A stretch of DNA of 58,619 nucleotides from Pseudoxanthomonas sp. (GTDB taxonomy: Bacteria; Pseudomonadota; Gammaproteobacteria; Xanthomonadales; Xanthomonadaceae). Shown here piece by piece: positions 1-58,619 of this stretch (positions within the stretch are counted from its first letter, which is position 1; the number at the start of each line of letters is the position of its first letter). The notes under the pieces are model-generated. The model made no database searches, was not told where the DNA came from, and saw only the letters and a list, made by a program, of their open reading frames with translations. The translations under genes and the position numbers were made by a program. Location of the stretch: NCBI RefSeq assembly GCF_024710765.1, contig NZ_JANJUE010000211.1, forward strand, positions 1-58,619. The letters are read 5' to 3'.

Positions 1-3
1 GTC

Positions 4-76
4 CCGTCCACACCCCTTCCCCCGCATGCGGGGGAAGGCTGGGATGGGGAGAACGAAGACGCAAGTTGTAGTTGTT
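4..76. repeat. Palindromic intergenic repeat, copy 1
   Basis: This segment recurs almost unchanged about 221 bases downstream. Its core at 15-38 is a perfect 24-bp palindrome of a C-run and G-run around GCATGC, and the flanks (CCGTCCACACC on the left, GAACGAAGACGC on the right) are also shared. The whole 1-404 stretch has no credible gene; the frames across it are proline/arginine-rich shadows. This looks like a dispersed intergenic repeat of the type common in Xanthomonadaceae; its function is unknown. Confidence 0.8.
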
Positions 77-147
77 CCCACGCTCGCAACATTCGACAAC
101 CCTCCGGAAATCCAACGCTACCGGCTCCGGAACCCCCCCACCCCAAA

Positions 148-171
148 CCCTCCCCCGTAAACGGGGGAGGG
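148..171. repeat. C-run/G-run inverted repeat
   Basis: Two perfect 11-base arms (CCCTCCCCCGT and ACGGGGGAGGG) flank an AA spacer. It lies midway between the two copies of the longer repeat and has the same C-run/G-run design, so it is probably a diverged member of the same family. It could act as a transcription stop or nuclease block, but there is no T tract. Confidence 0.65.
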
Positions 172-224
172 AGCGTTCGTCCCCTCTCCACGCGCGTTCC
201 GTTCAGCCCTTCCCCGCAGGCATT

Positions 225-298
225 CCGTCCACACCCCTTCCCCCGCATGCGGGGGAAGGCTGGGATGGGGGCGAACGAAGACGCGAGTTGTCGTTGTT
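225..298. repeat. Palindromic intergenic repeat, copy 2
   Basis: This is the second copy of the repeat at 4-76, in direct orientation. The palindromic core at 236-259 is identical to copy 1, and the right flank carries a few substitutions and one inserted base. The remaining bases up to the stop of the Lrp-type gene at 405 show no other feature. Confidence 0.8.
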
Positions 299-404
299 TC
301 GAGGTTCGCAACGTTCACCCCCCTCCAGACATCCCTCGCGGCCGTCGCGCGCCTCCAACCTCCCCGCAAACAGAGAAGCAAACCGTCCCCCCAATCCACC
401 CGCC

Positions 405-869
405 TCAGATCGGCAGGGAGTGACTGCGCTTCACCACCTGGCTGGGCAGATCCGTCTTGACGTTCTGGATGCCATTGGCGCGGGTGAGGTGGCGGGTCTG
501 GAAACGGCGGTAGTCATCCAGATCCTCCACCACCACGCGCAACATCGCATCGCACTCGCCCAGCATGATGTAGCACTCCATCACTTGTGGCAGGCGCTCC
601 ATCGCGGCGATGAACCGATCGATGGTGTCCGCGTCCTGGGCGGTCAGCCATACCCGGGTGAACAGTGTCTGCGGGTAGCCCACCTCCACCGGATTGACCA
701 CGGCGACATAACGCTCGATGACCCCAGCCTCTTCCAGCAGTCGCACCCGGCGCAGGCAGGGGGACGGCGACAGGCCGACCCGCTGGGCCAGTTCCGTGTT
801 CTGGATCCGCCCGTCCTCCTGCAGGGTGCGCAGGATGCGGCGATCCAGCTCGTCCAGCTTTGCAGGCAT
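405..869 (-). CDS. Lrp/AsnC family transcriptional regulator
   Basis: The 154-residue length is typical of Lrp/AsnC proteins. Residues 4-60 form the AsnC-type winged helix (LDELDRRILRTLQEDGR, then the SPSPCLRRVRLLE recognition helix), and residues 65-150 form the ligand-sensing RAM domain. These proteins are octameric/dimeric DNA binders that respond to amino acids. The start is preceded by an AGGAGG-like site (CCTCC at 873-877). The gene is divergent from a LysE/RhtB exporter and an 8+8 dyad lies between them, which suggests that this regulator controls the exporter. The effector amino acid cannot be told from sequence. Confidence 0.93.
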   Translation of the reverse strand: MPAKLDELDRRILRTLQEDGRIQNTELAQRVGLSPSPCLRRVRLLEEAGVIERYVAVVNPVEVGYPQTLFTRVWLTAQDADTIDRFIAAMERLPQVMECYIMLGECDAMLRVVVEDLDDYRRFQTRHLTRANGIQNVKTDLPSQVVKRSHSLPI

Positions 870-892
870 GAAACCTCCTTTGCCACCAAATT

Positions 893-911
893 ATTGGCAT
901 GAGATGCCAAT
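893..911. promoter_or_regulatory. Candidate Lrp-type operator
   Basis: A perfect inverted repeat ATTGGCAT-GAG-ATGCCAAT sits in an AT-rich patch between the divergent Lrp-type gene (start 869) and the LysE-type gene (start 976). The position and symmetry fit an operator for the adjacent regulator controlling both genes. Binding is an inference; no promoter elements were assigned with certainty. Confidence 0.6.
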
Positions 912-975
912 TTTGCAGAGATTACTGGAATATTCGCAACCCGATGGCGAGCCATTCTCCCTAGCATGATCCGCC

Positions 976-1587
976 ATGGACACGACCACGCTGCTGCTCT
1001 TCTCCGCCACCGTTCTACCGCTGATCGCCACGCCCGGTCCGGACATGCTGTTCATCCTCGCCCAGACCTTGGGAGGCGGCGCCGGCGCCGGACTGCGTGC
1101 GACCTTCGGGGTCTGCGCCGGCTATCTGGTTCATTCGATGCTGGCCGCGCTCGGCCTGGCCGCGCTGATTGCCGCCTCGCCGCCCCTGTTCGCGGCGCTG
1201 CGTTGGGCCGGCGTGGCCTATCTGGCCTGGCTGGCCTGGCGACTGCTCCAGTCGGCGATGAAAACGGGCGGCCTGCAGGTCCGCGGCGACCGGCATCCCG
1301 CCGAATTCCGGCGCGGTTTCCTGACTGCGGTACTCAACCCGAAGGGCATGATGATCTACTTCGCGATCCTGCCGCAGTTCATCTCCCATGGTGGTCCGGC
1401 GGCTTTGCAGGCCATCATGCTGTCGGCCACCTTCATCCTCCTGTGCGCGGCGTTCTATTCGCTACTCTGCCTCGCCATCGCGGCCGGCGGCTGGCGCAAT
1501 GATCCCGGCGAACGCCGGCGGCGCTGGATCGAAGGCGTCTCCGGCGGACTGATCGCGGTGGCGGCGGGAAAACTGGCGATTGGTTGA
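976..1587 (+). CDS. LysE/RhtB family amino acid exporter
   Basis: This 203-residue inner membrane protein has about six hydrophobic segments. The family hallmark TPGPDMLFIL is at residues 19-28 and the conserved NPKG at about 121-124. RhtB/LysE proteins export amino acids such as threonine, homoserine, leucine or lysine, driven by proton motive force. The gene is divergent from an Lrp/AsnC regulator, a common pairing in which the regulator senses the exported amino acid. A longer frame starting ten bases upstream is out of register and was ignored. The substrate is not predictable. Confidence 0.92.
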   Translation: MDTTTLLLFSATVLPLIATPGPDMLFILAQTLGGGAGAGLRATFGVCAGYLVHSMLAALGLAALIAASPPLFAALRWAGVAYLAWLAWRLLQSAMKTGGLQVRGDRHPAEFRRGFLTAVLNPKGMMIYFAILPQFISHGGPAALQAIMLSATFILLCAAFYSLLCLAIAAGGWRNDPGERRRRWIEGVSGGLIAVAAGKLAIG

Positions 1588-1665
1588 TCCACATCCGGGC
1601 CGGAGGCACCCGGCCTGCTATCGTTTGCCAGGCCCGCGATCGCGGCGGATACCGGAGGTCATCGC

Positions 1666-2349
1666 ATGCGTGGTCTGGATTTCAGCTCCTGGCAGACCGT
1701 GTTGTCGACGCTGCTTGGCCTGGCGGTGATCACCCTGATCGGCGTCGGCATCCGCCTGCTGGTGATGCAGACCATCCAGCAGCGGCGCGAACGCGAGAAC
1801 CGGCAGATCAACGAACGGCTGCGCACGCTCATCGCCGCCTACAAGACCCTGGGCGGTTCCTTCACCGGCCATCTGGCGGTGGACCCGACACACCTGCGGG
1901 ATCTGAAGATGCGCCAGGCCCGGGAACCTGCCGGGGAAGACGACGTCGCCATCGGCTCGGAGCGTTCACGCAGGATCCGCGACGCCGTGGAAGCTGCATT
2001 GTCCGACATCATCCTGCTGGGCACCGACGAGCAGGTGCGGCTGGCGGCCCGCGCCGCCACCGACATGGTGGAAGGCCGACCCGTACATACCCACGATCTG
2101 GTGACATCGCTGCGCGATTTCATCCGCGCGGCACTGGACCTGGACCCGGTGCCGCCGGGACTGACCATTCCACCGCAAGGTCCCACGCGCCCCGGCGGCG
2201 GCGGGAAACCGGGCAGGAATGACGCCACGCGCGACGACTCCCGTCAGGGCGGCGGCAAGGGCGGCAATGCCGGAGCCGGGGCCGGGGGCGCGGGAATGGG
2301 GCTGGGCGCCGGTCTGGCGCTGGGAGATGAAACCGAAACCCGGCGCTGA
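1666..2349 (+). CDS. Single-pass membrane protein with glycine-rich tail, unknown function
   Basis: The 227-residue product has one transmembrane helix at about residues 13-33. A charged, probably coiled segment follows (QQRRERENRQINERLRTLI), then a helical soluble domain to about residue 165, and a low-complexity Gly/Arg/Pro-rich tail rich in GGG and AGAG. I recognise no catalytic motif. The helical domain resembles conserved hypothetical proteins of proteobacteria with the same one-helix layout. The gene follows the exporter by 78 bases and is convergent with the next gene. Confidence 0.75.
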   Translation: MRGLDFSSWQTVLSTLLGLAVITLIGVGIRLLVMQTIQQRRERENRQINERLRTLIAAYKTLGGSFTGHLAVDPTHLRDLKMRQAREPAGEDDVAIGSERSRRIRDAVEAALSDIILLGTDEQVRLAARAATDMVEGRPVHTHDLVTSLRDFIRAALDLDPVPPGLTIPPQGPTRPGGGGKPGRNDATRDDSRQGGGKGGNAGAGAGGAGMGLGAGLALGDETETRR

Positions 2350-2373
2350 AGCCAGCAACGGTTCCGCGCACCC

Positions 2374-2943
2374 TCAGAAGGCGTCGCTGCCGGGCCGCAA
2401 CTCGATTCCCAATGCCGCGCACAACTGCTGCATTCCCTCGTCATCCCGGCTGAGCGCAATCCAGCCCGCGTAGGCATCGCCATCGGTATTCCAGTTCCAG
2501 AGCGTATAGCCGTGCTCGCGCAGGCGGTCATAGGCAACGGCCATTAAGCCAGGCACATCGACGCCGTCCAGGAAGTCCTCGTCCGCCGGATCACCACCCC
2601 AGTCGATATCGATGTTCCAGCGCGCCGCCAACTGGTTGACGCTGTCGATCAGGGATTCGCTGTCCTTCCAGTCGACGTAGAAGCCCGACGACCAGTCGAT
2701 GGCATCCTTCAACATCCACAGTGCGCCGTCCTCGTCGCCACCGGCCTCGGCCATCGCATCCCGCCAGCCGGCGAACTGGCGCAACGCGGTTTCCTCGTCG
2801 CCCGGGTTGATCAACACCAGCAGGTTCCAGATCAGGGCTTCCTGATCGCCGGTGTCGATGCCTTCTTCGTCGTCTCCCTCGGGCACGGAGAACCCGGCGT
2901 CGGCATCGAAATCGTCTTCATCGGGAAAGATCATGGGGGTCAC
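2374..2943 (-). CDS. Acidic DUF6630-like protein
   Basis: This 189-residue cytosolic protein is very acidic (an Asp/Glu-rich first 35 residues) and tryptophan-rich (WRDAMAE, WSSGFYVDWKD, WNIDIDWGG, WNWNTDG). The pattern of a small helical protein with DW/NW motifs fits the DUF6630 group seen in Xanthomonadaceae; the family name is from memory and was not searched. No enzyme motif or signal peptide is visible. The start could also be the second Met three codons later. Confidence 0.75.
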   Translation of the reverse strand: MTPMIFPDEDDFDADAGFSVPEGDDEEGIDTGDQEALIWNLLVLINPGDEETALRQFAGWRDAMAEAGGDEDGALWMLKDAIDWSSGFYVDWKDSESLIDSVNQLAARWNIDIDWGGDPADEDFLDGVDVPGLMAVAYDRLREHGYTLWNWNTDGDAYAGWIALSRDDEGMQQLCAALGIELRPGSDAF

Positions 2944-3072
2944 CTGGGTAATGTCGACGGGATCCTGCCGCGTCCCTGCCGGCGGTGGAAGGGCGGATAC
3001 CGTGCCAGCGCTTGGGGGCTGGACGCCCGGCGTTTATCCTAGGCCTCTTCCGCACCGCCTGAAACCACCATC

Positions 3073-3318
3073 ATGAGCACCGATACCCCTCCCGACCGCC
3101 TGGCTTCCGACCCGCGCAGCCCGTTCCACGATGCCGAAATCATGGAACGCGGCGTCGGCATCCGCTTCAACGGCGTCGAACGCGACAACGTCGAGGAATA
3201 CTGCGTCAGCGAAGGCTGGATCCGGGTGCCGGTGGGCAAGTCCAAGGACCGCCGTGGCAATCCGATGACCCTCAAGGTCAAGGGCGAAGTGATCGCCTAT
3301 TTCCGCGAGCAGCAGTGA
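3073..3318 (+). CDS. DUF3297 family small protein
   Basis: This 81-residue soluble protein has the compact pattern of DUF3297: LASDPRSPFHDAE near the N terminus, then GVGIRFNGVERDNVEEYC, and a terminal MTLKVKGEV segment. The length matches the family. DUF3297 proteins are widespread in proteobacteria and have no established function. The gene stands alone, with 129 bases between it and the divergent upstream gene. Confidence 0.88.
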   Translation: MSTDTPPDRLASDPRSPFHDAEIMERGVGIRFNGVERDNVEEYCVSEGWIRVPVGKSKDRRGNPMTLKVKGEVIAYFREQQ

Positions 3319-3461
3319 ATCCTCCGGACGGTGATGGATGCCCATCACCGTCCGCGCCCGGCCTGGTACGGCATGGTTCGTTCTTCCACCCCGAGGCAGC
3401 GGCAAAGCGGAGGTTCCCTCGCGGAACCTTGGGCGACCGGTCGGACCCGCTGGCGTTTGGC

Positions 3462-3899
3462 TCAGGCCGCCTGTTGATTGGCGTAGCGCTGCTTGCGATC
3501 CAGCGAAGCGCGATGGGCCGCCACCAGTCGTGACAGATCCTGCCGGCGCGAGTCGTTTTCCGGCAAGCTGGCAATCACCGGATCCCACTGGCCCGCCTTG
3601 ACCCAGCGCGAGAAACGCACATAGACGCTGTGGTTGGCGCCGTACTCGATGGGCAGGCAACGCCAGTAGGCGTCATCGCTTCCCGCCATCCACAGCACGG
3701 CTTCGACGAAACAGCGCGCGCTGGATTTGTGGCCACGCGCACGCGCGCCCAGCCGCCCGCCGAGACCTATCGCGATGTTGGCCCATTCGGCATCGCTCAG
3801 CTGCGGCACAAGTTCCGGTGGTGGGGAAACAGTCGCGTCCTGCGTCTGGGTCAACCGGCTGATCGTGGCTTCGAGACTTTCCTGGTTTTCAGTCAGCAT
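3462..3899 (-). CDS. Stand-alone DUF4096 (IS5-transposase N-terminal) domain protein
   Basis: The 145-residue product contains, at about residues 30-115, the helix-turn-helix-like N-terminal domain of IS5-type transposases: LSDAEWANI, FVEAVLWMAG, YWRCLP, VYVRFSRWVKAGQWD. The DDE nuclease part is absent and I see no terminal inverted repeats or target duplications. It is therefore not an intact insertion sequence but a short relic or a domesticated DNA-binding protein. The open frame has no disruption and codon use matches its neighbours, which favours retention. I chose the ATG at 3899 because the upstream extension of the frame is arginine/serine-rich noise. It is divergent from an RcsB-like regulator. 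Confidence 0.78.
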   Translation of the reverse strand: MLTENQESLEATISRLTQTQDATVSPPPELVPQLSDAEWANIAIGLGGRLGARARGHKSSARCFVEAVLWMAGSDDAYWRCLPIEYGANHSVYVRFSRWVKAGQWDPVIASLPENDSRRQDLSRLVAAHRASLDRKQRYANQQAA

Positions 3900-4246
3900 G
3901 ATTCGGGCTACCGTCTGTAACATGGGAGCGGCAGACCGCGGAGCCTTTCTCGCAAGCTCGCAGGATTCCCTGCGACTCCTCAGGCATCGCCGGGTCCACC
4001 GGTTTCGCAGTGTTCTTCCCGTCACAGGGCACACAACATCGGAATCGTCTGAAAAAGCGGGTTTTCTGCGCTTCGTCGCTGATGCGGGACGACAGCGGAT
4101 ACTGCCGTAAAGCGCACGTTCCGCAAGCCTGGTCACAAAATATGGGGAGGCATCAGGCCGCGAATCGGATAAGTTGCGCGGAGACACACGCCGCCGATAT
4201 AGAATGTGACTGCTTTCAGCTCTTAGGCCCCGGGGGACCACGGCAC
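3900..4246. other. Divergent intergenic region
   Basis: This 347-base gap separates the DUF4096 gene from the RcsB-like regulator. It is less GC-rich near 4130-4210 and carries a plausible sigma-70 promoter toward the regulator, annotated separately. No further gene, strong hairpin or repeat was recognised. Confidence 0.5.
4174..4203 (+). promoter_or_regulatory. Candidate promoter of the RcsB-like regulator
   Basis: A TTGCGC -35-like element at 4174-4179 and a TATAGA -10-like element at 4198-4203 are separated by 18 bases, ending 43 bases before the ATG at 4247. The -10 lies in the most AT-rich part of the gap. Assignment is by motif inspection only. Confidence 0.42.
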
Positions 4247-4882
4247 ATGACATTGAAGATCGTGCTCGCCGATGATCACCCGATCATCGTAGCCGCCGTC
4301 CGTCAGCTACTCGAACGCGCCGGCCATGAAATCGTCGCGGTCGCCAGTTCCAGTGGCGCGCTCCTCGAGGCGCTCGCCGAGCATCCCTGCGATCTGGTGA
4401 TCACCGACTTCAGCATGCCCAACGAGGACGAGGCCGACGGCCTGTCCCTGCTTGGCCTGATCCAGCGCCGCCTGCCCGACATGCCCGTGATCGTGCTGAC
4501 CATGGTCACCAATCCGGCCGTCCTGCAGTCGATTCTCGACGCGGGCGTCCGGGGCCTCATCAACAAGACCGACGCGATGACCGAACTGGCCGTCGCCGTA
4601 CCGACGATCATGCGCGGACAGCTCTACATCAGCAGGGCCACCGACCGCCTGCTGATCCAGGCCGGCAACGGAAAATCCGCACAGGCCGTACCGCTGTCAC
4701 CGCGCGAGACCGAAGTCATCCGGCTGTTCGCGTCAGGCCGATCCGTCACCGACATCGCACGCCAGCTCAACCGCAGCGTCAAGACCATCAGCACGCAGAA
4801 GCAGGAAGCCATGGCCAAGCTGGGCCTGAAGAACGATTTCGATATCTACGCGTACGCACGCGAGAAGGGCATGCTGTCCTGA
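4247..4882 (+). CDS. RcsB-like NarL/FixJ response regulator
   Basis: The 211-residue protein has a receiver domain (about 1-125; DD at 9-10, phospho-acceptor D54 in DLVITDFSMP) and a LuxR-type HTH (about 142-205; LSPRETEVIRLFASG, VKTISTQKQEAMAKLGL). The resemblance to RcsB is specific: the VIVLTM-x-TNPAVLQSILD segment, the KTDAMTEL stretch, and the LNRSVKTIS-QK recognition helix all parallel RcsB. The upstream frame extension is not protein-like, so the ATG at 4247 was chosen. The next gene, 151 bases downstream, is a BvgS/EvgS-like hybrid kinase, the likely phosphodonor. Confidence 0.9.
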   Translation: MTLKIVLADDHPIIVAAVRQLLERAGHEIVAVASSSGALLEALAEHPCDLVITDFSMPNEDEADGLSLLGLIQRRLPDMPVIVLTMVTNPAVLQSILDAGVRGLINKTDAMTELAVAVPTIMRGQLYISRATDRLLIQAGNGKSAQAVPLSPRETEVIRLFASGRSVTDIARQLNRSVKTISTQKQEAMAKLGLKNDFDIYAYAREKGMLS

Positions 4883-5033
4883 GGAATGCCGGCAGGCACC
4901 CGGCGGCGTTCGGTACGCTGTCTGCGAGATGAAGCACGCTTCATCGTCGCTTCGACATTAGGAACAATCCGATTCGAAGGCCGACAGGCCGCACCTAGGC
5001 TGACACGCATCGCTTTCGCGTGTCCGCCTTTCC

Positions 5034-9356
<4,323 letters not shown>

Positions 9357-9372
9357 CCAGCCTGCCGCATGC

Positions 9373-9395
9373 AAAAAAAGGCATCTTGCGATGCC
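9373..9395 (-). terminator. Rho-independent terminator, minus strand
   Basis: On the minus strand GGCATC-GCAA-GATGCC is followed by TTTTTTT. On the plus strand the same hairpin is preceded by the A run and has no T tail, so the kinase gene upstream is not the natural client. Confidence 0.7.
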
Positions 9396-9475
9396 AAGGG
9401 GGACTGGCGCGGCTCGACGCGCCAGAAGGAGATTGGTCGGATGCATCGCCGCGATGCGTCTGCCTGGACAGGCTA
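9373..9475 (-). ncRNA. Candidate structured small RNA with intrinsic terminator
   Basis: Read on the minus strand, four perfect hairpins occur in a row. They are GCCTG/CAGGC (9462-9473), GCATCG/CGATGC (9443-9457), CTGGCGCG/CGCGCCAG with a 6-base loop (9404-9425), and GGCATC-GCAA-GATGCC (9380-9395). The last has a GNRA-type GCAA loop and is followed at once by seven T, a textbook Rho-independent terminator on this strand only. Unpaired linkers between hairpins hold CUCCUU and CCCCCUU stretches that could pair with Shine-Dalgarno sequences. No gene on the minus strand needs this terminator. The 5' end near 9475 is inferred, and no clear sigma-70 promoter was found. Confidence 0.55.
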
Positions 9476-9686
9476 GGACATTTTCCGTGTGACGAGTTTC
9501 CACGGTTCGCACGGTCGACCCGGCCAATGTGCCCGCTCACTTTGCGTTTGTTGTTGCCACACGCCTTGTCTCGGAGTTTTCCGATTCCCGACAGTCGCCA
9601 CGCCGGCCAATCTGCCGATGCCGTCCGGTTCAACACGGAGGCAATCACCAAAGCGCGCCAGCGCGCCGCAATCGAGGCAGACTCAT

Positions 9687-10571
9687 ATGGAACAACCGAT
9701 GCTATGGGCGGACCGGGGCAGAACCCTGCGCTGTGGCGACACTCTGGAAGCATCTTCGCGTCCACACTGCCTGGCCGCATCACGCCAGGGCAACCTGGGA
9801 TTGCAGGCCCGCCGGTACTCGCTATGGGTGCAGATCCGCGGAGAATCCTGGATAGAGTCCGCCGAGGGCCGGTTCCGCCTGCGACCGGGCCAATGGATCG
9901 TGCTGGATCGCGATTCCCGCCCCATCGTGCAGGCCACGTCCCTGGGACTGTGCCTAGGCCTTTCATTCGATGGTGGCGGCTCCGCCTCCCGTCGTGCCGC
10001 CACTGACGATGCACGCGTGTATCCCGGCAGGGGGCGCCTGGACGAGGGTGAGCGGCTGGTTTTCCTGCGCCTGTGGCGTCGCGCCTGCCCGCGATCCGCG
10101 AATGCCGCCAGAAGTGGCGATGCCACGCCGTTGCTGGCGTTCATGGCGGAAATCCAGGGCGATCTGCAGCGCTATGCGCAACGGTGCCCTGGCCGCACCC
10201 GCAGCCATCGGCACCAGGTATTCGTGCGCCTGCAGCGCGCGCGCCTGTATCTCAACGGGCACCGCAACCGACGCGTACCGATGCGTGAACTCGCCCGACT
10301 GGTAAATTTCTCGCACAGTTACTTTTCGCGGACCTACACCTTCGTCTACGAAGAGCAGCCGCAGGTCACCGCCTCGCGCATCCGCCTGGCCCATGCCGCC
10401 GAACTGCTGACCAGCACGGAAGCACCGATCGGTGAGATCGCCCAGGCCTCAGGCTTCGAGAACAACTGCAGCTTCTCGCGCGCGTTTCGCGCCCGCTTCG
10501 GCGTCTCGGCGACGGACTATCGGCGACGCGAAAACGCGCACGAGGACAATTCCCGCAAACCCAATGCGTGA
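9687..10571 (+). CDS. AraC family transcriptional regulator
   Basis: The 294-residue product has an N-terminal cupin-like sensing region (about 1-140; RYSLWVQIRGESW, FRLRPGQWIVLD) and a C-terminal double HTH of AraC type (about 195-285). That domain contains MRELARLVNFSHSYFSRTYTF and IGEIAQASGFENNCSFSRAFRARFGVSATDYRR. I placed the start at the ATG at 9687, because the frame upstream is unstructured and Cys/Arg/Pro-rich. It lies 88 bases before a TonB-dependent receptor in the same direction and may control it. The ligand is unknown. Confidence 0.9.
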   Translation: MEQPMLWADRGRTLRCGDTLEASSRPHCLAASRQGNLGLQARRYSLWVQIRGESWIESAEGRFRLRPGQWIVLDRDSRPIVQATSLGLCLGLSFDGGGSASRRAATDDARVYPGRGRLDEGERLVFLRLWRRACPRSANAARSGDATPLLAFMAEIQGDLQRYAQRCPGRTRSHRHQVFVRLQRARLYLNGHRNRRVPMRELARLVNFSHSYFSRTYTFVYEEQPQVTASRIRLAHAAELLTSTEAPIGEIAQASGFENNCSFSRAFRARFGVSATDYRRRENAHEDNSRKPNA

Positions 10572-10659
10572 CCCTGGCAAGGCGATTCTGCGAATCCATC
10601 GGTAACGTTAAGAAGGCGTTTTTTTCAGCCTTTTTCAGCGTTCCCAGGAGAGCATTCGA

Positions 10660-13251
10660 ATGAAATACAAGAAGTCCCCGTCGGCCCTGCGACTCGGCGT
10701 CCTGCAGGCGTCCGTGCTGCTGGCGCTGTCTCCCGCCGCCTTCGCCCAGTCGTCCGACAACGTCTCCACGCTGGACAAGGTGGAGGTGACCGGATCGCGC
10801 ATCAAGCGGGCGGATATCGAGGGCGCCGCGCCGGTGACCGTCATCGATCGCGCGACCATCGACGCGAGCGGCCATGTTTCGGTCGCCGATCTGATGCGTG
10901 ATTCCACGTTTGGTTCGTTTGGCAGCCTGCGTCCGCAGTCCGGCAGTTCTGCACAAGCCGTGTCCACCATCGACCTGCGCGGCCTGGGTTCCGACCGCAC
11001 GCTGGTCCTCATCGACGGCCGACGCGCGCCGTACGCCCCATCCACCGGTCTGAGCGCCGACCTCAACACGATTCCGCTGGCCGCGGTGGAGCGCATCGAG
11101 ATCCTGTCTGACGGTGCCTCTGCATTGTATGGTTCCGATGCCATTGGCGGCGTGGTCAACGTCATCCTGCGCAAGGACTATGAAGGCGCCGAAGTTCGCT
11201 ATGGCAAGGGCCTGACCAAGGTGAAGGGCGGCGATACCGAGGAGGCATCCGTCCTTTTTGGCATCAGTTCCGACCGCGGAAATCTGTTGCTGGGTGCTTC
11301 GTACAGCGAACGCGGCATGGTCTATACCCGCGACCAGATCGGCGCCAATATCAAGGGTGCGTCAATCTATGGCAATAATTTCTTCTACGAGGACGGAAGT
11401 CCCGGCGGCGCCCTGCCTGGCTACGCATGCAACGACCCTGGCTTCTACAAGCTGGGCAATAATTGTGTGTATAACCACAAGGAAACCGCAGCCAATGAGG
11501 CTTCGGTGAAGAACAAGTCGTTGTTCGCCCGTGGTCAATGGCAGATCAATGACAACTGGTCGATCTATGCCAATGCCAGCTACAGCGATTCAGACAGCTT
11601 CGGCCGCTATGCACCTACTCCGGGGGCGGTTTATGTCGCAGAGGGTTCCCCCAATGATCCCAAGCCTGGCGATGGCCAGGGGGCTTACGTCTATCACCGC
11701 TACGCAGGCGCTGGCAATCGCGACACAACTGTCGACAACTCGGTCACTGACCTCACCCTCGGCTTGCAATGGCAGGCCTCCGAGCGACTGGCCGTAGACT
11801 TCGGCCTGCGCCGCAGCGACGCCAAGTTCAAGGAAACTGGTCGCGGCTACATCGTGACGCCCCTGGCAGAGCTGGCCATCGCCAACGGTCTTTATGATCT
11901 GCGCAATCCCAATGCCAATCCGGACGTCGTCAAGGGCTTCACTGCCACCATCGGCCGGGATGGCAAATATGAGATCGAGCAATTGTTCGCCGACGCTACG
12001 CTTGACCTGTTTGAAATGCGGGGCGGCAAGTCGGTGCTGGCCTTTGGACTGGAACACCGAAAGGAAACCTATGCCGATCTCTATGATTCGCTTTCCGAAG
12101 CAGGTGTGATCGCGGGTTCGGCCGGGAATTCTTCCCAAGGCGACCGAAACGTGTCCTCGGCATATGCAGAGTGGTTGTTCCCGATTACGGGCACCTTCGA
12201 TATCACCGCGGCGGCCCGCTACGACCGCTACAACGACTACGGCAACGACGTTTCGCCCAAGCTGTCGCTGCGCTGGCAGCCGCTGGATCGCCTGACTTTC
12301 CGCGCTTCGGCCGGGGAAGGGTTCCGTGCACCTCCATTGACTGATCTGTATGCCGCCCGTGCATTTTCGGCCGAGGCCGTCAAGGACTACCGCACCTGCG
12401 TCGGCATCGGCTTCACTTCCGCCCAGTGCGGCGGCGACGCCAATGGCGACCACATTGCCGATGGTGCCGAAGACAAGGCCGTGGGTTCTTACCAGGTGGA
12501 TAGCTACGCCAGTGGCAACACCGGCCTGAAATCCGAGAAGTCCAAGCAGTACAGTGTTGGCATGGCCTGGGACGCCACGGATTGGCTGAACCTGACGGTG
12601 GATTTCTATCGAATCAAAATCGATGACCGGATCCGCCTGATTTCGTATCAGGAGCTTGTTGATTTCGATAATCGCGGCATCGCGTTGCCGACCGGAACGT
12701 CCGTGAGCCGGCGACCCAACGGAGCAGTCCGTGAGATCAATACCGCCTACGCGAACGAAGGCGATCTGGACACCCGCGGCGTCGACGTCAGCCTGCGTAC
12801 TCGTTTCGCGCTTGGCAATGCCGGCCAGCTGACCAACTGGTTGCAGGTTTCGCGCGTGATCGACTACACGGTCACCGATGGCCTGGTCAAAAAGGATCGC
12901 CTGGGATGGGTCGGCCAGCCGGATACTCGCGCCAGCCTTCGCAATACCTGGACCAATGGTGATTTCAGCATCAACTGGAATATCAACTACATCGGTGATC
13001 AGCAGAACCCCACCGTGCGCCCGACGTTTGGCTTCCTGGGTGGTGATCCAAGCACGCGTGTCGGCGGCTACGCCACCAATGACGTTTCATTCAACGTGAA
13101 CATGCCCTGGAATGCCAGCGTGACCCTGGGTGCCAACAACATCGGCAATCGCTATCCGGAGTTGATCACGGTGGAAGGCCGTCCCTGGAACTTCGATCTG
13201 TACGATGCGTACGGCCGCACCGTCTATTTCCGCTACGCGCAGAAGTTCTGA
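10660..13251 (+). CDS. TonB-dependent outer membrane receptor
   Basis: The 863-residue protein has a signal peptide cleaved near AFA-Q (residues 28-30). Next come a TonB-box-like VEVTGSRIKR segment at about 41-50 and a plug domain at about 58-165 (DLRGLGSDRTLVLIDGRR, GSDAIGGVVNVILRKDYEG). A 22-strand barrel ends in Phe (VYFRYAQKF). An AGGAGA site lies nine bases before the ATG. The AraC-type gene upstream is a plausible regulator. The substrate cannot be predicted from sequence. Internal stretches are less GC-rich than most neighbours, mainly in the extracellular loops. Upstream, GAAGGC and GCC around a T-rich loop at 10612-10636 could form a weak attenuator or terminator. Confidence 0.95.
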   Translation: MKYKKSPSALRLGVLQASVLLALSPAAFAQSSDNVSTLDKVEVTGSRIKRADIEGAAPVTVIDRATIDASGHVSVADLMRDSTFGSFGSLRPQSGSSAQAVSTIDLRGLGSDRTLVLIDGRRAPYAPSTGLSADLNTIPLAAVERIEILSDGASALYGSDAIGGVVNVILRKDYEGAEVRYGKGLTKVKGGDTEEASVLFGISSDRGNLLLGASYSERGMVYTRDQIGANIKGASIYGNNFFYEDGSPGGALPGYACNDPGFYKLGNNCVYNHKETAANEASVKNKSLFARGQWQINDNWSIYANASYSDSDSFGRYAPTPGAVYVAEGSPNDPKPGDGQGAYVYHRYAGAGNRDTTVDNSVTDLTLGLQWQASERLAVDFGLRRSDAKFKETGRGYIVTPLAELAIANGLYDLRNPNANPDVVKGFTATIGRDGKYEIEQLFADATLDLFEMRGGKSVLAFGLEHRKETYADLYDSLSEAGVIAGSAGNSSQGDRNVSSAYAEWLFPITGTFDITAAARYDRYNDYGNDVSPKLSLRWQPLDRLTFRASAGEGFRAPPLTDLYAARAFSAEAVKDYRTCVGIGFTSAQCGGDANGDHIADGAEDKAVGSYQVDSYASGNTGLKSEKSKQYSVGMAWDATDWLNLTVDFYRIKIDDRIRLISYQELVDFDNRGIALPTGTSVSRRPNGAVREINTAYANEGDLDTRGVDVSLRTRFALGNAGQLTNWLQVSRVIDYTVTDGLVKKDRLGWVGQPDTRASLRNTWTNGDFSINWNINYIGDQQNPTVRPTFGFLGGDPSTRVGGYATNDVSFNVNMPWNASVTLGANNIGNRYPELITVEGRPWNFDLYDAYGRTVYFRYAQKF

Positions 13252-13292
13252 ACCAGAATGCGGTGGGAGATCAAACAGACCCACGCACGTGG

Positions 13293-13325
13293 AAAGACCC
13301 CCAGCAATGGGGGTCTTTTCTTTTG
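13293..13325 (+). terminator. Rho-independent terminator after the TonB receptor
   Basis: The 10-bp arms AAAGACCCCC and GGGGGTCTTT flank a 6-base loop and are followed by TCTTTT. It lies 42 bases past the receptor stop codon and separates that gene from the methyltransferase. Confidence 0.9.
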
Positions 13326-13347
13326 TCATCGGAGCAAAGAGGTCACC

Positions 13348-14310
13348 ATGTCGATCAGGTCCACTGGGTCACACGGGGGACATGCACGCAAACCGGCCTG
13401 GACCGATTACTGGCGGACCGGTGCCCTGCATTCCTGCCCAACCAGCTACCCGGGCAACTACGACGGCGCCATCGGCGAGTTCTGGAGGGAAGCGGCCCAG
13501 CAGCTGCCCCAGGGAGGACGCATCCTTGATGTCGCTACTGGTAACGGTGCCGTTCCCCGACTTCTGATGAGCCATGGCCGGTTGGATCTGGACATCGATG
13601 GCATCGACGCAGCTGATGTTTCCGGAATCGACGCTGCCATGGACGCTCGCATCCGTTTTCATTCCGGCATACGAATGGAAGCACTACCTTTTTCTGCTGG
13701 CCAGTTCGATGCCGCCAGCAGCCAGTTCGGAATCGAGTACGCGAACCATCCGGAGGCGCTGGAAGAAGTGTTGCGCGTGCTGAAGCCCTCGGGACAAATC
13801 CATTGGGTCATGCATCATCGCGATTCGGTCTTCACCCGCATGGCTGCACACGAAAGCGAACATCTGGCATGGGCGACCGGCACGGAAGGCATCCTCGATG
13901 CGGCAATCGCCATCGCGCCCTGGATGCTGCGTATTCGGACCGACCCGGCTCTCAAGGTACCTCTTCAGGCCAATGTGGCGAGGAACAGGTTCAACCAGGT
14001 TCAGATTGCATTGGAGCAACGGATCCGGCTTGACCATGCCGGGGCCGTGCTACAGGAGATCCGCGCCACCGCGCATGCGATTTTGCTCCAGGACAGTGAC
14101 CCGGTGCCCACCCTCATGCGCTATCGCCGGGAACTGGAATTTGCCCTGCTTCGTTGCCAGGATCTATGCGCCTGTGCCTGCGATCAGACCAGGCTGCTGA
14201 ACGTGGCCGGATGGCTAGGCAGCAAACGGCCTGCCTTGCAGGTGGAGATCACGACGCTGAGTCAGGCCGAAGGCCTGTTGGCCTGGGGACTGCGCGCAAT
14301 CCCCTCCTGA
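13348..14310 (+). CDS. Class I SAM-dependent methyltransferase
   Basis: The 320-residue product has motif I ILDVATGNGAVP at about residues 53-64, an acidic motif II region (LDIDGIDAAD), and a post-motif LEEVLRVLKPSGQIHWVMHH typical of UbiE/Ubie-like methyltransferases. The ATG at 13348 follows an AAAGAGGT ribosome site; an earlier in-frame ATG lies upstream of the terminator and was rejected. The substrate is unknown. The C-terminal 120 residues, with a CACACD cysteine stretch, match nothing I recognise. Confidence 0.85.
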   Translation: MSIRSTGSHGGHARKPAWTDYWRTGALHSCPTSYPGNYDGAIGEFWREAAQQLPQGGRILDVATGNGAVPRLLMSHGRLDLDIDGIDAADVSGIDAAMDARIRFHSGIRMEALPFSAGQFDAASSQFGIEYANHPEALEEVLRVLKPSGQIHWVMHHRDSVFTRMAAHESEHLAWATGTEGILDAAIAIAPWMLRIRTDPALKVPLQANVARNRFNQVQIALEQRIRLDHAGAVLQEIRATAHAILLQDSDPVPTLMRYRRELEFALLRCQDLCACACDQTRLLNVAGWLGSKRPALQVEITTLSQAEGLLAWGLRAIPS

Positions 14311-14344
14311 AACGCGCGGAGCACGGGAAATGTGCGGGATTCGT

Positions 14345-15607
14345 TCAACCCTCCACGCACGCGGCCGCACGCGCCAGCATCAAATCACGCTCGCGGGCAT
14401 TGCGGGTCAGTGCGGCGGCGCGCTCGAAGGCTTCGCGTGCTTCGTGTCTGCGGCCCAACTGCTCCAGCAGGTCGCCGCGTACCGCGGGCAGTTGCGGATA
14501 CTCGCGCAGCAGGGGCTCCTCGACCAGCGCGTCGACCAGGGGCAGCGCCGCGGCCGCGCCCTCGGCGCGACTGAGGGCGACGGCGCGATTGAGCTCGACC
14601 ACCGGTGAGGGCATCACGGCCGCCAGTTGTGCGTACAGGGCGGCGATGCGCGTCCAGTCGGTCTGCTCGGCACGCAATGCGCGCGCATGGCAGGCGGCGA
14701 TGGCGGCCTGGAGGGTATAGGGCAGCCGCGCGCCGCCCAGCCGGGTCGAGCGTTCCAGCGCCTGCAGCCCGCGCTGGATCTGCAGGCGATCCCAGCGTGC
14801 GCGATCCTGCTCCAGCAGCAGGATCGGGGTTCCATCGGCCGCGGTGCGGGCACGCGCCCGCGACGCCTGCAATTCCATCAGGGCCAACAGGCCATGCACC
14901 TCGGGCTCGTCCGGCACCAGCCCCGCCAGCACGCGTCCCAACCGCAAGGCTTCCTCGCACAGCGTGGGACGCATCCAGTCATCGCCGGCGGTGGCGGAGT
15001 AGCCCTCGTTGAAAATCAGGTAGAGGATTTCCAGCACCGACTCCAGGCGCTCGGCCAGTTCGCTCCGGCGCGGCACCTCGAACGGGACCTGCTTCTGCGC
15101 CAAGGTGCGCTTGGCGCGCACGATGCGCTGGGCGATGGTCGGTTCCGACTGCAGGAACGCGCGCGCGATCTCGTCGGTCGACAGCCCGCCCAGCAGCCGC
15201 AGGGTCAATGCCGCCCTGGCCTCGGTGGAGAGCACCGGATGGCAGGCGATGAACACCAGGCGCAGCAGATCGTCGCCGATGTCGTCTTCCAGCCGGTCGC
15301 TGTCGTCAGGCCTGGCCACGTCCTGTCCATCCAGTTCGTAGGCCAGTTCGTCGTGCTTGCGCGCATGCAGCTGGTGCTGGCGCAGGCGGTCGATGGCGCG
15401 ATGCTTGGCGGCGGTCATCAGCCAGGCGGCGGGGTTGTCCGGCACGCCCGATGCCGGCCAGCGTTCGAGCGCGGACACCAGTACGTCCTGGGCCATTTCC
15501 TCGGCCAGCCCGACGTCGCCCAGCATGCGGGTGAGCCGGGCGATCAGGCGCGGGGATTCCATCCGCCAGAGCGTGTCGAGGGTGCGATGCAGGTCGTGGG
15601 CAGCCAT
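14345..15607 (-). CDS. ECF42-type RNA polymerase sigma factor with TPR-like extension
   Basis: The 420-residue protein has sigma region 2 (about 15-85; LARLTRMLGDVGLAEEMAQD, NPAAWLMTAAKHRAIDRLR) and region 4 (about 125-180; LTLRLLGGLSTDEIARAFL, IAQRIVRAKRTL). A long helical C-terminal extension from about residue 190 carries a TPR-like segment. The length and architecture are those of the ECF42 group, known to sit next to YCII/DGPF-domain genes as here. It is the last gene of a seven-gene operon. The ATG at 15607 was preferred over a GTG six codons earlier; neither has a strong ribosome site. No anti-sigma factor gene is present. Confidence 0.9.
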   Translation of the reverse strand: MAAHDLHRTLDTLWRMESPRLIARLTRMLGDVGLAEEMAQDVLVSALERWPASGVPDNPAAWLMTAAKHRAIDRLRQHQLHARKHDELAYELDGQDVARPDDSDRLEDDIGDDLLRLVFIACHPVLSTEARAALTLRLLGGLSTDEIARAFLQSEPTIAQRIVRAKRTLAQKQVPFEVPRRSELAERLESVLEILYLIFNEGYSATAGDDWMRPTLCEEALRLGRVLAGLVPDEPEVHGLLALMELQASRARARTAADGTPILLLEQDRARWDRLQIQRGLQALERSTRLGGARLPYTLQAAIAACHARALRAEQTDWTRIAALYAQLAAVMPSPVVELNRAVALSRAEGAAAALPLVDALVEEPLLREYPQLPAVRGDLLEQLGRRHEAREAFERAAALTRNARERDLMLARAAACVEG

Positions 15608-15747
15608 GACCGGCGATCTGAACACCGGCCGGCGGGACGCGCAAGCTGAATGGCGGAGACCTCATCGACGTACCCCTCCCGTCCAGGTCCGCGGGCGATT
15701 CGCCATCCATGGGCGCGGCCGTCCGGAAGCCGCTCGGTCACCGGCGC

Positions 15748-16122
15748 CTATCCATCCAGTTCGAAGTAATGCAGGGGGCGGATTTCGATGCCCCAGCCCC
15801 ATGCCTCTCCCGCATCCAGCCGAGTGGTCGGATGCAGCATCGCGATCCGGATGGCGTGTTCGATGTCGTCCGCCTCGATCAGGAACGCGCTGCCGATCCG
15901 GGCCGGCCCGGGGGCAAAGGGTCCGCTGACGACCTGCACGGTCTCGCCGACCCGGCGCAGGCTGTGGCTCTGGCGGCCGACACCGGCGTCCAGGATGACC
16001 TGGCCGCTGCCATACAGTTCCTCCAGGTGCGGCTGGCATTGCCGCATGGCCTGCTCGACCTGTTCACTCGGGCATGCATCCATCCGGTCCGGGTCGAAAT
16101 AGCCAAGGCAGAGATACTTCAT
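15748..16122 (-). CDS. YCII-related protein, SGPF variant
   Basis: This 124-residue soluble protein has the YCII fold signature: MKYLCLGYFDP at the start, a central VVSGPFAPG where most relatives have DGPF, and a terminal EIRPLHYFELDG. YCII-like proteins are small dimeric ferredoxin-fold proteins of poorly known function, and the DGPF subgroup is genetically linked to ECF42 sigma factors. It is separated from the sigma gene by 140 bases and from the upstream gene by 18. Confidence 0.88.
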   Translation of the reverse strand: MKYLCLGYFDPDRMDACPSEQVEQAMRQCQPHLEELYGSGQVILDAGVGRQSHSLRRVGETVQVVSGPFAPGPARIGSAFLIEADDIEHAIRIAMLHPTTRLDAGEAWGWGIEIRPLHYFELDG

Positions 16123-16140
16123 CGCGGGCGGCTCCCGGGG

Positions 16141-16806
16141 TCAGCGCAGTGGACCGCGCGCGCCATGCAGGCGCTCGAACTTCAGGTGCACCACGGCGGG
16201 TGTCGCCACCGTGCGCACCAGCGACAGGCCGTGCAGGTCATCACCCAGTTGGTCAAACAGGCGCTCACCGCCGCCCAGCAGGATCGGCACCAGATGAAGC
16301 TCCATCTCGTCCACCAGTCCGGCGGCCAGATACTGCCGCGCCGCGTGCGCGCCGCCTGCCAGGGCGACATCGCGTCCGCCCGCAGCCGCGCGCGCCTGTT
16401 CGAGCGCGACATGGATGCCCTCGGTGACGAAATGAAAGCGGGTATCTCCGAGAACCAGCGGCGATCTCGGGTGCCGCGTCAGCACGAATACCGGGTGGTG
16501 GAAGGGCGGCTCATCGCCCCACCAGCCATTCCAGGGTTCGCTCGTGCTCCATCCCCCCGGATGCCCGCCGAACATGTTGCGCCCCATCACCGTGGCGCCG
16601 ATGTTGACGAGCGACTCCTCCATCACCGCCGTGCTGGCGTTGATCTCACCGCCTTCCATGCCGTGCGCGCCGCGCCAGGCCGCCAGCGCGGTGGCCCAAT
16701 GGTGCAGGCGCTCGCCGCCGATGCCCAGGGGATGCCGGACGCTCTGTTCCGGTCCGGCGACAAAGCCGTCCAGCGATATCGAAATGCGGAAACGCAGGCG
16801 CGACAT
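16141..16806 (-). CDS. RibD/DHFR-fold family protein (1)
   Basis: The 221-residue product matches the RibD C-terminal/dihydrofolate-reductase-like superfamily (YyaP/YwjB type): ISISLDGFVAG at the N terminus, an ATVMGRNMFGG dinucleotide-binding segment near residues 70-80, DVALAGGAHAARQYLAAGLVDEMELHLVP, and LLGGGERLF. It likely binds NADPH and reduces an unknown substrate. The gap to the next cistron upstream is 21 bases, and its position inside the ECF42 operon implies coexpression. Confidence 0.88.
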   Translation of the reverse strand: MSRLRFRISISLDGFVAGPEQSVRHPLGIGGERLHHWATALAAWRGAHGMEGGEINASTAVMEESLVNIGATVMGRNMFGGHPGGWSTSEPWNGWWGDEPPFHHPVFVLTRHPRSPLVLGDTRFHFVTEGIHVALEQARAAAGGRDVALAGGAHAARQYLAAGLVDEMELHLVPILLGGGERLFDQLGDDLHGLSLVRTVATPAVVHLKFERLHGARGPLR

Positions 16807-16827
16807 GGCGTTCTCCAGGTGTCGTCG

Positions 16828-17493
16828 TCAGTCCAGGCCCGCCGCGATCCGGCGCTGGCGTTCCAGTTCCTCGGCCGAGGGTTCGTCCAGCCCGAAGTAG
16901 CCATAGTCCAGGCCGCCTTCGATGCGGTAGCACTGCCGCACCACGCCGGTATCGAAGGCACGCGACGTCTGCAGTTTCAGCGCCGCCGGGACGGTGCCAT
17001 CGGCGAACAGGCGCTTGCCTTCCGCCAGCATCACCGGGAACCACCACAGCTGCAGTTCGTCGATCAGGTTTTCCCGCAGCAACGTCTGCACCAGATTGCC
17101 GCTGCCGTGCACCTGCAGTTCCTGGCCGTGCTGGCGCTTCAGCTGGCGGATGTCGGCCAGCACGTCGGGCCCGAGCCGCTGGCTGCCTGCCCAGGCCAAG
17201 GTATCGAGGGTGCGGGTGGCGACATACTTGGGAATCCGATTGAACCGCGCCGCGATCGGATCCTCGTCGCCGAGGTGGGGCCAGTGGGCCGCGAACATCT
17301 CGTAGGTCCGCCGTCCCAACAGCAGCGCATCGAGTTCGTCCATGCTGCCGTTGATCAGCCCGAGCATGGCGTCGTCGAAGTACGGAGCGGCCCAGCCGCC
17401 GTGGCGGAAGCCGCCGCTGCGATCCTCGTCCGGACCGCCGGGCGCCTGCACCACGCCGTCCAGGCTCAGGAAGGCGGTGACGACGAGTTTCAC
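16828..17493 (-). CDS. RibD/DHFR-fold family protein (2)
   Basis: This 221-residue paralogue-like protein has the same superfamily marks (VVTAFLSLDGVVQAPGG, LLLGRRTYEMFAAHWP, LQVHGSGNLVQTLL, LIDELQLWWFPV, GKRLFADG). I assign a GTG start at 17493 whose GTGA overlaps the TGA stop of the upstream VOC gene, indicating translational coupling; longer in-frame starts run inside that gene. It probably uses NADPH; the substrate is unknown. Confidence 0.87.
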   Translation of the reverse strand: MKLVVTAFLSLDGVVQAPGGPDEDRSGGFRHGGWAAPYFDDAMLGLINGSMDELDALLLGRRTYEMFAAHWPHLGDEDPIAARFNRIPKYVATRTLDTLAWAGSQRLGPDVLADIRQLKRQHGQELQVHGSGNLVQTLLRENLIDELQLWWFPVMLAEGKRLFADGTVPAALKLQTSRAFDTGVVRQCYRIEGGLDYGYFGLDEPSAEELERQRRIAAGLD

Positions 17494-17921
17494 GACACCT
17501 GCTCCTGGGCCTGCTCCTGCTCCTGCATCGCAGCCATGTCCATGTACACGACTTCCCACAGGTGGCCGTCCGGATCCTCGAAACTGCGCTGGTACATGAA
17601 CCCGTGATCCTGCGGCTCGCGCGGCTGGCGGCCACCGGCGGCGATCGCCGCATCGGCCAGCTTGTCCACCCCGGCGCGATCGTCCGCGGACAGGCACAGG
17701 ATGGCCTGGGCATGCGTGCCCGGATCGCTCAACGCCTTGTCGGTGAAGCCCTGGAAGAACTCCCGGGTCAGCAGCATCACGTAGATGGTGTCGCTGATCA
17801 CCAGGCAGGCGCCCTGCTCGTTGGTGAACTGCGGGTTGAAGTGATAGCCGAGGCCTTCATAGAAGGCTTTCGAGCGGGCCATATCGGAGACGGCGATATT
17901 GACGAAGATTTGCGTGGGCAT
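17490..17921 (-). CDS. VOC (glyoxalase/bleomycin-resistance fold) protein
   Basis: The 143-residue product shows the paired beta-alpha-beta-beta-beta modules of the vicinal oxygen chelate family: IFVNIAVSDMARSKAFYEGLGY at the start and DHGFMYQRSFEDPDGHLWEVVYMD near the end, with putative metal-ligand Glu in the last strand. The C terminus is a short Gln/Glu run. The stop overlaps the GTG start of the next gene. Many such proteins accompany ECF42 sigma factors; the substrate is unknown. Confidence 0.9.
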   Translation of the reverse strand: MPTQIFVNIAVSDMARSKAFYEGLGYHFNPQFTNEQGACLVISDTIYVMLLTREFFQGFTDKALSDPGTHAQAILCLSADDRAGVDKLADAAIAAGGRQPREPQDHGFMYQRSFEDPDGHLWEVVYMDMAAMQEQEQAQEQVS

Positions 17922-17975
17922 CGGAATGTTCCTTGTCGTCGAAGGGGTGATGGGACAGCGTCCGGCGAGGCCGGC

Positions 17976-18383
17976 TCAGATACAGTTGATCATCCAGCGC
18001 ACGCCATGGCGATCGGCCAGAATTCCGTAGCGCCGTGCCCAGAAGGTCTGCTGCAACGGCATCTCGACGTCCTGCGCACCTTCGGACAATGCCGAGTACA
18101 GCGACTCGGCCTGCTCAAGATCGTCCAGATCGATCACGACATGGGCGCCGATGACGCCCTGGTAGGGGTGATCGGGCGTGGCATCGGTGCCCATCAGGCT
18201 GAACGCGCCGACATCCACGCGCCCGTGCAGGATCCGCGTCTTGAGTTCGTCCGGAAGGTCTTCGCAACCAGGGGTATCACCGAAGCTCTGCATCGCGACC
18301 ACCTGGCCGCCGAGCAGTTCGGCGTACCAGGTCAGGGCCTGGCGGCAATCGCCGTTGAAGCTGAGATAGTGCTTGAGACGCAT
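17976..18383 (-). CDS. PhnB-like VOC protein
   Basis: The 135-residue product fits the PhnB/YjdN-like branch of the VOC family: HYLSFNGDCRQALTWYAELLGG at the start, a central ILHGRVDVGAFSLMGTD, and the terminal ARRYGILADRHGVRWMINC. The function of this branch is not established. It lies 54 bases upstream of the other VOC gene and 45 downstream of the operon's first gene. Confidence 0.9.
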   Translation of the reverse strand: MRLKHYLSFNGDCRQALTWYAELLGGQVVAMQSFGDTPGCEDLPDELKTRILHGRVDVGAFSLMGTDATPDHPYQGVIGAHVVIDLDDLEQAESLYSALSEGAQDVEMPLQQTFWARRYGILADRHGVRWMINCI

Positions 18384-18428
18384 GGAAAAATTCCTTTTCG
18401 CGGGGTGGGTGTCGGGAAGGGAGATTGG

Positions 18429-18845
18429 TTACGGGTTGCCGAGGCGCGCGGCCAGGCGTTCTTCCCGTTCGCGCAGTTCCGGCGTCAGTGCGGGACCGAA
18501 ATCGTCCAGTTCGAAGAACGGGCGAATCTCGACCTCGGCGCCACCGCCGAAGGGCGCGCGCTTGAGCCATTCGATGGCTTCATCCAGCGAACGCACCTGC
18601 CAGATCCAGAAGCCGGCGATCAGCTCCTTGGTCTCGGCGAACGGGCCGTCGATGACCGTGCGCTGCTTGTCGTCGAAGCGCACGCGCGCGGCGTGCGAGG
18701 TCGGGCGCAGGCCCTCGCCGGCCAGCATGACCCCGGCGTTGACCAGTTCCTCGTTGTAGCGGGTCATGTCATCCAGTTGCTGCTGGGTGGGCATCACGCC
18801 GGCTTCGGTGTCGGCATCGGCTTTCACGAACACAATCACTTTCAT
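18429..18845 (-). CDS. YCII-related DGPF-domain protein, first gene of the ECF42 operon
   Basis: The 138-residue protein carries the name-giving motif in VIDGPFAETKELIAGFW (about residues 65-81), followed by EIRPFFELDDF. The start ATG at 18845 follows a GAGGAG-type site, and the frame upstream is noise. DGPF proteins are the most constant partners of ECF42 sigma factors. It heads the seven-gene operon, with a matching promoter 67-93 bases upstream. Confidence 0.92.
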   Translation of the reverse strand: MKVIVFVKADADTEAGVMPTQQQLDDMTRYNEELVNAGVMLAGEGLRPTSHAARVRFDDKQRTVIDGPFAETKELIAGFWIWQVRSLDEAIEWLKRAPFGGGAEVEIRPFFELDDFGPALTPELREREERLAARLGNP

Positions 18846-18911
18846 GTCGTACTCCTCGGATGGGGTGGCGGGCAGTCTCCGGCGGGCGGAGCATCGCTGC
18901 TTACTGGGTAC

Positions 18912-18938
18912 GACGGACGTGAAGGGCCGGGATCGACA
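18912..18938 (-). promoter_or_regulatory. Candidate ECF42 promoter
   Basis: On the minus strand TGTCGA (18938-18933) is followed after 17 bases by CGTC (18915-18912). Reported ECF42 targets carry TGTCGA at -35 and CGA/TC at -10, so both boxes and the spacing fit. It points into the DGPF gene starting at 18845. The reference motif is recalled, not searched. Confidence 0.68.
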
Positions 18939-19092
18939 GCCCCCGCGAAATTTTTTTCGCCGGGCCGGAGAGGCCATTCTGGTGGAAGCGATCTCGGCGC
19001 CTGCGACCGGGCCGGGGGAAGATGCCTGCCCGGCCGGGATGCGGCATCATGCGCGCTCCGGCGGGCGTCCCCCGTCCCTCCTGGAGCAAGGC

Positions 19093-19470
19093 ATGCAATA
19101 CCTGTTGCTGGTCTATACCGATGACACCCTGCTGGAAACCCTGCCCGCGACCGAATATGACCGCCTGATGCGTGGCTGCCTGAACCACGCCGACGAGCTG
19201 AAGCAGGCGGGCACCCTGATTGCCTGCCAGCAGTTGGAACCGGCGCGGACCGCGCGTTCGCTGCGGGTCCGCAACGGCCAGTCGGCGATCACCGATGGTC
19301 CGTTCGCGGAAACCAAGGAAGTGCTGGCCGGTTTCAACCTGATCGAAGCCGACAGCCTGGACGAGGCCGTGCGCATCGCCCACGAGTTTCCGTGGTCGCG
19401 GTTCGGCTGCATCGAGGTGCGGCCGGTGCACGACATGGACGTGGAACGGCGGCGGGTCGGCCTGACCTGA
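19093..19470 (+). CDS. YCII-related DGPF-domain protein, divergent copy
   Basis: This 125-residue paralogue of the first operon gene has ITDGPFAETKEVLAGFNLI at about residues 61-79 and IEVRPVHDMD near the end. The ATG at 19093 is preceded by CTGGAG. It is transcribed away from the ECF42 operon with 247 bases between the two starts. I see no TGTCGA box on its own strand, so its control may differ. Confidence 0.9.
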   Translation: MQYLLLVYTDDTLLETLPATEYDRLMRGCLNHADELKQAGTLIACQQLEPARTARSLRVRNGQSAITDGPFAETKEVLAGFNLIEADSLDEAVRIAHEFPWSRFGCIEVRPVHDMDVERRRVGLT

Positions 19471-19488
19471 GCAGCGCGCCCGTGCGGC

Positions 19489-19908
19489 CTACAGCTGCGC
19501 GCTGATCCGTGCCTTCACGCCGGGATGATCCCGGTAGTAGGCCGCGTTGTCCGCCAGATCGCGCCAACGGCGATGGTCGGCCAGGGTGCGGCCGACCTGC
19601 TGGGCCACGCCCAGCAGCAGCGTCGGTTCCGGTGGATGCTCACCTTCCAGCGCGCCTTCCATCAGGCGAATCATCAGCTGTGCCCGATCCAGGCAGGCTT
19701 CGGCTTCGCGGGAGGCGCTGCCATGCAACGCGTCGAGGCGGGCCGGGGCGAACCGGGTGATGCCGACATCCGCGAGCACCGGTTCGTGTGCTCCCTGCAG
19801 CAGATGCAGCAGTTGCGCCAGCGGCGTGTCCCGGGAATCCACGCCCGTTTCCGGCGCCTTGGCCTCGCTCTCGTGGTGAGGAATTTCACTTCTTGAATAC
19901 GGATGCAT
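19489..19908 (-). CDS. Hypothetical protein
   Basis: This is a 139-residue soluble protein without recognised motifs. It is mostly helical, with LLHLLQGAHEPVL, DRAQLMIRLMEGALEG and a terminal WRDLADNAAYYRDHPGVKARI. The ATG at 19908 has a GGAGG site six bases upstream, which fixes the start. It is divergent from an XRE-type regulator 138 bases away, an arrangement that would let that regulator control it. I do not know the family. Confidence 0.75.
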   Translation of the reverse strand: MHPYSRSEIPHHESEAKAPETGVDSRDTPLAQLLHLLQGAHEPVLADVGITRFAPARLDALHGSASREAEACLDRAQLMIRLMEGALEGEHPPEPTLLLGVAQQVGRTLADHRRWRDLADNAAYYRDHPGVKARISAQL

Positions 19909-19992
19909 GGGCAACCTCCTTGTGCGTTCGGGTCGATGCGGTCTCCTGCCGCGTCCCGCGATCTTTCCGGTTGGCGGATACGAGATTTAAAC

Positions 19993-20029
19993 ACGGTAGA
20001 TGAATGCTCTGTAGATTGTCAAACGGTAG
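19993..20029. promoter_or_regulatory. Direct repeat ACGGTAG in a divergent promoter region
   Basis: ACGGTAG occurs at 19993-19999 and again at 20023-20029, thirty bases apart, in the AT-rich gap just before the XRE-type gene. Such spacing could serve an autoregulatory HTH protein. The evidence is weak. Confidence 0.3.
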
Positions 20030-20046
20030 CCGGTGAGGCTGGGCGC

Positions 20047-20289
20047 ATGCCGAAAGCATCCTCCGCCACGCGTACCGCGACCGCACGACAGCGAATTTCC
20101 GCCAACCTGAAAAAACTGCGGAAAGCGCGCGATCTGAGCCAGGAGGAGCTGGCCGAGCTGGCGGAATTCCACCGCACCTATGTGTCACAGCTGGAACGTT
20201 GCGTGACCAACATTTCCATCGATGGCCTGGAACGCCTGGCCAATGCGCTGTCGGTGGATGTGCGTGATCTGCTCAAGCCGGTGGATTGA
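20047..20289 (+). CDS. XRE family transcriptional regulator
   Basis: The 80-residue protein is essentially one Cro/C1-type HTH (about residues 15-75): ISANLKKLRKARDLSQEELAELAEF, RTYVSQLERCVTNISIDGLERLANAL, DVRDLLKPV. The size and sequence resemble restriction-modification controller proteins and other small XRE repressors. No restriction endonuclease or methylase is adjacent, so a controller role is not supported here. It probably represses itself and perhaps the divergent hypothetical gene. Confidence 0.9.
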   Translation: MPKASSATRTATARQRISANLKKLRKARDLSQEELAELAEFHRTYVSQLERCVTNISIDGLERLANALSVDVRDLLKPVD

Positions 20290-20507
20290 AAACACGCGGG
20301 TGCGCGCCATCACGCTTTCGATGTTTGCGCATCCCGGAACCTCGTTTCGTACTTGATGTACGGATGAAGTCGTAATAAGACTCACGCTCGACGCTTGACC
20401 ATGCAGGCATGGGAGCGTCCTTGCTGGTGCAGGACCTGTCGTGTCGTTGTCCGCTCCGCCTCCACGCGCGCGCCGGACGCCGCTCTTCGTTCCAGGGAGG
20501 AAGTCCC

Positions 20508-23500
20508 GTGCGCCCCACCCGCCCGCATCGCCTCGCCTTCTCCATCATCGGCCTTCTGCGCAGGCCATCGGCCGGCATCATCGGCAGCCTCGGCCTGGTG
20601 CTCCCCGCGCTCGCGCTGGCCGACTGCAATCCCGCCACGCCCGCCAGCGGGCAGAGCGTGGTCTGTACATCGGATGCGCCCAACCCCTTCACCAGCGGCA
20701 TCATCGCGCAGGCGGGCAGCACCGGCGTCAGCGTGACGATTGAAAACGGCGCCGCCCTGCAACCGGAGGCTTCGCCCGGCATCCACCTGCGCGATCAGAG
20801 CCGTGCCGACAACGGCGGCGGCATCACCCTGGCCGCCGGCAACACCTGGGATGCGATGTTCGCCGAGGGCAACGGCAATACCTTGATCAACCACGGCACC
20901 GTGGATACGACGGGCGACAATGCCGACGGCATGCAGGCCAACGGCAGCGACAACGCCATGGAAAACGCCGTCGGCGGCAGCATCGTCACCCGGGGCGCCA
21001 ACGCCAATGGCCTGTTCTCCAATGGCGGCAGCAACAACCGGCTGATCAACGCCGGCGACATCGCCACCAGCGGCGCAGGCGCGGACGGATTTCGCGTCAA
21101 TGGCGGCAGCGGGCATGTGCTGTCCAATACCGGCAACATCCTGGTCCAGGGTGCGGGCGCGGCCGGCGTGCAGAGCAGCGGCGCGGGTACGCTGACCAAC
21201 GAAGGCAGCATCGTGTCGCAGGCCGGCATCGGCGTGGCATTCACCGGCAGTGCCGGCAACACGCTCGTCAATCGCGGCGACATCCGCGGCGCGGCCACTG
21301 CCGTGGCGTTCGGCAGCGGCAGCGACGTGTTCGAATTGCACGCCGGCACCGTCACCGGCGCCGTCGACCAGGGCGACGGCGCCGATCGCATGCTCGTCAC
21401 CGGCGGCACGGTGGAAGGCACGGTCCAGCAGGGGCGCGGCGTGGATGATTTCATCATGAGTGGCGGCCAGATTGGCGCGCTGCTGCAGGGAGACAACCTC
21501 GATACCTTCCGGATGACCGGCGGCCGCATCGTCGGCGCGTTTGAAGACGGCGACTACGCGGAGATGACCGGTGGCCGCATCGGCCGGGTCAACATGAAGC
21601 TGGACGACAACACCTTCGACATGTCCGGCGGCACCATCGACGGCAACCTGGTGACCGGTTTCGGCCGCGACACCATCCTCCTTTCCGACGGCTACATCGG
21701 CGGCAACATCAGCGTCAGCGGCGGCGATGACCGCATCACCGTCACCGGCGGCACGGTGCGCGGCGAGATCCGCGTGAGCTTCGGCAACGATGTGTTCGAA
21801 TGGAACGGTGGCGGGGTCATCCATGGCACCGTGGATCTGGGCGAAGGCGACGACACCGCGTCGTTGGCCAGCCTCAACCAGTCGCACCTGGGCGCGACGC
21901 CGCTCATCGACGGCGGGCTGGGCGGCGATGCGCTGTCGCTGTCCAACATCACCACCGGCGGCCTTTCCCGGTTCCAGCAGTGGGAGCGCATCGACGTCGG
22001 CAACGACACCGAGCTGAGCTTCGACACCGATCTGGTGCTGGGCGATTCCGGCAGCGGAACCGGGACCTTGAACGTGGATGCGACCAGCACGCTGTACGCC
22101 GGCGGCGGCTGGAACACCGGCGTGCGCGCCTTCGATGGCGCGCAACCGGTCACCTTCGTCAATGCCGGTCGCATCGACCTGACCAATGGCAATACCGGCG
22201 GCGCCAACGACACCTTCACCATCGCGGGCAACTACATCGGCAACAACGCCGCCGTGTATCTGCAAACGGTGCTGGGCGACGACAGTTCAGCCTCCGATCG
22301 CCTGATCATCTCCGGCGGACACGCCAGTGGCAGCACCGGGCTGGGCATCCTCAATTTTGGTGGCGGCGGCGCGGCGACGACGCTGGACGGCATCCTGGTG
22401 GTGCAGGCGCTCAACGGCGGCAGTTCCACCGCCGACGCATTCGCCCTGTTCGGGCCGGTGGCCGCGGGCGCGTTCGAATACTTCCTGTTCAAGGGCGGCG
22501 TCAGCGAAGGCACGGCCGAAAACTGGTATCTGCGCTCGACACTGGTGAACGTTCCCGAGCCACCGGCACCTGCGCCGGCACCGGATCCGACCACGCCCAC
22601 GCCACCTACGCCGCGGCCGCCACCCCCGGAGCCGCCCGCGCCACCTCCGCCGGAACTGCCGCCACCACCCCCTCCTCCCCCGCCGCAGTTGCCCGGCGAT
22701 CCGGATATACCCGATCCCGATCCGGAAAATCCCGGCGAGCAACCGCCGCCGCCACCGGAAGAACCACCGGCGGTCCCGCCGCCGTCTCCGCCACCGCCCG
22801 AACCGCCGGTTCCGGACAATCCGGCGCCATTGCCGACGCCTGACCGCGAGCCGCCCACGCCCGGCGCACGTCCTTCGACCGACGAAGTGATTCCGCTCTA
22901 CCGGGTCGAATCGGCGGTGTACGCGGTGGTCACGCCGATCCTGCGGCAGATGTCGCTGGCCAGCCTGGGAACCTTCCACGAACGCCAGGGCGAACAGGCC
23001 CTGCTGGATCGCGATGGCGGTTTCCGCGCGGCGTGGGGCCGGGTGGTCGGGCAAAATACCCGGCAGGATTGGCGTGGCACGGTCGCGCCGACCTTCGACG
23101 GCAGCATCACCGGCGTCCAGGCCGGCGTGGATCTGCATGCCTGGGAGAACGCATCGGGCAACGCGCGCCATCACGCCGGCCTGTTCCTGGGCCGCACCCG
23201 TGCCGATGGCGACATCCGCGGCTTCGCGCTGGGCTGGTACAACCTGACCGTCGGCAAGAATCGCCTCGACGAGGACCATCTGGGCCTGTATTGGTCGCGC
23301 ATCGGCGTGCGCGGCGGTTATCTGGATGCGGTACTGATGGCGAGCCGCTACGACGGGCGCGCGCGCTCCAGCCGCGGATTGGGCGTCGACCTTGACGGCC
23401 GTGGCCTGACCGCGTCGCTGGAAGTCGGCCGGCCGGTCCACTGGCGCGAAGGTTCACGCTGGTCGCTGGAACCGCAGGCCCAGATCATCTGGCAACGCAG

Positions 23501-23861
23501 CGATCTCGACGCTCAGGACGACGGCTTCGCGCGCGTGGCCTTCGACATCGACAGCGCCTTCACCGGAAGGGTGGGCCTGCGCCTGGCCGCCGACTTCCCG
23601 ACCTCGGCCGGCCTGTGGCAGCCCTATCTGAAACTCAACTACTGGCATGGCTTCGGTGGACGCGACGTGGTCCGCATGGACCGCGACGAACTGGTGACCT
23701 GGAAGGGCTACAACGCCATCGAAGTCGGCGGTGGCGTGGTGGCGAAGTTCAACCAGCGCCTCAGCCTGTACCTGACCGCCGACTACACGGCCGATACCGG
23801 CGATGCCGGACGCGACCGCGAGACGGTGGAAGGCAACCTGGGCTTGCGGGTCAGCTGGTGA
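20508..23861 (+). CDS. Autotransporter with repeat passenger and C-terminal beta-barrel
   Basis: The 1117-residue type V secretion protein starts at a GTG preceded by GGGAGGA. It has a signal sequence ending near ALALADC, followed by an Asn/Gly-rich passenger (about 45-265). A tandem repeat region of roughly 20-residue units (about 270-450; F-x-M-x-GG-x-I-x-G) follows, then a further passenger to about 680. A proline-rich hinge spans about 683-790 (22555-22870), and the autotransporter barrel occupies the last 270 residues (HERQGEQALLDRDGGFRAAWGR) and ends in Trp. The passenger should form a beta-solenoid displayed on or released from the cell surface. No catalytic or protease motif is visible, so adhesion is the likely role. 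Confidence 0.92.
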   Translation: MRPTRPHRLAFSIIGLLRRPSAGIIGSLGLVLPALALADCNPATPASGQSVVCTSDAPNPFTSGIIAQAGSTGVSVTIENGAALQPEASPGIHLRDQSRADNGGGITLAAGNTWDAMFAEGNGNTLINHGTVDTTGDNADGMQANGSDNAMENAVGGSIVTRGANANGLFSNGGSNNRLINAGDIATSGAGADGFRVNGGSGHVLSNTGNILVQGAGAAGVQSSGAGTLTNEGSIVSQAGIGVAFTGSAGNTLVNRGDIRGAATAVAFGSGSDVFELHAGTVTGAVDQGDGADRMLVTGGTVEGTVQQGRGVDDFIMSGGQIGALLQGDNLDTFRMTGGRIVGAFEDGDYAEMTGGRIGRVNMKLDDNTFDMSGGTIDGNLVTGFGRDTILLSDGYIGGNISVSGGDDRITVTGGTVRGEIRVSFGNDVFEWNGGGVIHGTVDLGEGDDTASLASLNQSHLGATPLIDGGLGGDALSLSNITTGGLSRFQQWERIDVGNDTELSFDTDLVLGDSGSGTGTLNVDATSTLYAGGGWNTGVRAFDGAQPVTFVNAGRIDLTNGNTGGANDTFTIAGNYIGNNAAVYLQTVLGDDSSASDRLIISGGHASGSTGLGILNFGGGGAATTLDGILVVQALNGGSSTADAFALFGPVAAGAFEYFLFKGGVSEGTAENWYLRSTLVNVPEPPAPAPAPDPTTPTPPTPRPPPPEPPAPPPPELPPPPPPPPPQLPGDPDIPDPDPENPGEQPPPPPEEPPAVPPPSPPPPEPPVPDNPAPLPTPDREPPTPGARPSTDEVIPLYRVESAVYAVVTPILRQMSLASLGTFHERQGEQALLDRDGGFRAAWGRVVGQNTRQDWRGTVAPTFDGSITGVQAGVDLHAWENASGNARHHAGLFLGRTRADGDIRGFALGWYNLTVGKNRLDEDHLGLYWSRIGVRGGYLDAVLMASRYDGRARSSRGLGVDLDGRGLTASLEVGRPVHWREGSRWSLEPQAQIIWQRSDLDAQDDGFARVAFDIDSAFTGRVGLRLAADFPTSAGLWQPYLKLNYWHGFGGRDVVRMDRDELVTWKGYNAIEVGGGVVAKFNQRLSLYLTADYTADTGDAGRDRETVEGNLGLRVSW

Positions 23862-23885
23862 CGGATGCTCCGGGAAGGCGGTGGA

Positions 23886-24395
23886 CTAGGCCGCCGCCAT
23901 CTCGATCAGCTTGGCGATGGTGTTGAGATTTCTGCCGGTCCCCAGGCGCGCGGCGGGAATGACCAGTCGCGAATCGGCCATGCCGTCGCCGTAATGGACA
24001 TAGATTTCGCGTTCGCCCAGCACGAGTCGTTCATCGCGCTGGTGGCGGAGCGTATCGAGGGTATTGGCCGGCGGCGGATCGTCGAGGAAGATCACCACCA
24101 CGCGGTTGGGCGCGGCGCCGGTGAATGGCTGCGCCGCCAGCACCCGCGCCAGTTCATCGCGCTGCCGCACGATCACGCCGACCGGCTTGCCGGCATAGGC
24201 GGCCAGGCGCTTCTCCAGCGCGGCCTTGACCTGCGCCGGCGTGCGGTCGCTGTCGAACACGGCGTTGCCGCTGGCGATATAGGTGCGCGCGCGCTGGAAG
24301 CCCGCGTCCCCGCACATCGCGCGCAGATCGGCCATCGGCAGCTTTCCGGTGCCGCCGACATTCACGGCACGCAACAGGGCGATGTAGGGCGTCAT
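23886..24395 (-). CDS. DUF1697 family protein
   Basis: The 169-residue cytosolic protein has the DUF1697 pattern: YIALLRAVNVGGTGKLPMADLRAMC at the start, RTYIASGNAVFDSD, and the C-terminal NLNTIAKLIEM. The family is widespread and of unknown function. The ATG at 24395 was chosen; the frame upstream is basic and not conserved-looking. It is convergent with the autotransporter, 24 bases apart. Confidence 0.92.
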   Translation of the reverse strand: MTPYIALLRAVNVGGTGKLPMADLRAMCGDAGFQRARTYIASGNAVFDSDRTPAQVKAALEKRLAAYAGKPVGVIVRQRDELARVLAAQPFTGAAPNRVVVIFLDDPPPANTLDTLRHQRDERLVLGEREIYVHYGDGMADSRLVIPAARLGTGRNLNTIAKLIEMAAA

Positions 24396-24511
24396 CGCGC
24401 CAGCATAGCGCGACCGCCGTCCGCCGCGACGAGGGTCACCATGACTTTTCCCACGGGCCCTGCCGGGCGACATCACGGATGCTCTGGCCCACCCTGTTCC
24501 CGGTTGCCGCC

Positions 24512-25306
24512 ATGCGTCCGCTGCCGCTCGCCCTGTCCCTCCTTGCCCTGCTTCCGCTGGCGGCCCAGGCCGACGAGCCGGTGCGGCCGAAGGTCGATTC
24601 CCGCCAGTGTGGTTTCAGCACGCCCTACAACGTGCTGGTCGATACCGGCGGCGTGTGGCTGTACCGCGACGAAGGTTCGCCCCGCGAAGTGTTCTTCCAC
24701 GATGGCGAACTGAGCGTGGATCGCAAGGTGCGTACGGTCAGCGATGCCGACGCGCAGCGCCTGCGCCAGCTCGAGTACCAGGCCTATGCGCTGATGCCGG
24801 AAGTGGCCGGGTTGGCACGCGACTCGGTCAACGTGACCTTCGATGCGCTGTCCGGCGTGGTCGAAGCGATGACCGGCAGCAAGCGCAAGGCGCGCAAGGT
24901 CGATGACTTCCGCATCGACGCCATCGCGCACGTGGACAAGACCCTGGGCCGCGGGCGCTGGGATCAGGAAGTCTTCGACGAGAATTTCGAGGCGAAGATC
25001 GAGGATGCCGCCGAGTCGATGGCCTCGATGATCGGACGCAGTGCCCTGTGGAGCGTGTTCACCGGTCGCGCCGAACAGCTGGCGGCGCGCGCGGACAAGA
25101 TGGACCGGGAACTGGAGCAGATGCTGGAAGTGCGTACCAAGGCCATCGAGGCGCGCGCGGATGGCCTGTGCTTGCAGGTACGGGCGATCAACGATGTGCA
25201 GTCGGCGCTGGAGTACCGCCACGACGGCGCGCCCTTGCGTCTGCTGGAAGTCACCGGCGACGCATCGGACAAGCGCGACGCGGACACGGTCGCCGCGCAC
25301 CACTGA
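24512..25306 (+). CDS. DUF2884 (YggN-like) secreted protein
   Basis: The 264-residue product from the ATG at 24512 has a clean signal peptide (about 1-20, ending AAQA). The mature protein has CGFSTPYNVLVDTGGVWLYR and VREVFFHDGELSVDRK-like segments and a helical C-terminal half, as in the YggN/DUF2884 family of gammaproteobacterial periplasmic proteins. The function is unknown. A start eleven codons earlier is possible but would spoil the signal peptide. Confidence 0.82.
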   Translation: MRPLPLALSLLALLPLAAQADEPVRPKVDSRQCGFSTPYNVLVDTGGVWLYRDEGSPREVFFHDGELSVDRKVRTVSDADAQRLRQLEYQAYALMPEVAGLARDSVNVTFDALSGVVEAMTGSKRKARKVDDFRIDAIAHVDKTLGRGRWDQEVFDENFEAKIEDAAESMASMIGRSALWSVFTGRAEQLAARADKMDRELEQMLEVRTKAIEARADGLCLQVRAINDVQSALEYRHDGAPLRLLEVTGDASDKRDADTVAAHH

Positions 25307-25353
25307 GGGGTCCTGCCGCCATCATGCGCGCCTGTTCCGCGGGCGTGCGCCCG

Positions 25354-25968
25354 TCATGCCGGTCCGGCTTCGCCGACCGGCGTCACCACGAAGCCGTGCT
25401 TGCCGAAGATGCGGGTGAACTTGTCCGCGTTCCTGCCGAAGTAGAAGAACGCCTGCCCGCGCGTATTGCCCGAGATGTGCTTGCGATCGGCGTTCCAGAA
25501 GCTGATGCGGTGATGGGTGAAGCAGATGCGGGTGCAGCGCGCCACCAGCACGTTGAACCAGCGGGTATCGGTGGCATTGTTGACCAGCACCACGCCCTCG
25601 CCGAACTGGCGGGCTTCCCATTGGTCGATGAAGCGGTTGACCGCACGCGCGCACAGGCCCGCCGAGTACGGCGGATTCATGAACACCCGTCCGCGCGGGC
25701 CGACCTTCCAGTCCTCGTCGAACGCGGAACGCTCCAGCGTCAGGATCCGGCGCGCACCGACGATCTCGTTGGCGGTTTCCGAGGTGAACGGATCCAGATC
25801 GATGCCGCCCATCACCGCGCGCACCGAATCCAGGTACTCCGGCGGGGTGAACCAGGAATCGGCGTCGCGGGCCTTGCTGGTCGGCACCCGACCGATGTAG
25901 CCGAGACGGTGCGCACTGGCGGTGGAGACCGGGAGCGCGACGATGTTGGTGCGGGGGGACTTGGGCAT
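25354..25968 (-). CDS. Orphan phage-type DNA N6-adenine methyltransferase (Dam family)
   Basis: The 204-residue protein matches the T1-phage Dam family: DSWFTPPEYLDSV, IDLDPFTSETANEIV, catalytic NPPYS at about residues 97-101, and VLVNNATDTRWFNVL. It would transfer a methyl group from SAM to adenine N6. There is no restriction partner and no phage genes nearby, so it is an isolated, perhaps captured, methylase. The target site is not predictable. The second ATG (25968) was taken as the start; the first is three codons upstream. Confidence 0.87.
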   Translation of the reverse strand: MPKSPRTNIVALPVSTASAHRLGYIGRVPTSKARDADSWFTPPEYLDSVRAVMGGIDLDPFTSETANEIVGARRILTLERSAFDEDWKVGPRGRVFMNPPYSAGLCARAVNRFIDQWEARQFGEGVVLVNNATDTRWFNVLVARCTRICFTHHRISFWNADRKHISGNTRGQAFFYFGRNADKFTRIFGKHGFVVTPVGEAGPA

Positions 25969-25997
25969 GGCCGCCATTCTATGCGCAGGACGGGGAA

Positions 25998-28088
25998 CTA
26001 GCGCAGCAGGATTTTCAGATCACGGCGCGCACCGGCCGCGTTGCCGCTGTAGTCCAGCGCGGTGATCCGGATCAGGTACTCGCCTGCCGGCAGTTCCGAG
26101 GGCTGCCACGATCCGGTTTCGACCACGCCATCGCGGACGCGGTTGGTCACCACGTACTGGAAACGGGTGACCGCGCTGCCATGCACGGTGATGCCGCTGT
26201 CGGCCGCGTAGGCGACCATCACCGCATCCGGATCCGGTGGCATGCGGTTGAACTCGATGTTCATGCGCGGCGACTCGTAACCGGGCAGCGGGCGACCGGT
26301 GGCATCCAGAATCTGGTAACCCAGCGCGTAGAGACCCAGCCGGCGGCGCGGCAGGTTGCGATCGACCTGGTCCCAGGCCTCGACCACGATCCGCACGCCG
26401 GACAATTCGCGCGGCACCACCACGTGGCCGCGTTCCTTCTCCGCCAATGGCTGATCCAGCGTGTCGAGCAGGTGGATGCCGTCGATGCGGGGCGGCTGCG
26501 AATCCGCGTAGCCGGTGAAGCCCAGCGCGATCGCATTGCGCTCGTAGCCGCTACCGCCCACGCTCAGGTGCACGTGTGCCATGGGATTGATCGTGCCCAG
26601 CACGTCGCCCGCGGCGAACCGGGTGCCGCGCCTGACCCGGATGCGCTCGGGCTCGCCGGCCTCGTCGCGCAGCAACTGGAACCGCGGATCCGTCACCTCG
26701 CCGCGCGCGGTGCGGCCGACCCGCATGTGGATGTAGGCCAGCGTATCCAGTCCCATGCCCTCGCCCTGCCCGCCGAAGCCCCATGCCGCGTGGGGGCTGG
26801 CGACCTTGCCATCCGCGATTGCGAGTACCGGCTGGCCGATGTCGCCACGGATGTCCAGGCCGCTGTGCAGGTGGTCGCGGTTTTCATTCCGGAAATTGCC
26901 TCGCACCTCGCCCAGCGTGCCGACCACTTCATGCCACCCCTGCTGCGGCGCCAACGGCCACCGCCCCTGCGTCTGCGGCAATGGCGCGTGGGGCGCGGGG
27001 CCGGCGATCAACGGAGGTGGCGTCGCGGTGCGCGGGGCGATGCGATGCACGCGGTAGCCGGTGGCGTCGGTGGCGATCAGTGACTGGCGACCATCCAGCG
27101 CAAGGCCGGCCGGACGCGACAGGCGTTCCTGGCGGGCGTGCCCGGTGATCACGCGGATGTGACCGTCGGCGGCAATCTGGAGAATCCGGCCACCGCTCAT
27201 TTCCGAAACGTAGAGCACGCCATCCCGGGTGATCGCCAACGCCAGCGGACGACCGATTCCGGTGGCGCCATCCGGCCACCAGGTCCTGGCGGTACCGACG
27301 ACGCCATCGGCGTTGACGTGGCGGATCGCGTTGTTGCGCAGGTCGGCCACCCACAACACGTCCTGGCGATCGACCGCCAGCGCGGTGGGCGTGTCGAAGC
27401 GCGCCGCGACGCCTGTTCCGTCGACGAAACCCGGATAATCGCCACCGGCCAGCGTGCTGACGTTGCCTTCCGGCGTGATCACGCGGATGCGATCGTTGTA
27501 GGTATCGGCGACATGGACCCGGCCCTGCGAATCCACGGCCACGCCGATCGGCCCGTTGAACTGCGCCTGCGCGGCCGGACCATCGCGATACCCGGCCACG
27601 CCCGTGCCGGCCAGCGTGCTGACGATGCCCTGAGGGGTGATCCGGCGGATGGCGTGATTGCCGGTATCGGCGACGTAGAGATTGCCGGCGCGGTCCAGCG
27701 CGAGGCCGGAGGGCGTATGGAACGCCGCCGCGGTTCCGGCCCCATCGCGGAATCCTTCCACCGAACCGGCCAGGGTGGCCACCTGCCCGTCGCGGCCGAT
27801 ACGGCGAATGCGGTTGTTGTCGCCGCCATCGGCCACGTACACGGTGCCGTCACCGGCCACCGCGACGCCATAGGGGTCGGCGAAGCGCGCGGCCTGCGGC
27901 AGGCCATCGCGATCACCGCCGATGCCGTCGCCGGCCAGCCATTCCAGTTGCGCAGCCCAACCCAACGGCGTCGGGGCCGGGCCGACCACCGGACCTACCC
28001 TGGGCGCAAACGGGTCGAAGAAGAAGGTGGCGGCGAGAGCCGCCGCGGTCAGGCCGATCACCAGGCCCAGCCAGGTTCTGCGCGTCAT
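25998..28088 (-). CDS. Membrane-anchored NHL-repeat propeller fused to an M23 peptidase domain
   Basis: The 696-residue product has one N-terminal transmembrane helix (about 6-27), then at least five NHL repeats (about 50-360; repeating GVAVDSQGRVHVADTYNDRIR and VSTLAGTGVAGYRDG). An M23/LytM domain follows (about 375-540) with the zinc and catalytic pattern HSGLD (HxxxD), YIHMRV and AHVHLSVG (HxH) intact. A C-terminal beta-rich domain completes it. It should face the periplasm and may cut or bind peptidoglycan. The ATG at 28088 has an AAGGA site; the upstream frame extension overlaps the divergent promoter region. Confidence 0.88.
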   Translation of the reverse strand: MTRRTWLGLVIGLTAAALAATFFFDPFAPRVGPVVGPAPTPLGWAAQLEWLAGDGIGGDRDGLPQAARFADPYGVAVAGDGTVYVADGGDNNRIRRIGRDGQVATLAGSVEGFRDGAGTAAAFHTPSGLALDRAGNLYVADTGNHAIRRITPQGIVSTLAGTGVAGYRDGPAAQAQFNGPIGVAVDSQGRVHVADTYNDRIRVITPEGNVSTLAGGDYPGFVDGTGVAARFDTPTALAVDRQDVLWVADLRNNAIRHVNADGVVGTARTWWPDGATGIGRPLALAITRDGVLYVSEMSGGRILQIAADGHIRVITGHARQERLSRPAGLALDGRQSLIATDATGYRVHRIAPRTATPPPLIAGPAPHAPLPQTQGRWPLAPQQGWHEVVGTLGEVRGNFRNENRDHLHSGLDIRGDIGQPVLAIADGKVASPHAAWGFGGQGEGMGLDTLAYIHMRVGRTARGEVTDPRFQLLRDEAGEPERIRVRRGTRFAAGDVLGTINPMAHVHLSVGGSGYERNAIALGFTGYADSQPPRIDGIHLLDTLDQPLAEKERGHVVVPRELSGVRIVVEAWDQVDRNLPRRRLGLYALGYQILDATGRPLPGYESPRMNIEFNRMPPDPDAVMVAYAADSGITVHGSAVTRFQYVVTNRVRDGVVETGSWQPSELPAGEYLIRITALDYSGNAAGARRDLKILLR

Positions 28089-28191
28089 GCCGGTGCGGGT
28101 TCCTTGTGGATCGAAGCGTTCGCCTCGTGGCGGCATCGCATTCTTGCATGAGTCGACACTCTCGTCCGCGTGGATCGCTACCATCGCATCC

Positions 28192-28857
28192 ATGTCATTC
28201 CACGTTTCCCCGGATCCCACCCCACCTCTCGCTCCCGCATCAGGCATCGCGGCGCCGGCCTGGACGCGTGCGCTCGCCGCGGGCGTGCAACTGGCTTGCA
28301 CCGCGTTCCTGTTGATCGCGCTGGCACTGCAATTCCTGCGCCCGGATCTGGACTGGATGCGCACGCCGCTGAGTTTCTATCTGGTGGGCCCATATGGTCC
28401 GCTGTTGCAGGGCGCGTACGGACTGCTGTCGCTGGGCCTGGTCGGACTGGGCATGTCCGCCTATCGCAGTGGCGCGGCCCACGCGCGCAGCGCCGCGCCG
28501 CTGTTGCTGTTCGTCATCGCGGGCACTGCCTTGATCGTCACCGCGCTGGCGGAGACGCCTTTTCCGGGACGCGCGCTGACGCTGCGGGGACTCGTGCACG
28601 GATTGGCCGCGCAGACCGCGTTCCTCTGCGTCACCGTGGCGATGCTGCTGCAGGCCTGGCGCTGGCGTGCCGATCCGGGATTCCGGCACCGCTTCGCCGC
28701 CGCCTTCGGGTTGGCGGCGATCTGTTTCCTGGCCCTGTGGGTGCACGTACTCGCACGCGAGCTGCCGCGCGGCGCGAGCCAGAAGGCGGTCATCGTCCTG
28801 ATCGGCCTCTGGCTGCTGCGGGTGTCCGGCTGGGTACGCCGCGACCGGCGCACCTGA
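28192..28857 (+). CDS. DUF998 family membrane protein
   Basis: The 221-residue inner membrane protein has about six hydrophobic segments and the DUF998 pattern: DLDWMRTPLSFYLVGPYGPLLQ after the first helix, and GLVHGLAAQTAFLCVTVAMLL. The function of DUF998 is unknown. It is divergent from the NHL-M23 gene, with 103 bases between starts, and convergent with the S9 peptidase with almost no gap. The ATG at 28192 was taken because the upstream frame is a shadow of the divergent gene. Confidence 0.85.
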   Translation: MSFHVSPDPTPPLAPASGIAAPAWTRALAAGVQLACTAFLLIALALQFLRPDLDWMRTPLSFYLVGPYGPLLQGAYGLLSLGLVGLGMSAYRSGAAHARSAAPLLLFVIAGTALIVTALAETPFPGRALTLRGLVHGLAAQTAFLCVTVAMLLQAWRWRADPGFRHRFAAAFGLAAICFLALWVHVLARELPRGASQKAVIVLIGLWLLRVSGWVRRDRRT

Positions 28858-28858
28858 T

Positions 28859-30820
28859 TCAGCGGGCAGTCTTGCCGCCCAGATGGCGCGACAGGAACGC
28901 CAACAGGCGCGTGTAGTACTCACGCCGGTGTTCCTCGGTGTAGAACCCGTGGCCTTCGGTCTTGTAGTACAGCGTTTCCACCGGCACCCCGGCCTGTTTC
29001 AGCGCCTTCTCCATGCGCTCGGAGTGCGCGAGCGGCGCGCGCTCGTCGCGTCCGCCGGCAGCCAGGAACACCGGCGCCTTGATGCGCGAAGCCAGGGTGG
29101 TCGGCGAACGCTCCGCCAGGCCATCGGGCGGTCCCATCCATTCGCCGGCCCAGGTCTTGCCCGAGCGGCTGCGATTGGACTGGCGCCTGTGCATCAGCCG
29201 CAGGTCGTAGACGCCGACATAGCCGGCGGCGCAACGATACAGTTCCGGCTCCCGGGCCGCGCCCATCAGTGCCGCGTAGCCGCCGTAGCTGGCCCCATAG
29301 ATGCAGATGCGCGACGGGTCGGCGATGCGCTGATCGATGGCCCAGCGCGTGGCGTCGGTGAGATCGTCCTGCATCCGTCCGCCCCACTCGCGCGCGCCCG
29401 CCTGCACGTGCGCGCGCCCATAGTTGCCGGAACCGCGATAGTTCACGCGCAATACGGCGTAACCGGCTTCGGCGAGCATCTGCGCTTCGCCGTCGAATCC
29501 CCATTCGTCGAAGATGCCGAATGGACCGCCATGCGGGAGCAACACCATCGGCGCCTGTGATCCCGCGTCGCGCGGCAGGGTGAGGTAACCGTACAGCGGC
29601 AGGCCGTCCCGCGCCTCCATCTGCACCACGCGGGTGGGCAGGACGACGGCCGGATCGAACCATTCGCGGGTGGAGAACACCCGATCCGCCTTCTTCTCGA
29701 CAGTGTCGAATAGGAAATAGTCGCCGTGATTGCGGTCGCTCCACACGAACAGCAGTGCCAGTCGCCCGTCCGTGGTGATCGAGGTCATGTATACGCCATG
29801 CCCCGGGAACGCGCGTTCCAGCGCGCGGTAGAACCGCGCGGTCTTCCCTTTCTCGTCGAAGAAGGCGTTGCGTACGCCATCATGCACGTAGGACACGCCA
29901 ATCGGCGTCCGCCCGTCGACATCGTAGAGTGTCCGGAAGGGATCCACGACGGGATCCCGCAACAGTTCGGTGCGCTTTCCGTCCGCCGGATTCCAGGCGA
30001 CGATCGCGTCCGGTCCATTCTTCTGTTCCACCTGCAGATAGGCGGTGAGGCCATCGGCGGAAAATCCAAGTGGAAACTCGCGATGCCGGGTTTCGTTCTC
30101 GTCGTTGATCAAGCGCCAATCGGCGCGGTTGTCGCCACGATAGTAGAGCCGGCTGGCGTTATCGACATCGGCACCGTGCGCGAAACGGACCACGCCCGCC
30201 CTGTCGGTGGTGAAGTCCGCGCGCCGCACGGGCGGTACGGCCACGGTAATCCGGCGTCGCGTGTAGATATCGAGCCGATCGATCGAGATATTGGGATCGG
30301 TCGTCAACGGCATCGCCGCGACCAGTACGTTGCGTTCGTCATCCGGCAGCGTGTCGGCGAGGAAAACCGCGCGCGGTGGACCCGGCGCCTCGGTGCGGCT
30401 TCCGATCTCGCCGGTGCCGAACGGACTGGCCAGCAGGCGCGCCTGGCTGCCATCGGCATTCACCGCATGCAATTGCCCCAGCACGGACGGTTCATCGCGC
30501 GAGCCCAGCCGTTCGGCCATCGACACGACCACCCGCTCGTTGTTCGCCCACCAGAAATCGTCCACCACCGAATCCCGGTCGCCGCCGACCTTGGCGGTGA
30601 TCGCGCGATCCGATCGCCGGATGATCGCCAGCACGGTGCGGTCCTCGAGCGGCACGGTGACCGCGTAGTAGTCGCCGGTGGGCGAGATCTTGATGCGTTC
30701 GAACTGGTCCGGCCGCAGATACGGCGCCAGATCCACGGTGCTTCCGGCATCGCTTCCCTGCGCCCACGCCGCCACCGGCGCCAGGCACATCCACAGCCAA
30801 CCCCATTTGCGCTTGCGCAT
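28859..30820 (-). CDS. S9 family (prolyl oligopeptidase-like) secreted peptidase
   Basis: The 653-residue protein has a signal peptide ending AWA-Q. An N-terminal beta-propeller (about 25-380) and a C-terminal alpha/beta hydrolase follow, with nucleophile Ser511 in GASYGGYAAL, an acid in GGRDERAPL, and catalytic His in TEGHGFY. The oxyanion region is LLPHGGPFG. Such enzymes cleave short peptides, often after Pro or Ala, in the periplasm. Start alternatives upstream (30853) would lengthen the signal region. Its promoter lies in 30821-31058. Confidence 0.93.
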   Translation of the reverse strand: MRKRKWGWLWMCLAPVAAWAQGSDAGSTVDLAPYLRPDQFERIKISPTGDYYAVTVPLEDRTVLAIIRRSDRAITAKVGGDRDSVVDDFWWANNERVVVSMAERLGSRDEPSVLGQLHAVNADGSQARLLASPFGTGEIGSRTEAPGPPRAVFLADTLPDDERNVLVAAMPLTTDPNISIDRLDIYTRRRITVAVPPVRRADFTTDRAGVVRFAHGADVDNASRLYYRGDNRADWRLINDENETRHREFPLGFSADGLTAYLQVEQKNGPDAIVAWNPADGKRTELLRDPVVDPFRTLYDVDGRTPIGVSYVHDGVRNAFFDEKGKTARFYRALERAFPGHGVYMTSITTDGRLALLFVWSDRNHGDYFLFDTVEKKADRVFSTREWFDPAVVLPTRVVQMEARDGLPLYGYLTLPRDAGSQAPMVLLPHGGPFGIFDEWGFDGEAQMLAEAGYAVLRVNYRGSGNYGRAHVQAGAREWGGRMQDDLTDATRWAIDQRIADPSRICIYGASYGGYAALMGAAREPELYRCAAGYVGVYDLRLMHRRQSNRSRSGKTWAGEWMGPPDGLAERSPTTLASRIKAPVFLAAGGRDERAPLAHSERMEKALKQAGVPVETLYYKTEGHGFYTEEHRREYYTRLLAFLSRHLGGKTAR

Positions 30821-31058
30821 CCCCGGTTCCCGAATCCCTGGCAATTCCCGCATGCCCCGTGCACGCGCCCCGGGGCGCATCGTCGCAGTTGGCACGATTC
30901 CCGTCCATGGGCCCCAGGGGTCAACTACTGACGTGGCACGACGCCCGGCGCGCCTCCACCCGTCGCGTGTCCCGGCGGCATGTGCTTGAAAAGTCGGAAG
31001 TTCCCGTGATGGCACGAAGCCTGCGAGTTTCCAGGCGTGGGGATGGGGGAGAACGGGC

Positions 31059-31397
31059 GTGAGGCGGATGTGGGTGGTGCTGGCCGGGTGCGCGTTGGGG
31101 AACGCCGCCTGGGCCCATAGCGGCGGTCTTGACCGGCATGGATGCCATACGCAACGGTCGACCGGCGAGTATCACTGCCACCGCGGTGGCACGGCGCCGC
31201 CTCGCGCCCGTTCGACGCCCGCGTCCGAATCACTGCGCCTGGACGCGGCCCCCGCATCGAACAACCGCCCGTTTCGCAACTGCGCGGAGGCGCGCGCCCA
31301 CGGTGCCGCGCCGGTGCGACGCGGCGATCCCGGCTACGGCGCGCACCTGGATCGCGACAACGACGGCATCGGTTGCGAGCCCTATCGCGGGCGCTGA
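31059..31397 (+). CDS. Excalibur calcium-binding domain protein, secreted
   Basis: The 112-residue protein begins with GTG, preceded by a GGGGGAG site with good spacing, and has a signal peptide ending AWA. The mature N terminus has GGLDRHGCHTQRSTGEYHCH, a Cys/His module often paired with excalibur domains. The C terminus (about 70-110) is an excalibur domain, with NCAEARAHG and the loop DRDNDGIGCE. It probably binds Ca2+ outside the cytoplasm; the role is unknown. Confidence 0.9.
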   Translation: MRRMWVVLAGCALGNAAWAHSGGLDRHGCHTQRSTGEYHCHRGGTAPPRARSTPASESLRLDAAPASNNRPFRNCAEARAHGAAPVRRGDPGYGAHLDRDNDGIGCEPYRGR

Positions 31398-31470
31398 CCG
31401 CGCGGCCGCATCGCCGGCAAACCCGCGGCGCCGGGAATGGCTCCGTTCCCTCGCCGACAGCGAGGACGCG

Positions 31471-32472
31471 TCACTCGCCGTCCACGCCGGCCAGTTCCAT
31501 CACCCATTTCGGTACCGCCGGCTCACCGGTATAGAACGCCTTCGGTTTCTTCTCGGCCATCGCCCAGCGATGCAGCCAGCTCGGTCCGAAGCGGCCGTCG
31601 TAGCCCGTCTCGCCGCGCGCATAGGCGGGATCGCGCAAGGCTTCTTCCAGGGTCACGAACCGATAGCCCCTTCGGCGCGCGCCGTCGACCAGGTCGGCGA
31701 AGGCCACCGCGTTGAGTTCGTTGGCATGCATCAACCAGACCTGCGGCAAGGCGTAGCCCAGCAATGCCTGCGACTGCCGCTCGTAGTAGTCGAGCTTGTT
31801 GAGCATGTACGGCACGTAGCCCTTGCGCAGGCGTTCAAGCGTGGCCTCGCGGTCGACGACGGCGGTACCGGCCAGCACGTTGGCGTAGGCGAAGGCCCAG
31901 ACCCACTCGCCGTTGTCGACGGTGACCGGGGCGATGCGATAGCCATGCGCATCGAGAAAGGCGCTGAGCGCGGCGCGATCTTCCGGCGTTCGCCCGGCAC
32001 GCAGATAGGGATGGCGGAACCAGCGCGGCGTGGCGCCACGCTCGGCCAGCAGCGGGCGCAGCAGGCGTTCGCCTTTCAGGATTTCCGCTTCGAACGCCGG
32101 CAGGCCGACCGCGTGCAGGTCGACGTGATCGTAGGTGTGGTTGCCGAGTTCGTAACCGGCATCGCGCCAATCGCGCAGCATCCGCAGGCGTTCGGGCTGC
32201 ACGGCGCCGTCCACCTCCAGCTTGCCCTCGTTGACGAAGCCCACCACCGGCACGTCCGCACGACGCAGTTGCGCCATCAGGCGTGCGTGCCAGTCGGACA
32301 ACCCTGCGACGGCCTTCTCGTCGAGACGCTGCCAGGGCAGGTCGTCGATGGTCACCGCGATGCGGCGTTGCGGCGCCGTCTCGCCAGCGGACGCCGGCGT
32401 GGCGGGGGCGGTGGCCTGCGCCATGCAGGACCACAGAAGAAGCAGGGAACAGCACAGGCGGAACACGCGCAT
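31471..32472 (-). CDS. Polysaccharide deacetylase family protein (NodB fold)
   Basis: The 333-residue secreted protein has the NodB homology pattern: TIDDLPW (motif 1, catalytic Asp and metal Asp, about 41-47), HTYDHVDLH (motif 2 metal His), RHPYLRAG (motif 3), and later WLMHANELNA. The signal peptide is hydrophobic and ends either at AQA or at a Cys in LWSC, so lipoprotein anchoring is possible but not clear. It likely removes N- or O-acetyl groups from a cell wall or exogenous polysaccharide. Confidence 0.9.
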   Translation of the reverse strand: MRVFRLCCSLLLLWSCMAQATAPATPASAGETAPQRRIAVTIDDLPWQRLDEKAVAGLSDWHARLMAQLRRADVPVVGFVNEGKLEVDGAVQPERLRMLRDWRDAGYELGNHTYDHVDLHAVGLPAFEAEILKGERLLRPLLAERGATPRWFRHPYLRAGRTPEDRAALSAFLDAHGYRIAPVTVDNGEWVWAFAYANVLAGTAVVDREATLERLRKGYVPYMLNKLDYYERQSQALLGYALPQVWLMHANELNAVAFADLVDGARRRGYRFVTLEEALRDPAYARGETGYDGRFGPSWLHRWAMAEKKPKAFYTGEPAVPKWVMELAGVDGE

Positions 32473-32547
32473 CGGCGCCTCTCGGCAACAGGATTGTGCC
32501 GAGCTTATCGTGCGTGGCTCAGGGTCGCCCGTGCCGGTGGGCAACGC

Positions 32548-33384
32548 TCATGCGGTGGCGCCCACCGGGACCAGCAAGCGTTCGATGGCCGCGTGCAGGC
32601 CGGGTTGCGCCGGCACCCGCAAGCCGAATTCACGGCGCAGGACCTGGATCACCGCTTCCGCATCGGCCAGCGCATGGCGCTCGCTGGCCGCCCCCATGCG
32701 ATGGAGGGCGAAACTGCCGCCCTTGAGGGTCTTGCGCCAGCCGGGGCCGGTGCGCGCCACCCGCAACTGATCCCGGAACGGCGATTCCGGATGGGTGGAC
32801 ACGTACCAGTTGCCCACCACGTAATCGATGTCGGCCTGTCGCTGCAGATCGAACAGATACAGCGGACGCCATTCGCCGGCCACCCGCGCGCGCAGGGTGT
32901 ATTGCCCGTCGGCCTGTTCCAGCCGGTACGACTCGTGCGGCGTGGCCTGCGCGTCCGGACTGTCCAGGCGCAGCGGCGCGGTCGGCACCATGCCGCCGAA
33001 GCCAACGTCGGTGATCCACGACTGGCCGTCCAGTTCGACCAGCACCAGCATGTGCGTGCGCGCGGGCACGGCATCGGCGGTGCCCTCCATGAGCACCCGG
33101 CCGGTCAAGCCGCGCGCGTCGAAGCCCAACTGCTGCAGCAGGGCCAGGAACATGCGGTTGAGTTCGAAGCAGTAGCCGCCGCGGCCTTCGAAGAGCAGTT
33201 TGCGTTCCAGTGACGGCAGATCCAGCGGCACTGGCATGCGCAGCAGGGTGGACAGGGTTTCGAACGGGAATTCGGCGGTATGGCGCGACTGGAGTTCGCG
33301 CAGGCTGTCCAGCGTGGGCGGCGGCGCGGCGGCGTAACCCAGGCGTTGCAGGTAGGGATAGGCGTGCTGCAGGGTCGGGAGCAT
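32548..33384 (-). CDS. Arylamine N-acetyltransferase
   Basis: The 278-residue cytosolic enzyme shows the NAT triad: Cys in GRGGYCFELN (about residue 71), His in RTHMLVLVE, and Asp in ITDVGFGG. The N-terminal RHTAEFPFETLS is also typical. It acetylates arylamines or hydrazines from acetyl-CoA. The length matches bacterial NATs. The frame upstream of the ATG at 33384 is basic and was excluded. Confidence 0.93.
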   Translation of the reverse strand: MLPTLQHAYPYLQRLGYAAAPPPTLDSLRELQSRHTAEFPFETLSTLLRMPVPLDLPSLERKLLFEGRGGYCFELNRMFLALLQQLGFDARGLTGRVLMEGTADAVPARTHMLVLVELDGQSWITDVGFGGMVPTAPLRLDSPDAQATPHESYRLEQADGQYTLRARVAGEWRPLYLFDLQRQADIDYVVGNWYVSTHPESPFRDQLRVARTGPGWRKTLKGGSFALHRMGAASERHALADAEAVIQVLRREFGLRVPAQPGLHAAIERLLVPVGATA

Positions 33385-33530
33385 GGGAATCGGCAGCGGG
33401 ATGGGGGCCCGTGACAGTGCGCCCTCAAGCGTGCTTGAGGTCAAGCCTGTCCCCGGCGGCCGCGCCGATCCGCGGCCGCCCCGCACGTCCGGCCGGGCGG
33501 CATCGGACGCTTCAGTCCGCCGCACCCGCG

Positions 33531-33722
33531 CTACCGCGCCTGCCGGAAGCGCCAGCGGTAGTTGTTGCCTGGCAGGACCGGCAGGGTGTCGCGGTAGGCG
33601 CGCATGCGTTCCTCATTGGTCGGGGCCGTTGGAACCGCATGGCGCGCGGGGTGCTGCAGGGAAAGGAACGCCAACGGCCCCAGGGTGGCCCGCATGGCGC
33701 GGATGAAGTCCGAATCGTTCAT
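33531..33722 (-). CDS. Small hypothetical protein
   Basis: This 63-residue frame starts MNDSDFIRAM and ends NNYRWRFRQAR. It has an amphipathic N-terminal helix and no known motif. The composition is protein-like compared with the noisy extension upstream, and an AGGTG-like site lies before the ATG. It may be a genuine small protein, but chance cannot be excluded. Confidence 0.5.
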   Translation of the reverse strand: MNDSDFIRAMRATLGPLAFLSLQHPARHAVPTAPTNEERMRAYRDTLPVLPGNNYRWRFRQAR

Positions 33723-33901
33723 GGCGCACCTGCCTCGATGTCGTGGCGATGGCGCACCCGGTGCGGGCGGCGAAGAAACCGCCCGCAGGCCGGTGCTTCG
33801 ATCGGTACAACGCGGCGGTGATCCGGGATCGGCCAGTGGCGCGGCGACCTCCGGGGCCGTTCCCGGTCGCACCAGTGGCCCGATGCCGCAGCGCAACTCG
33901 C

Positions 33902-33917
33902 ATGTAAACGTTTACAT
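33902..33917. promoter_or_regulatory. Candidate LacI-family operator
   Basis: ATGTAAACGTTTACAT is a perfect 16-bp palindrome with the central CG and TGTAAACG half-site typical of LacI/GalR-family operators. It is 61 bases before the glycoside-hydrolase-like gene and just ahead of a TAGTAT -10-like element (33921-33926), a position suited to repression. No LacI-type regulator gene is in this window. Confidence 0.72.
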
Positions 33918-33977
33918 CACTAGTATCCGGGCCATCCGCGGGTTTCCGCGGCCTCCCTGCCATACCGAGGGCCTGCG

Positions 33978-36900
33978 ATGTCCGGTTCCACCGCTTCCCC
34001 CCGCACCCGCCTCACCCATCGCCACGCACTGGCCCGGATGGCCCTGGCTGCCTTGGCCGTCCTGCTCGGGCTGCCGCTGGCGCAGGCCCAACCTGCGCCG
34101 CAGCCGCTGCCGCCACGTGGCGAGTGGAAGGCCAGCAGTTCCTCCACGGCCAACCCGGCCATGAGCCCGGCAATGGGCATCGACGGCAATCCGAAGACCT
34201 ATTGGGGCGGGCCATTCTCGGCCGGCCACTGGTACCAGGTGGATCTGGGCCGCACCAGTCCAGTGGGCGGCGTGCTCATCCAGTGGGAGGGCGGCTTCGC
34301 CACCCATTACCTGATCCGCTATTCCAGCGACGGCCAGCAATGGCGGGACGCGGTGCGCGTGACCGGCGGCAAGGGTGGCATCGAATACGTGATGTTCCCG
34401 GCGGTGCAGGCGCGCTACCTGCGTCTCGCCACACCGGAACGCACCGCCGACTGGGGCGTGTCGGTGGGTGAATTCGAACCGGTCGCGCACGCGCCGCGCC
34501 TGCGTGGCGTCATGGGCGCGGGTGATACCGATGCGCTGTGGACAGGCCACGCGGCACGCGTGCTGGACAAGCGCAGGCCGCTGGAAATCGAGCTGCCGCG
34601 CCCCTTGCCACTGGCCGGCCTGGAAGTCACCTGGAAGACACCACCCGGCCGCGCACGGCTGGAGGCGCGCGGCCCCGACGGCCGCTGGACGACGCTGGCG
34701 GAAGAGCCGGTCGTCGAAGGTGCATCCTCCTTCCTCGCCGCGCCCGAGGTGCACGAGGCCAGCGCGTTGCGGCTGGTCACCGAGGGTGGCGACGGCGCGA
34801 TCGTGGACCGATTGGAACTGCTGGGCCCCAAGCGGCTGATGACCCCGCTCCGGCGCTACGAGATCGCCGCCGCGCGCCGCCACCGCGATCTGTTCCCGTC
34901 CTCGCTGCACCAGCAGCAGGTGTACTGGACCGCGGTCGGCATTCCCGGTGGCCAGCAGAAATCGGTGTTCGACGAATACGGCAACCTGGAAGCGTTCAAG
35001 GGCGCGCCGCTGGTGCAGCCGGTGTGGCGCGATCGGGATGGACGCACCGCCGCCGCCTTCAACAAGGAACTGCGCCACAGCCTGCGCGAGGGCTGGATGC
35101 CGATGCCGGCAGTGGAGTGGTCGCCGCAACCAGGACTGTCGCTGCGCAGCGAAGCGATTGCGGTGGAACAGGACGGCGCGCCGGTCACCCTGGTCCGCTA
35201 CCGCCTGCACAACACCGGCGGCCAGCCGGTGGACGGCCAACTCGCGCTGCTGACGCGGCCGATGCAGATCAGCCCGCCCTGGCAGAACGGCGGTCTTTCT
35301 CCCCTGCATTCCATCGCGGTGGAAGATGGCGCGGTGCGGGTGAACGGGCGACGGCTGTTCCAGTCGTTGACGCCGCCTTCGGCCGCGGGCGTGGCCGCGT
35401 TCGGCAAGCATGGCGAAGGCGAAATCACCCGTCACGCGGCGAATGGCGATGTTCCCGCCTCCCGCGACGTCGAGGATCCGGACGGCCTGGCCGCGGCGAT
35501 CCAGCAGTATCCGGTGAAGCTGCAGCCAGGCGAGCATCGCGATGTCGTCATCGCCTTCGCGCTCGGCAACGCACGCATCGACACCCAGGCCAGGCAATGG
35601 CCGGATTCACCCGCGCTGGACATGGCCGCCCTGAAGGCGGGCGACGCCGCCGGCTTCGACGCGCTGGCCGATGCGATCGCGCGGCAGTGGCAAACGCGGC
35701 TGGGCCGGATCGGCCTGAGCCTGCCGGATGCCTCGCTGGTCGACATGCTGCGCGTGCAGGCCGCTTACATGCTGATCAACCAGAGTGGCCACGCGATGCA
35801 GCCGGGGCCGCGCAATTACAACCGATCCTTCATCCGCGACGGCGCGGCGACCGCGGCGATCCTGCTGCGCATGGGCATGAGCGATACCGCGCGCGACTAC
35901 CTGCGCTGGTACGGCAGCCATGCCGTGCATCCGAATGGCCTGGTCTCCCCGATCCTCAACGACGACGGCTCGGTCAACACCGGTTTTGGCTCGGATCTGG
36001 AATACGACAGCCAAGGCCAGTTCATCTGGCTGGTGGCGGAAATCGCCCGCCTGGACGGCGGCGCCGCCAGCGTCCGCGACCACCAGGACCAGGTGAAGCG
36101 CGCGCTGCGCTTCCTGCAGGAGCTGCGCGAACGCACGATGGTGCCCAGCTACCAGGCCGGACGCGAGGCGCCGGAGCGCTTCCACGGCATCATCGCGCCC
36201 TCGATCAGCCATGAAGGCTACCCGGTGCCGACCCACAGCTACTGGGACGACTACTGGGCGCTGAAGGGCTGGCATGACGGCGCCTGGCTGGCAGAACAAT
36301 GGGGTGACCGGGAAACGGCCGCGTGGGCGCGCGAACAATACGCCGCGCTGCGTGCATCGGTGGCCGCCTCGCTGCGCACGACGATGAAGTGGAAAGGCAT
36401 CGACTTCATCCCGGCTTCGGCCGATCTGGGCGAAAGCGATCCCACCAGCGTCTCCATCGGCCTGGATCCGACCGGCCAGCAGGATCTGATGCCCGCCGAT
36501 GCGCTGGCCCGCACCTTCGCGCGCTACCTGGCCGACGTGCGCAAGCGCACGCCCGACGCGCTGTATGCGTACACCCCATACGAAATGCGCAACGTGCTGA
36601 CCTACGTGCATCTGGAGCAGCCGGCCGAGGCCAACGAACTGCTGCAGAACCTGCTGCGCCACCGCCGTCCCGCCGAGTGGCAGGTGATTGCCGAGGTGGT
36701 CTATTCGGATCTGCGCCACGCGATCTATCTGGGCGACATGCCGCATACCTGGATCGGATCGGAGTACGCGCGCTCGATCTTCGGCATGCTGATGTACGAG
36801 GCCGATGATCACCTGTCGCTGCTGCCCGGCACGCCGCCGGAATGGGTGGCCGGTGAAGGCCTGTCCATCGACGGCCTGCCCACCGCCCACGGCACGCTGA

Positions 36901-37100
36901 AGCTGCGCGCGCGCCGCGAAGGCGACCGGTTGCAGGTCTCGCTGGGCGAGGGCCTGCATGCGGATGTACCCGTCACGGTCGCCTGGCCGGGACGCATCGC
37001 GCCGAAATGGGTGACCGTCGATGGCCGCCAGGTGCGTGGCTTCGACGCCAGGGGCGTGCGCCTGGCCCGCCCGTTCAAGGAACTGGTGGCGCAGTGGTGA
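33978..37100 (+). CDS. Secreted F5/8 type C domain protein with glycoside-hydrolase-like (alpha/alpha)6 region
   Basis: The 1040-residue protein has a signal peptide ending AQAQ (about 37) and an F5/8 type C carbohydrate-binding domain (about 48-175; GIDGNPKTYWGG, YQVDLGRTSPVGGVLIQWEGG, YLRLATPE). A beta-rich linker follows, then a helical region (about 560-930) resembling GH15/GH65/GH78-like (alpha/alpha)6 barrels, with YNRSFIRDGAATAAILLRMG, PTHSYWDDYWALKGW and LMYEADDHLSLLPG. A terminal beta domain resembles glycosidase C-terminal modules. Candidate catalytic acids are the Asp of FIRDGA and the Asp/Glu of the later motifs. It likely attacks a glycan in the periplasm or outside; sugar-dependent control is suggested by the operator upstream. 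Confidence 0.85.
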   Translation: MSGSTASPRTRLTHRHALARMALAALAVLLGLPLAQAQPAPQPLPPRGEWKASSSSTANPAMSPAMGIDGNPKTYWGGPFSAGHWYQVDLGRTSPVGGVLIQWEGGFATHYLIRYSSDGQQWRDAVRVTGGKGGIEYVMFPAVQARYLRLATPERTADWGVSVGEFEPVAHAPRLRGVMGAGDTDALWTGHAARVLDKRRPLEIELPRPLPLAGLEVTWKTPPGRARLEARGPDGRWTTLAEEPVVEGASSFLAAPEVHEASALRLVTEGGDGAIVDRLELLGPKRLMTPLRRYEIAAARRHRDLFPSSLHQQQVYWTAVGIPGGQQKSVFDEYGNLEAFKGAPLVQPVWRDRDGRTAAAFNKELRHSLREGWMPMPAVEWSPQPGLSLRSEAIAVEQDGAPVTLVRYRLHNTGGQPVDGQLALLTRPMQISPPWQNGGLSPLHSIAVEDGAVRVNGRRLFQSLTPPSAAGVAAFGKHGEGEITRHAANGDVPASRDVEDPDGLAAAIQQYPVKLQPGEHRDVVIAFALGNARIDTQARQWPDSPALDMAALKAGDAAGFDALADAIARQWQTRLGRIGLSLPDASLVDMLRVQAAYMLINQSGHAMQPGPRNYNRSFIRDGAATAAILLRMGMSDTARDYLRWYGSHAVHPNGLVSPILNDDGSVNTGFGSDLEYDSQGQFIWLVAEIARLDGGAASVRDHQDQVKRALRFLQELRERTMVPSYQAGREAPERFHGIIAPSISHEGYPVPTHSYWDDYWALKGWHDGAWLAEQWGDRETAAWAREQYAALRASVAASLRTTMKWKGIDFIPASADLGESDPTSVSIGLDPTGQQDLMPADALARTFARYLADVRKRTPDALYAYTPYEMRNVLTYVHLEQPAEANELLQNLLRHRRPAEWQVIAEVVYSDLRHAIYLGDMPHTWIGSEYARSIFGMLMYEADDHLSLLPGTPPEWVAGEGLSIDGLPTAHGTLKLRARREGDRLQVSLGEGLHADVPVTVAWPGRIAPKWVTVDGRQVRGFDARGVRLARPFKELVAQW

Positions 37101-37103
37101 GGC

Positions 37104-38300
37104 TTACTTCTCCAAATGTTCTTCCCATGTCGGCATCTCCATGCCGGGCAGCGGTTGGGTCATGTCGACGAAGCGGAACCCCGCACCGGTACGCTCGACA
37201 GCCCGCGTCAGGGCGTCCCGCTGCTCGGGCAGCCCGATGAAAATAATGTTCTGTTCGAGCGCCGCCGCCGCCGGCAGCCGGTCCAGCGCCGTGATGACGC
37301 GTTCGGCGAGCAGCCGCGATTCCGGGGAAGCCAGTATGTAAGTGGACTGGAAGCCTGGAAACTCATCCTTGTTGGCAAAAGACCCGATGGCGCCCTCGAT
37401 CTGTTCCAGCCGTCGTCCATGCATGGGATCTGCCGTCGGGGGCAAGAGCATTGGCATGGGTGTCCCCGTGGGGTCGTCCCAGATACGAGCCCCCACTTCA
37501 AGCAGATAATCGGTCCACGCACTTTGATCACTTCCTTGCGGAGCAACCAGCGGCTGCGCCCTGCGTTGGCGGAAGCGCTCATAATCATCTCGCTGTCTCG
37601 CCACTTCCCGCCGCGCTGCCAAAAGGGCCTGCTGCCAAGCCTCGCCTGTCGGTAGCGTGATCCGTCCATCGGCAAGCCGGATTTCCAGCGGCAGGAACTC
37701 CGGATCCCGGAACGCATCCCCACTGGCCTTGATCAGATCGATCCTCAGGGTTTGCTGCTCGTCCACCAACCTCACCTCGCCCCGCCAGTGCAATGAACTG
37801 ACCGACCGCGGGAGCCCCATGAGGTAGTCTCGCGGTATCAAATCCTCCAGGGAATAGCGGTGCATCACCCTGCCATCGGAACCATAGATGACCACCACAT
37901 CCTCGCCCAATCCCATGGAGTGCCAGTTGTCGAACGTAACGAGGAAACGGCCGTCGTTCGCGACCAGTGTAGTGACCGGCGCCACGTCGTTGACCAATGG
38001 CTTTTCCCATACGAGCGTCCAGCGCCGCCCTTCGTATTTCTCCATTCGCGCCGTCGCCGAGTGACGGGCATCACCGGAGGCCTGGCCAGCCAGCTCCCGA
38101 CCCTCGACCTTGTCCTGGAAATACGCCAAGGCACCATCCAGCTCCCGCGGCATGACGGTGACACGTGTCTGGCCATCCGCTGAAAATACCTGGGTCTCGT
38201 GCGCAGGAATCCAGCTGTCTGCCGTCGTGGGGCAGGCCAGGATTGCCGATATGAGCAACAAACCGCCTCGAAGCCATGAATGGCTTTTTTGCTTGTCCAT
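37104..38300 (-). CDS. Secreted hypothetical protein
   Basis: The 398-residue product has a signal peptide (about 1-28). An N-terminal beta-rich part follows (FSADGQTRVTVMP, WTLVWEKPLVNDVAPVTTLVANDGRFLVTFDN), which reads like a propeller or beta-sandwich fragment. A helical middle with ARREVARQRDDYERFRQRR comes next, and the C-terminal third is uncharacterised. I recognise no enzyme motif. The ATG at 38300 follows a run of G. Base composition in 37100-38300 is less GC-rich than both neighbours, which hints at a different history. Confidence 0.78.
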   Translation of the reverse strand: MDKQKSHSWLRGGLLLISAILACPTTADSWIPAHETQVFSADGQTRVTVMPRELDGALAYFQDKVEGRELAGQASGDARHSATARMEKYEGRRWTLVWEKPLVNDVAPVTTLVANDGRFLVTFDNWHSMGLGEDVVVIYGSDGRVMHRYSLEDLIPRDYLMGLPRSVSSLHWRGEVRLVDEQQTLRIDLIKASGDAFRDPEFLPLEIRLADGRITLPTGEAWQQALLAARREVARQRDDYERFRQRRAQPLVAPQGSDQSAWTDYLLEVGARIWDDPTGTPMPMLLPPTADPMHGRRLEQIEGAIGSFANKDEFPGFQSTYILASPESRLLAERVITALDRLPAAAALEQNIIFIGLPEQRDALTRAVERTGAGFRFVDMTQPLPGMEMPTWEEHLEK

Positions 38301-38344
38301 GCTTACCCCCTTGGTTCTGATCTCCCGCCCCACTTAAAGACCCG

Positions 38345-39547
38345 TCACTCGCTCTCCGCGAGTTGTTCCTCGATGGCCGAAAACGCCGAGCGTCCGCCCG
38401 CGCGTGCTTCGGGTACACCAGTCGCGAAGTAGGCGACTCCGGTCCCGCTGGCCGGGTCGACCCACAGGCCGGACAGCAGGCCATAGGCCGAACCGGAATG
38501 GCCGAAGCGTGCGATGCCGTCACCGAACGGATCGTCATGGCAGCCTTCGCGTGGCGTCGCCAGTGTCTGCATGGCCAGGCCGTAACGACAGAAGAAGCCG
38601 CGTCCGCCCTGCCCGCTTTCGTCCTCTTCCGAAGTGAGGCCGTTGCCTGGTGCGTAGACCCATTGCGGCGCCGCCAGGGTGCGCACCGAGGCCGGCTGCA
38701 GCAATCGCACGCCTGCCACCTCGCCCCCGCCCAGCAGCAGGCGGCCAATCTTCGCCAGGCCGTTCGCCGAGATCCGCAGGCCGCCCTGCGGTGAGAACAG
38801 CGCACCGTTGTCGCCGGCCCGCCATTGTCCCAGGTCGCAGCTTCCATCCGCCGCCGGCACCACCGGGCACGCGGGCCTGCGCCCCCGGTGATCGTCGCGC
38901 ATCGGTTGGCGCGCGTCGTCATACAGCACCACGGCGCGGGCCGCGGTCGCATCGTCGCAACTGGCCCAGTTGAAACAGCCGGCGATGTCCAGTGGCCGCA
39001 GGACCAGTCGCGCCATCAACTGATCGAAGCGTTCCCCGGTGGCCTTTTCCATCACCGACGCCACCAGCGGAAAATCCAGATTGGCGTAGCGGAAAAATGT
39101 CCCGGGCGCATGCGCGGGATCCCACGCGTGCGGATCCGCCAGGACATCCTGCAGCAGGCCCCCCAACGGCACCTGGTAGTAGCCCGCCGCGTCGGTCAGG
39201 CCGGCGCGATGCGAGAGCAGCAGGCGCAGGGTGATCGGCGCATCGGGAAAGGCCGGGTTGCGCAGTTGCCAGCCCAACCAGCGCGACACGTCGGCATCCA
39301 GCTCCAGTTGCCCGGCCTCGACCAGCCGCATCACGCCAATCGCGGTGACCAGCTTGGATATCGATGCGATGCGCACGGGGTCCTCCGCCGTCATCTCGCG
39401 CCCGGCTGCGATATCGGCCAGGCCCTGCGCGCGGGTGGAGACGATGCCATCGCGGTCGAAGGCGACGCGGACGGTCGCGACAGGTTCGCCGGCACGCGAT
39501 GACATCGTGGCGAACAACAGCACAAACAGAATTCCGGCACGCACCAT
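38345..39547 (-). CDS. Class C beta-lactamase-fold serine hydrolase
   Basis: The 400-residue secreted protein has a signal peptide ending SRA-G. The SxxK nucleophile is in [13 protein letters not shown], the Tyr motif is YAN in [11 protein letters not shown], and a terminal [10 protein letters not shown] replaces [13 protein letters not shown] is typical of the family. Such proteins are D,D-peptidases, esterases or D-aminopeptidases rather than true beta-lactamases. The ATG at 39547 sits six bases after GGGAGG, which decides between two close Mets. Confidence 0.9.
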
Positions 39548-39733
39548 CCCCATCCTCCCGTGAAGTCGCCCGGCGCATGCGCCCTCGATCCCGCCCGGGA
39601 TCCGCGCGCACCCGCCGGTGCTGCTGGCCGAAGCGTACTCCATCCCGCCCCGCGAACGACCGCGACGGCGTGGGCTGGGTTACGGCGCGACAGACGATCT
39701 GCAGGCGACCGGCATCATGTTCTAATCCACACG

Positions 39734-40840
39734 ATGCCCATGACGCCCTCCCTCGACGACCTGCGCCGCTATGCGGTGGCGCGCACCCTGTTCACCCCGA
39801 CCACGCTGCTGGCGGCTATCCGACGCCTGGGTTTCGTCCAGGCCGATCCGATCCGCGCGCCCGCGCGTGCGCAGGATCTGACCCTGCGCCATCGGGTGAA
39901 GGACTACCGCGCCGGGGATCTCGAGCGCCGCTATGCGCGGCTGCCGGTGGAAGAAGACTGCCTGGTCAATTACGGCTTCCTGCCTCGCGAGCATCTGGCC
40001 TTGATGCACCCGCGCGTTTCCTCGCGTCTCTGGGATGCATCGACCCGCCGCAAGGCCGCCGAGGTGCTGGCGTTCGTGCAGTCGCGCGGCGCCGTGCATC
40101 CGCGCGAAGTCGAACAGGCCTTCGCACACGGGCGGGTGACCAACTACTGGGGCGGCACCAGCAACGCCAGCACGCATCTGCTCGATGGCATGCACTACCG
40201 CGGCATGCTGCGCGTGCAGCGTCGCGACAGTGGTACCCGCATCTACGCCGTCGCCAACCATGCCTCCACCGACGATGGCGAAACGGCGCGCGTCCAGCGC
40301 GCCGCCAGCCTGCTCGATTTGATTGTGCGCAAGTACGCGCCCCTGCCCTCGGCCAGCCTGACCTACCTGGCGCGATTGCTGGGTTACGGCGCGCCCCATC
40401 TGGCGAAACAGATCCAGATCGCGCTGCAACAAGCGCGCGCGCAATTGCCCGGTTGCACGATCGACGGCACCACCTGGTTCTGGCCGGTCGATGAAAACCC
40501 GCGCTCGCGGCGTTACCGGGTAGACGAACAGGTCCGCCTGCTGGCCCCGTTCGATCCGGTGGCCTGGGATCGTCGCCGCTTTGAGTTGCTGTGGGGCTGG
40601 GCCTACAAATTCGAGGCCTATACCCCGGCGGCCAAGCGTCGTTTCGGCTACTACGCGCTGCCGTTGCTGTGGCGTGACCAGGCGATCGGCTGGGCGAACG
40701 TCAGCGTGCAGGACGGCCGGCTGCAGCCGGACTTCGGCTACGCCGGGCGATCGCCAGCGAAGGATCCGGCTTTCCGCAACGCGCTCGAGGATGAACTGGA
40801 GCGCATGACGTGGTTCCTGGCCGGGCCCGTCGCGGCCTGA
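39734..40840 (+). CDS. YcaQ/AlkX-type DNA glycosylase (HTH_42 family)
   Basis: The 368-residue protein matches the winged-helix HTH_42 family of YcaQ. The QxD catalytic motif is visible as QAD in GFVQADPIRAPARAQDL (residues 35-37), with VEEDCLVNYGFLPREHLALMHPR and the C-terminal LAPFDPVAWDRRRFELLWGWAYKFEAY. Family members excise N3/N7-alkylated bases and unhook interstrand crosslinks; QxD rather than QxQ points to the AlkX branch. A start two codons later is equally possible. Confidence 0.9.
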   Translation: MPMTPSLDDLRRYAVARTLFTPTTLLAAIRRLGFVQADPIRAPARAQDLTLRHRVKDYRAGDLERRYARLPVEEDCLVNYGFLPREHLALMHPRVSSRLWDASTRRKAAEVLAFVQSRGAVHPREVEQAFAHGRVTNYWGGTSNASTHLLDGMHYRGMLRVQRRDSGTRIYAVANHASTDDGETARVQRAASLLDLIVRKYAPLPSASLTYLARLLGYGAPHLAKQIQIALQQARAQLPGCTIDGTTWFWPVDENPRSRRYRVDEQVRLLAPFDPVAWDRRRFELLWGWAYKFEAYTPAAKRRFGYYALPLLWRDQAIGWANVSVQDGRLQPDFGYAGRSPAKDPAFRNALEDELERMTWFLAGPVAA

Positions 40841-40873
40841 TCACGGCGATTGCCGGAACTCCCGGAACAACGC

Positions 40874-41896
40874 CTACTTCACGCACGCGCCCAACTGGTT
40901 CTCCGCGTACCACAGCGCGCGCCGCGCCTGGTCATAAGCGGTATCGCCACGACGCGGCAGCATCTGCCGGGCCATGACCGGATCCGCGCCATGGGCGATG
41001 GCGTACTCGACCTGCTCCAGTTCGGTGAGATGACCACGCACGGTCGCCAGCAGTTTCTGCACGCGCGCGGCATCACATGAGGCTGCGCGTTTCTGCAGCG
41101 CCTCCAGCGCGGTGCGGATGCGGCGGCTGGCTTCACCCGACAGCCCCGGCGCCTTCTCGTAGGCGATCGGCGCGGCCTTGTAGGCGTTGCCGGTTCCGGC
41201 GCGTCCGAGGTCCGATGCGTTGTCGTGGTTCTGCGGATTGAAGCCCACGTCCGGCGGCGGCCGCGCGCGCACCGTCTGCCGTTCTTCGCCGAAGATCTTC
41301 TTGCCGATCGCCGCCAGGCCATCGCCCAGCTTGCGCGCGGCCTGCTGGCCGAGGGTGCCGTCGCTGGCCCAGGTACCGCCGAATGGACCGCCATCGGGAT
41401 CGACCTCGATCGGATTGGGCGGATACAGCAGGTCCCGGGCGCGCTTGAGCTCGCGTTCGTTGGGCAGGCCCGGCGGATTGGCGGGCGGCTCCGCTTTCGC
41501 CATCGGATCGATCCGCGCCTGTGGCGGCAACCTCGCCCGGCCGGTATCGCGGTCGTAGAGGCGATCGACAACGCGGTTCTCGATCGGGATGGAAGGCGCG
41601 GGACGGCGCGCATCCACGCGCGGTGCATCGGCCGGCGCGACCGCACGCGACGGCACGGCCATGTCCCGTGCCTGCGCGGTGGACGCCTCCGGTGGCCTGC
41701 CTGCCTGCGCGGGGGGTGGCAGCGATGGCGACCAGCGCGGTCGTTCCAGATAGACCACCCGCAGCGCGTCGTCGTCGCGGGTCGTGGGCAGCATGGGCCC
41801 CCTGAGCAGCAGTTTGCCGATCAGCAGCAGGATGGCGGCGGCGGTCGCGGCGGCGATGACGCGTGAAGCGGATTCATCGGGATAGGTGAATCTCAC
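40874..41896 (-). CDS. Single-pass proline-rich membrane protein, TonB-like N terminus
   Basis: The 340-residue product from a GTG at 41896 has a short cytosolic start, a helix at about 11-33, and ALRVVYLERPRW as seen after the helix of many TonB proteins. A long Pro/Arg/Ala-rich stretch to about residue 170 follows, then a helical C-terminal part (about 225-335) with two Cys residues. The canonical TonB C-terminal domain is not evident. It may be a periplasm-spanning adaptor. The frame runs upstream to 42031 but that part looks non-coding. Confidence 0.7.
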   Translation of the reverse strand: MRFTYPDESASRVIAAATAAAILLLIGKLLLRGPMLPTTRDDDALRVVYLERPRWSPSLPPPAQAGRPPEASTAQARDMAVPSRAVAPADAPRVDARRPAPSIPIENRVVDRLYDRDTGRARLPPQARIDPMAKAEPPANPPGLPNERELKRARDLLYPPNPIEVDPDGGPFGGTWASDGTLGQQAARKLGDGLAAIGKKIFGEERQTVRARPPPDVGFNPQNHDNASDLGRAGTGNAYKAAPIAYEKAPGLSGEASRRIRTALEALQKRAASCDAARVQKLLATVRGHLTELEQVEYAIAHGADPVMARQMLPRRGDTAYDQARRALWYAENQLGACVK

Positions 41897-42154
41897 GCGT
41901 TCGATTGCCTTCGGGCGACGGGATGTGTGCGCTTTCAACGCGCGGACCGGATGCCGGTTGACCGATGTTGCCTCCGCAAGTTCCCTTCGTTGAAGTCCCT
42001 TGCCGGATCCGGCGCGCCGGCGTTTCTCCATTATTCATGCGTTCGCCAAGGCATGATGTTTGTTTTTCGTTTGGGTCCGGCGACGTGGGGAAGGACGAGG
42101 CTGCCGCGCGCGAGCGGACATCGCGCGGAATCCGGGCATGGAAAGAGGGAAAAG

Positions 42155-42181
42155 AAAAGGGCGGCCAGCGGCCGCCCTTTT
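42155..42181 (-). terminator. Rho-independent terminator of aceE
   Basis: Perfect 12-base arms (AAAAGGGCGGCC and GGCCGCCCTTTT) around a 3-base loop lie 21 bases past the aceE stop. A T-rich run is present on both sides, so it could also work for leftward and rightward transcripts. Confidence 0.88.
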
Positions 42182-42202
42182 CCGTACATGCGGGGGACGT
42201 GC

Positions 42203-44896
42203 TCAGACCCCGATCGGGTTGGCCTTCTCCACGTCGATCTTGTACTGCTTGATCGCGCGGGCGACGTCCTTGCCGGTCATCTTGCCTTCCTTCGCCAGCG
42301 CGGCGATGGCGGCGTGGGCGATGTAGTAGCGATCGACCTCGAAGAAGCGGCGCAGGTTGGCGCGGGTATCGCTGCGACCGAAGCCATCGGTGCCCAGCAC
42401 GGTGTACTGCGTCGGCACGAAGGCGCGGATCTGGTCGGCATAGCCACGCACGTAGTCGGTGGCGGCGATGGCCGGGCCCTGGCGGCCTTCCAGTTGCTCG
42501 GTCACGTAGGCCTTGCGCGGCGCCTTGGCTTCCGGGTTCAGGCGGTTCCAGCGCTCGACGTCGAAACCGTCGCGGCGCAGCTCGTTGAAGCTGGGGCAGG
42601 ACCAGATGTCGGCGGTGACGCCGAAATCCTTGTCCAGCAGTTCCGCCGCCGCGATCGCCTCGCGCAGGATGGTGCCGCTGCCAAGCAGCTGCACGCGCAG
42701 CTCGCCCTTCTTCGGCTTGCCGGCGTCCTTCAGCAGGTACATGCCCTTGATGATGCCGTCGGCCGCGCCTTCCGGCATGTCCGGATGGGCGTAGTTCTCG
42801 TTCATCAGGGTGATGTAGTAGTACTCGTCGATCTGCTCCTGCATCATCCGCTGCACGCCGTGCTGCAGGATCACCGCCACTTCGTAGCCGAAGGTCGGGT
42901 CGTAGCTGCGGCAGTTCGGGATCGCGCCGGCCAGCAGGTGGCTGTGGCCGTCCTCGTGCTGCAGGCCTTCACCGTTCAAGGTGGTGCGGCCGGCGGTGCC
43001 GCCGAGCAGGAAACCACGGGTGCGCATGTCCGCCGCCTGCCAGGCGAGGTCGCCCACGCGCTGGAAGCCGAACATCGAGTAGTAGATGTAGAACGGCAGC
43101 ATCGGCACGTTGCTGACCGAGTAGCTGGTGCCGGCGGCCATCCACGACGCGATCGCGCCGGGTTCGCTAATGCCCTGCTGCAGCACCTGGCCGCTCTGGT
43201 CCTCGCGGTAGTACATCAGCTGGTCGGCATCGACCGGCTTGTACTTCTGGCCGAACGGCGCGTAGATGCCGATCTGGCGGAACATGCCTTCCATGCCGAA
43301 GGTACGCGCCTCGTCGGCCACGATCGGCACGATGCGCGGACCGATCTGCTTGTCGCGCAAGGTGATGTTCAGCGCCTGCACGAACGCCATGGTGGTGGAG
43401 ATCTCGCGCTCGCCGGTGGACTTGAGCAGGCGCTCGTAGGTTTCCAGCTTCGGCGCCTCGAACGATTCGGCGGCCTTGCGCCGGCGCTGCGGCAGGTAGC
43501 CGCCCAGCGAGGCGCGGCGTTCCTTCAGGTACTGCACTTCCGGCGAATCCTCGCCCGGATGGTAGAACGGGACCTGCGCGGCCTCTTCCAGCTGCTTGTC
43601 GGTGATCGGGATGTTGAAGCGATCCCGGAAGGTGCGGATGGCGTCGTCGTCCAGCTTCTTGGTCTGGTGGGTCGGGTTGAGCGATTCGCCCGCCGAACCC
43701 ATGCCGTAGCCCTTGACCGTCTTGGCCAGGATCACCGTCGGCATGCCCTGGGTGTTCACCGCCTCGTTGAACGCGGCATAGACCTTGTGCGGATCGTGGC
43801 CGCCACGGTTCAGGCGCCAGATGTCGTCGTCGGAGAGGTTGGCGACCATCGCCGCCGTCTCCGGGTACTTGCCGAAGAAATTCGCGCGGGTGTAGGCGCC
43901 GCCGAAGGCCTTGCAGTTCTGGTATTCGCCGTCGACGGTTTCCATCATCAGCTTCTTCAGCACGCCGTCGGTGTCGCGCGCCAGGAGCGGATCCCAGTAG
44001 CTGCCCCACAGCAGCTTGATCACGTTCCAGCCACCGCCGCGGAACACGCCTTCCAGTTCCTGGATGATCTTGCCGTTGCCGCGCACCGGGCCGTCCAGGC
44101 GCTGCAGGTTGCAGTTGACCACGAAAATCAGGTTGTCCAGGCCCTCGCGGCCGGCCAGCGCGATCGCGCCCAGGGTTTCCGGCTCGTCCGACTCGCCATC
44201 GCCGATGAAGCACCACACCTTGCGATCGGACTTCTCGATCAGGCCGCGGTGCTCCAGGTACTTCATGAACTGCGCCTGGTAGATCGCCGCCAGCGGGCCC
44301 AGGCCCATCGACACGGTCGGGGTCTGCCAGAAGTCCGGCATCAGCCACGGGTGCGGATAGGACGAGATGCCCTGGCCGTCGACCTCCATGCGGAAGTTGT
44401 CCAGCTGGGCCTCGTTGATGCGGCCTTCCAGGAACGCGCGCGAGTAGATGCCCGGCGAGCTGTGGCCCTGGATGAACAGCAGGTCGCCCGGATGCTTGTC
44501 GCTGGGCGCGCGCCAGAAATGGTTGAAGCCGACGTCGTAAAGGGTGGCGCCGGAGGCGAAGCTGGCGATATGGCCGCCGAGGTCGCCGGGCTTGCGGTTG
44601 GAGCGCACCACCATGGCCATGGCGTTCCAGCGGATGATGGAACGGATGCGCCATTCCATCGCCGCGTCACCCGGCGACTTGGCCTCGTTCTGCGGCGAAA
44701 TGGTGTTGACGTATTCGGTGGTGGGCGAGAACGGCAGGTAGGCGCCCGCGCGGCGCGTCACCTCGACCATGCCTTCCAGCAGCTGATGTGCACGCAGGGC
44801 GCCGTTCTTCTCGATCACCGCCTGCATCGAATCGATCCATTCGCGGGTTTCCAACGGATCCGGATCGCTCTGCAACATCTCGTTCAACCAGTTCAT
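42203..44896 (-). CDS. aceE: Pyruvate dehydrogenase E1 component, homodimeric
   Basis: The 897-residue enzyme decarboxylates pyruvate with thiamine diphosphate and acetylates E2 lipoyl groups. The TPP/Mg motif is GDGESDEPETLGAIALAGREGL...NCN at about residues 230-262. Other family marks are FNHFWRAPSDKHPGDLLFIQGHSSPGIYSRAF, TVKGYGMGSAGE and LLAGAIPNCRSYDPTFGYEVAVILQHGVQRM. The length is normal for gammaproteobacterial AceE. aceF and lpd are not adjacent here. The ATG at 44896 follows GGGAGT. Confidence 0.98.
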   Translation of the reverse strand: MNWLNEMLQSDPDPLETREWIDSMQAVIEKNGALRAHQLLEGMVEVTRRAGAYLPFSPTTEYVNTISPQNEAKSPGDAAMEWRIRSIIRWNAMAMVVRSNRKPGDLGGHIASFASGATLYDVGFNHFWRAPSDKHPGDLLFIQGHSSPGIYSRAFLEGRINEAQLDNFRMEVDGQGISSYPHPWLMPDFWQTPTVSMGLGPLAAIYQAQFMKYLEHRGLIEKSDRKVWCFIGDGESDEPETLGAIALAGREGLDNLIFVVNCNLQRLDGPVRGNGKIIQELEGVFRGGGWNVIKLLWGSYWDPLLARDTDGVLKKLMMETVDGEYQNCKAFGGAYTRANFFGKYPETAAMVANLSDDDIWRLNRGGHDPHKVYAAFNEAVNTQGMPTVILAKTVKGYGMGSAGESLNPTHQTKKLDDDAIRTFRDRFNIPITDKQLEEAAQVPFYHPGEDSPEVQYLKERRASLGGYLPQRRRKAAESFEAPKLETYERLLKSTGEREISTTMAFVQALNITLRDKQIGPRIVPIVADEARTFGMEGMFRQIGIYAPFGQKYKPVDADQLMYYREDQSGQVLQQGISEPGAIASWMAAGTSYSVSNVPMLPFYIYYSMFGFQRVGDLAWQAADMRTRGFLLGGTAGRTTLNGEGLQHEDGHSHLLAGAIPNCRSYDPTFGYEVAVILQHGVQRMMQEQIDEYYYITLMNENYAHPDMPEGAADGIIKGMYLLKDAGKPKKGELRVQLLGSGTILREAIAAAELLDKDFGVTADIWSCPSFNELRRDGFDVERWNRLNPEAKAPRKAYVTEQLEGRQGPAIAATDYVRGYADQIRAFVPTQYTVLGTDGFGRSDTRANLRRFFEVDRYYIAHAAIAALAKEGKMTGKDVARAIKQYKIDVEKANPIGV

Positions 44897-45131
44897 TACC
44901 ACTCCCAATCTGTCGCGCGGGACCGCGCGGACGTTGTCGTTTTCAGGACCTTGAAGTGTAGCGCACCGCCCCTGCCCCGATCTGGCTACGCGGGCGTATG
45001 GATTCGTGATTTTTTCGTTGCCCGGGCGGCTTTGACCACACCAAAATGAGACCTCTGGCGCTGCGCGCCGGGCACCCGGCCGACGTATCATCCGCGCAGG
45101 GGGACACATCGCAGGGATTCGGGGTTGCCGC

Positions 45132-47126
45132 ATGAAGGGAAGTCGGCAGGACGGGGCTTTGTCGCCGGAGCGGACCGGCGTGGTGCATTGGCGCCGGAGC
45201 CTGCGCACCCGCATCGCGCTGTGGTCGGGCGTGGTCAACGTGGCCGTGCTCGTGCTGCTGGTGCTGGGCATCGCCTGGTTCGCGCGCAGGCTGATCATCG
45301 AGGACGCCCGCCGCGACACCATCGCCACGACCCAGGAAGCCGCCGAACGGCTCGACACCGCCCTGCGCGCGGTGATCATCACCACCAGCGGCCTGTCGGA
45401 TCTGCTGGCCAATTCCAACCTGGATCCGGCCGAGCTGACCACCACGCTGCGGGCGATGGTCCGCGCCACCCCAGGCTGCGTCGGCGGCTTGCTGGTGGTT
45501 GAACCCGAACATCCCGGCCAGGCGCCGTTCGCGCGCTATATCAGCGCCCAGGGCCGGGACCGCGATTTCATCGCCGACGGCTACGACTACCGCGCCCAGG
45601 GCTGGTACCGGCGCACCGTGTCCGCTCCCGACGGCTGGTGGTCCGAGCCCTATCTCAACCGGACCGCCGGCAACATCTGGATGGTCACCTACAACCGCCC
45701 GCTGCGCCCGCAAGGCCGCGGCGTCACCACCCGCGGCATGGTCAGCCTGGACGTGCCGCTGTCCGAACTCACCGGCAGTTTCGAGAGCCTGGCCAACCTG
45801 CCGGGCTGGCGGGTCTCGCTGGTGGCGCCGGCCGGCACCCTGGCGGCCAACCCGGACGTGGGGGTAGCGGACAACCTGACCCTGGAACAGCACATCCGCC
45901 GCTCCGGCCGCACCGATCTGCAACCCGCGGCCGACGCGACCCGCCTGCGCCGGCACCTGCAGCTGATGCATACCGACGCACTGACCGGGGAGACCCGCTT
46001 CACCGTGATCGAGCCCATCGGCACGAGCGGCTGGACCCTGCTGGTGGCGCAGTCCTACGCGCTGGTCATGGCCCGGCTCGACCAGGCGCTGATCTGGCTG
46101 CTGGCCGGCGGGCTGGTGCTGGCGCTGCTGTGCACCCTGATCATCCGTCGCCTGGCCAGCCGCATCAGCCAGCCGGTGGAACAGCTGACCGCCTCGGCCG
46201 CCTACCTGGCCGAGGGCCACTACGAGACCCCGGTGCCCTACACCCGCCGCCGCGACGAGGTGGGATTGATGGCGCGCACGCTGGAACACGCGCGCACCTC
46301 GATCCAGCGGCAACTGGCGGAGATCGAGGAAATGGGCGCGGCGCGGCAGAAACTGGAAAGCGAACTGGCCATCGCCCGCGACATCCAGCTGGCGATGCTG
46401 CCGCCGGGACGGGTGATTGATCGCGACGATCGCCACCTGGAAGTGTTCGCCCTGCTGGAGCCGGCCAAGGCGGTGGGCGGCGATTTCTACAGCTTCATCG
46501 AAGGCGGCGACGGCCGCCTGTGGTTCGCCATCGGCGACGTGTCCGACAAGGGCGTGCCGGCGGCGCTGTTCATGGCCCGCACGGTCACCGTGCTGGAAGT
46601 CGCGGCGCGGGCCGGCGATTCGCCTTCGGCCGTGCTGGCCGAAGCCTCGCGCCGGTTGGTGGAAGGCAACGACACCTGCATGTTCGCCACCGTGCTGTTC
46701 GGCTGCGTGGATCCGCGCAGCGGCCAGTGCGTGCTGGCCAGCGCCGGCCATGACGCACCGCTGCTGCTGCATGCCGACGGCGCCTGCGAAATGCTGCCGG
46801 TCGCTTCGGGTCCGCCGCTGGGCTTTGAAATCAGCCGCGAATTCCCGCTGTGGCAGGGCCGGCTGCCGGCCGGCGCCACCCTGCTCGCCTACACCGATGG
46901 CGTCACCGAAGCCTTCGATCCGGGCCAGGACGCGTTCGGGCTGGAAAGGCTGATCGACGGCCTGCGTCCGGACGAAAGCGCGCGGGCGCAATGCGAGGAC
47001 GTGATCGCGCGGGTGCATGGCTTCGCGCATCCGGCGCCGCAATCGGATGACATCACGGTGCTGGCCATGCGCCTGCGCCAGGATCACCGGACTCAACCCA
47101 GGGTGGAGGAGGCAGCCACATGCTGA
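45132..47126 (+). CDS. Sensor PP2C (SpoIIE/RsbU-type) phosphatase with dCache and HAMP
   Basis: The 664-residue inner membrane protein has two transmembrane helices (about 26-50 and 316-338) around a periplasmic dCache-type sensor (GWYRRTVSAPDGWWSEPYLNRTAGNIWMVTYNRPL). A HAMP domain (about 340-392), a coiled coil and a C-terminal SpoIIE phosphatase (about 420-650) follow; the phosphatase has GGDFYSF, FAIGDVSDKGVPAALFMA, AGHDAPLLL, TDGVTEAF and SDDITVLAM. It should dephosphorylate the STAS proteins encoded downstream in response to an external signal. The stop overlaps the next start by a few bases. Confidence 0.94.
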   Translation: MKGSRQDGALSPERTGVVHWRRSLRTRIALWSGVVNVAVLVLLVLGIAWFARRLIIEDARRDTIATTQEAAERLDTALRAVIITTSGLSDLLANSNLDPAELTTTLRAMVRATPGCVGGLLVVEPEHPGQAPFARYISAQGRDRDFIADGYDYRAQGWYRRTVSAPDGWWSEPYLNRTAGNIWMVTYNRPLRPQGRGVTTRGMVSLDVPLSELTGSFESLANLPGWRVSLVAPAGTLAANPDVGVADNLTLEQHIRRSGRTDLQPAADATRLRRHLQLMHTDALTGETRFTVIEPIGTSGWTLLVAQSYALVMARLDQALIWLLAGGLVLALLCTLIIRRLASRISQPVEQLTASAAYLAEGHYETPVPYTRRRDEVGLMARTLEHARTSIQRQLAEIEEMGAARQKLESELAIARDIQLAMLPPGRVIDRDDRHLEVFALLEPAKAVGGDFYSFIEGGDGRLWFAIGDVSDKGVPAALFMARTVTVLEVAARAGDSPSAVLAEASRRLVEGNDTCMFATVLFGCVDPRSGQCVLASAGHDAPLLLHADGACEMLPVASGPPLGFEISREFPLWQGRLPAGATLLAYTDGVTEAFDPGQDAFGLERLIDGLRPDESARAQCEDVIARVHGFAHPAPQSDDITVLAMRLRQDHRTQPRVEEAATC

Positions 47127-47557
47127 TACGCCTGATCGTGCCGGGCGAATACGCCCGCGTGGAAGATCTCAACGCTTCGCTGGAAGCCGTGCTCAACCGC
47201 CACGGAATGGCGCGTGCCATCCGCGACGATGTACGCCTGATCGTCGAGGAACTGGCCAGCAATGCCATCGACTACGGCGGCGAGCCCGCGGCCGGCACCG
47301 CCCAGCACGAGCTGTCGGTGGACATCAGCATCGAAGGCGATCTGCTGCACCTGGAGTTCCGCGACACCGGCGCCCCGTTCGATCCGCTCAGCGCGCCGGC
47401 CCCCGACCTGGACGCCGAAATCCAGGACCGCGCCATCGGCGGCCTCGGTGTCTACCTGATCCGGCAGCTTGCGCACCGGATCACCTACCAGCGCATCGAC
47501 ACCTGCAACGTCTTGCGCGTCAGCCTGCGCATCCCGCAGCCGGAGAGCGAACCATGA
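47120..47557 (+). CDS. RsbW-like anti-sigma factor serine kinase (HATPase_c_2)
   Basis: The 145-residue cytosolic protein has the GHKL ATP-binding boxes: N box VEELASNAIDYGG (about 43-55), G1-like FRDTGAPFDPL and G2-like GGLGVYLIRQLAH. It would phosphorylate a STAS antagonist and sequester a partner protein. It overlaps the phosphatase gene by seven bases at its start and the STAS gene at its end (ATGA), so all are translationally coupled. No sigma factor gene is in the operon. Confidence 0.93.
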   Translation: MLIRLIVPGEYARVEDLNASLEAVLNRHGMARAIRDDVRLIVEELASNAIDYGGEPAAGTAQHELSVDISIEGDLLHLEFRDTGAPFDPLSAPAPDLDAEIQDRAIGGLGVYLIRQLAHRITYQRIDTCNVLRVSLRIPQPESEP

Positions 47558-47937
47558 GCCTCGAAATCACCCTGCTTCCGCCCGGCCAGGGCAGCCAGCG
47601 CGTCACCGTGGCCGGCCGACTGGACACCCACACCTACGAAGATCTGGACGAGGCGCTGGCGCCGCTGATGACGCCGCAGCTGCACTCGCTGGTGCTGGAC
47701 CTGTCGCAGCTGGAGTACATCAGCAGCGCCGGCATCCGCTCGATCTTCAAGGCCCGCAAGACCCTGGCCGCGCATGGCGGCAAGGTTCTGGTGGTGAATC
47801 CGCAGCCGCAGATCCAGAAGGTCTTCGATGTGGTCAAGGCCGTGCCGCTCAACGATATCTTCGGTTCCACCGCCGAAGCCGACGCCTATCTTGATGCGAT
47901 GCAGCGCAAGGTCCTGCAGGGCGATGACAGCGACTGA
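47554..47937 (+). CDS. STAS anti-sigma factor antagonist (1)
   Basis: The 127-residue STAS protein has LVLDLSQLEYISSAGIRSIFKARKTL, where the first of the two serines before AG is the usual phosphorylation site. The ATG overlaps the kinase stop. It should be the substrate of the kinase and phosphatase above and free the kinase's partner when dephosphorylated. It is about half identical by eye to the next gene. Confidence 0.94.
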   Translation: MSLEITLLPPGQGSQRVTVAGRLDTHTYEDLDEALAPLMTPQLHSLVLDLSQLEYISSAGIRSIFKARKTLAAHGGKVLVVNPQPQIQKVFDVVKAVPLNDIFGSTAEADAYLDAMQRKVLQGDDSD

Positions 47938-47988
47938 CGATGCCTGTCACACTTGCCGGCCAACCCGCGGCGCTCAAGGACACCGCGC

Positions 47989-48363
47989 ATGAGTCTGGAT
48001 ATCGACGTCTATCCACCCGTCAACGGCAACCAGTACGTCGTGCTGGCCGGCCGGCTGGACTCGCATACCCATGAGGCGCTGGACGACCAGCTGGAAGCGC
48101 TGCTGGCCGGCAAGCCGCAGGCGCTGGTGCTGGATCTGGCGCACCTGGACTACATCAGCAGCGCCGGGGTGCGTTCGATCCTGAGGGCGCGCAAGGCGCT
48201 GGCGCCGCACGAGGGCAAGCTGCTGCTGGTGCATCCGCAGGAGCAGATCCGCAAGGTCATCGAGATCGTGCAGGCGGTGCCGATGGACAGCATCTTCGCC
48301 AGCGCCGAGGAAGCCGATGCCTACCTGGATGCGCTGCAGCGGCACATTCTCGGCGGACCGTAG
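47989..48363 (+). CDS. STAS anti-sigma factor antagonist (2)
   Basis: This 124-residue paralogue of the preceding gene has LVLDLAHLDYISSAGVRSILRARKAL with the same phospho-acceptor motif. An AAGGA site precedes the ATG at 47989; an upstream in-frame start would add a basic tail and was rejected. The tandem copies suggest two outputs or graded control. Confidence 0.93.
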   Translation: MSLDIDVYPPVNGNQYVVLAGRLDSHTHEALDDQLEALLAGKPQALVLDLAHLDYISSAGVRSILRARKALAPHEGKLLLVHPQEQIRKVIEIVQAVPMDSIFASAEEADAYLDALQRHILGGP

Positions 48364-48380
48364 TCCGCCAAGGGCAGACG

Positions 48381-48660
48381 CTTCTCAACCGCCGATTGGC
48401 GGGGCAATCCCCCTCAATCCCCCTTTGAAAAAGGGGGAAGTAAAAGCAGGTCTCCAGGCAATCTCCCCGGCTGGATAGCCCCCTTTGCAAAAGGGGGCGG
48501 GCATCTGCGAGAGCAGATGACGGGGGATTTGCTCTTGGCACCGAAAGCGAATCCCCCTCAATCCCCTTTTTCAAGCGCCTTTCAACCGCCGGATGGCGGG
48601 TCAAGGGGGAGGTGAAAGCAGGTCTCCAGGCAATCTCGCGGCTGGGCGGGGTCTCCCTGT
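48381..48660. repeat. Repeat-rich intergenic region
   Basis: The 375-base gap (48364-48738) between the STAS operon and maeB has no gene. It is built of repeated blocks: AAAGCAGGTCTCCAGGCAATCTC at 48443-48465 and 48615-48637, ATCCCCCTCAATCCCC near 48406 and 48550, and CAACCGCCG near 48387 and 48584. Short hairpins of CCCCCTTT with AAAGGGGG occur at 48419-48437 and about 48480-48498. It looks like a cluster of dispersed, partly rearranged intergenic repeats. Confidence 0.75.
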
Positions 48661-48738
48661 ACCAGCCCCACCACGACAGTGGCGAAGCATTTCCCGTGCA
48701 CTGGCCATCCCGCCTGCGCGGGATGGCCGCAAGCCGCA

Positions 48739-51036
48739 TCAGCCCAGGCTGGCCTTTTCCGCTTCCCGCTGGGCGCGGATCTGCGCATCGACCGCGGCGA
48801 TGGCGGTCATGTTGACCACCCGGCGCGGAGTGGCGCTGGTGGTCAGGATGTGGACCGGCTTGGAGATGCCCATCAGAATGGGGCCGATGGCCACGCCGTC
48901 GGTCACCACGCGCACCATGTTGTAGGTGATATTGGCCGCGTCCAGGTTGGGCAGCACGAACAGGTTGGCGCGGCCGCTCAACGTGCTGCCCGGCATGATG
49001 CGCTGGCGCAGCACCTCGTCCCAGGCGGTGTCGCCCTGCATCTCGCCGTCGACGTTGAGGTCCGGTTTGCGCTTGAGCAACAGTTCGCGCACCTGGCGCA
49101 TCTTGGTCGAACCGCGGGTCTCGTGGCTGCCGAAGTTGGAGTGCGACAGCAGCGCGATGCGCGGCTCGATGCCGAACAGCTTCAACCGGTAGGCCGCCTG
49201 CAGGGTGGCCTCGGCAATCTGCTCGGCGGTCGGGTCTTCCTGCACATGGGTGTCCAGGAAGAAGTACGCGCCCTGGTTGTTGATGACGCCGGTCATCGCC
49301 GAGGTCGACTGCACGCCCGGGTCCAGCGGAATCACGCTGCGCACGTAGCCCAGCTTCTTGTGGAAGCGGCCGACGATGCCGCTGACCATCGCGTCGGCCT
49401 CGCCGCGCGCGACCATCACCGCGGCAATCAGGGTCGGCCGCGAACGCATCAGGTTCTTGGCCGCCGCCGGGGTCACGCCGCGGCGCGCGGTCAGTGCGTG
49501 GTAGTACTGCCAATAGTCGTTGAAGCGCGGGTCGTCGTTGATGTTGGTCAGCTCGAAATCCACGCCCGCGCGCATGCGCAGGCCCAGGCGTTCGATGCGC
49601 GCGTCGATGACGTCCGGGCGGCCGATGAGGATGGGGAAGGCCAGGCCTTCGTCGATGACCGTCTGCACCGCGCGCAGCACCGTCTCCTCCTCGCCCTCGG
49701 CGTAGGCCACGCGCTTGCGGTCGGCGCGCGCGCGGTCGTAGACCGGCTTCATCATCAGGCTGGTGCGATAGACGAACTGGCCCAGCTTCTCGCGGTAGGC
49801 CTGCAGGTCGGCCATCGGCCGCAGCGCCACGCCCGACTCCATCGCCGCCCTGGCCACCGCCGGTGCCAGTTCCACCAGCAGGCGCGGGTCGAACGGACGC
49901 GGAATCAGGTACTCCGGGCCGAAGCAGGGAATGTCGTCGCCGTAGGCCGCGCCCAGGTCCGACGCCTCGCGCCGGGCCAGGTCGGCGATGGCATGCACGC
50001 AGGCCAGCTTCATCGCCTCGTTGATGCCGGTGGCGCCCACGTCCAGCGCGCCGCGGAAGATGTAGGGGAAGCAGACCGCGTTGTTGACCTGGTTCGGGTA
50101 GTCCGAACGGCCGGTGGCGATGATGCAGTCCGGGCGGACCTGGCGGGCCAGCTCCGGCAGGATTTCCGGGTTCGGGTTGGCCAGGGCCAGGATGATGGGC
50201 CTGTCGGCCATCGTCGCGACCATCTCCGGCTTGAGCACCCCGGCCGCGGACAGGCCCAGGAACAGATCGGCGCCGTCGACGATTTCGGCCAGCGTGCGCT
50301 TGTCGGTGTCGCGGGCGTAGCGCGCCTTGTCCGGGTCCAGGTGCGGACGGCCGGTGTAGAGCACCCCGTCGCGGTCCACCGCCAGGATGTTCTCCGGCTT
50401 CAGGCCCAGCGCCACCAGCATGTCCAGGCAGGCGATGCCGGCCGCGCCGGCGCCGCTGGTGGCCAGCTTCACGTCCTCAATCTTCTTGCCCACCACTTCC
50501 AGCGCGTTGACCACCGCCGCGCCGACGATGATGGCCGTGCCGTGCTGGTCGTCATGGAAGACCGGAATCTTCATCCGCTCGCGCAGCTTGCGCTCGACGA
50601 TGAAGCACTCCGGCGCCTTGATGTCTTCCAGGTTGATGCCGCCGAAGGTCGGCTCCAGGCTGGCGATGATGTCCACCAGCTTGTCCGGGTCGGTCTCGTC
50701 GATTTCAATGTCGAACACGTCGATGCCGGCGAACTTCTGGAACAGCACGCCCTTGCCTTCCATCACCGGCTTGCCGGCCAGCGCGCCGATGTTGCCCAGG
50801 CCCAGCACCGCCGTGCCGTTGGAGACCACCGCCACCAGGTTGCCGCGCGCGGTGAACTCGCTGGCGGTGTTGGGATCCTCGACGATGGCTTCACAGGCAT
50901 ACGCCACGCCCGGCGAGTACGCCAGCGCCAGGTCGCGCTGGGTCACCATGGGCTTGGTCGGGGCAACCTTGATCTTGCCGGGGGGCGAAAGGCGGTGGTA
51001 CTCGAGGGCGGCCTGCTTCAAATCGTCGTTGGACAT
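48739..51036 (-). CDS. maeB: NADP-dependent malic enzyme with phosphotransacetylase-like domain
   Basis: The 765-residue enzyme has the N-terminal malic domain (about 1-160; [27 protein letters not shown]), an NAD(P)-binding domain (about 165-430; [25 protein letters not shown]) and a C-terminal phosphate acetyltransferase-like domain (about 435-765). This is the MaeB layout. It converts malate to pyruvate and CO2, making NADPH. The ATG at 51036 was chosen over one eight codons earlier. The terminus lies beside the repeat region and no clear terminator is seen. Confidence 0.97.
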
Positions 51037-51255
51037 TACGGGCGGTCTGCGCGATAGCACGAAAGAGGCCCGATTCTACCCCTTGCCGCCGGGCTCTGCC
51101 GGCTTTCCGCGGTCGCCGGAGCGCAGTCAAGCGCAACGTGAGTGCTCTCAATCCACCGGCTTCGCCCGCGGGAATCGCGGCGGCCAATCACCGTCCATCG
51201 ACAGGGAGCAGGCTGTTATCGTCGCCACCTCCATCACGATGCCAAAGGGGCGTGG

Positions 51256-52419
51256 ATGCCATCTTCGAGTCGACGCGTGCCGCCGGTGGCGGTTCTCTCG
51301 CTGGCGGCCTGCCTGCTGTCCTCACCGTCTGGCGCCCATGCGGACGACACGGTGACGATCAAGCCCAGTGGCCGCATCCACTACGACTTCGCGCGTTTCG
51401 ACAACGACGCGCGCGGCACGCCCGAACGCGACGGCGACGATCTGCGCGCGGCCTGGCTGGCGATCGCCGGCCGGTTCCACGGCGTCGACTACAAGCTGGA
51501 GGCCGATTTCGCCGGCCACCGTCCGGTCGCGCGCGACGCCTACCTGGCCCGCAGCTTCGGCAACACCACCGTGACCGTCGGCCAGTTCAAGCAGTTCTAC
51601 ACCCTGGACGATCGCGGCAGCTCCAATCACCTGCTCGCGGTCGAACGCAGTTGGCTCGCGCAGGCCCTGGCGCCGTCCTACCGGCTGGGCGTGGGCGTGA
51701 ACGGCCATCGTGACGGCGTGTTCTGGAGCGGCAGCGTCTACAGCCTGGAGAGCATCGACGTCTGGCAGGCCAAGGGACGCGCGGCCGGCGCGCGCGCGGG
51801 CTATGCGCCCTGGCGCGAGGCCGGGCGGGTATTGCATTTCGGCGCCGCGCTGGCGCACGAACGCCACGATCATCCGGGTGCGGACGGCGCACCCGCGCTG
51901 CGCGTGCAGCCGCGCGTGGCCGGCTACTTCGGCGACAACAGCCGGTTGTCGCTGGTGGATTTCCGCGGTGGCCGCGACGTCTCGGTGGACAAGTACGGGC
52001 TGGAGGCGGCGGGCGTGCACGGGGCCTGGTCGTGGCAGGCCGAAATCGGCGGCGCCCGCTACGACGATGGCCAGCAGCGCGGCCGGATCCGGGCCGGCTA
52101 CCTGCAGGGCAGTTGGCTGATCACCGGCGAATCGCGCCCCTACGACGCCAAGGCTGGCCGGTTCGTCCAGCTCAAGCCGCAGGGCCGTGGCGGCGCCTGG
52201 GAACTGGTGGCCCGGTATGACCGCATCGAAGGACGCCAATGGCGGCTCAACCCTCGCGAGCTGTCGGCCGATGCCTGGACGGTGGGGGTGAACTGGTACG
52301 CGCCCCGGCATTTCCGGGTGATGCTGGACTGGACCGACAGCCGCCGCCGTGATGAAGTCGCCGCGCGGACGCTGGATCGCACGGGCGTGCTGGCCGGGCG
52401 CGTCCAGTTCGATTTCTGA
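51256..52419 (+). CDS. Porin O/P-type outer membrane protein
   Basis: The 387-residue protein has a signal peptide ending AHA-D and an OprO/OprP-like barrel: [19 protein letters not shown] at the start, FRRAYLGV-like [24 protein letters not shown], and a terminal VQFDF. The family includes phosphate- and polyphosphate-selective porins, but specificity here is uncertain. The ATG at 51256 follows AAGGGG. It lies just upstream of the D-amino-acid operon but is separated by a dyad and a candidate promoter. Confidence 0.88.
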
Positions 52420-52441
52420 TGGGGTTCCCGACCGCGGCTCA

Positions 52442-52460
52442 GGTTCCGGATCACGGAACC
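52442..52460. terminator. Hairpin after the porin gene
   Basis: GGTTCCG and CGGAACC form a perfect 7-bp stem with a 5-base loop, 22 bases past the porin stop. An A/T-rich stretch follows a short GC gap, so it is a plausible but imperfect terminator. Confidence 0.5.
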
Positions 52461-52472
52461 GCGAGAAAATAA

Positions 52473-52501
52473 TTTTCATAAACCCCTTCCTGTGCTACAC
52501 A
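52473..52501 (+). promoter_or_regulatory. Candidate promoter of the D-amino-acid operon
   Basis: TTTTCA (52473-52478) and TACACA (52496-52501) are spaced by 17 bases, 48 bases before the GTG start. The short dyad TGTG-CTA-CACA at 52491-52501 overlaps the -10 and could bind the RpiR-type regulator encoded in the operon. Confidence 0.42.
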
Positions 52502-52548
52502 ATAGCGGCCCGCGATTTTCCGCGGACCCGCGCAGGGGGAGGCGGTTC

Positions 52549-53814
52549 GTGCGAGAAAAATACTTTCAGTCCGAAGCGCCGCTCGAAGGCAAGGGCCTGC
52601 CCCCGGGGGGCCCGTGGACACCGGCGCAGGTCGCCGTCCAGGGGTGGTCGATTCCCGGCGAGCAGGTCAGCCTGCCGGTCGCGGTGTTGAGCGAATCGGC
52701 GTTGCGGCACAACCTCGCCTGGATGCGCGAATTCACCGAGGCCTACGGCTGCCGGCTGGCGCCGCATGGCAAGACCACCATGAGCCCCGCGCTGTTCCGC
52801 ATGCAACTGGATGACGGGGCCTGGGGCATCACCCTGGCCACCGCGCCGCAGACCCGGGCCGCGCACGCGCACGGCGTGCGCAGGGTGCTGCTGGCCAACC
52901 AGCTGGTCGGCAAAGGCAACTTCGATCTGATCGCGGATCTGCAGGCGCGGGATCCGGAGTTCTGGTTCGCGTGCGTGGTGGATTCGGTCGACAACGTCGC
53001 CGCGCTGGGCCGCCACTTCGGCGCGCGCGGCCAGCGCATCCGGGTCCTGCTGGAAGTCGGCGCCGAAGGCGGACGCACCGGTGTCCGCGACGATGCGCAG
53101 GCGCGCGCGGTGCTGGAGGAAATCACCCGCTGGCCCGATGCGATCGCGCTGGTGGGCGTGGAAGTCTACGAAGGCGTGATCAAGGACGAAGCCGGCGTGC
53201 GCGCGCTGCTGCGGCGCACCCTGGCGCAGTGGCAGGCCATCGACGCGGCCGGCGGTTTCGCCGAAACGCCGGCGCTGCTGTCCGGCGCGGGCTCGGCCTG
53301 GTTCGACGTGGTCGCGGAGGAATTCGCCGCGCCCGCCGCGGACGCGCGTGCCGAAGTGGTGCTGCGTCCGGGCTGCTACCTGACCCACGACGTGGGCATC
53401 TATCGCGAGGCCGCCGAGCGCATCCATGCCGCCAACCCGGTGGCGCAGCGGATGGGCCGCGGATTGCGGCCCGCATTGCGCCTGTGGGCCTGCGTGCAGT
53501 CGTGTCCGGAGCCGGGACGCGCCATCATCGGCCTGGGCAAGCGCGACGCCGCGTTCGACGCCGGTTTCCCGCTGCCGGCGCTGCATCACCGTCCCGGCAC
53601 GCCGGCACCGGTCGACGCGCCCGCGCATTGGCGCGTGGTCGCGATGATGGACCAGCATGCCTTCCTGCAGATCGAGGCGGCGGACGATCTGAAGGTGGGC
53701 GATCTGCTGTGCTTCGACATTTCCCATCCCTGCCTGACTTTCGACAAATGGCGCCACCTGCTGGTGGTCGATGACGCGCATCGCGTCGTCGGTGCCGTCG
53801 AAACCCTTTTCTGA
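52549..53814 (+). CDS. PLP-dependent D-amino acid deaminase (DSD/D-threonine aldolase-like)
   Basis: The 421-residue fold type III PLP enzyme has the Schiff-base Lys in APHGKTTMSP (about residue 77) and a C-terminal D-serine-dehydratase-like domain with presumed zinc ligands in MMDQHAFL and SHPCLTFDKW. It should eliminate ammonia from a D-hydroxyamino acid or similar substrate through an enamine/imine. The GTG start at 52549 lies six bases after GGGGGAGG, which decides it. It is the first gene of a five-gene operon. Confidence 0.87.
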   Translation: MREKYFQSEAPLEGKGLPPGGPWTPAQVAVQGWSIPGEQVSLPVAVLSESALRHNLAWMREFTEAYGCRLAPHGKTTMSPALFRMQLDDGAWGITLATAPQTRAAHAHGVRRVLLANQLVGKGNFDLIADLQARDPEFWFACVVDSVDNVAALGRHFGARGQRIRVLLEVGAEGGRTGVRDDAQARAVLEEITRWPDAIALVGVEVYEGVIKDEAGVRALLRRTLAQWQAIDAAGGFAETPALLSGAGSAWFDVVAEEFAAPAADARAEVVLRPGCYLTHDVGIYREAAERIHAANPVAQRMGRGLRPALRLWACVQSCPEPGRAIIGLGKRDAAFDAGFPLPALHHRPGTPAPVDAPAHWRVVAMMDQHAFLQIEAADDLKVGDLLCFDISHPCLTFDKWRHLLVVDDAHRVVGAVETLF

Positions 53815-53834
53815 CCGGCCGGGCCAGCGCACGC

Positions 53835-55190
53835 ATGACGCCAGGAAACCTGTTGCTGCTGTACGCCACGTTGTCGATCATCGCCCTGGTGGTGTTGATC
53901 GCGCGCTACCGCCTCAATCCCTTCATCTCGACCACCGTGGTCTCGCTCGGCCTGGCGCTGCTGGCGGGAATGCCGGCGCCGGAGATCGTGCCGGCCTACG
54001 AACAGGGCGTCGGCAAGACCCTGGGCCACATCGCGCTGATCGTCGCGCTCGGCACCATGCTGGGCAAGCTGATGGCCGAATCCGGCGGCGCCGAGCGCAT
54101 CGCGCGCACGCTGATCCGGCGTTTCGGCACCGGCCGCGTGCACTGGGCGATGATGCTGATCGCGTTCTGCATCGGCCTGCCGATCTTCTTCGAGGTCGGT
54201 TTCGTCCTGTTGATCCCGATCGTGCTCAACGTCGCGCGCCGCACCGGCGTGCCGCTGCTGCTGGTCGGGCTGCCGATGGTCGCCGGCCTGTCGGTGGTGC
54301 ACGGGCTGGTGCCACCGCACCCGGCCGCGATGCTGGCCGTGCACGAGTACCAGGCCGATGTCGGGCGCACCCTGTTCTACGCCTTGATCGTCGGCCTGCC
54401 GACCGCCGCGCTGGCCGGTCCGCTGTTCGCCAGGCTGGTGTCCCGGCAAGTGCGGCTGGACGGGCCCAATCCGATGGAAGCGGCGCTGCTCAACCAGGGC
54501 CAGGCCCACCTGCCCGACGAGGCGCTGCCCGGGTTCGGCATCACCCTGGCCACGCTGCTGCTGCCGGTCGGGCTGATGTTGCTGGGCGGCTGGGCGGACG
54601 AACTCGCCGCGCCCGGCACCGTCGCCAACGACGTGCTGCGTTTCATCGGCCACTCGGTGGTGGCGCTGTTGCTGGCGACCCTGCTCAGCTTCGTCACCCT
54701 CGGTCTGATGCGCGGCTTCAGCCGCGAGCAGATCCTGAAGTTCTCGCAGGAATGCCTGGCGCCCACCGCCGCCATCACCCTGCTGGTCGGTGCCGGCGGC
54801 GGCCTCAACGGCATCCTGGTCAAGACCGGCGTGGCCCAGGAAATCACCCGCCTGTCGCACGAGTTCCAGCTGTCGCCGCTGCTGATGGGCTGGACGGTGG
54901 CGGCGCTGATGCGGGTGGCGACCGGCTCGGCCACGGTGGCGATGAGCACCGCCGCCGGCATCGTCGCGCCGGTCGCGCTGGCCGCCGGCTATCCGCACCC
55001 GGAACTGCTGGTGCTGGCCACCGGCGCCGGCTCGCTGGTGCTGTCGCACGTCAACGACGGCGGCTTCTGGCTGGTCAAGGAATACTTCAACATGAGCGTG
55101 GCCCAGACCTTCAAGACCTGGACCGTGCTGGAAACCCTCATCTCGGTGACCGCACTGCTGCTGGTGCTGGGCATCGCCGCGCTGCACTGA
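53835..55190 (+). CDS. GntP family permease
   Basis: The 451-residue inner membrane protein has about 12 helices and the GntP marks: PLPIFFEVGFVLLIP-like IGLPIFFEVGFVLLIPI, LVPPHPAAM, and the C-terminal SHVNDGGFWLVKEYFNMS. GntP permeases take up gluconate or related acids with protons, and DsdX relatives carry D-serine. The context of D-amino acid genes favours a D-amino acid or its derivative. It lies 20 bases after the deaminase. Confidence 0.94.
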   Translation: MTPGNLLLLYATLSIIALVVLIARYRLNPFISTTVVSLGLALLAGMPAPEIVPAYEQGVGKTLGHIALIVALGTMLGKLMAESGGAERIARTLIRRFGTGRVHWAMMLIAFCIGLPIFFEVGFVLLIPIVLNVARRTGVPLLLVGLPMVAGLSVVHGLVPPHPAAMLAVHEYQADVGRTLFYALIVGLPTAALAGPLFARLVSRQVRLDGPNPMEAALLNQGQAHLPDEALPGFGITLATLLLPVGLMLLGGWADELAAPGTVANDVLRFIGHSVVALLLATLLSFVTLGLMRGFSREQILKFSQECLAPTAAITLLVGAGGGLNGILVKTGVAQEITRLSHEFQLSPLLMGWTVAALMRVATGSATVAMSTAAGIVAPVALAAGYPHPELLVLATGAGSLVLSHVNDGGFWLVKEYFNMSVAQTFKTWTVLETLISVTALLLVLGIAALH

Positions 55191-55206
55191 CCGGCCGGAG
55201 GCCGCC

Positions 55207-56070
55207 ATGTACGACATCGTCTACCACCTCAAGCAGCGCCTGCACGAGCTGAGCCCGGTCGAGCGGCGGATCGCCGACACCATCCTGGCCGACATCGACG
55301 GCGCCGCGCAGTCGGGCATCTCCGAGCTGGCCGAACAGGCCGGGGTCAGCGTGGCGGCGATCTCGCGTTTCGCCAAGGCGCTGGACTGCGACAACGTGCG
55401 CGAGCTGCGCGCCCGGCTGGCCGAGGCCAGCGCGGTCGGCAAGCGCTTCCTCGACGATCAGGACACGCCCCCCAGTTCCGCGCTGTACGCGCAGATCTGC
55501 GCCGACATCGAGAGCTGCCTGCGCCGCAACGTCGGCGGCCTGCAGGAACAGGTGGTGCAGTCGCTGGCCGAGGCGCTCGCCTCGGCGCGGATGATCTACG
55601 TGTTCGGCATGGGCGGCTGCTCGACCGTGTTCGGCCTGGAACTGCAGAACCGGCTGGTCCGCTTCGGCCGGCCGATCGCCGCCTACAGCGATGCGATCTC
55701 GCTGAAGGTGGTCGCCGCCACCCTGACCCCGCAGGACGTGGTGGTGGCGCTGTCGGTCAGCGGCATCACCCCGGAAATCCTGTCGGCGGTGGACATCGCG
55801 CGCGGCTACGGCGCGAAGGTCGGCGCGATCACCCGCGCCGACACCGCGCTCGCCGAGCGCGCCGACTGGCTGCTGCCGATCGTCATCGACGAGACCGACT
55901 TCGTGTTCAAGCCGTCGGCGTCGCGCTACGCGATGATGCTGGCGGTGGACGTGCTGGCGACCACGCTGGCGCTGCACATCGCCGACGACAGCCGCGAGCG
56001 CCTGCGCCGGATCAAGTTCGCGCTGGACAACTACCGCGGCGGCGAGAACCGCCTGCCGCTGGGGGATTGA
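55207..56070 (+). CDS. MurR/RpiR family transcriptional regulator
   Basis: The 287-residue protein has an N-terminal HTH_6 (about 5-80; SPVERRIADTILADIDG, ISELAEQAGVSVAAISRFAKALDC) and a C-terminal SIS domain (about 115-250; MIYVFGMGGCSTVFGLELQNRL, VVALSVSGITPEIL). It likely senses a phosphorylated or amino-containing metabolite of this pathway and represses the operon. Its TGATG end overlaps the next start. Confidence 0.94.
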   Translation: MYDIVYHLKQRLHELSPVERRIADTILADIDGAAQSGISELAEQAGVSVAAISRFAKALDCDNVRELRARLAEASAVGKRFLDDQDTPPSSALYAQICADIESCLRRNVGGLQEQVVQSLAEALASARMIYVFGMGGCSTVFGLELQNRLVRFGRPIAAYSDAISLKVVAATLTPQDVVVALSVSGITPEILSAVDIARGYGAKVGAITRADTALAERADWLLPIVIDETDFVFKPSASRYAMMLAVDVLATTLALHIADDSRERLRRIKFALDNYRGGENRLPLGD

Positions 56071-57503
56071 TGCGTTACGACCTGTTGATCCGCGACGCGT
56101 TGCTGCTGGATGGCAGCGGCGCTTCCGGCACGCGCGGCGACCTCGGCGTCATCGATGGCCGGATCGCGGCGCTGGGCAAGCTGGCGGGCGAGGCGGACAC
56201 CGTCATCGAAGCCGGCGGGCGCGCGTTGAGCCCCGGCTTCATCGACGTGCATACCCATGACGATCTGGAAGTCATCCGCAATCCGGCCATGCCCAGCAAG
56301 CTGTCGCAGGGCGTGACCACGGTCGTGGTCGGCAACTGCGGCATCAGCGCCAGTCCGGTGCGCGCCGCCGATGCGGTGCCCGATCCGATGAACCTGCTGG
56401 GCGAACCGGACGAATTCCGCTATCCGCGCTTCGCCGACTACCGGCACGCGGTGGAAGCCGCGCATCCCGCGCTCAACGTGGCCGCGCTGATCGGCCACAC
56501 CGCGTTGCGCCAGAACCACATGGATCGGCTGGATCGCGCCGCCAGCGAGGTCGAACTGCTGGCGATGCGCGCGCAGCTGCGCGAGAGCATCGCCGAGGGC
56601 GCGCTCGGCCTGAGCACCGGCCTGGCCTACGCGTCGGCGTTCGCCGCGCCCGAACACGAAGTGCTGGAACTGACCCGCGACCTGCCCGCCGATCGCCTGT
56701 ACGCCACCCACCTGCGCGATGAGTTCGCCGGCATCGTGCCGGCGCTGGACGAGGCGCACGCGGTCGGGCGCCATAGCGGCGCGCCGGTGCGCGTTTCGCA
56801 CCTGAAATGCGCCGGCATCGACAATTGGGGGCGCAGCCGCGAAGTGCTGGCGTGGTTGGACGGCGCCGCCGGCGAACACGACATCGCCTGTGATTGCTAT
56901 CCCTACGCCGCCAGCGCCTCCACGCTGGATCTGAAGCAGGTCACCGACGCCTACGACATCCTGATCACCTGGTCCGAACCGCATCCCGGACAAGGCGGCC
57001 GGATGCTGGCGGCCATCGCGGCGGACTGGAACCTGCCGTTGATGGAGACGGCCAGCCGCCTGCAACCGGCCGGCGCGGTGTACTTCTGCATGGACGAGGA
57101 GGACGTGCGCCGGTTCCTGCGCCATCCGCTGACCATGATCGGATCCGACGGCCTGCCACGGGACCCGCGGCCGCACCCGCGCCTGTGGGGTACCTTCCCG
57201 CGCGTGCTCGGCCACTATGTCCGCGAAGAAGGGCTGTTCCCGCTGCACGAGGCCGTTTACAAGATGACCGGCCTGCCCGGCAGCCGCTTCGCCCTGCCCG
57301 GCCGCGGCCTGCTGCGCGAAGGCTGGCATGCCGATCTGGTGCTGTTCGATCCGGCGCGCGTGCGCGACACCGCCGACTACCACGAGCCGGTGCGCTCCGC
57401 CGAGGGCATCGACGCGGTCTGGGTCAACGGCGTGCTCGCCTATGACGGCAAGGCCGTCACCGACGCGCGTGGCGGCCGTTTCCTGGCGCCAGCGGCCCGG
57501 TAA
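56070..57503 (+). CDS. D-aminoacylase (N-acyl-D-amino-acid deacylase)
   Basis: The 477-residue amidohydrolase has the metal site DVHTHDD (about 66-72), the family-specific VVVGNCGISASP with the metal-binding Cys, the later SHLKCAGIDNWG, and the catalytic Asp in MIGSDGLPRDPRPHPR. The enzyme frees D-amino acids from N-acyl forms. The ATG at 56070 overlaps the stop of the regulator, indicating coupling; a TTG one codon earlier was rejected. Confidence 0.94.
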   Translation: MRYDLLIRDALLLDGSGASGTRGDLGVIDGRIAALGKLAGEADTVIEAGGRALSPGFIDVHTHDDLEVIRNPAMPSKLSQGVTTVVVGNCGISASPVRAADAVPDPMNLLGEPDEFRYPRFADYRHAVEAAHPALNVAALIGHTALRQNHMDRLDRAASEVELLAMRAQLRESIAEGALGLSTGLAYASAFAAPEHEVLELTRDLPADRLYATHLRDEFAGIVPALDEAHAVGRHSGAPVRVSHLKCAGIDNWGRSREVLAWLDGAAGEHDIACDCYPYAASASTLDLKQVTDAYDILITWSEPHPGQGGRMLAAIAADWNLPLMETASRLQPAGAVYFCMDEEDVRRFLRHPLTMIGSDGLPRDPRPHPRLWGTFPRVLGHYVREEGLFPLHEAVYKMTGLPGSRFALPGRGLLREGWHADLVLFDPARVRDTADYHEPVRSAEGIDAVWVNGVLAYDGKAVTDARGGRFLAPAAR

Positions 57504-57535
57504 ACGCATTCCATTGGACACGAGAGGTTGATTTC

Positions 57536-57931
57536 ATGAGCGACATCAAGCGCTATGGCGCCGAAGGCGGCGTCGGCCAGGGCCGGCAGCACATGCCGTT
57601 CTCGCGCGCGGTCGAGGCCGATGGCTGGCTGTTCGTTTCCGGCCAGGTGCCGATGCGCGACGGCGAACTGATCGGCGGCACCGTCACCGAGCAGTCGCAC
57701 GTGGCGATCGGCAACGTACTGGCGATCCTGGCCGAGGCCGGCTATGGCCCCGAGCATGTGGTCCGCTGCGGCGTATGGCTGGACGACGCGCGCGACTTCG
57801 CCGCCTTCAACCAGGTGTTCCGGCACTACTTCGGCGAGCACCCGCCGGCGCGCGCCTGCGTGGAGAACCGGATGGTGGTGGACTGCAAGGTCGAGGTCGA
57901 CTGCGTGGCCTACAAGCGCCCCGCCCGCTGA
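57536..57931 (+). CDS. RidA family enamine/imine deaminase
   Basis: The 131-residue RidA/YjgF protein has PFSRAVEADGWLFVSGQVP, the VLAILAEAGYGPEHVVRCGVWL segment, and the catalytic Arg in PPARACVENRMVVDCKVEVD. It would hydrolyse the reactive imine made by the PLP deaminase, giving a keto acid. It starts 32 bases after the D-aminoacylase and ends the operon. Confidence 0.95.
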   Translation: MSDIKRYGAEGGVGQGRQHMPFSRAVEADGWLFVSGQVPMRDGELIGGTVTEQSHVAIGNVLAILAEAGYGPEHVVRCGVWLDDARDFAAFNQVFRHYFGEHPPARACVENRMVVDCKVEVDCVAYKRPAR

Positions 57932-57934
57932 TTC

Positions 57935-58619
57935 TCAGATTGGATTGTCGGTCAGCTGATCCATGCGGATGCGGTTGGCGAACAGCGAGAACGCCAGCGT
58001 GCCGGCCAAGCCGTTGGCGCGGCTGACCCAGGTCGGCAGCCAGCGCGGCGGCGCCAGCACGCCGGCGTCGAACAGCGGTTCGAACAGATCCACATCCCCC
58101 AGCGTCATCTTGCCGGCGAACAGGCGCCGGCACAGCTGCAGCCGGTCCCGTTGCAGCGAATGGCGGAAAAAGGTGTGGACGGCGATCAGCCCGCGCAGGT
58201 AGACCGTGTCCTTGGTGAACGCCGCGCCGCCGCCGGTGGGCACGCCGCGGAACACGCGCTGCGCGGAGGCGAAGCTCTCGGTCGGATTCTGGCCGGCCGC
58301 GCAGAAATAGCGGTATACCTCGATGAAGTCCGCGCCCGCCAGGGTCATCGCGATCGCCTCGATGCGCAGGCTGATCCGCTTCATCCGCTCGATGTCGATG
58401 CTGCCGGTGATCTGCTCGGCGAAGGTCGCCAGCCCTTCCTGGGTCTCGGTGATGCGCGGCGAGGACAGCGCCAGGCTCGGGAACAGCGGCTGTTCGCGGC
58501 CGTTGAGCGCGGTCAGCGAGTGCACCAGCGCCTCGTGCTGGAGCAGTTGCCGGCGGTCGTAGTCGCTGAAGGCCGCGCCGTGGCGCAGGCGGATGCGGGT
58601 GGCGCCGGCGGCCGCCTTG
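57935..58619 (-). CDS. DUF1704/QEGLA-motif metallopeptidase-like protein, cut by window end
   Basis: The visible 228 residues are the C-terminal part of a DUF1704 protein (called flavohemoglobin expression-modulating QEGLA motif protein in annotations). The zinc pattern HExxxH is in LLQHEALVHSLTALNG (nucleotides about 58510-58540), followed by TETQEGLATFAEQ. The family includes the animal tubulin carboxypeptidase MATCAP, so a peptidase role is plausible. The start lies beyond 58619. It is convergent with RidA, three bases apart. Confidence 0.88.
   Translation of the reverse strand, partial: KAAAGATRIRLRHGAAFSDYDRRQLLQHEALVHSLTALNGREQPLFPSLALSSPRITETQEGLATFAEQITGSIDIERMKRISLRIEAIAMTLAGADFIEVYRYFCAAGQNPTESFASAQRVFRGVPTGGGAAFTKDTVYLRGLIAVHTFFRHSLQRDRLQLCRRLFAGKMTLGDVDLFEPLFDAGVLAPPRWLPTWVSRANGLAGTLAFSLFANRIRMDQLTDNPI

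Follow-up and report, generated by a model that had tools for sequence, protein, structure and literature searches.

Two classes of described elements offer themselves for comparison with hairpins that lie between bacterial genes: the orphan intrinsic terminators at the ends of antisense or divergent transcripts, and the RpoE-dependent small RNAs of enterobacteria. A third system is the small RNA sX13 of Xanthomonas (Rfam family RF02232), which carries 4C/5C motifs in three apical loops and is conserved in other Xanthomonadaceae (PMC3771888).

Here, a stretch of 58,619 nucleotides from Pseudoxanthomonas sp., referred to as the window, was analyzed with respect to a group of four hairpins for which a preliminary description had proposed a regulatory RNA resembling sX13 on the minus strand. 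The genome contains its own sX13 elsewhere (G000:C431:4025-4140; 93.6 bits to the RF02232 model with a gathering score of 50), and the same model yielded no match in 9250-9750 up to an E value of 5. The sX9 and sX12 models gave no match in the genome, and in the case of sX9 no control genome matched either, which leaves this negative with little weight. Rfam yielded no match at the gathering score in the whole window, and the sole match in 9250-9750 up to an E value of 5 was located on the plus strand inside the kinase gene, with 16.2 bits versus a gathering score of 50. Moreover, no report of an RNA at this stretch was recognized in literature listings that give the beginnings of abstracts.

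Genetic organization of the hairpin stretch

The hairpins lie 3' of a gene for a BvgS-like kinase and upstream of a gene for an AraC regulator, both encoded on the plus strand (Table 1); this placement, taken from the preliminary description, was borne out by the annotation of ORFs and domains. The underlying ORF list comprises 41 ORFs of at least 80 codons in the window that were chosen by codon-position GC. On this list the earlier statement that no minus-strand gene needs the terminator holds as well, since the first minus-strand gene encountered to the right, 14345-15625, is located behind three plus-strand genes. A stem-finding script detected exactly the four perfect stems that had been listed, with 4, 6, 8 and 6 pairs, and also the words CUCCUU and CCCCCUU were present as described in the linkers between the minus-strand stems. 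Likewise, the last stem has the GCAA loop, and a run of seven U comes after it on the minus strand but not on the plus strand.

Table 1. Coordinates of the features in and around the hairpin stretch of the window
Feature	Position	Strand	Remarks
BvgS-like hybrid histidine kinase	5034..9356	+	upstream neighbour; two SBP_bac_3 stretches, PAS, HisKA, HATPase, receiver
35-codon ORF spanning the hairpin region	9369-9476	+	contains the internal AAGGAG-N9-ATG
Predicted intrinsic terminator GGCAUC-GCAA-GAUGCC, then U7	9373..9395	-	stem 9380-9395 (6 bp), U7 at 9379-9373
8-bp hairpin, loop of 6 (UCGAGC)	9404..9425	-	most stable of the four, -14.7 kcal/mol alone
AAGGAG-N9-ATG with 11-codon ORF	9426..9476	+	rival reading; ends with TAG 9474-9476; in frame with the 35-codon ORF
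6-bp hairpin, loop of 3 (CGG)	9443..9457	-	perfect 7-1-7 palindrome in the DNA; longer on the plus strand
4-bp hairpin, loop of 4 (GUCC)	9462..9473	-	from the stem-finding script
RpoE-like promoter-like site GGAAACT-N15-GTCCTA	9474..9501	-	weak, chosen after the fact; just before the first hairpin
AraC-family regulator	9687..10571	+	downstream neighbour

The hairpins at 9373-9475 are clustered beyond chance. One of 2000 dinucleotide shuffles of this stretch attained at least 24 hairpin pairs, as did 8 of the 2926 stretches taken by sliding along the window, some of these stretches perhaps overlapping 9373-9475. At least four stems were present in 77 of 2000 shuffles, so that the number of stems is less unusual than the pair count. 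The folding energy of the minus strand is moderately low, with -38.8 and z -2.10 for 9371-9476 (9 of 200 shuffles as low) and z -2.11 for 9368-9480 (5 of 200). It is not low for the GC-rich window, where an energy as low or lower was obtained for 1325 of 2342 slides. Additionally, the four-hairpin fold does not dominate, as it competes with one in which the hairpins 9443-9457 and 9380-9395 pair their arms with each other, and the ensemble probability of the pairs of these two hairpins is 0.21-0.24.

With a strict rule that demands at least six Watson-Crick pairs, a loop of 3-8 nucleotides and directly thereafter T6 or more, the terminator 9373..9395 is unique across both strands of the 58.6-kb window, and any such terminator occurred in 4 of 200 shuffles of the window. 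This rule misses less perfect terminators, for instance the strong terminator-like hairpin of 13 pairs at 13291-13320 (plus strand) that is located directly behind the TonB receptor gene 10660-13251. A looser rule detected nine terminator-like sites in 1-20000 versus 9.9 expected from shuffles, which was counted against the terminator reading. The missing T run on the plus strand after the stem was counted in its favour, as was the occurrence of the identical 22-nt hairpin with T6 between two same-strand genes in two viral contigs sharing that stretch, where it is positioned as an ordinary terminator would be. As far as the sequence signal goes, the Rho-independent terminator expected of a small RNA is present, and so are a perfect GC-rich stem, a short loop, a U run and a strand without a gene, as expected of an orphan terminator. 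These signals support an intrinsic terminator on the minus strand to which no gene belongs, which makes a short minus-strand transcript plausible.

Comparison with related genomes

Named relatives, retrieved by means of the AraC protein, belong mainly to Pseudoxanthomonas and Luteimonas. The two closest, P. beigongshangi (L018) and Pseudoxanthomonas sp. z9 (L019), share 79-80% identity in AraC and 63% in the kinase end with the window, and a third relative (L116) shares 45% and 50%, respectively; the order of the kinase and araC genes is the same in all three. In the orthologous gaps of the two closest relatives the stems and linkers are absent, and the hairpins fall into alignment gaps or unrelated sequence, while the araC-proximal leader is conserved, with 77% over 9523-9649 in P. 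beigongshangi and 72% over 9497-9658 in strain z9. The third relative has a shorter spacer that contains neither the hairpins nor a terminator on either strand. The preliminary description had named stems that are not conserved in relatives, or that lack compensatory changes, as speaking against a regulatory RNA; at this distance the stems are absent from all three syntenic gaps, and a comparison of the three loci revealed no homologues to align and no compensatory changes.

With respect to the terminator, P. beigongshangi carries T6 behind a weak hairpin of six pairs, three of them G-U, at the corresponding minus-strand position, which was counted for the terminator reading. The spacer of strain z9 is devoid of a minus-strand terminator and was counted, together with that of L116, against it. 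A minus-strand terminator was likewise not detected within 610 bases before araC in 16 other AraC loci (L020-L035), the upstream ORFs of which do not look like the kinase when judged by eye.

A DNA search with 9368-9520 matched 16 of 198 family genomes at E <=0.01, the own genome included, and apart from the window itself these matches were pieces of only 19-37 query bases. With 9357-9690, 25 of 38 genus genomes were matched at E <=0.1, again including the own genome; the only other matches of more than 100 bases, in P. beigongshangi and strain z9, extend over the araC leader without including the hairpins. A covariance model built from the single sequence, entered twice, gave matches in 31 of 395 family genomes at E <=0.5 and in 30 of 38 genus genomes at E <=5, the own genome being included in both counts, and the best non-self match scored 29.5 bits (E 4e-4, L096) versus 141.1 for the window. 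From the 46 non-self loci, 11 high-scoring ones were chosen for alignment, a partial match of 21.7 bits (L073) not being among them; of the ten alignments obtained and inspected, none keeps the four stems and the U7 tail. The second-best match (L097) keeps two stems; it starts within the end of a long ORF and passes the stop codon into a gap with another terminator-like hairpin. The covariance search across Xanthomonadaceae that had been suggested as a check yielded no convincing homologue in the 395 family and 38 genus genomes, and a search of plasmids provided no match.

Repeats upstream of the araC gene

The araC leader contains the inverted repeat TCGGA-N4-TCCGATTC at 9571-9587 (plus strand), which is kept in all four kinase-linked loci, namely the window, L018 (2886-2902), L019 (2885-2901) and L116 (2559-2575), and the core of which was found nowhere in L020-L035. 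A copy with one mismatch is located upstream of the kinase gene at 4959-4975 (plus strand). In the genome, 13 matches with at most one mismatch were counted, 4 of them exact. Outside the window, the genomic context was inspected for the two one-mismatch copies in contig C71 only (G000:C71:2512-2528 and 12567-12583). One of them (L150 1013) precedes an apparent fimbrial chaperone-usher operon with an ORF from 1095, and the other is located at L150 11068; a second hybrid kinase gene is present on this same stretch, the gene names being assigned by eye. The inverted repeat may represent the site of a BvgA-like regulator of the LuxR/FixJ type, perhaps the product of 4244-4882. Moreover, the direct repeat CCGGCCAATSTGCC occurs before araC at 9520-9533 and 9603-9616 (plus strand), with the copies 83 bp or about eight helical turns apart; the second copy is kept in L018 (no mismatch) and L019 (one mismatch) and the first is not, and the two are possibly sites of an AraC-family protein. 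The palindrome GCATC-N-GATGC was rejected as an operator because it is common, with 123 occurrences in the genome.

Interpretation of the hairpin stretch

The best of the readings weighed is a lineage-specific minus-strand terminator that would end a short antisense or divergent transcript, a proposal made here tentatively and held to be nearly an even matter. Observed are the terminator signal in the sequence, its position on a strand without a gene, and hairpins that the three relatives lack. RNA polymerase transcribing the minus strand would start within or upstream of the araC regulatory region and would be stopped at 9373, which would yield a short structured RNA and spare the kinase gene antisense transcription. 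Should transcription of the plus strand read through from the kinase gene into araC, the whole of this RNA would be complementary to the intercistronic stretch, and any effect would therefore most likely be exerted in cis.

The hairpins could also be devoid of function. The palindromes and the A-run would then belong to rapidly changing spacer DNA and would perhaps have originated by local duplication and template switching. The hairpins fall largely into alignment gaps amid indels while part of the araC leader is conserved, and their folding energy is ordinary for the window, both of which suit this explanation; however, 24 perfect hairpin pairs in one of 2000 shuffles, and the rarity of a perfect hairpin with T6 or more immediately behind it, argue against it, and it is regarded as rather unlikely, though not negligible.

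Somewhat less probable still is a species-specific, trans-acting small RNA of about 100 nt from the minus strand, whose CUCCUU and CCCCCUU linkers would mask ribosome sites. Four hairpins and a terminator in intergenic DNA are consistent with such an RNA, and the promoter-like site would start it just before the first hairpin. The search pattern for this site included the RpoE -35 word, as given in PMC8103513, together with the -10 word. The pattern matched once, at 9474..9501, and 5 of 100 shuffles held at least one match; a more general RpoE pattern does not match there. The site agrees with 9 of 13 consensus positions, a value shared by 77 entries in the window in which 9474..9501 is counted twice, and in an alignment judged by eye it is not kept in L018 and L019. 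No sigma-70 promoter was matched on the minus strand before the hairpins, and the want of a convincing minus-strand promoter in these searches was counted against the terminator reading. The pairing of the linkers with gene starts was calculated for 37 of the 41 ORF starts of the window, with four small ORFs dropped and three starts set by hand. Shuffled linkers were at least as good in 105 of 200 and 186 of 200 cases for the mean and in 96 of 200 and 45 of 200 cases for the best pairing, and the suggested pairing with Shine-Dalgarno sites did not show up as an excess. The best partners of CCCCCUU are a methyltransferase and a response-regulator gene (-17.7 and -16.8 kcal/mol), which speaks for this RNA insofar as both belong to the same neighbourhood, though the values are within chance. 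Against it stand the absence from the syntenic gaps of three relatives, the lack of a convincing homologue by DNA and covariance searches and of an Rfam match, target pairing no better than that of shuffled linkers, and the low ensemble probability of two of the four hairpins. Of the regulatory RNA proposed earlier, the short transcript is made plausible by the geneless terminator, but the C-rich small RNA is not supported, given its absence in three relatives, the missing homologue and the missing pairing excess.

An intercistronic element of the plus strand, in which the hairpins of the spacer would stabilize or separate the kinase and araC messages and a short leader ORF would follow AAGGAG, appears improbable. 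Both flanking genes lie on this strand, which folds more stably (-46.0, z -2.49, versus -38.8, z -2.10) and on which the hairpin 9443-9457 is longer. The better fold would fit a plus-strand role or none and was counted against the minus-strand terminator. The AAGGAG-N9-ATG with its 11-codon ORF and the enclosing 35-codon ORF point in the same direction; AAGGAG-N4-10-ATG occurs three times in the window, once at the start of ORF 405-869 (minus strand). Read on the plus strand, the words CUCCUU and CCCCCUU become AAGGAG and AAGGGGG. Taken together with the weak promoter-like site, the pairing without excess and the better plus-strand fold, this leaves, apart from the terminator, little reason in the sequence to prefer a minus-strand RNA. 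However, the plus strand contains no U run, the 35-codon ORF displays weak codon-position GC (0.69 in third and 0.60 in second positions), and neither this ORF, by eye in the alignment, nor the hairpins are present in the relatives.

Quite improbable, too, is a lineage-specific minus-strand RNA with two exclusive folds that would switch, by means of the interchangeable arms of 9443-9457 and the terminator hairpin, between a terminated short form and a read-through antisense RNA into the kinase gene. In this way the kinase would come under an antisense control that depends on the state of the araC regulatory region.

If the stretch is transcribed, it would provide a young, species-specific small or antisense RNA inside a BvgS-like signalling cluster and a case for the origin of such RNAs between regulator genes. 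If it is not, it would illustrate that a regulatory RNA does not follow from hairpins and a T run in a single genome, and that 'anti-Shine-Dalgarno' linkers can be nothing more than the complement of words on the opposite strand that resemble Shine-Dalgarno sites.

Comparison with known systems

Like sX13, which has about 100-115 nt, the stretch combines several stable hairpins with C-rich unpaired motifs. In contrast to the apical-loop motifs of sX13 (PMC3771888), its C runs are located in the linkers, the loops GUCC, CGG, UCGAGC and GCAA contain at most two C in a row, and a convincing full match was found only in the window itself. With the loops not C-rich and the genome's own sX13 located elsewhere, the sX13-like design suggested earlier amounts to a superficial likeness. 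The promoter-like site resembles those of the RpoE-dependent small RNAs of enterobacteria by a -35 word beginning with GGAA and by GTC in the -10 region, before a short structured RNA, and differs from them by its partial agreement with the consensus, its many equals in the window and its lack of conservation. From plain orphan terminators the site 9373..9395 is distinguished by the three further hairpins that precede it; like the orphan terminators that end antisense or divergent transcripts, it is located on a strand without a gene and faces the 3' end of a gene on the opposite strand.
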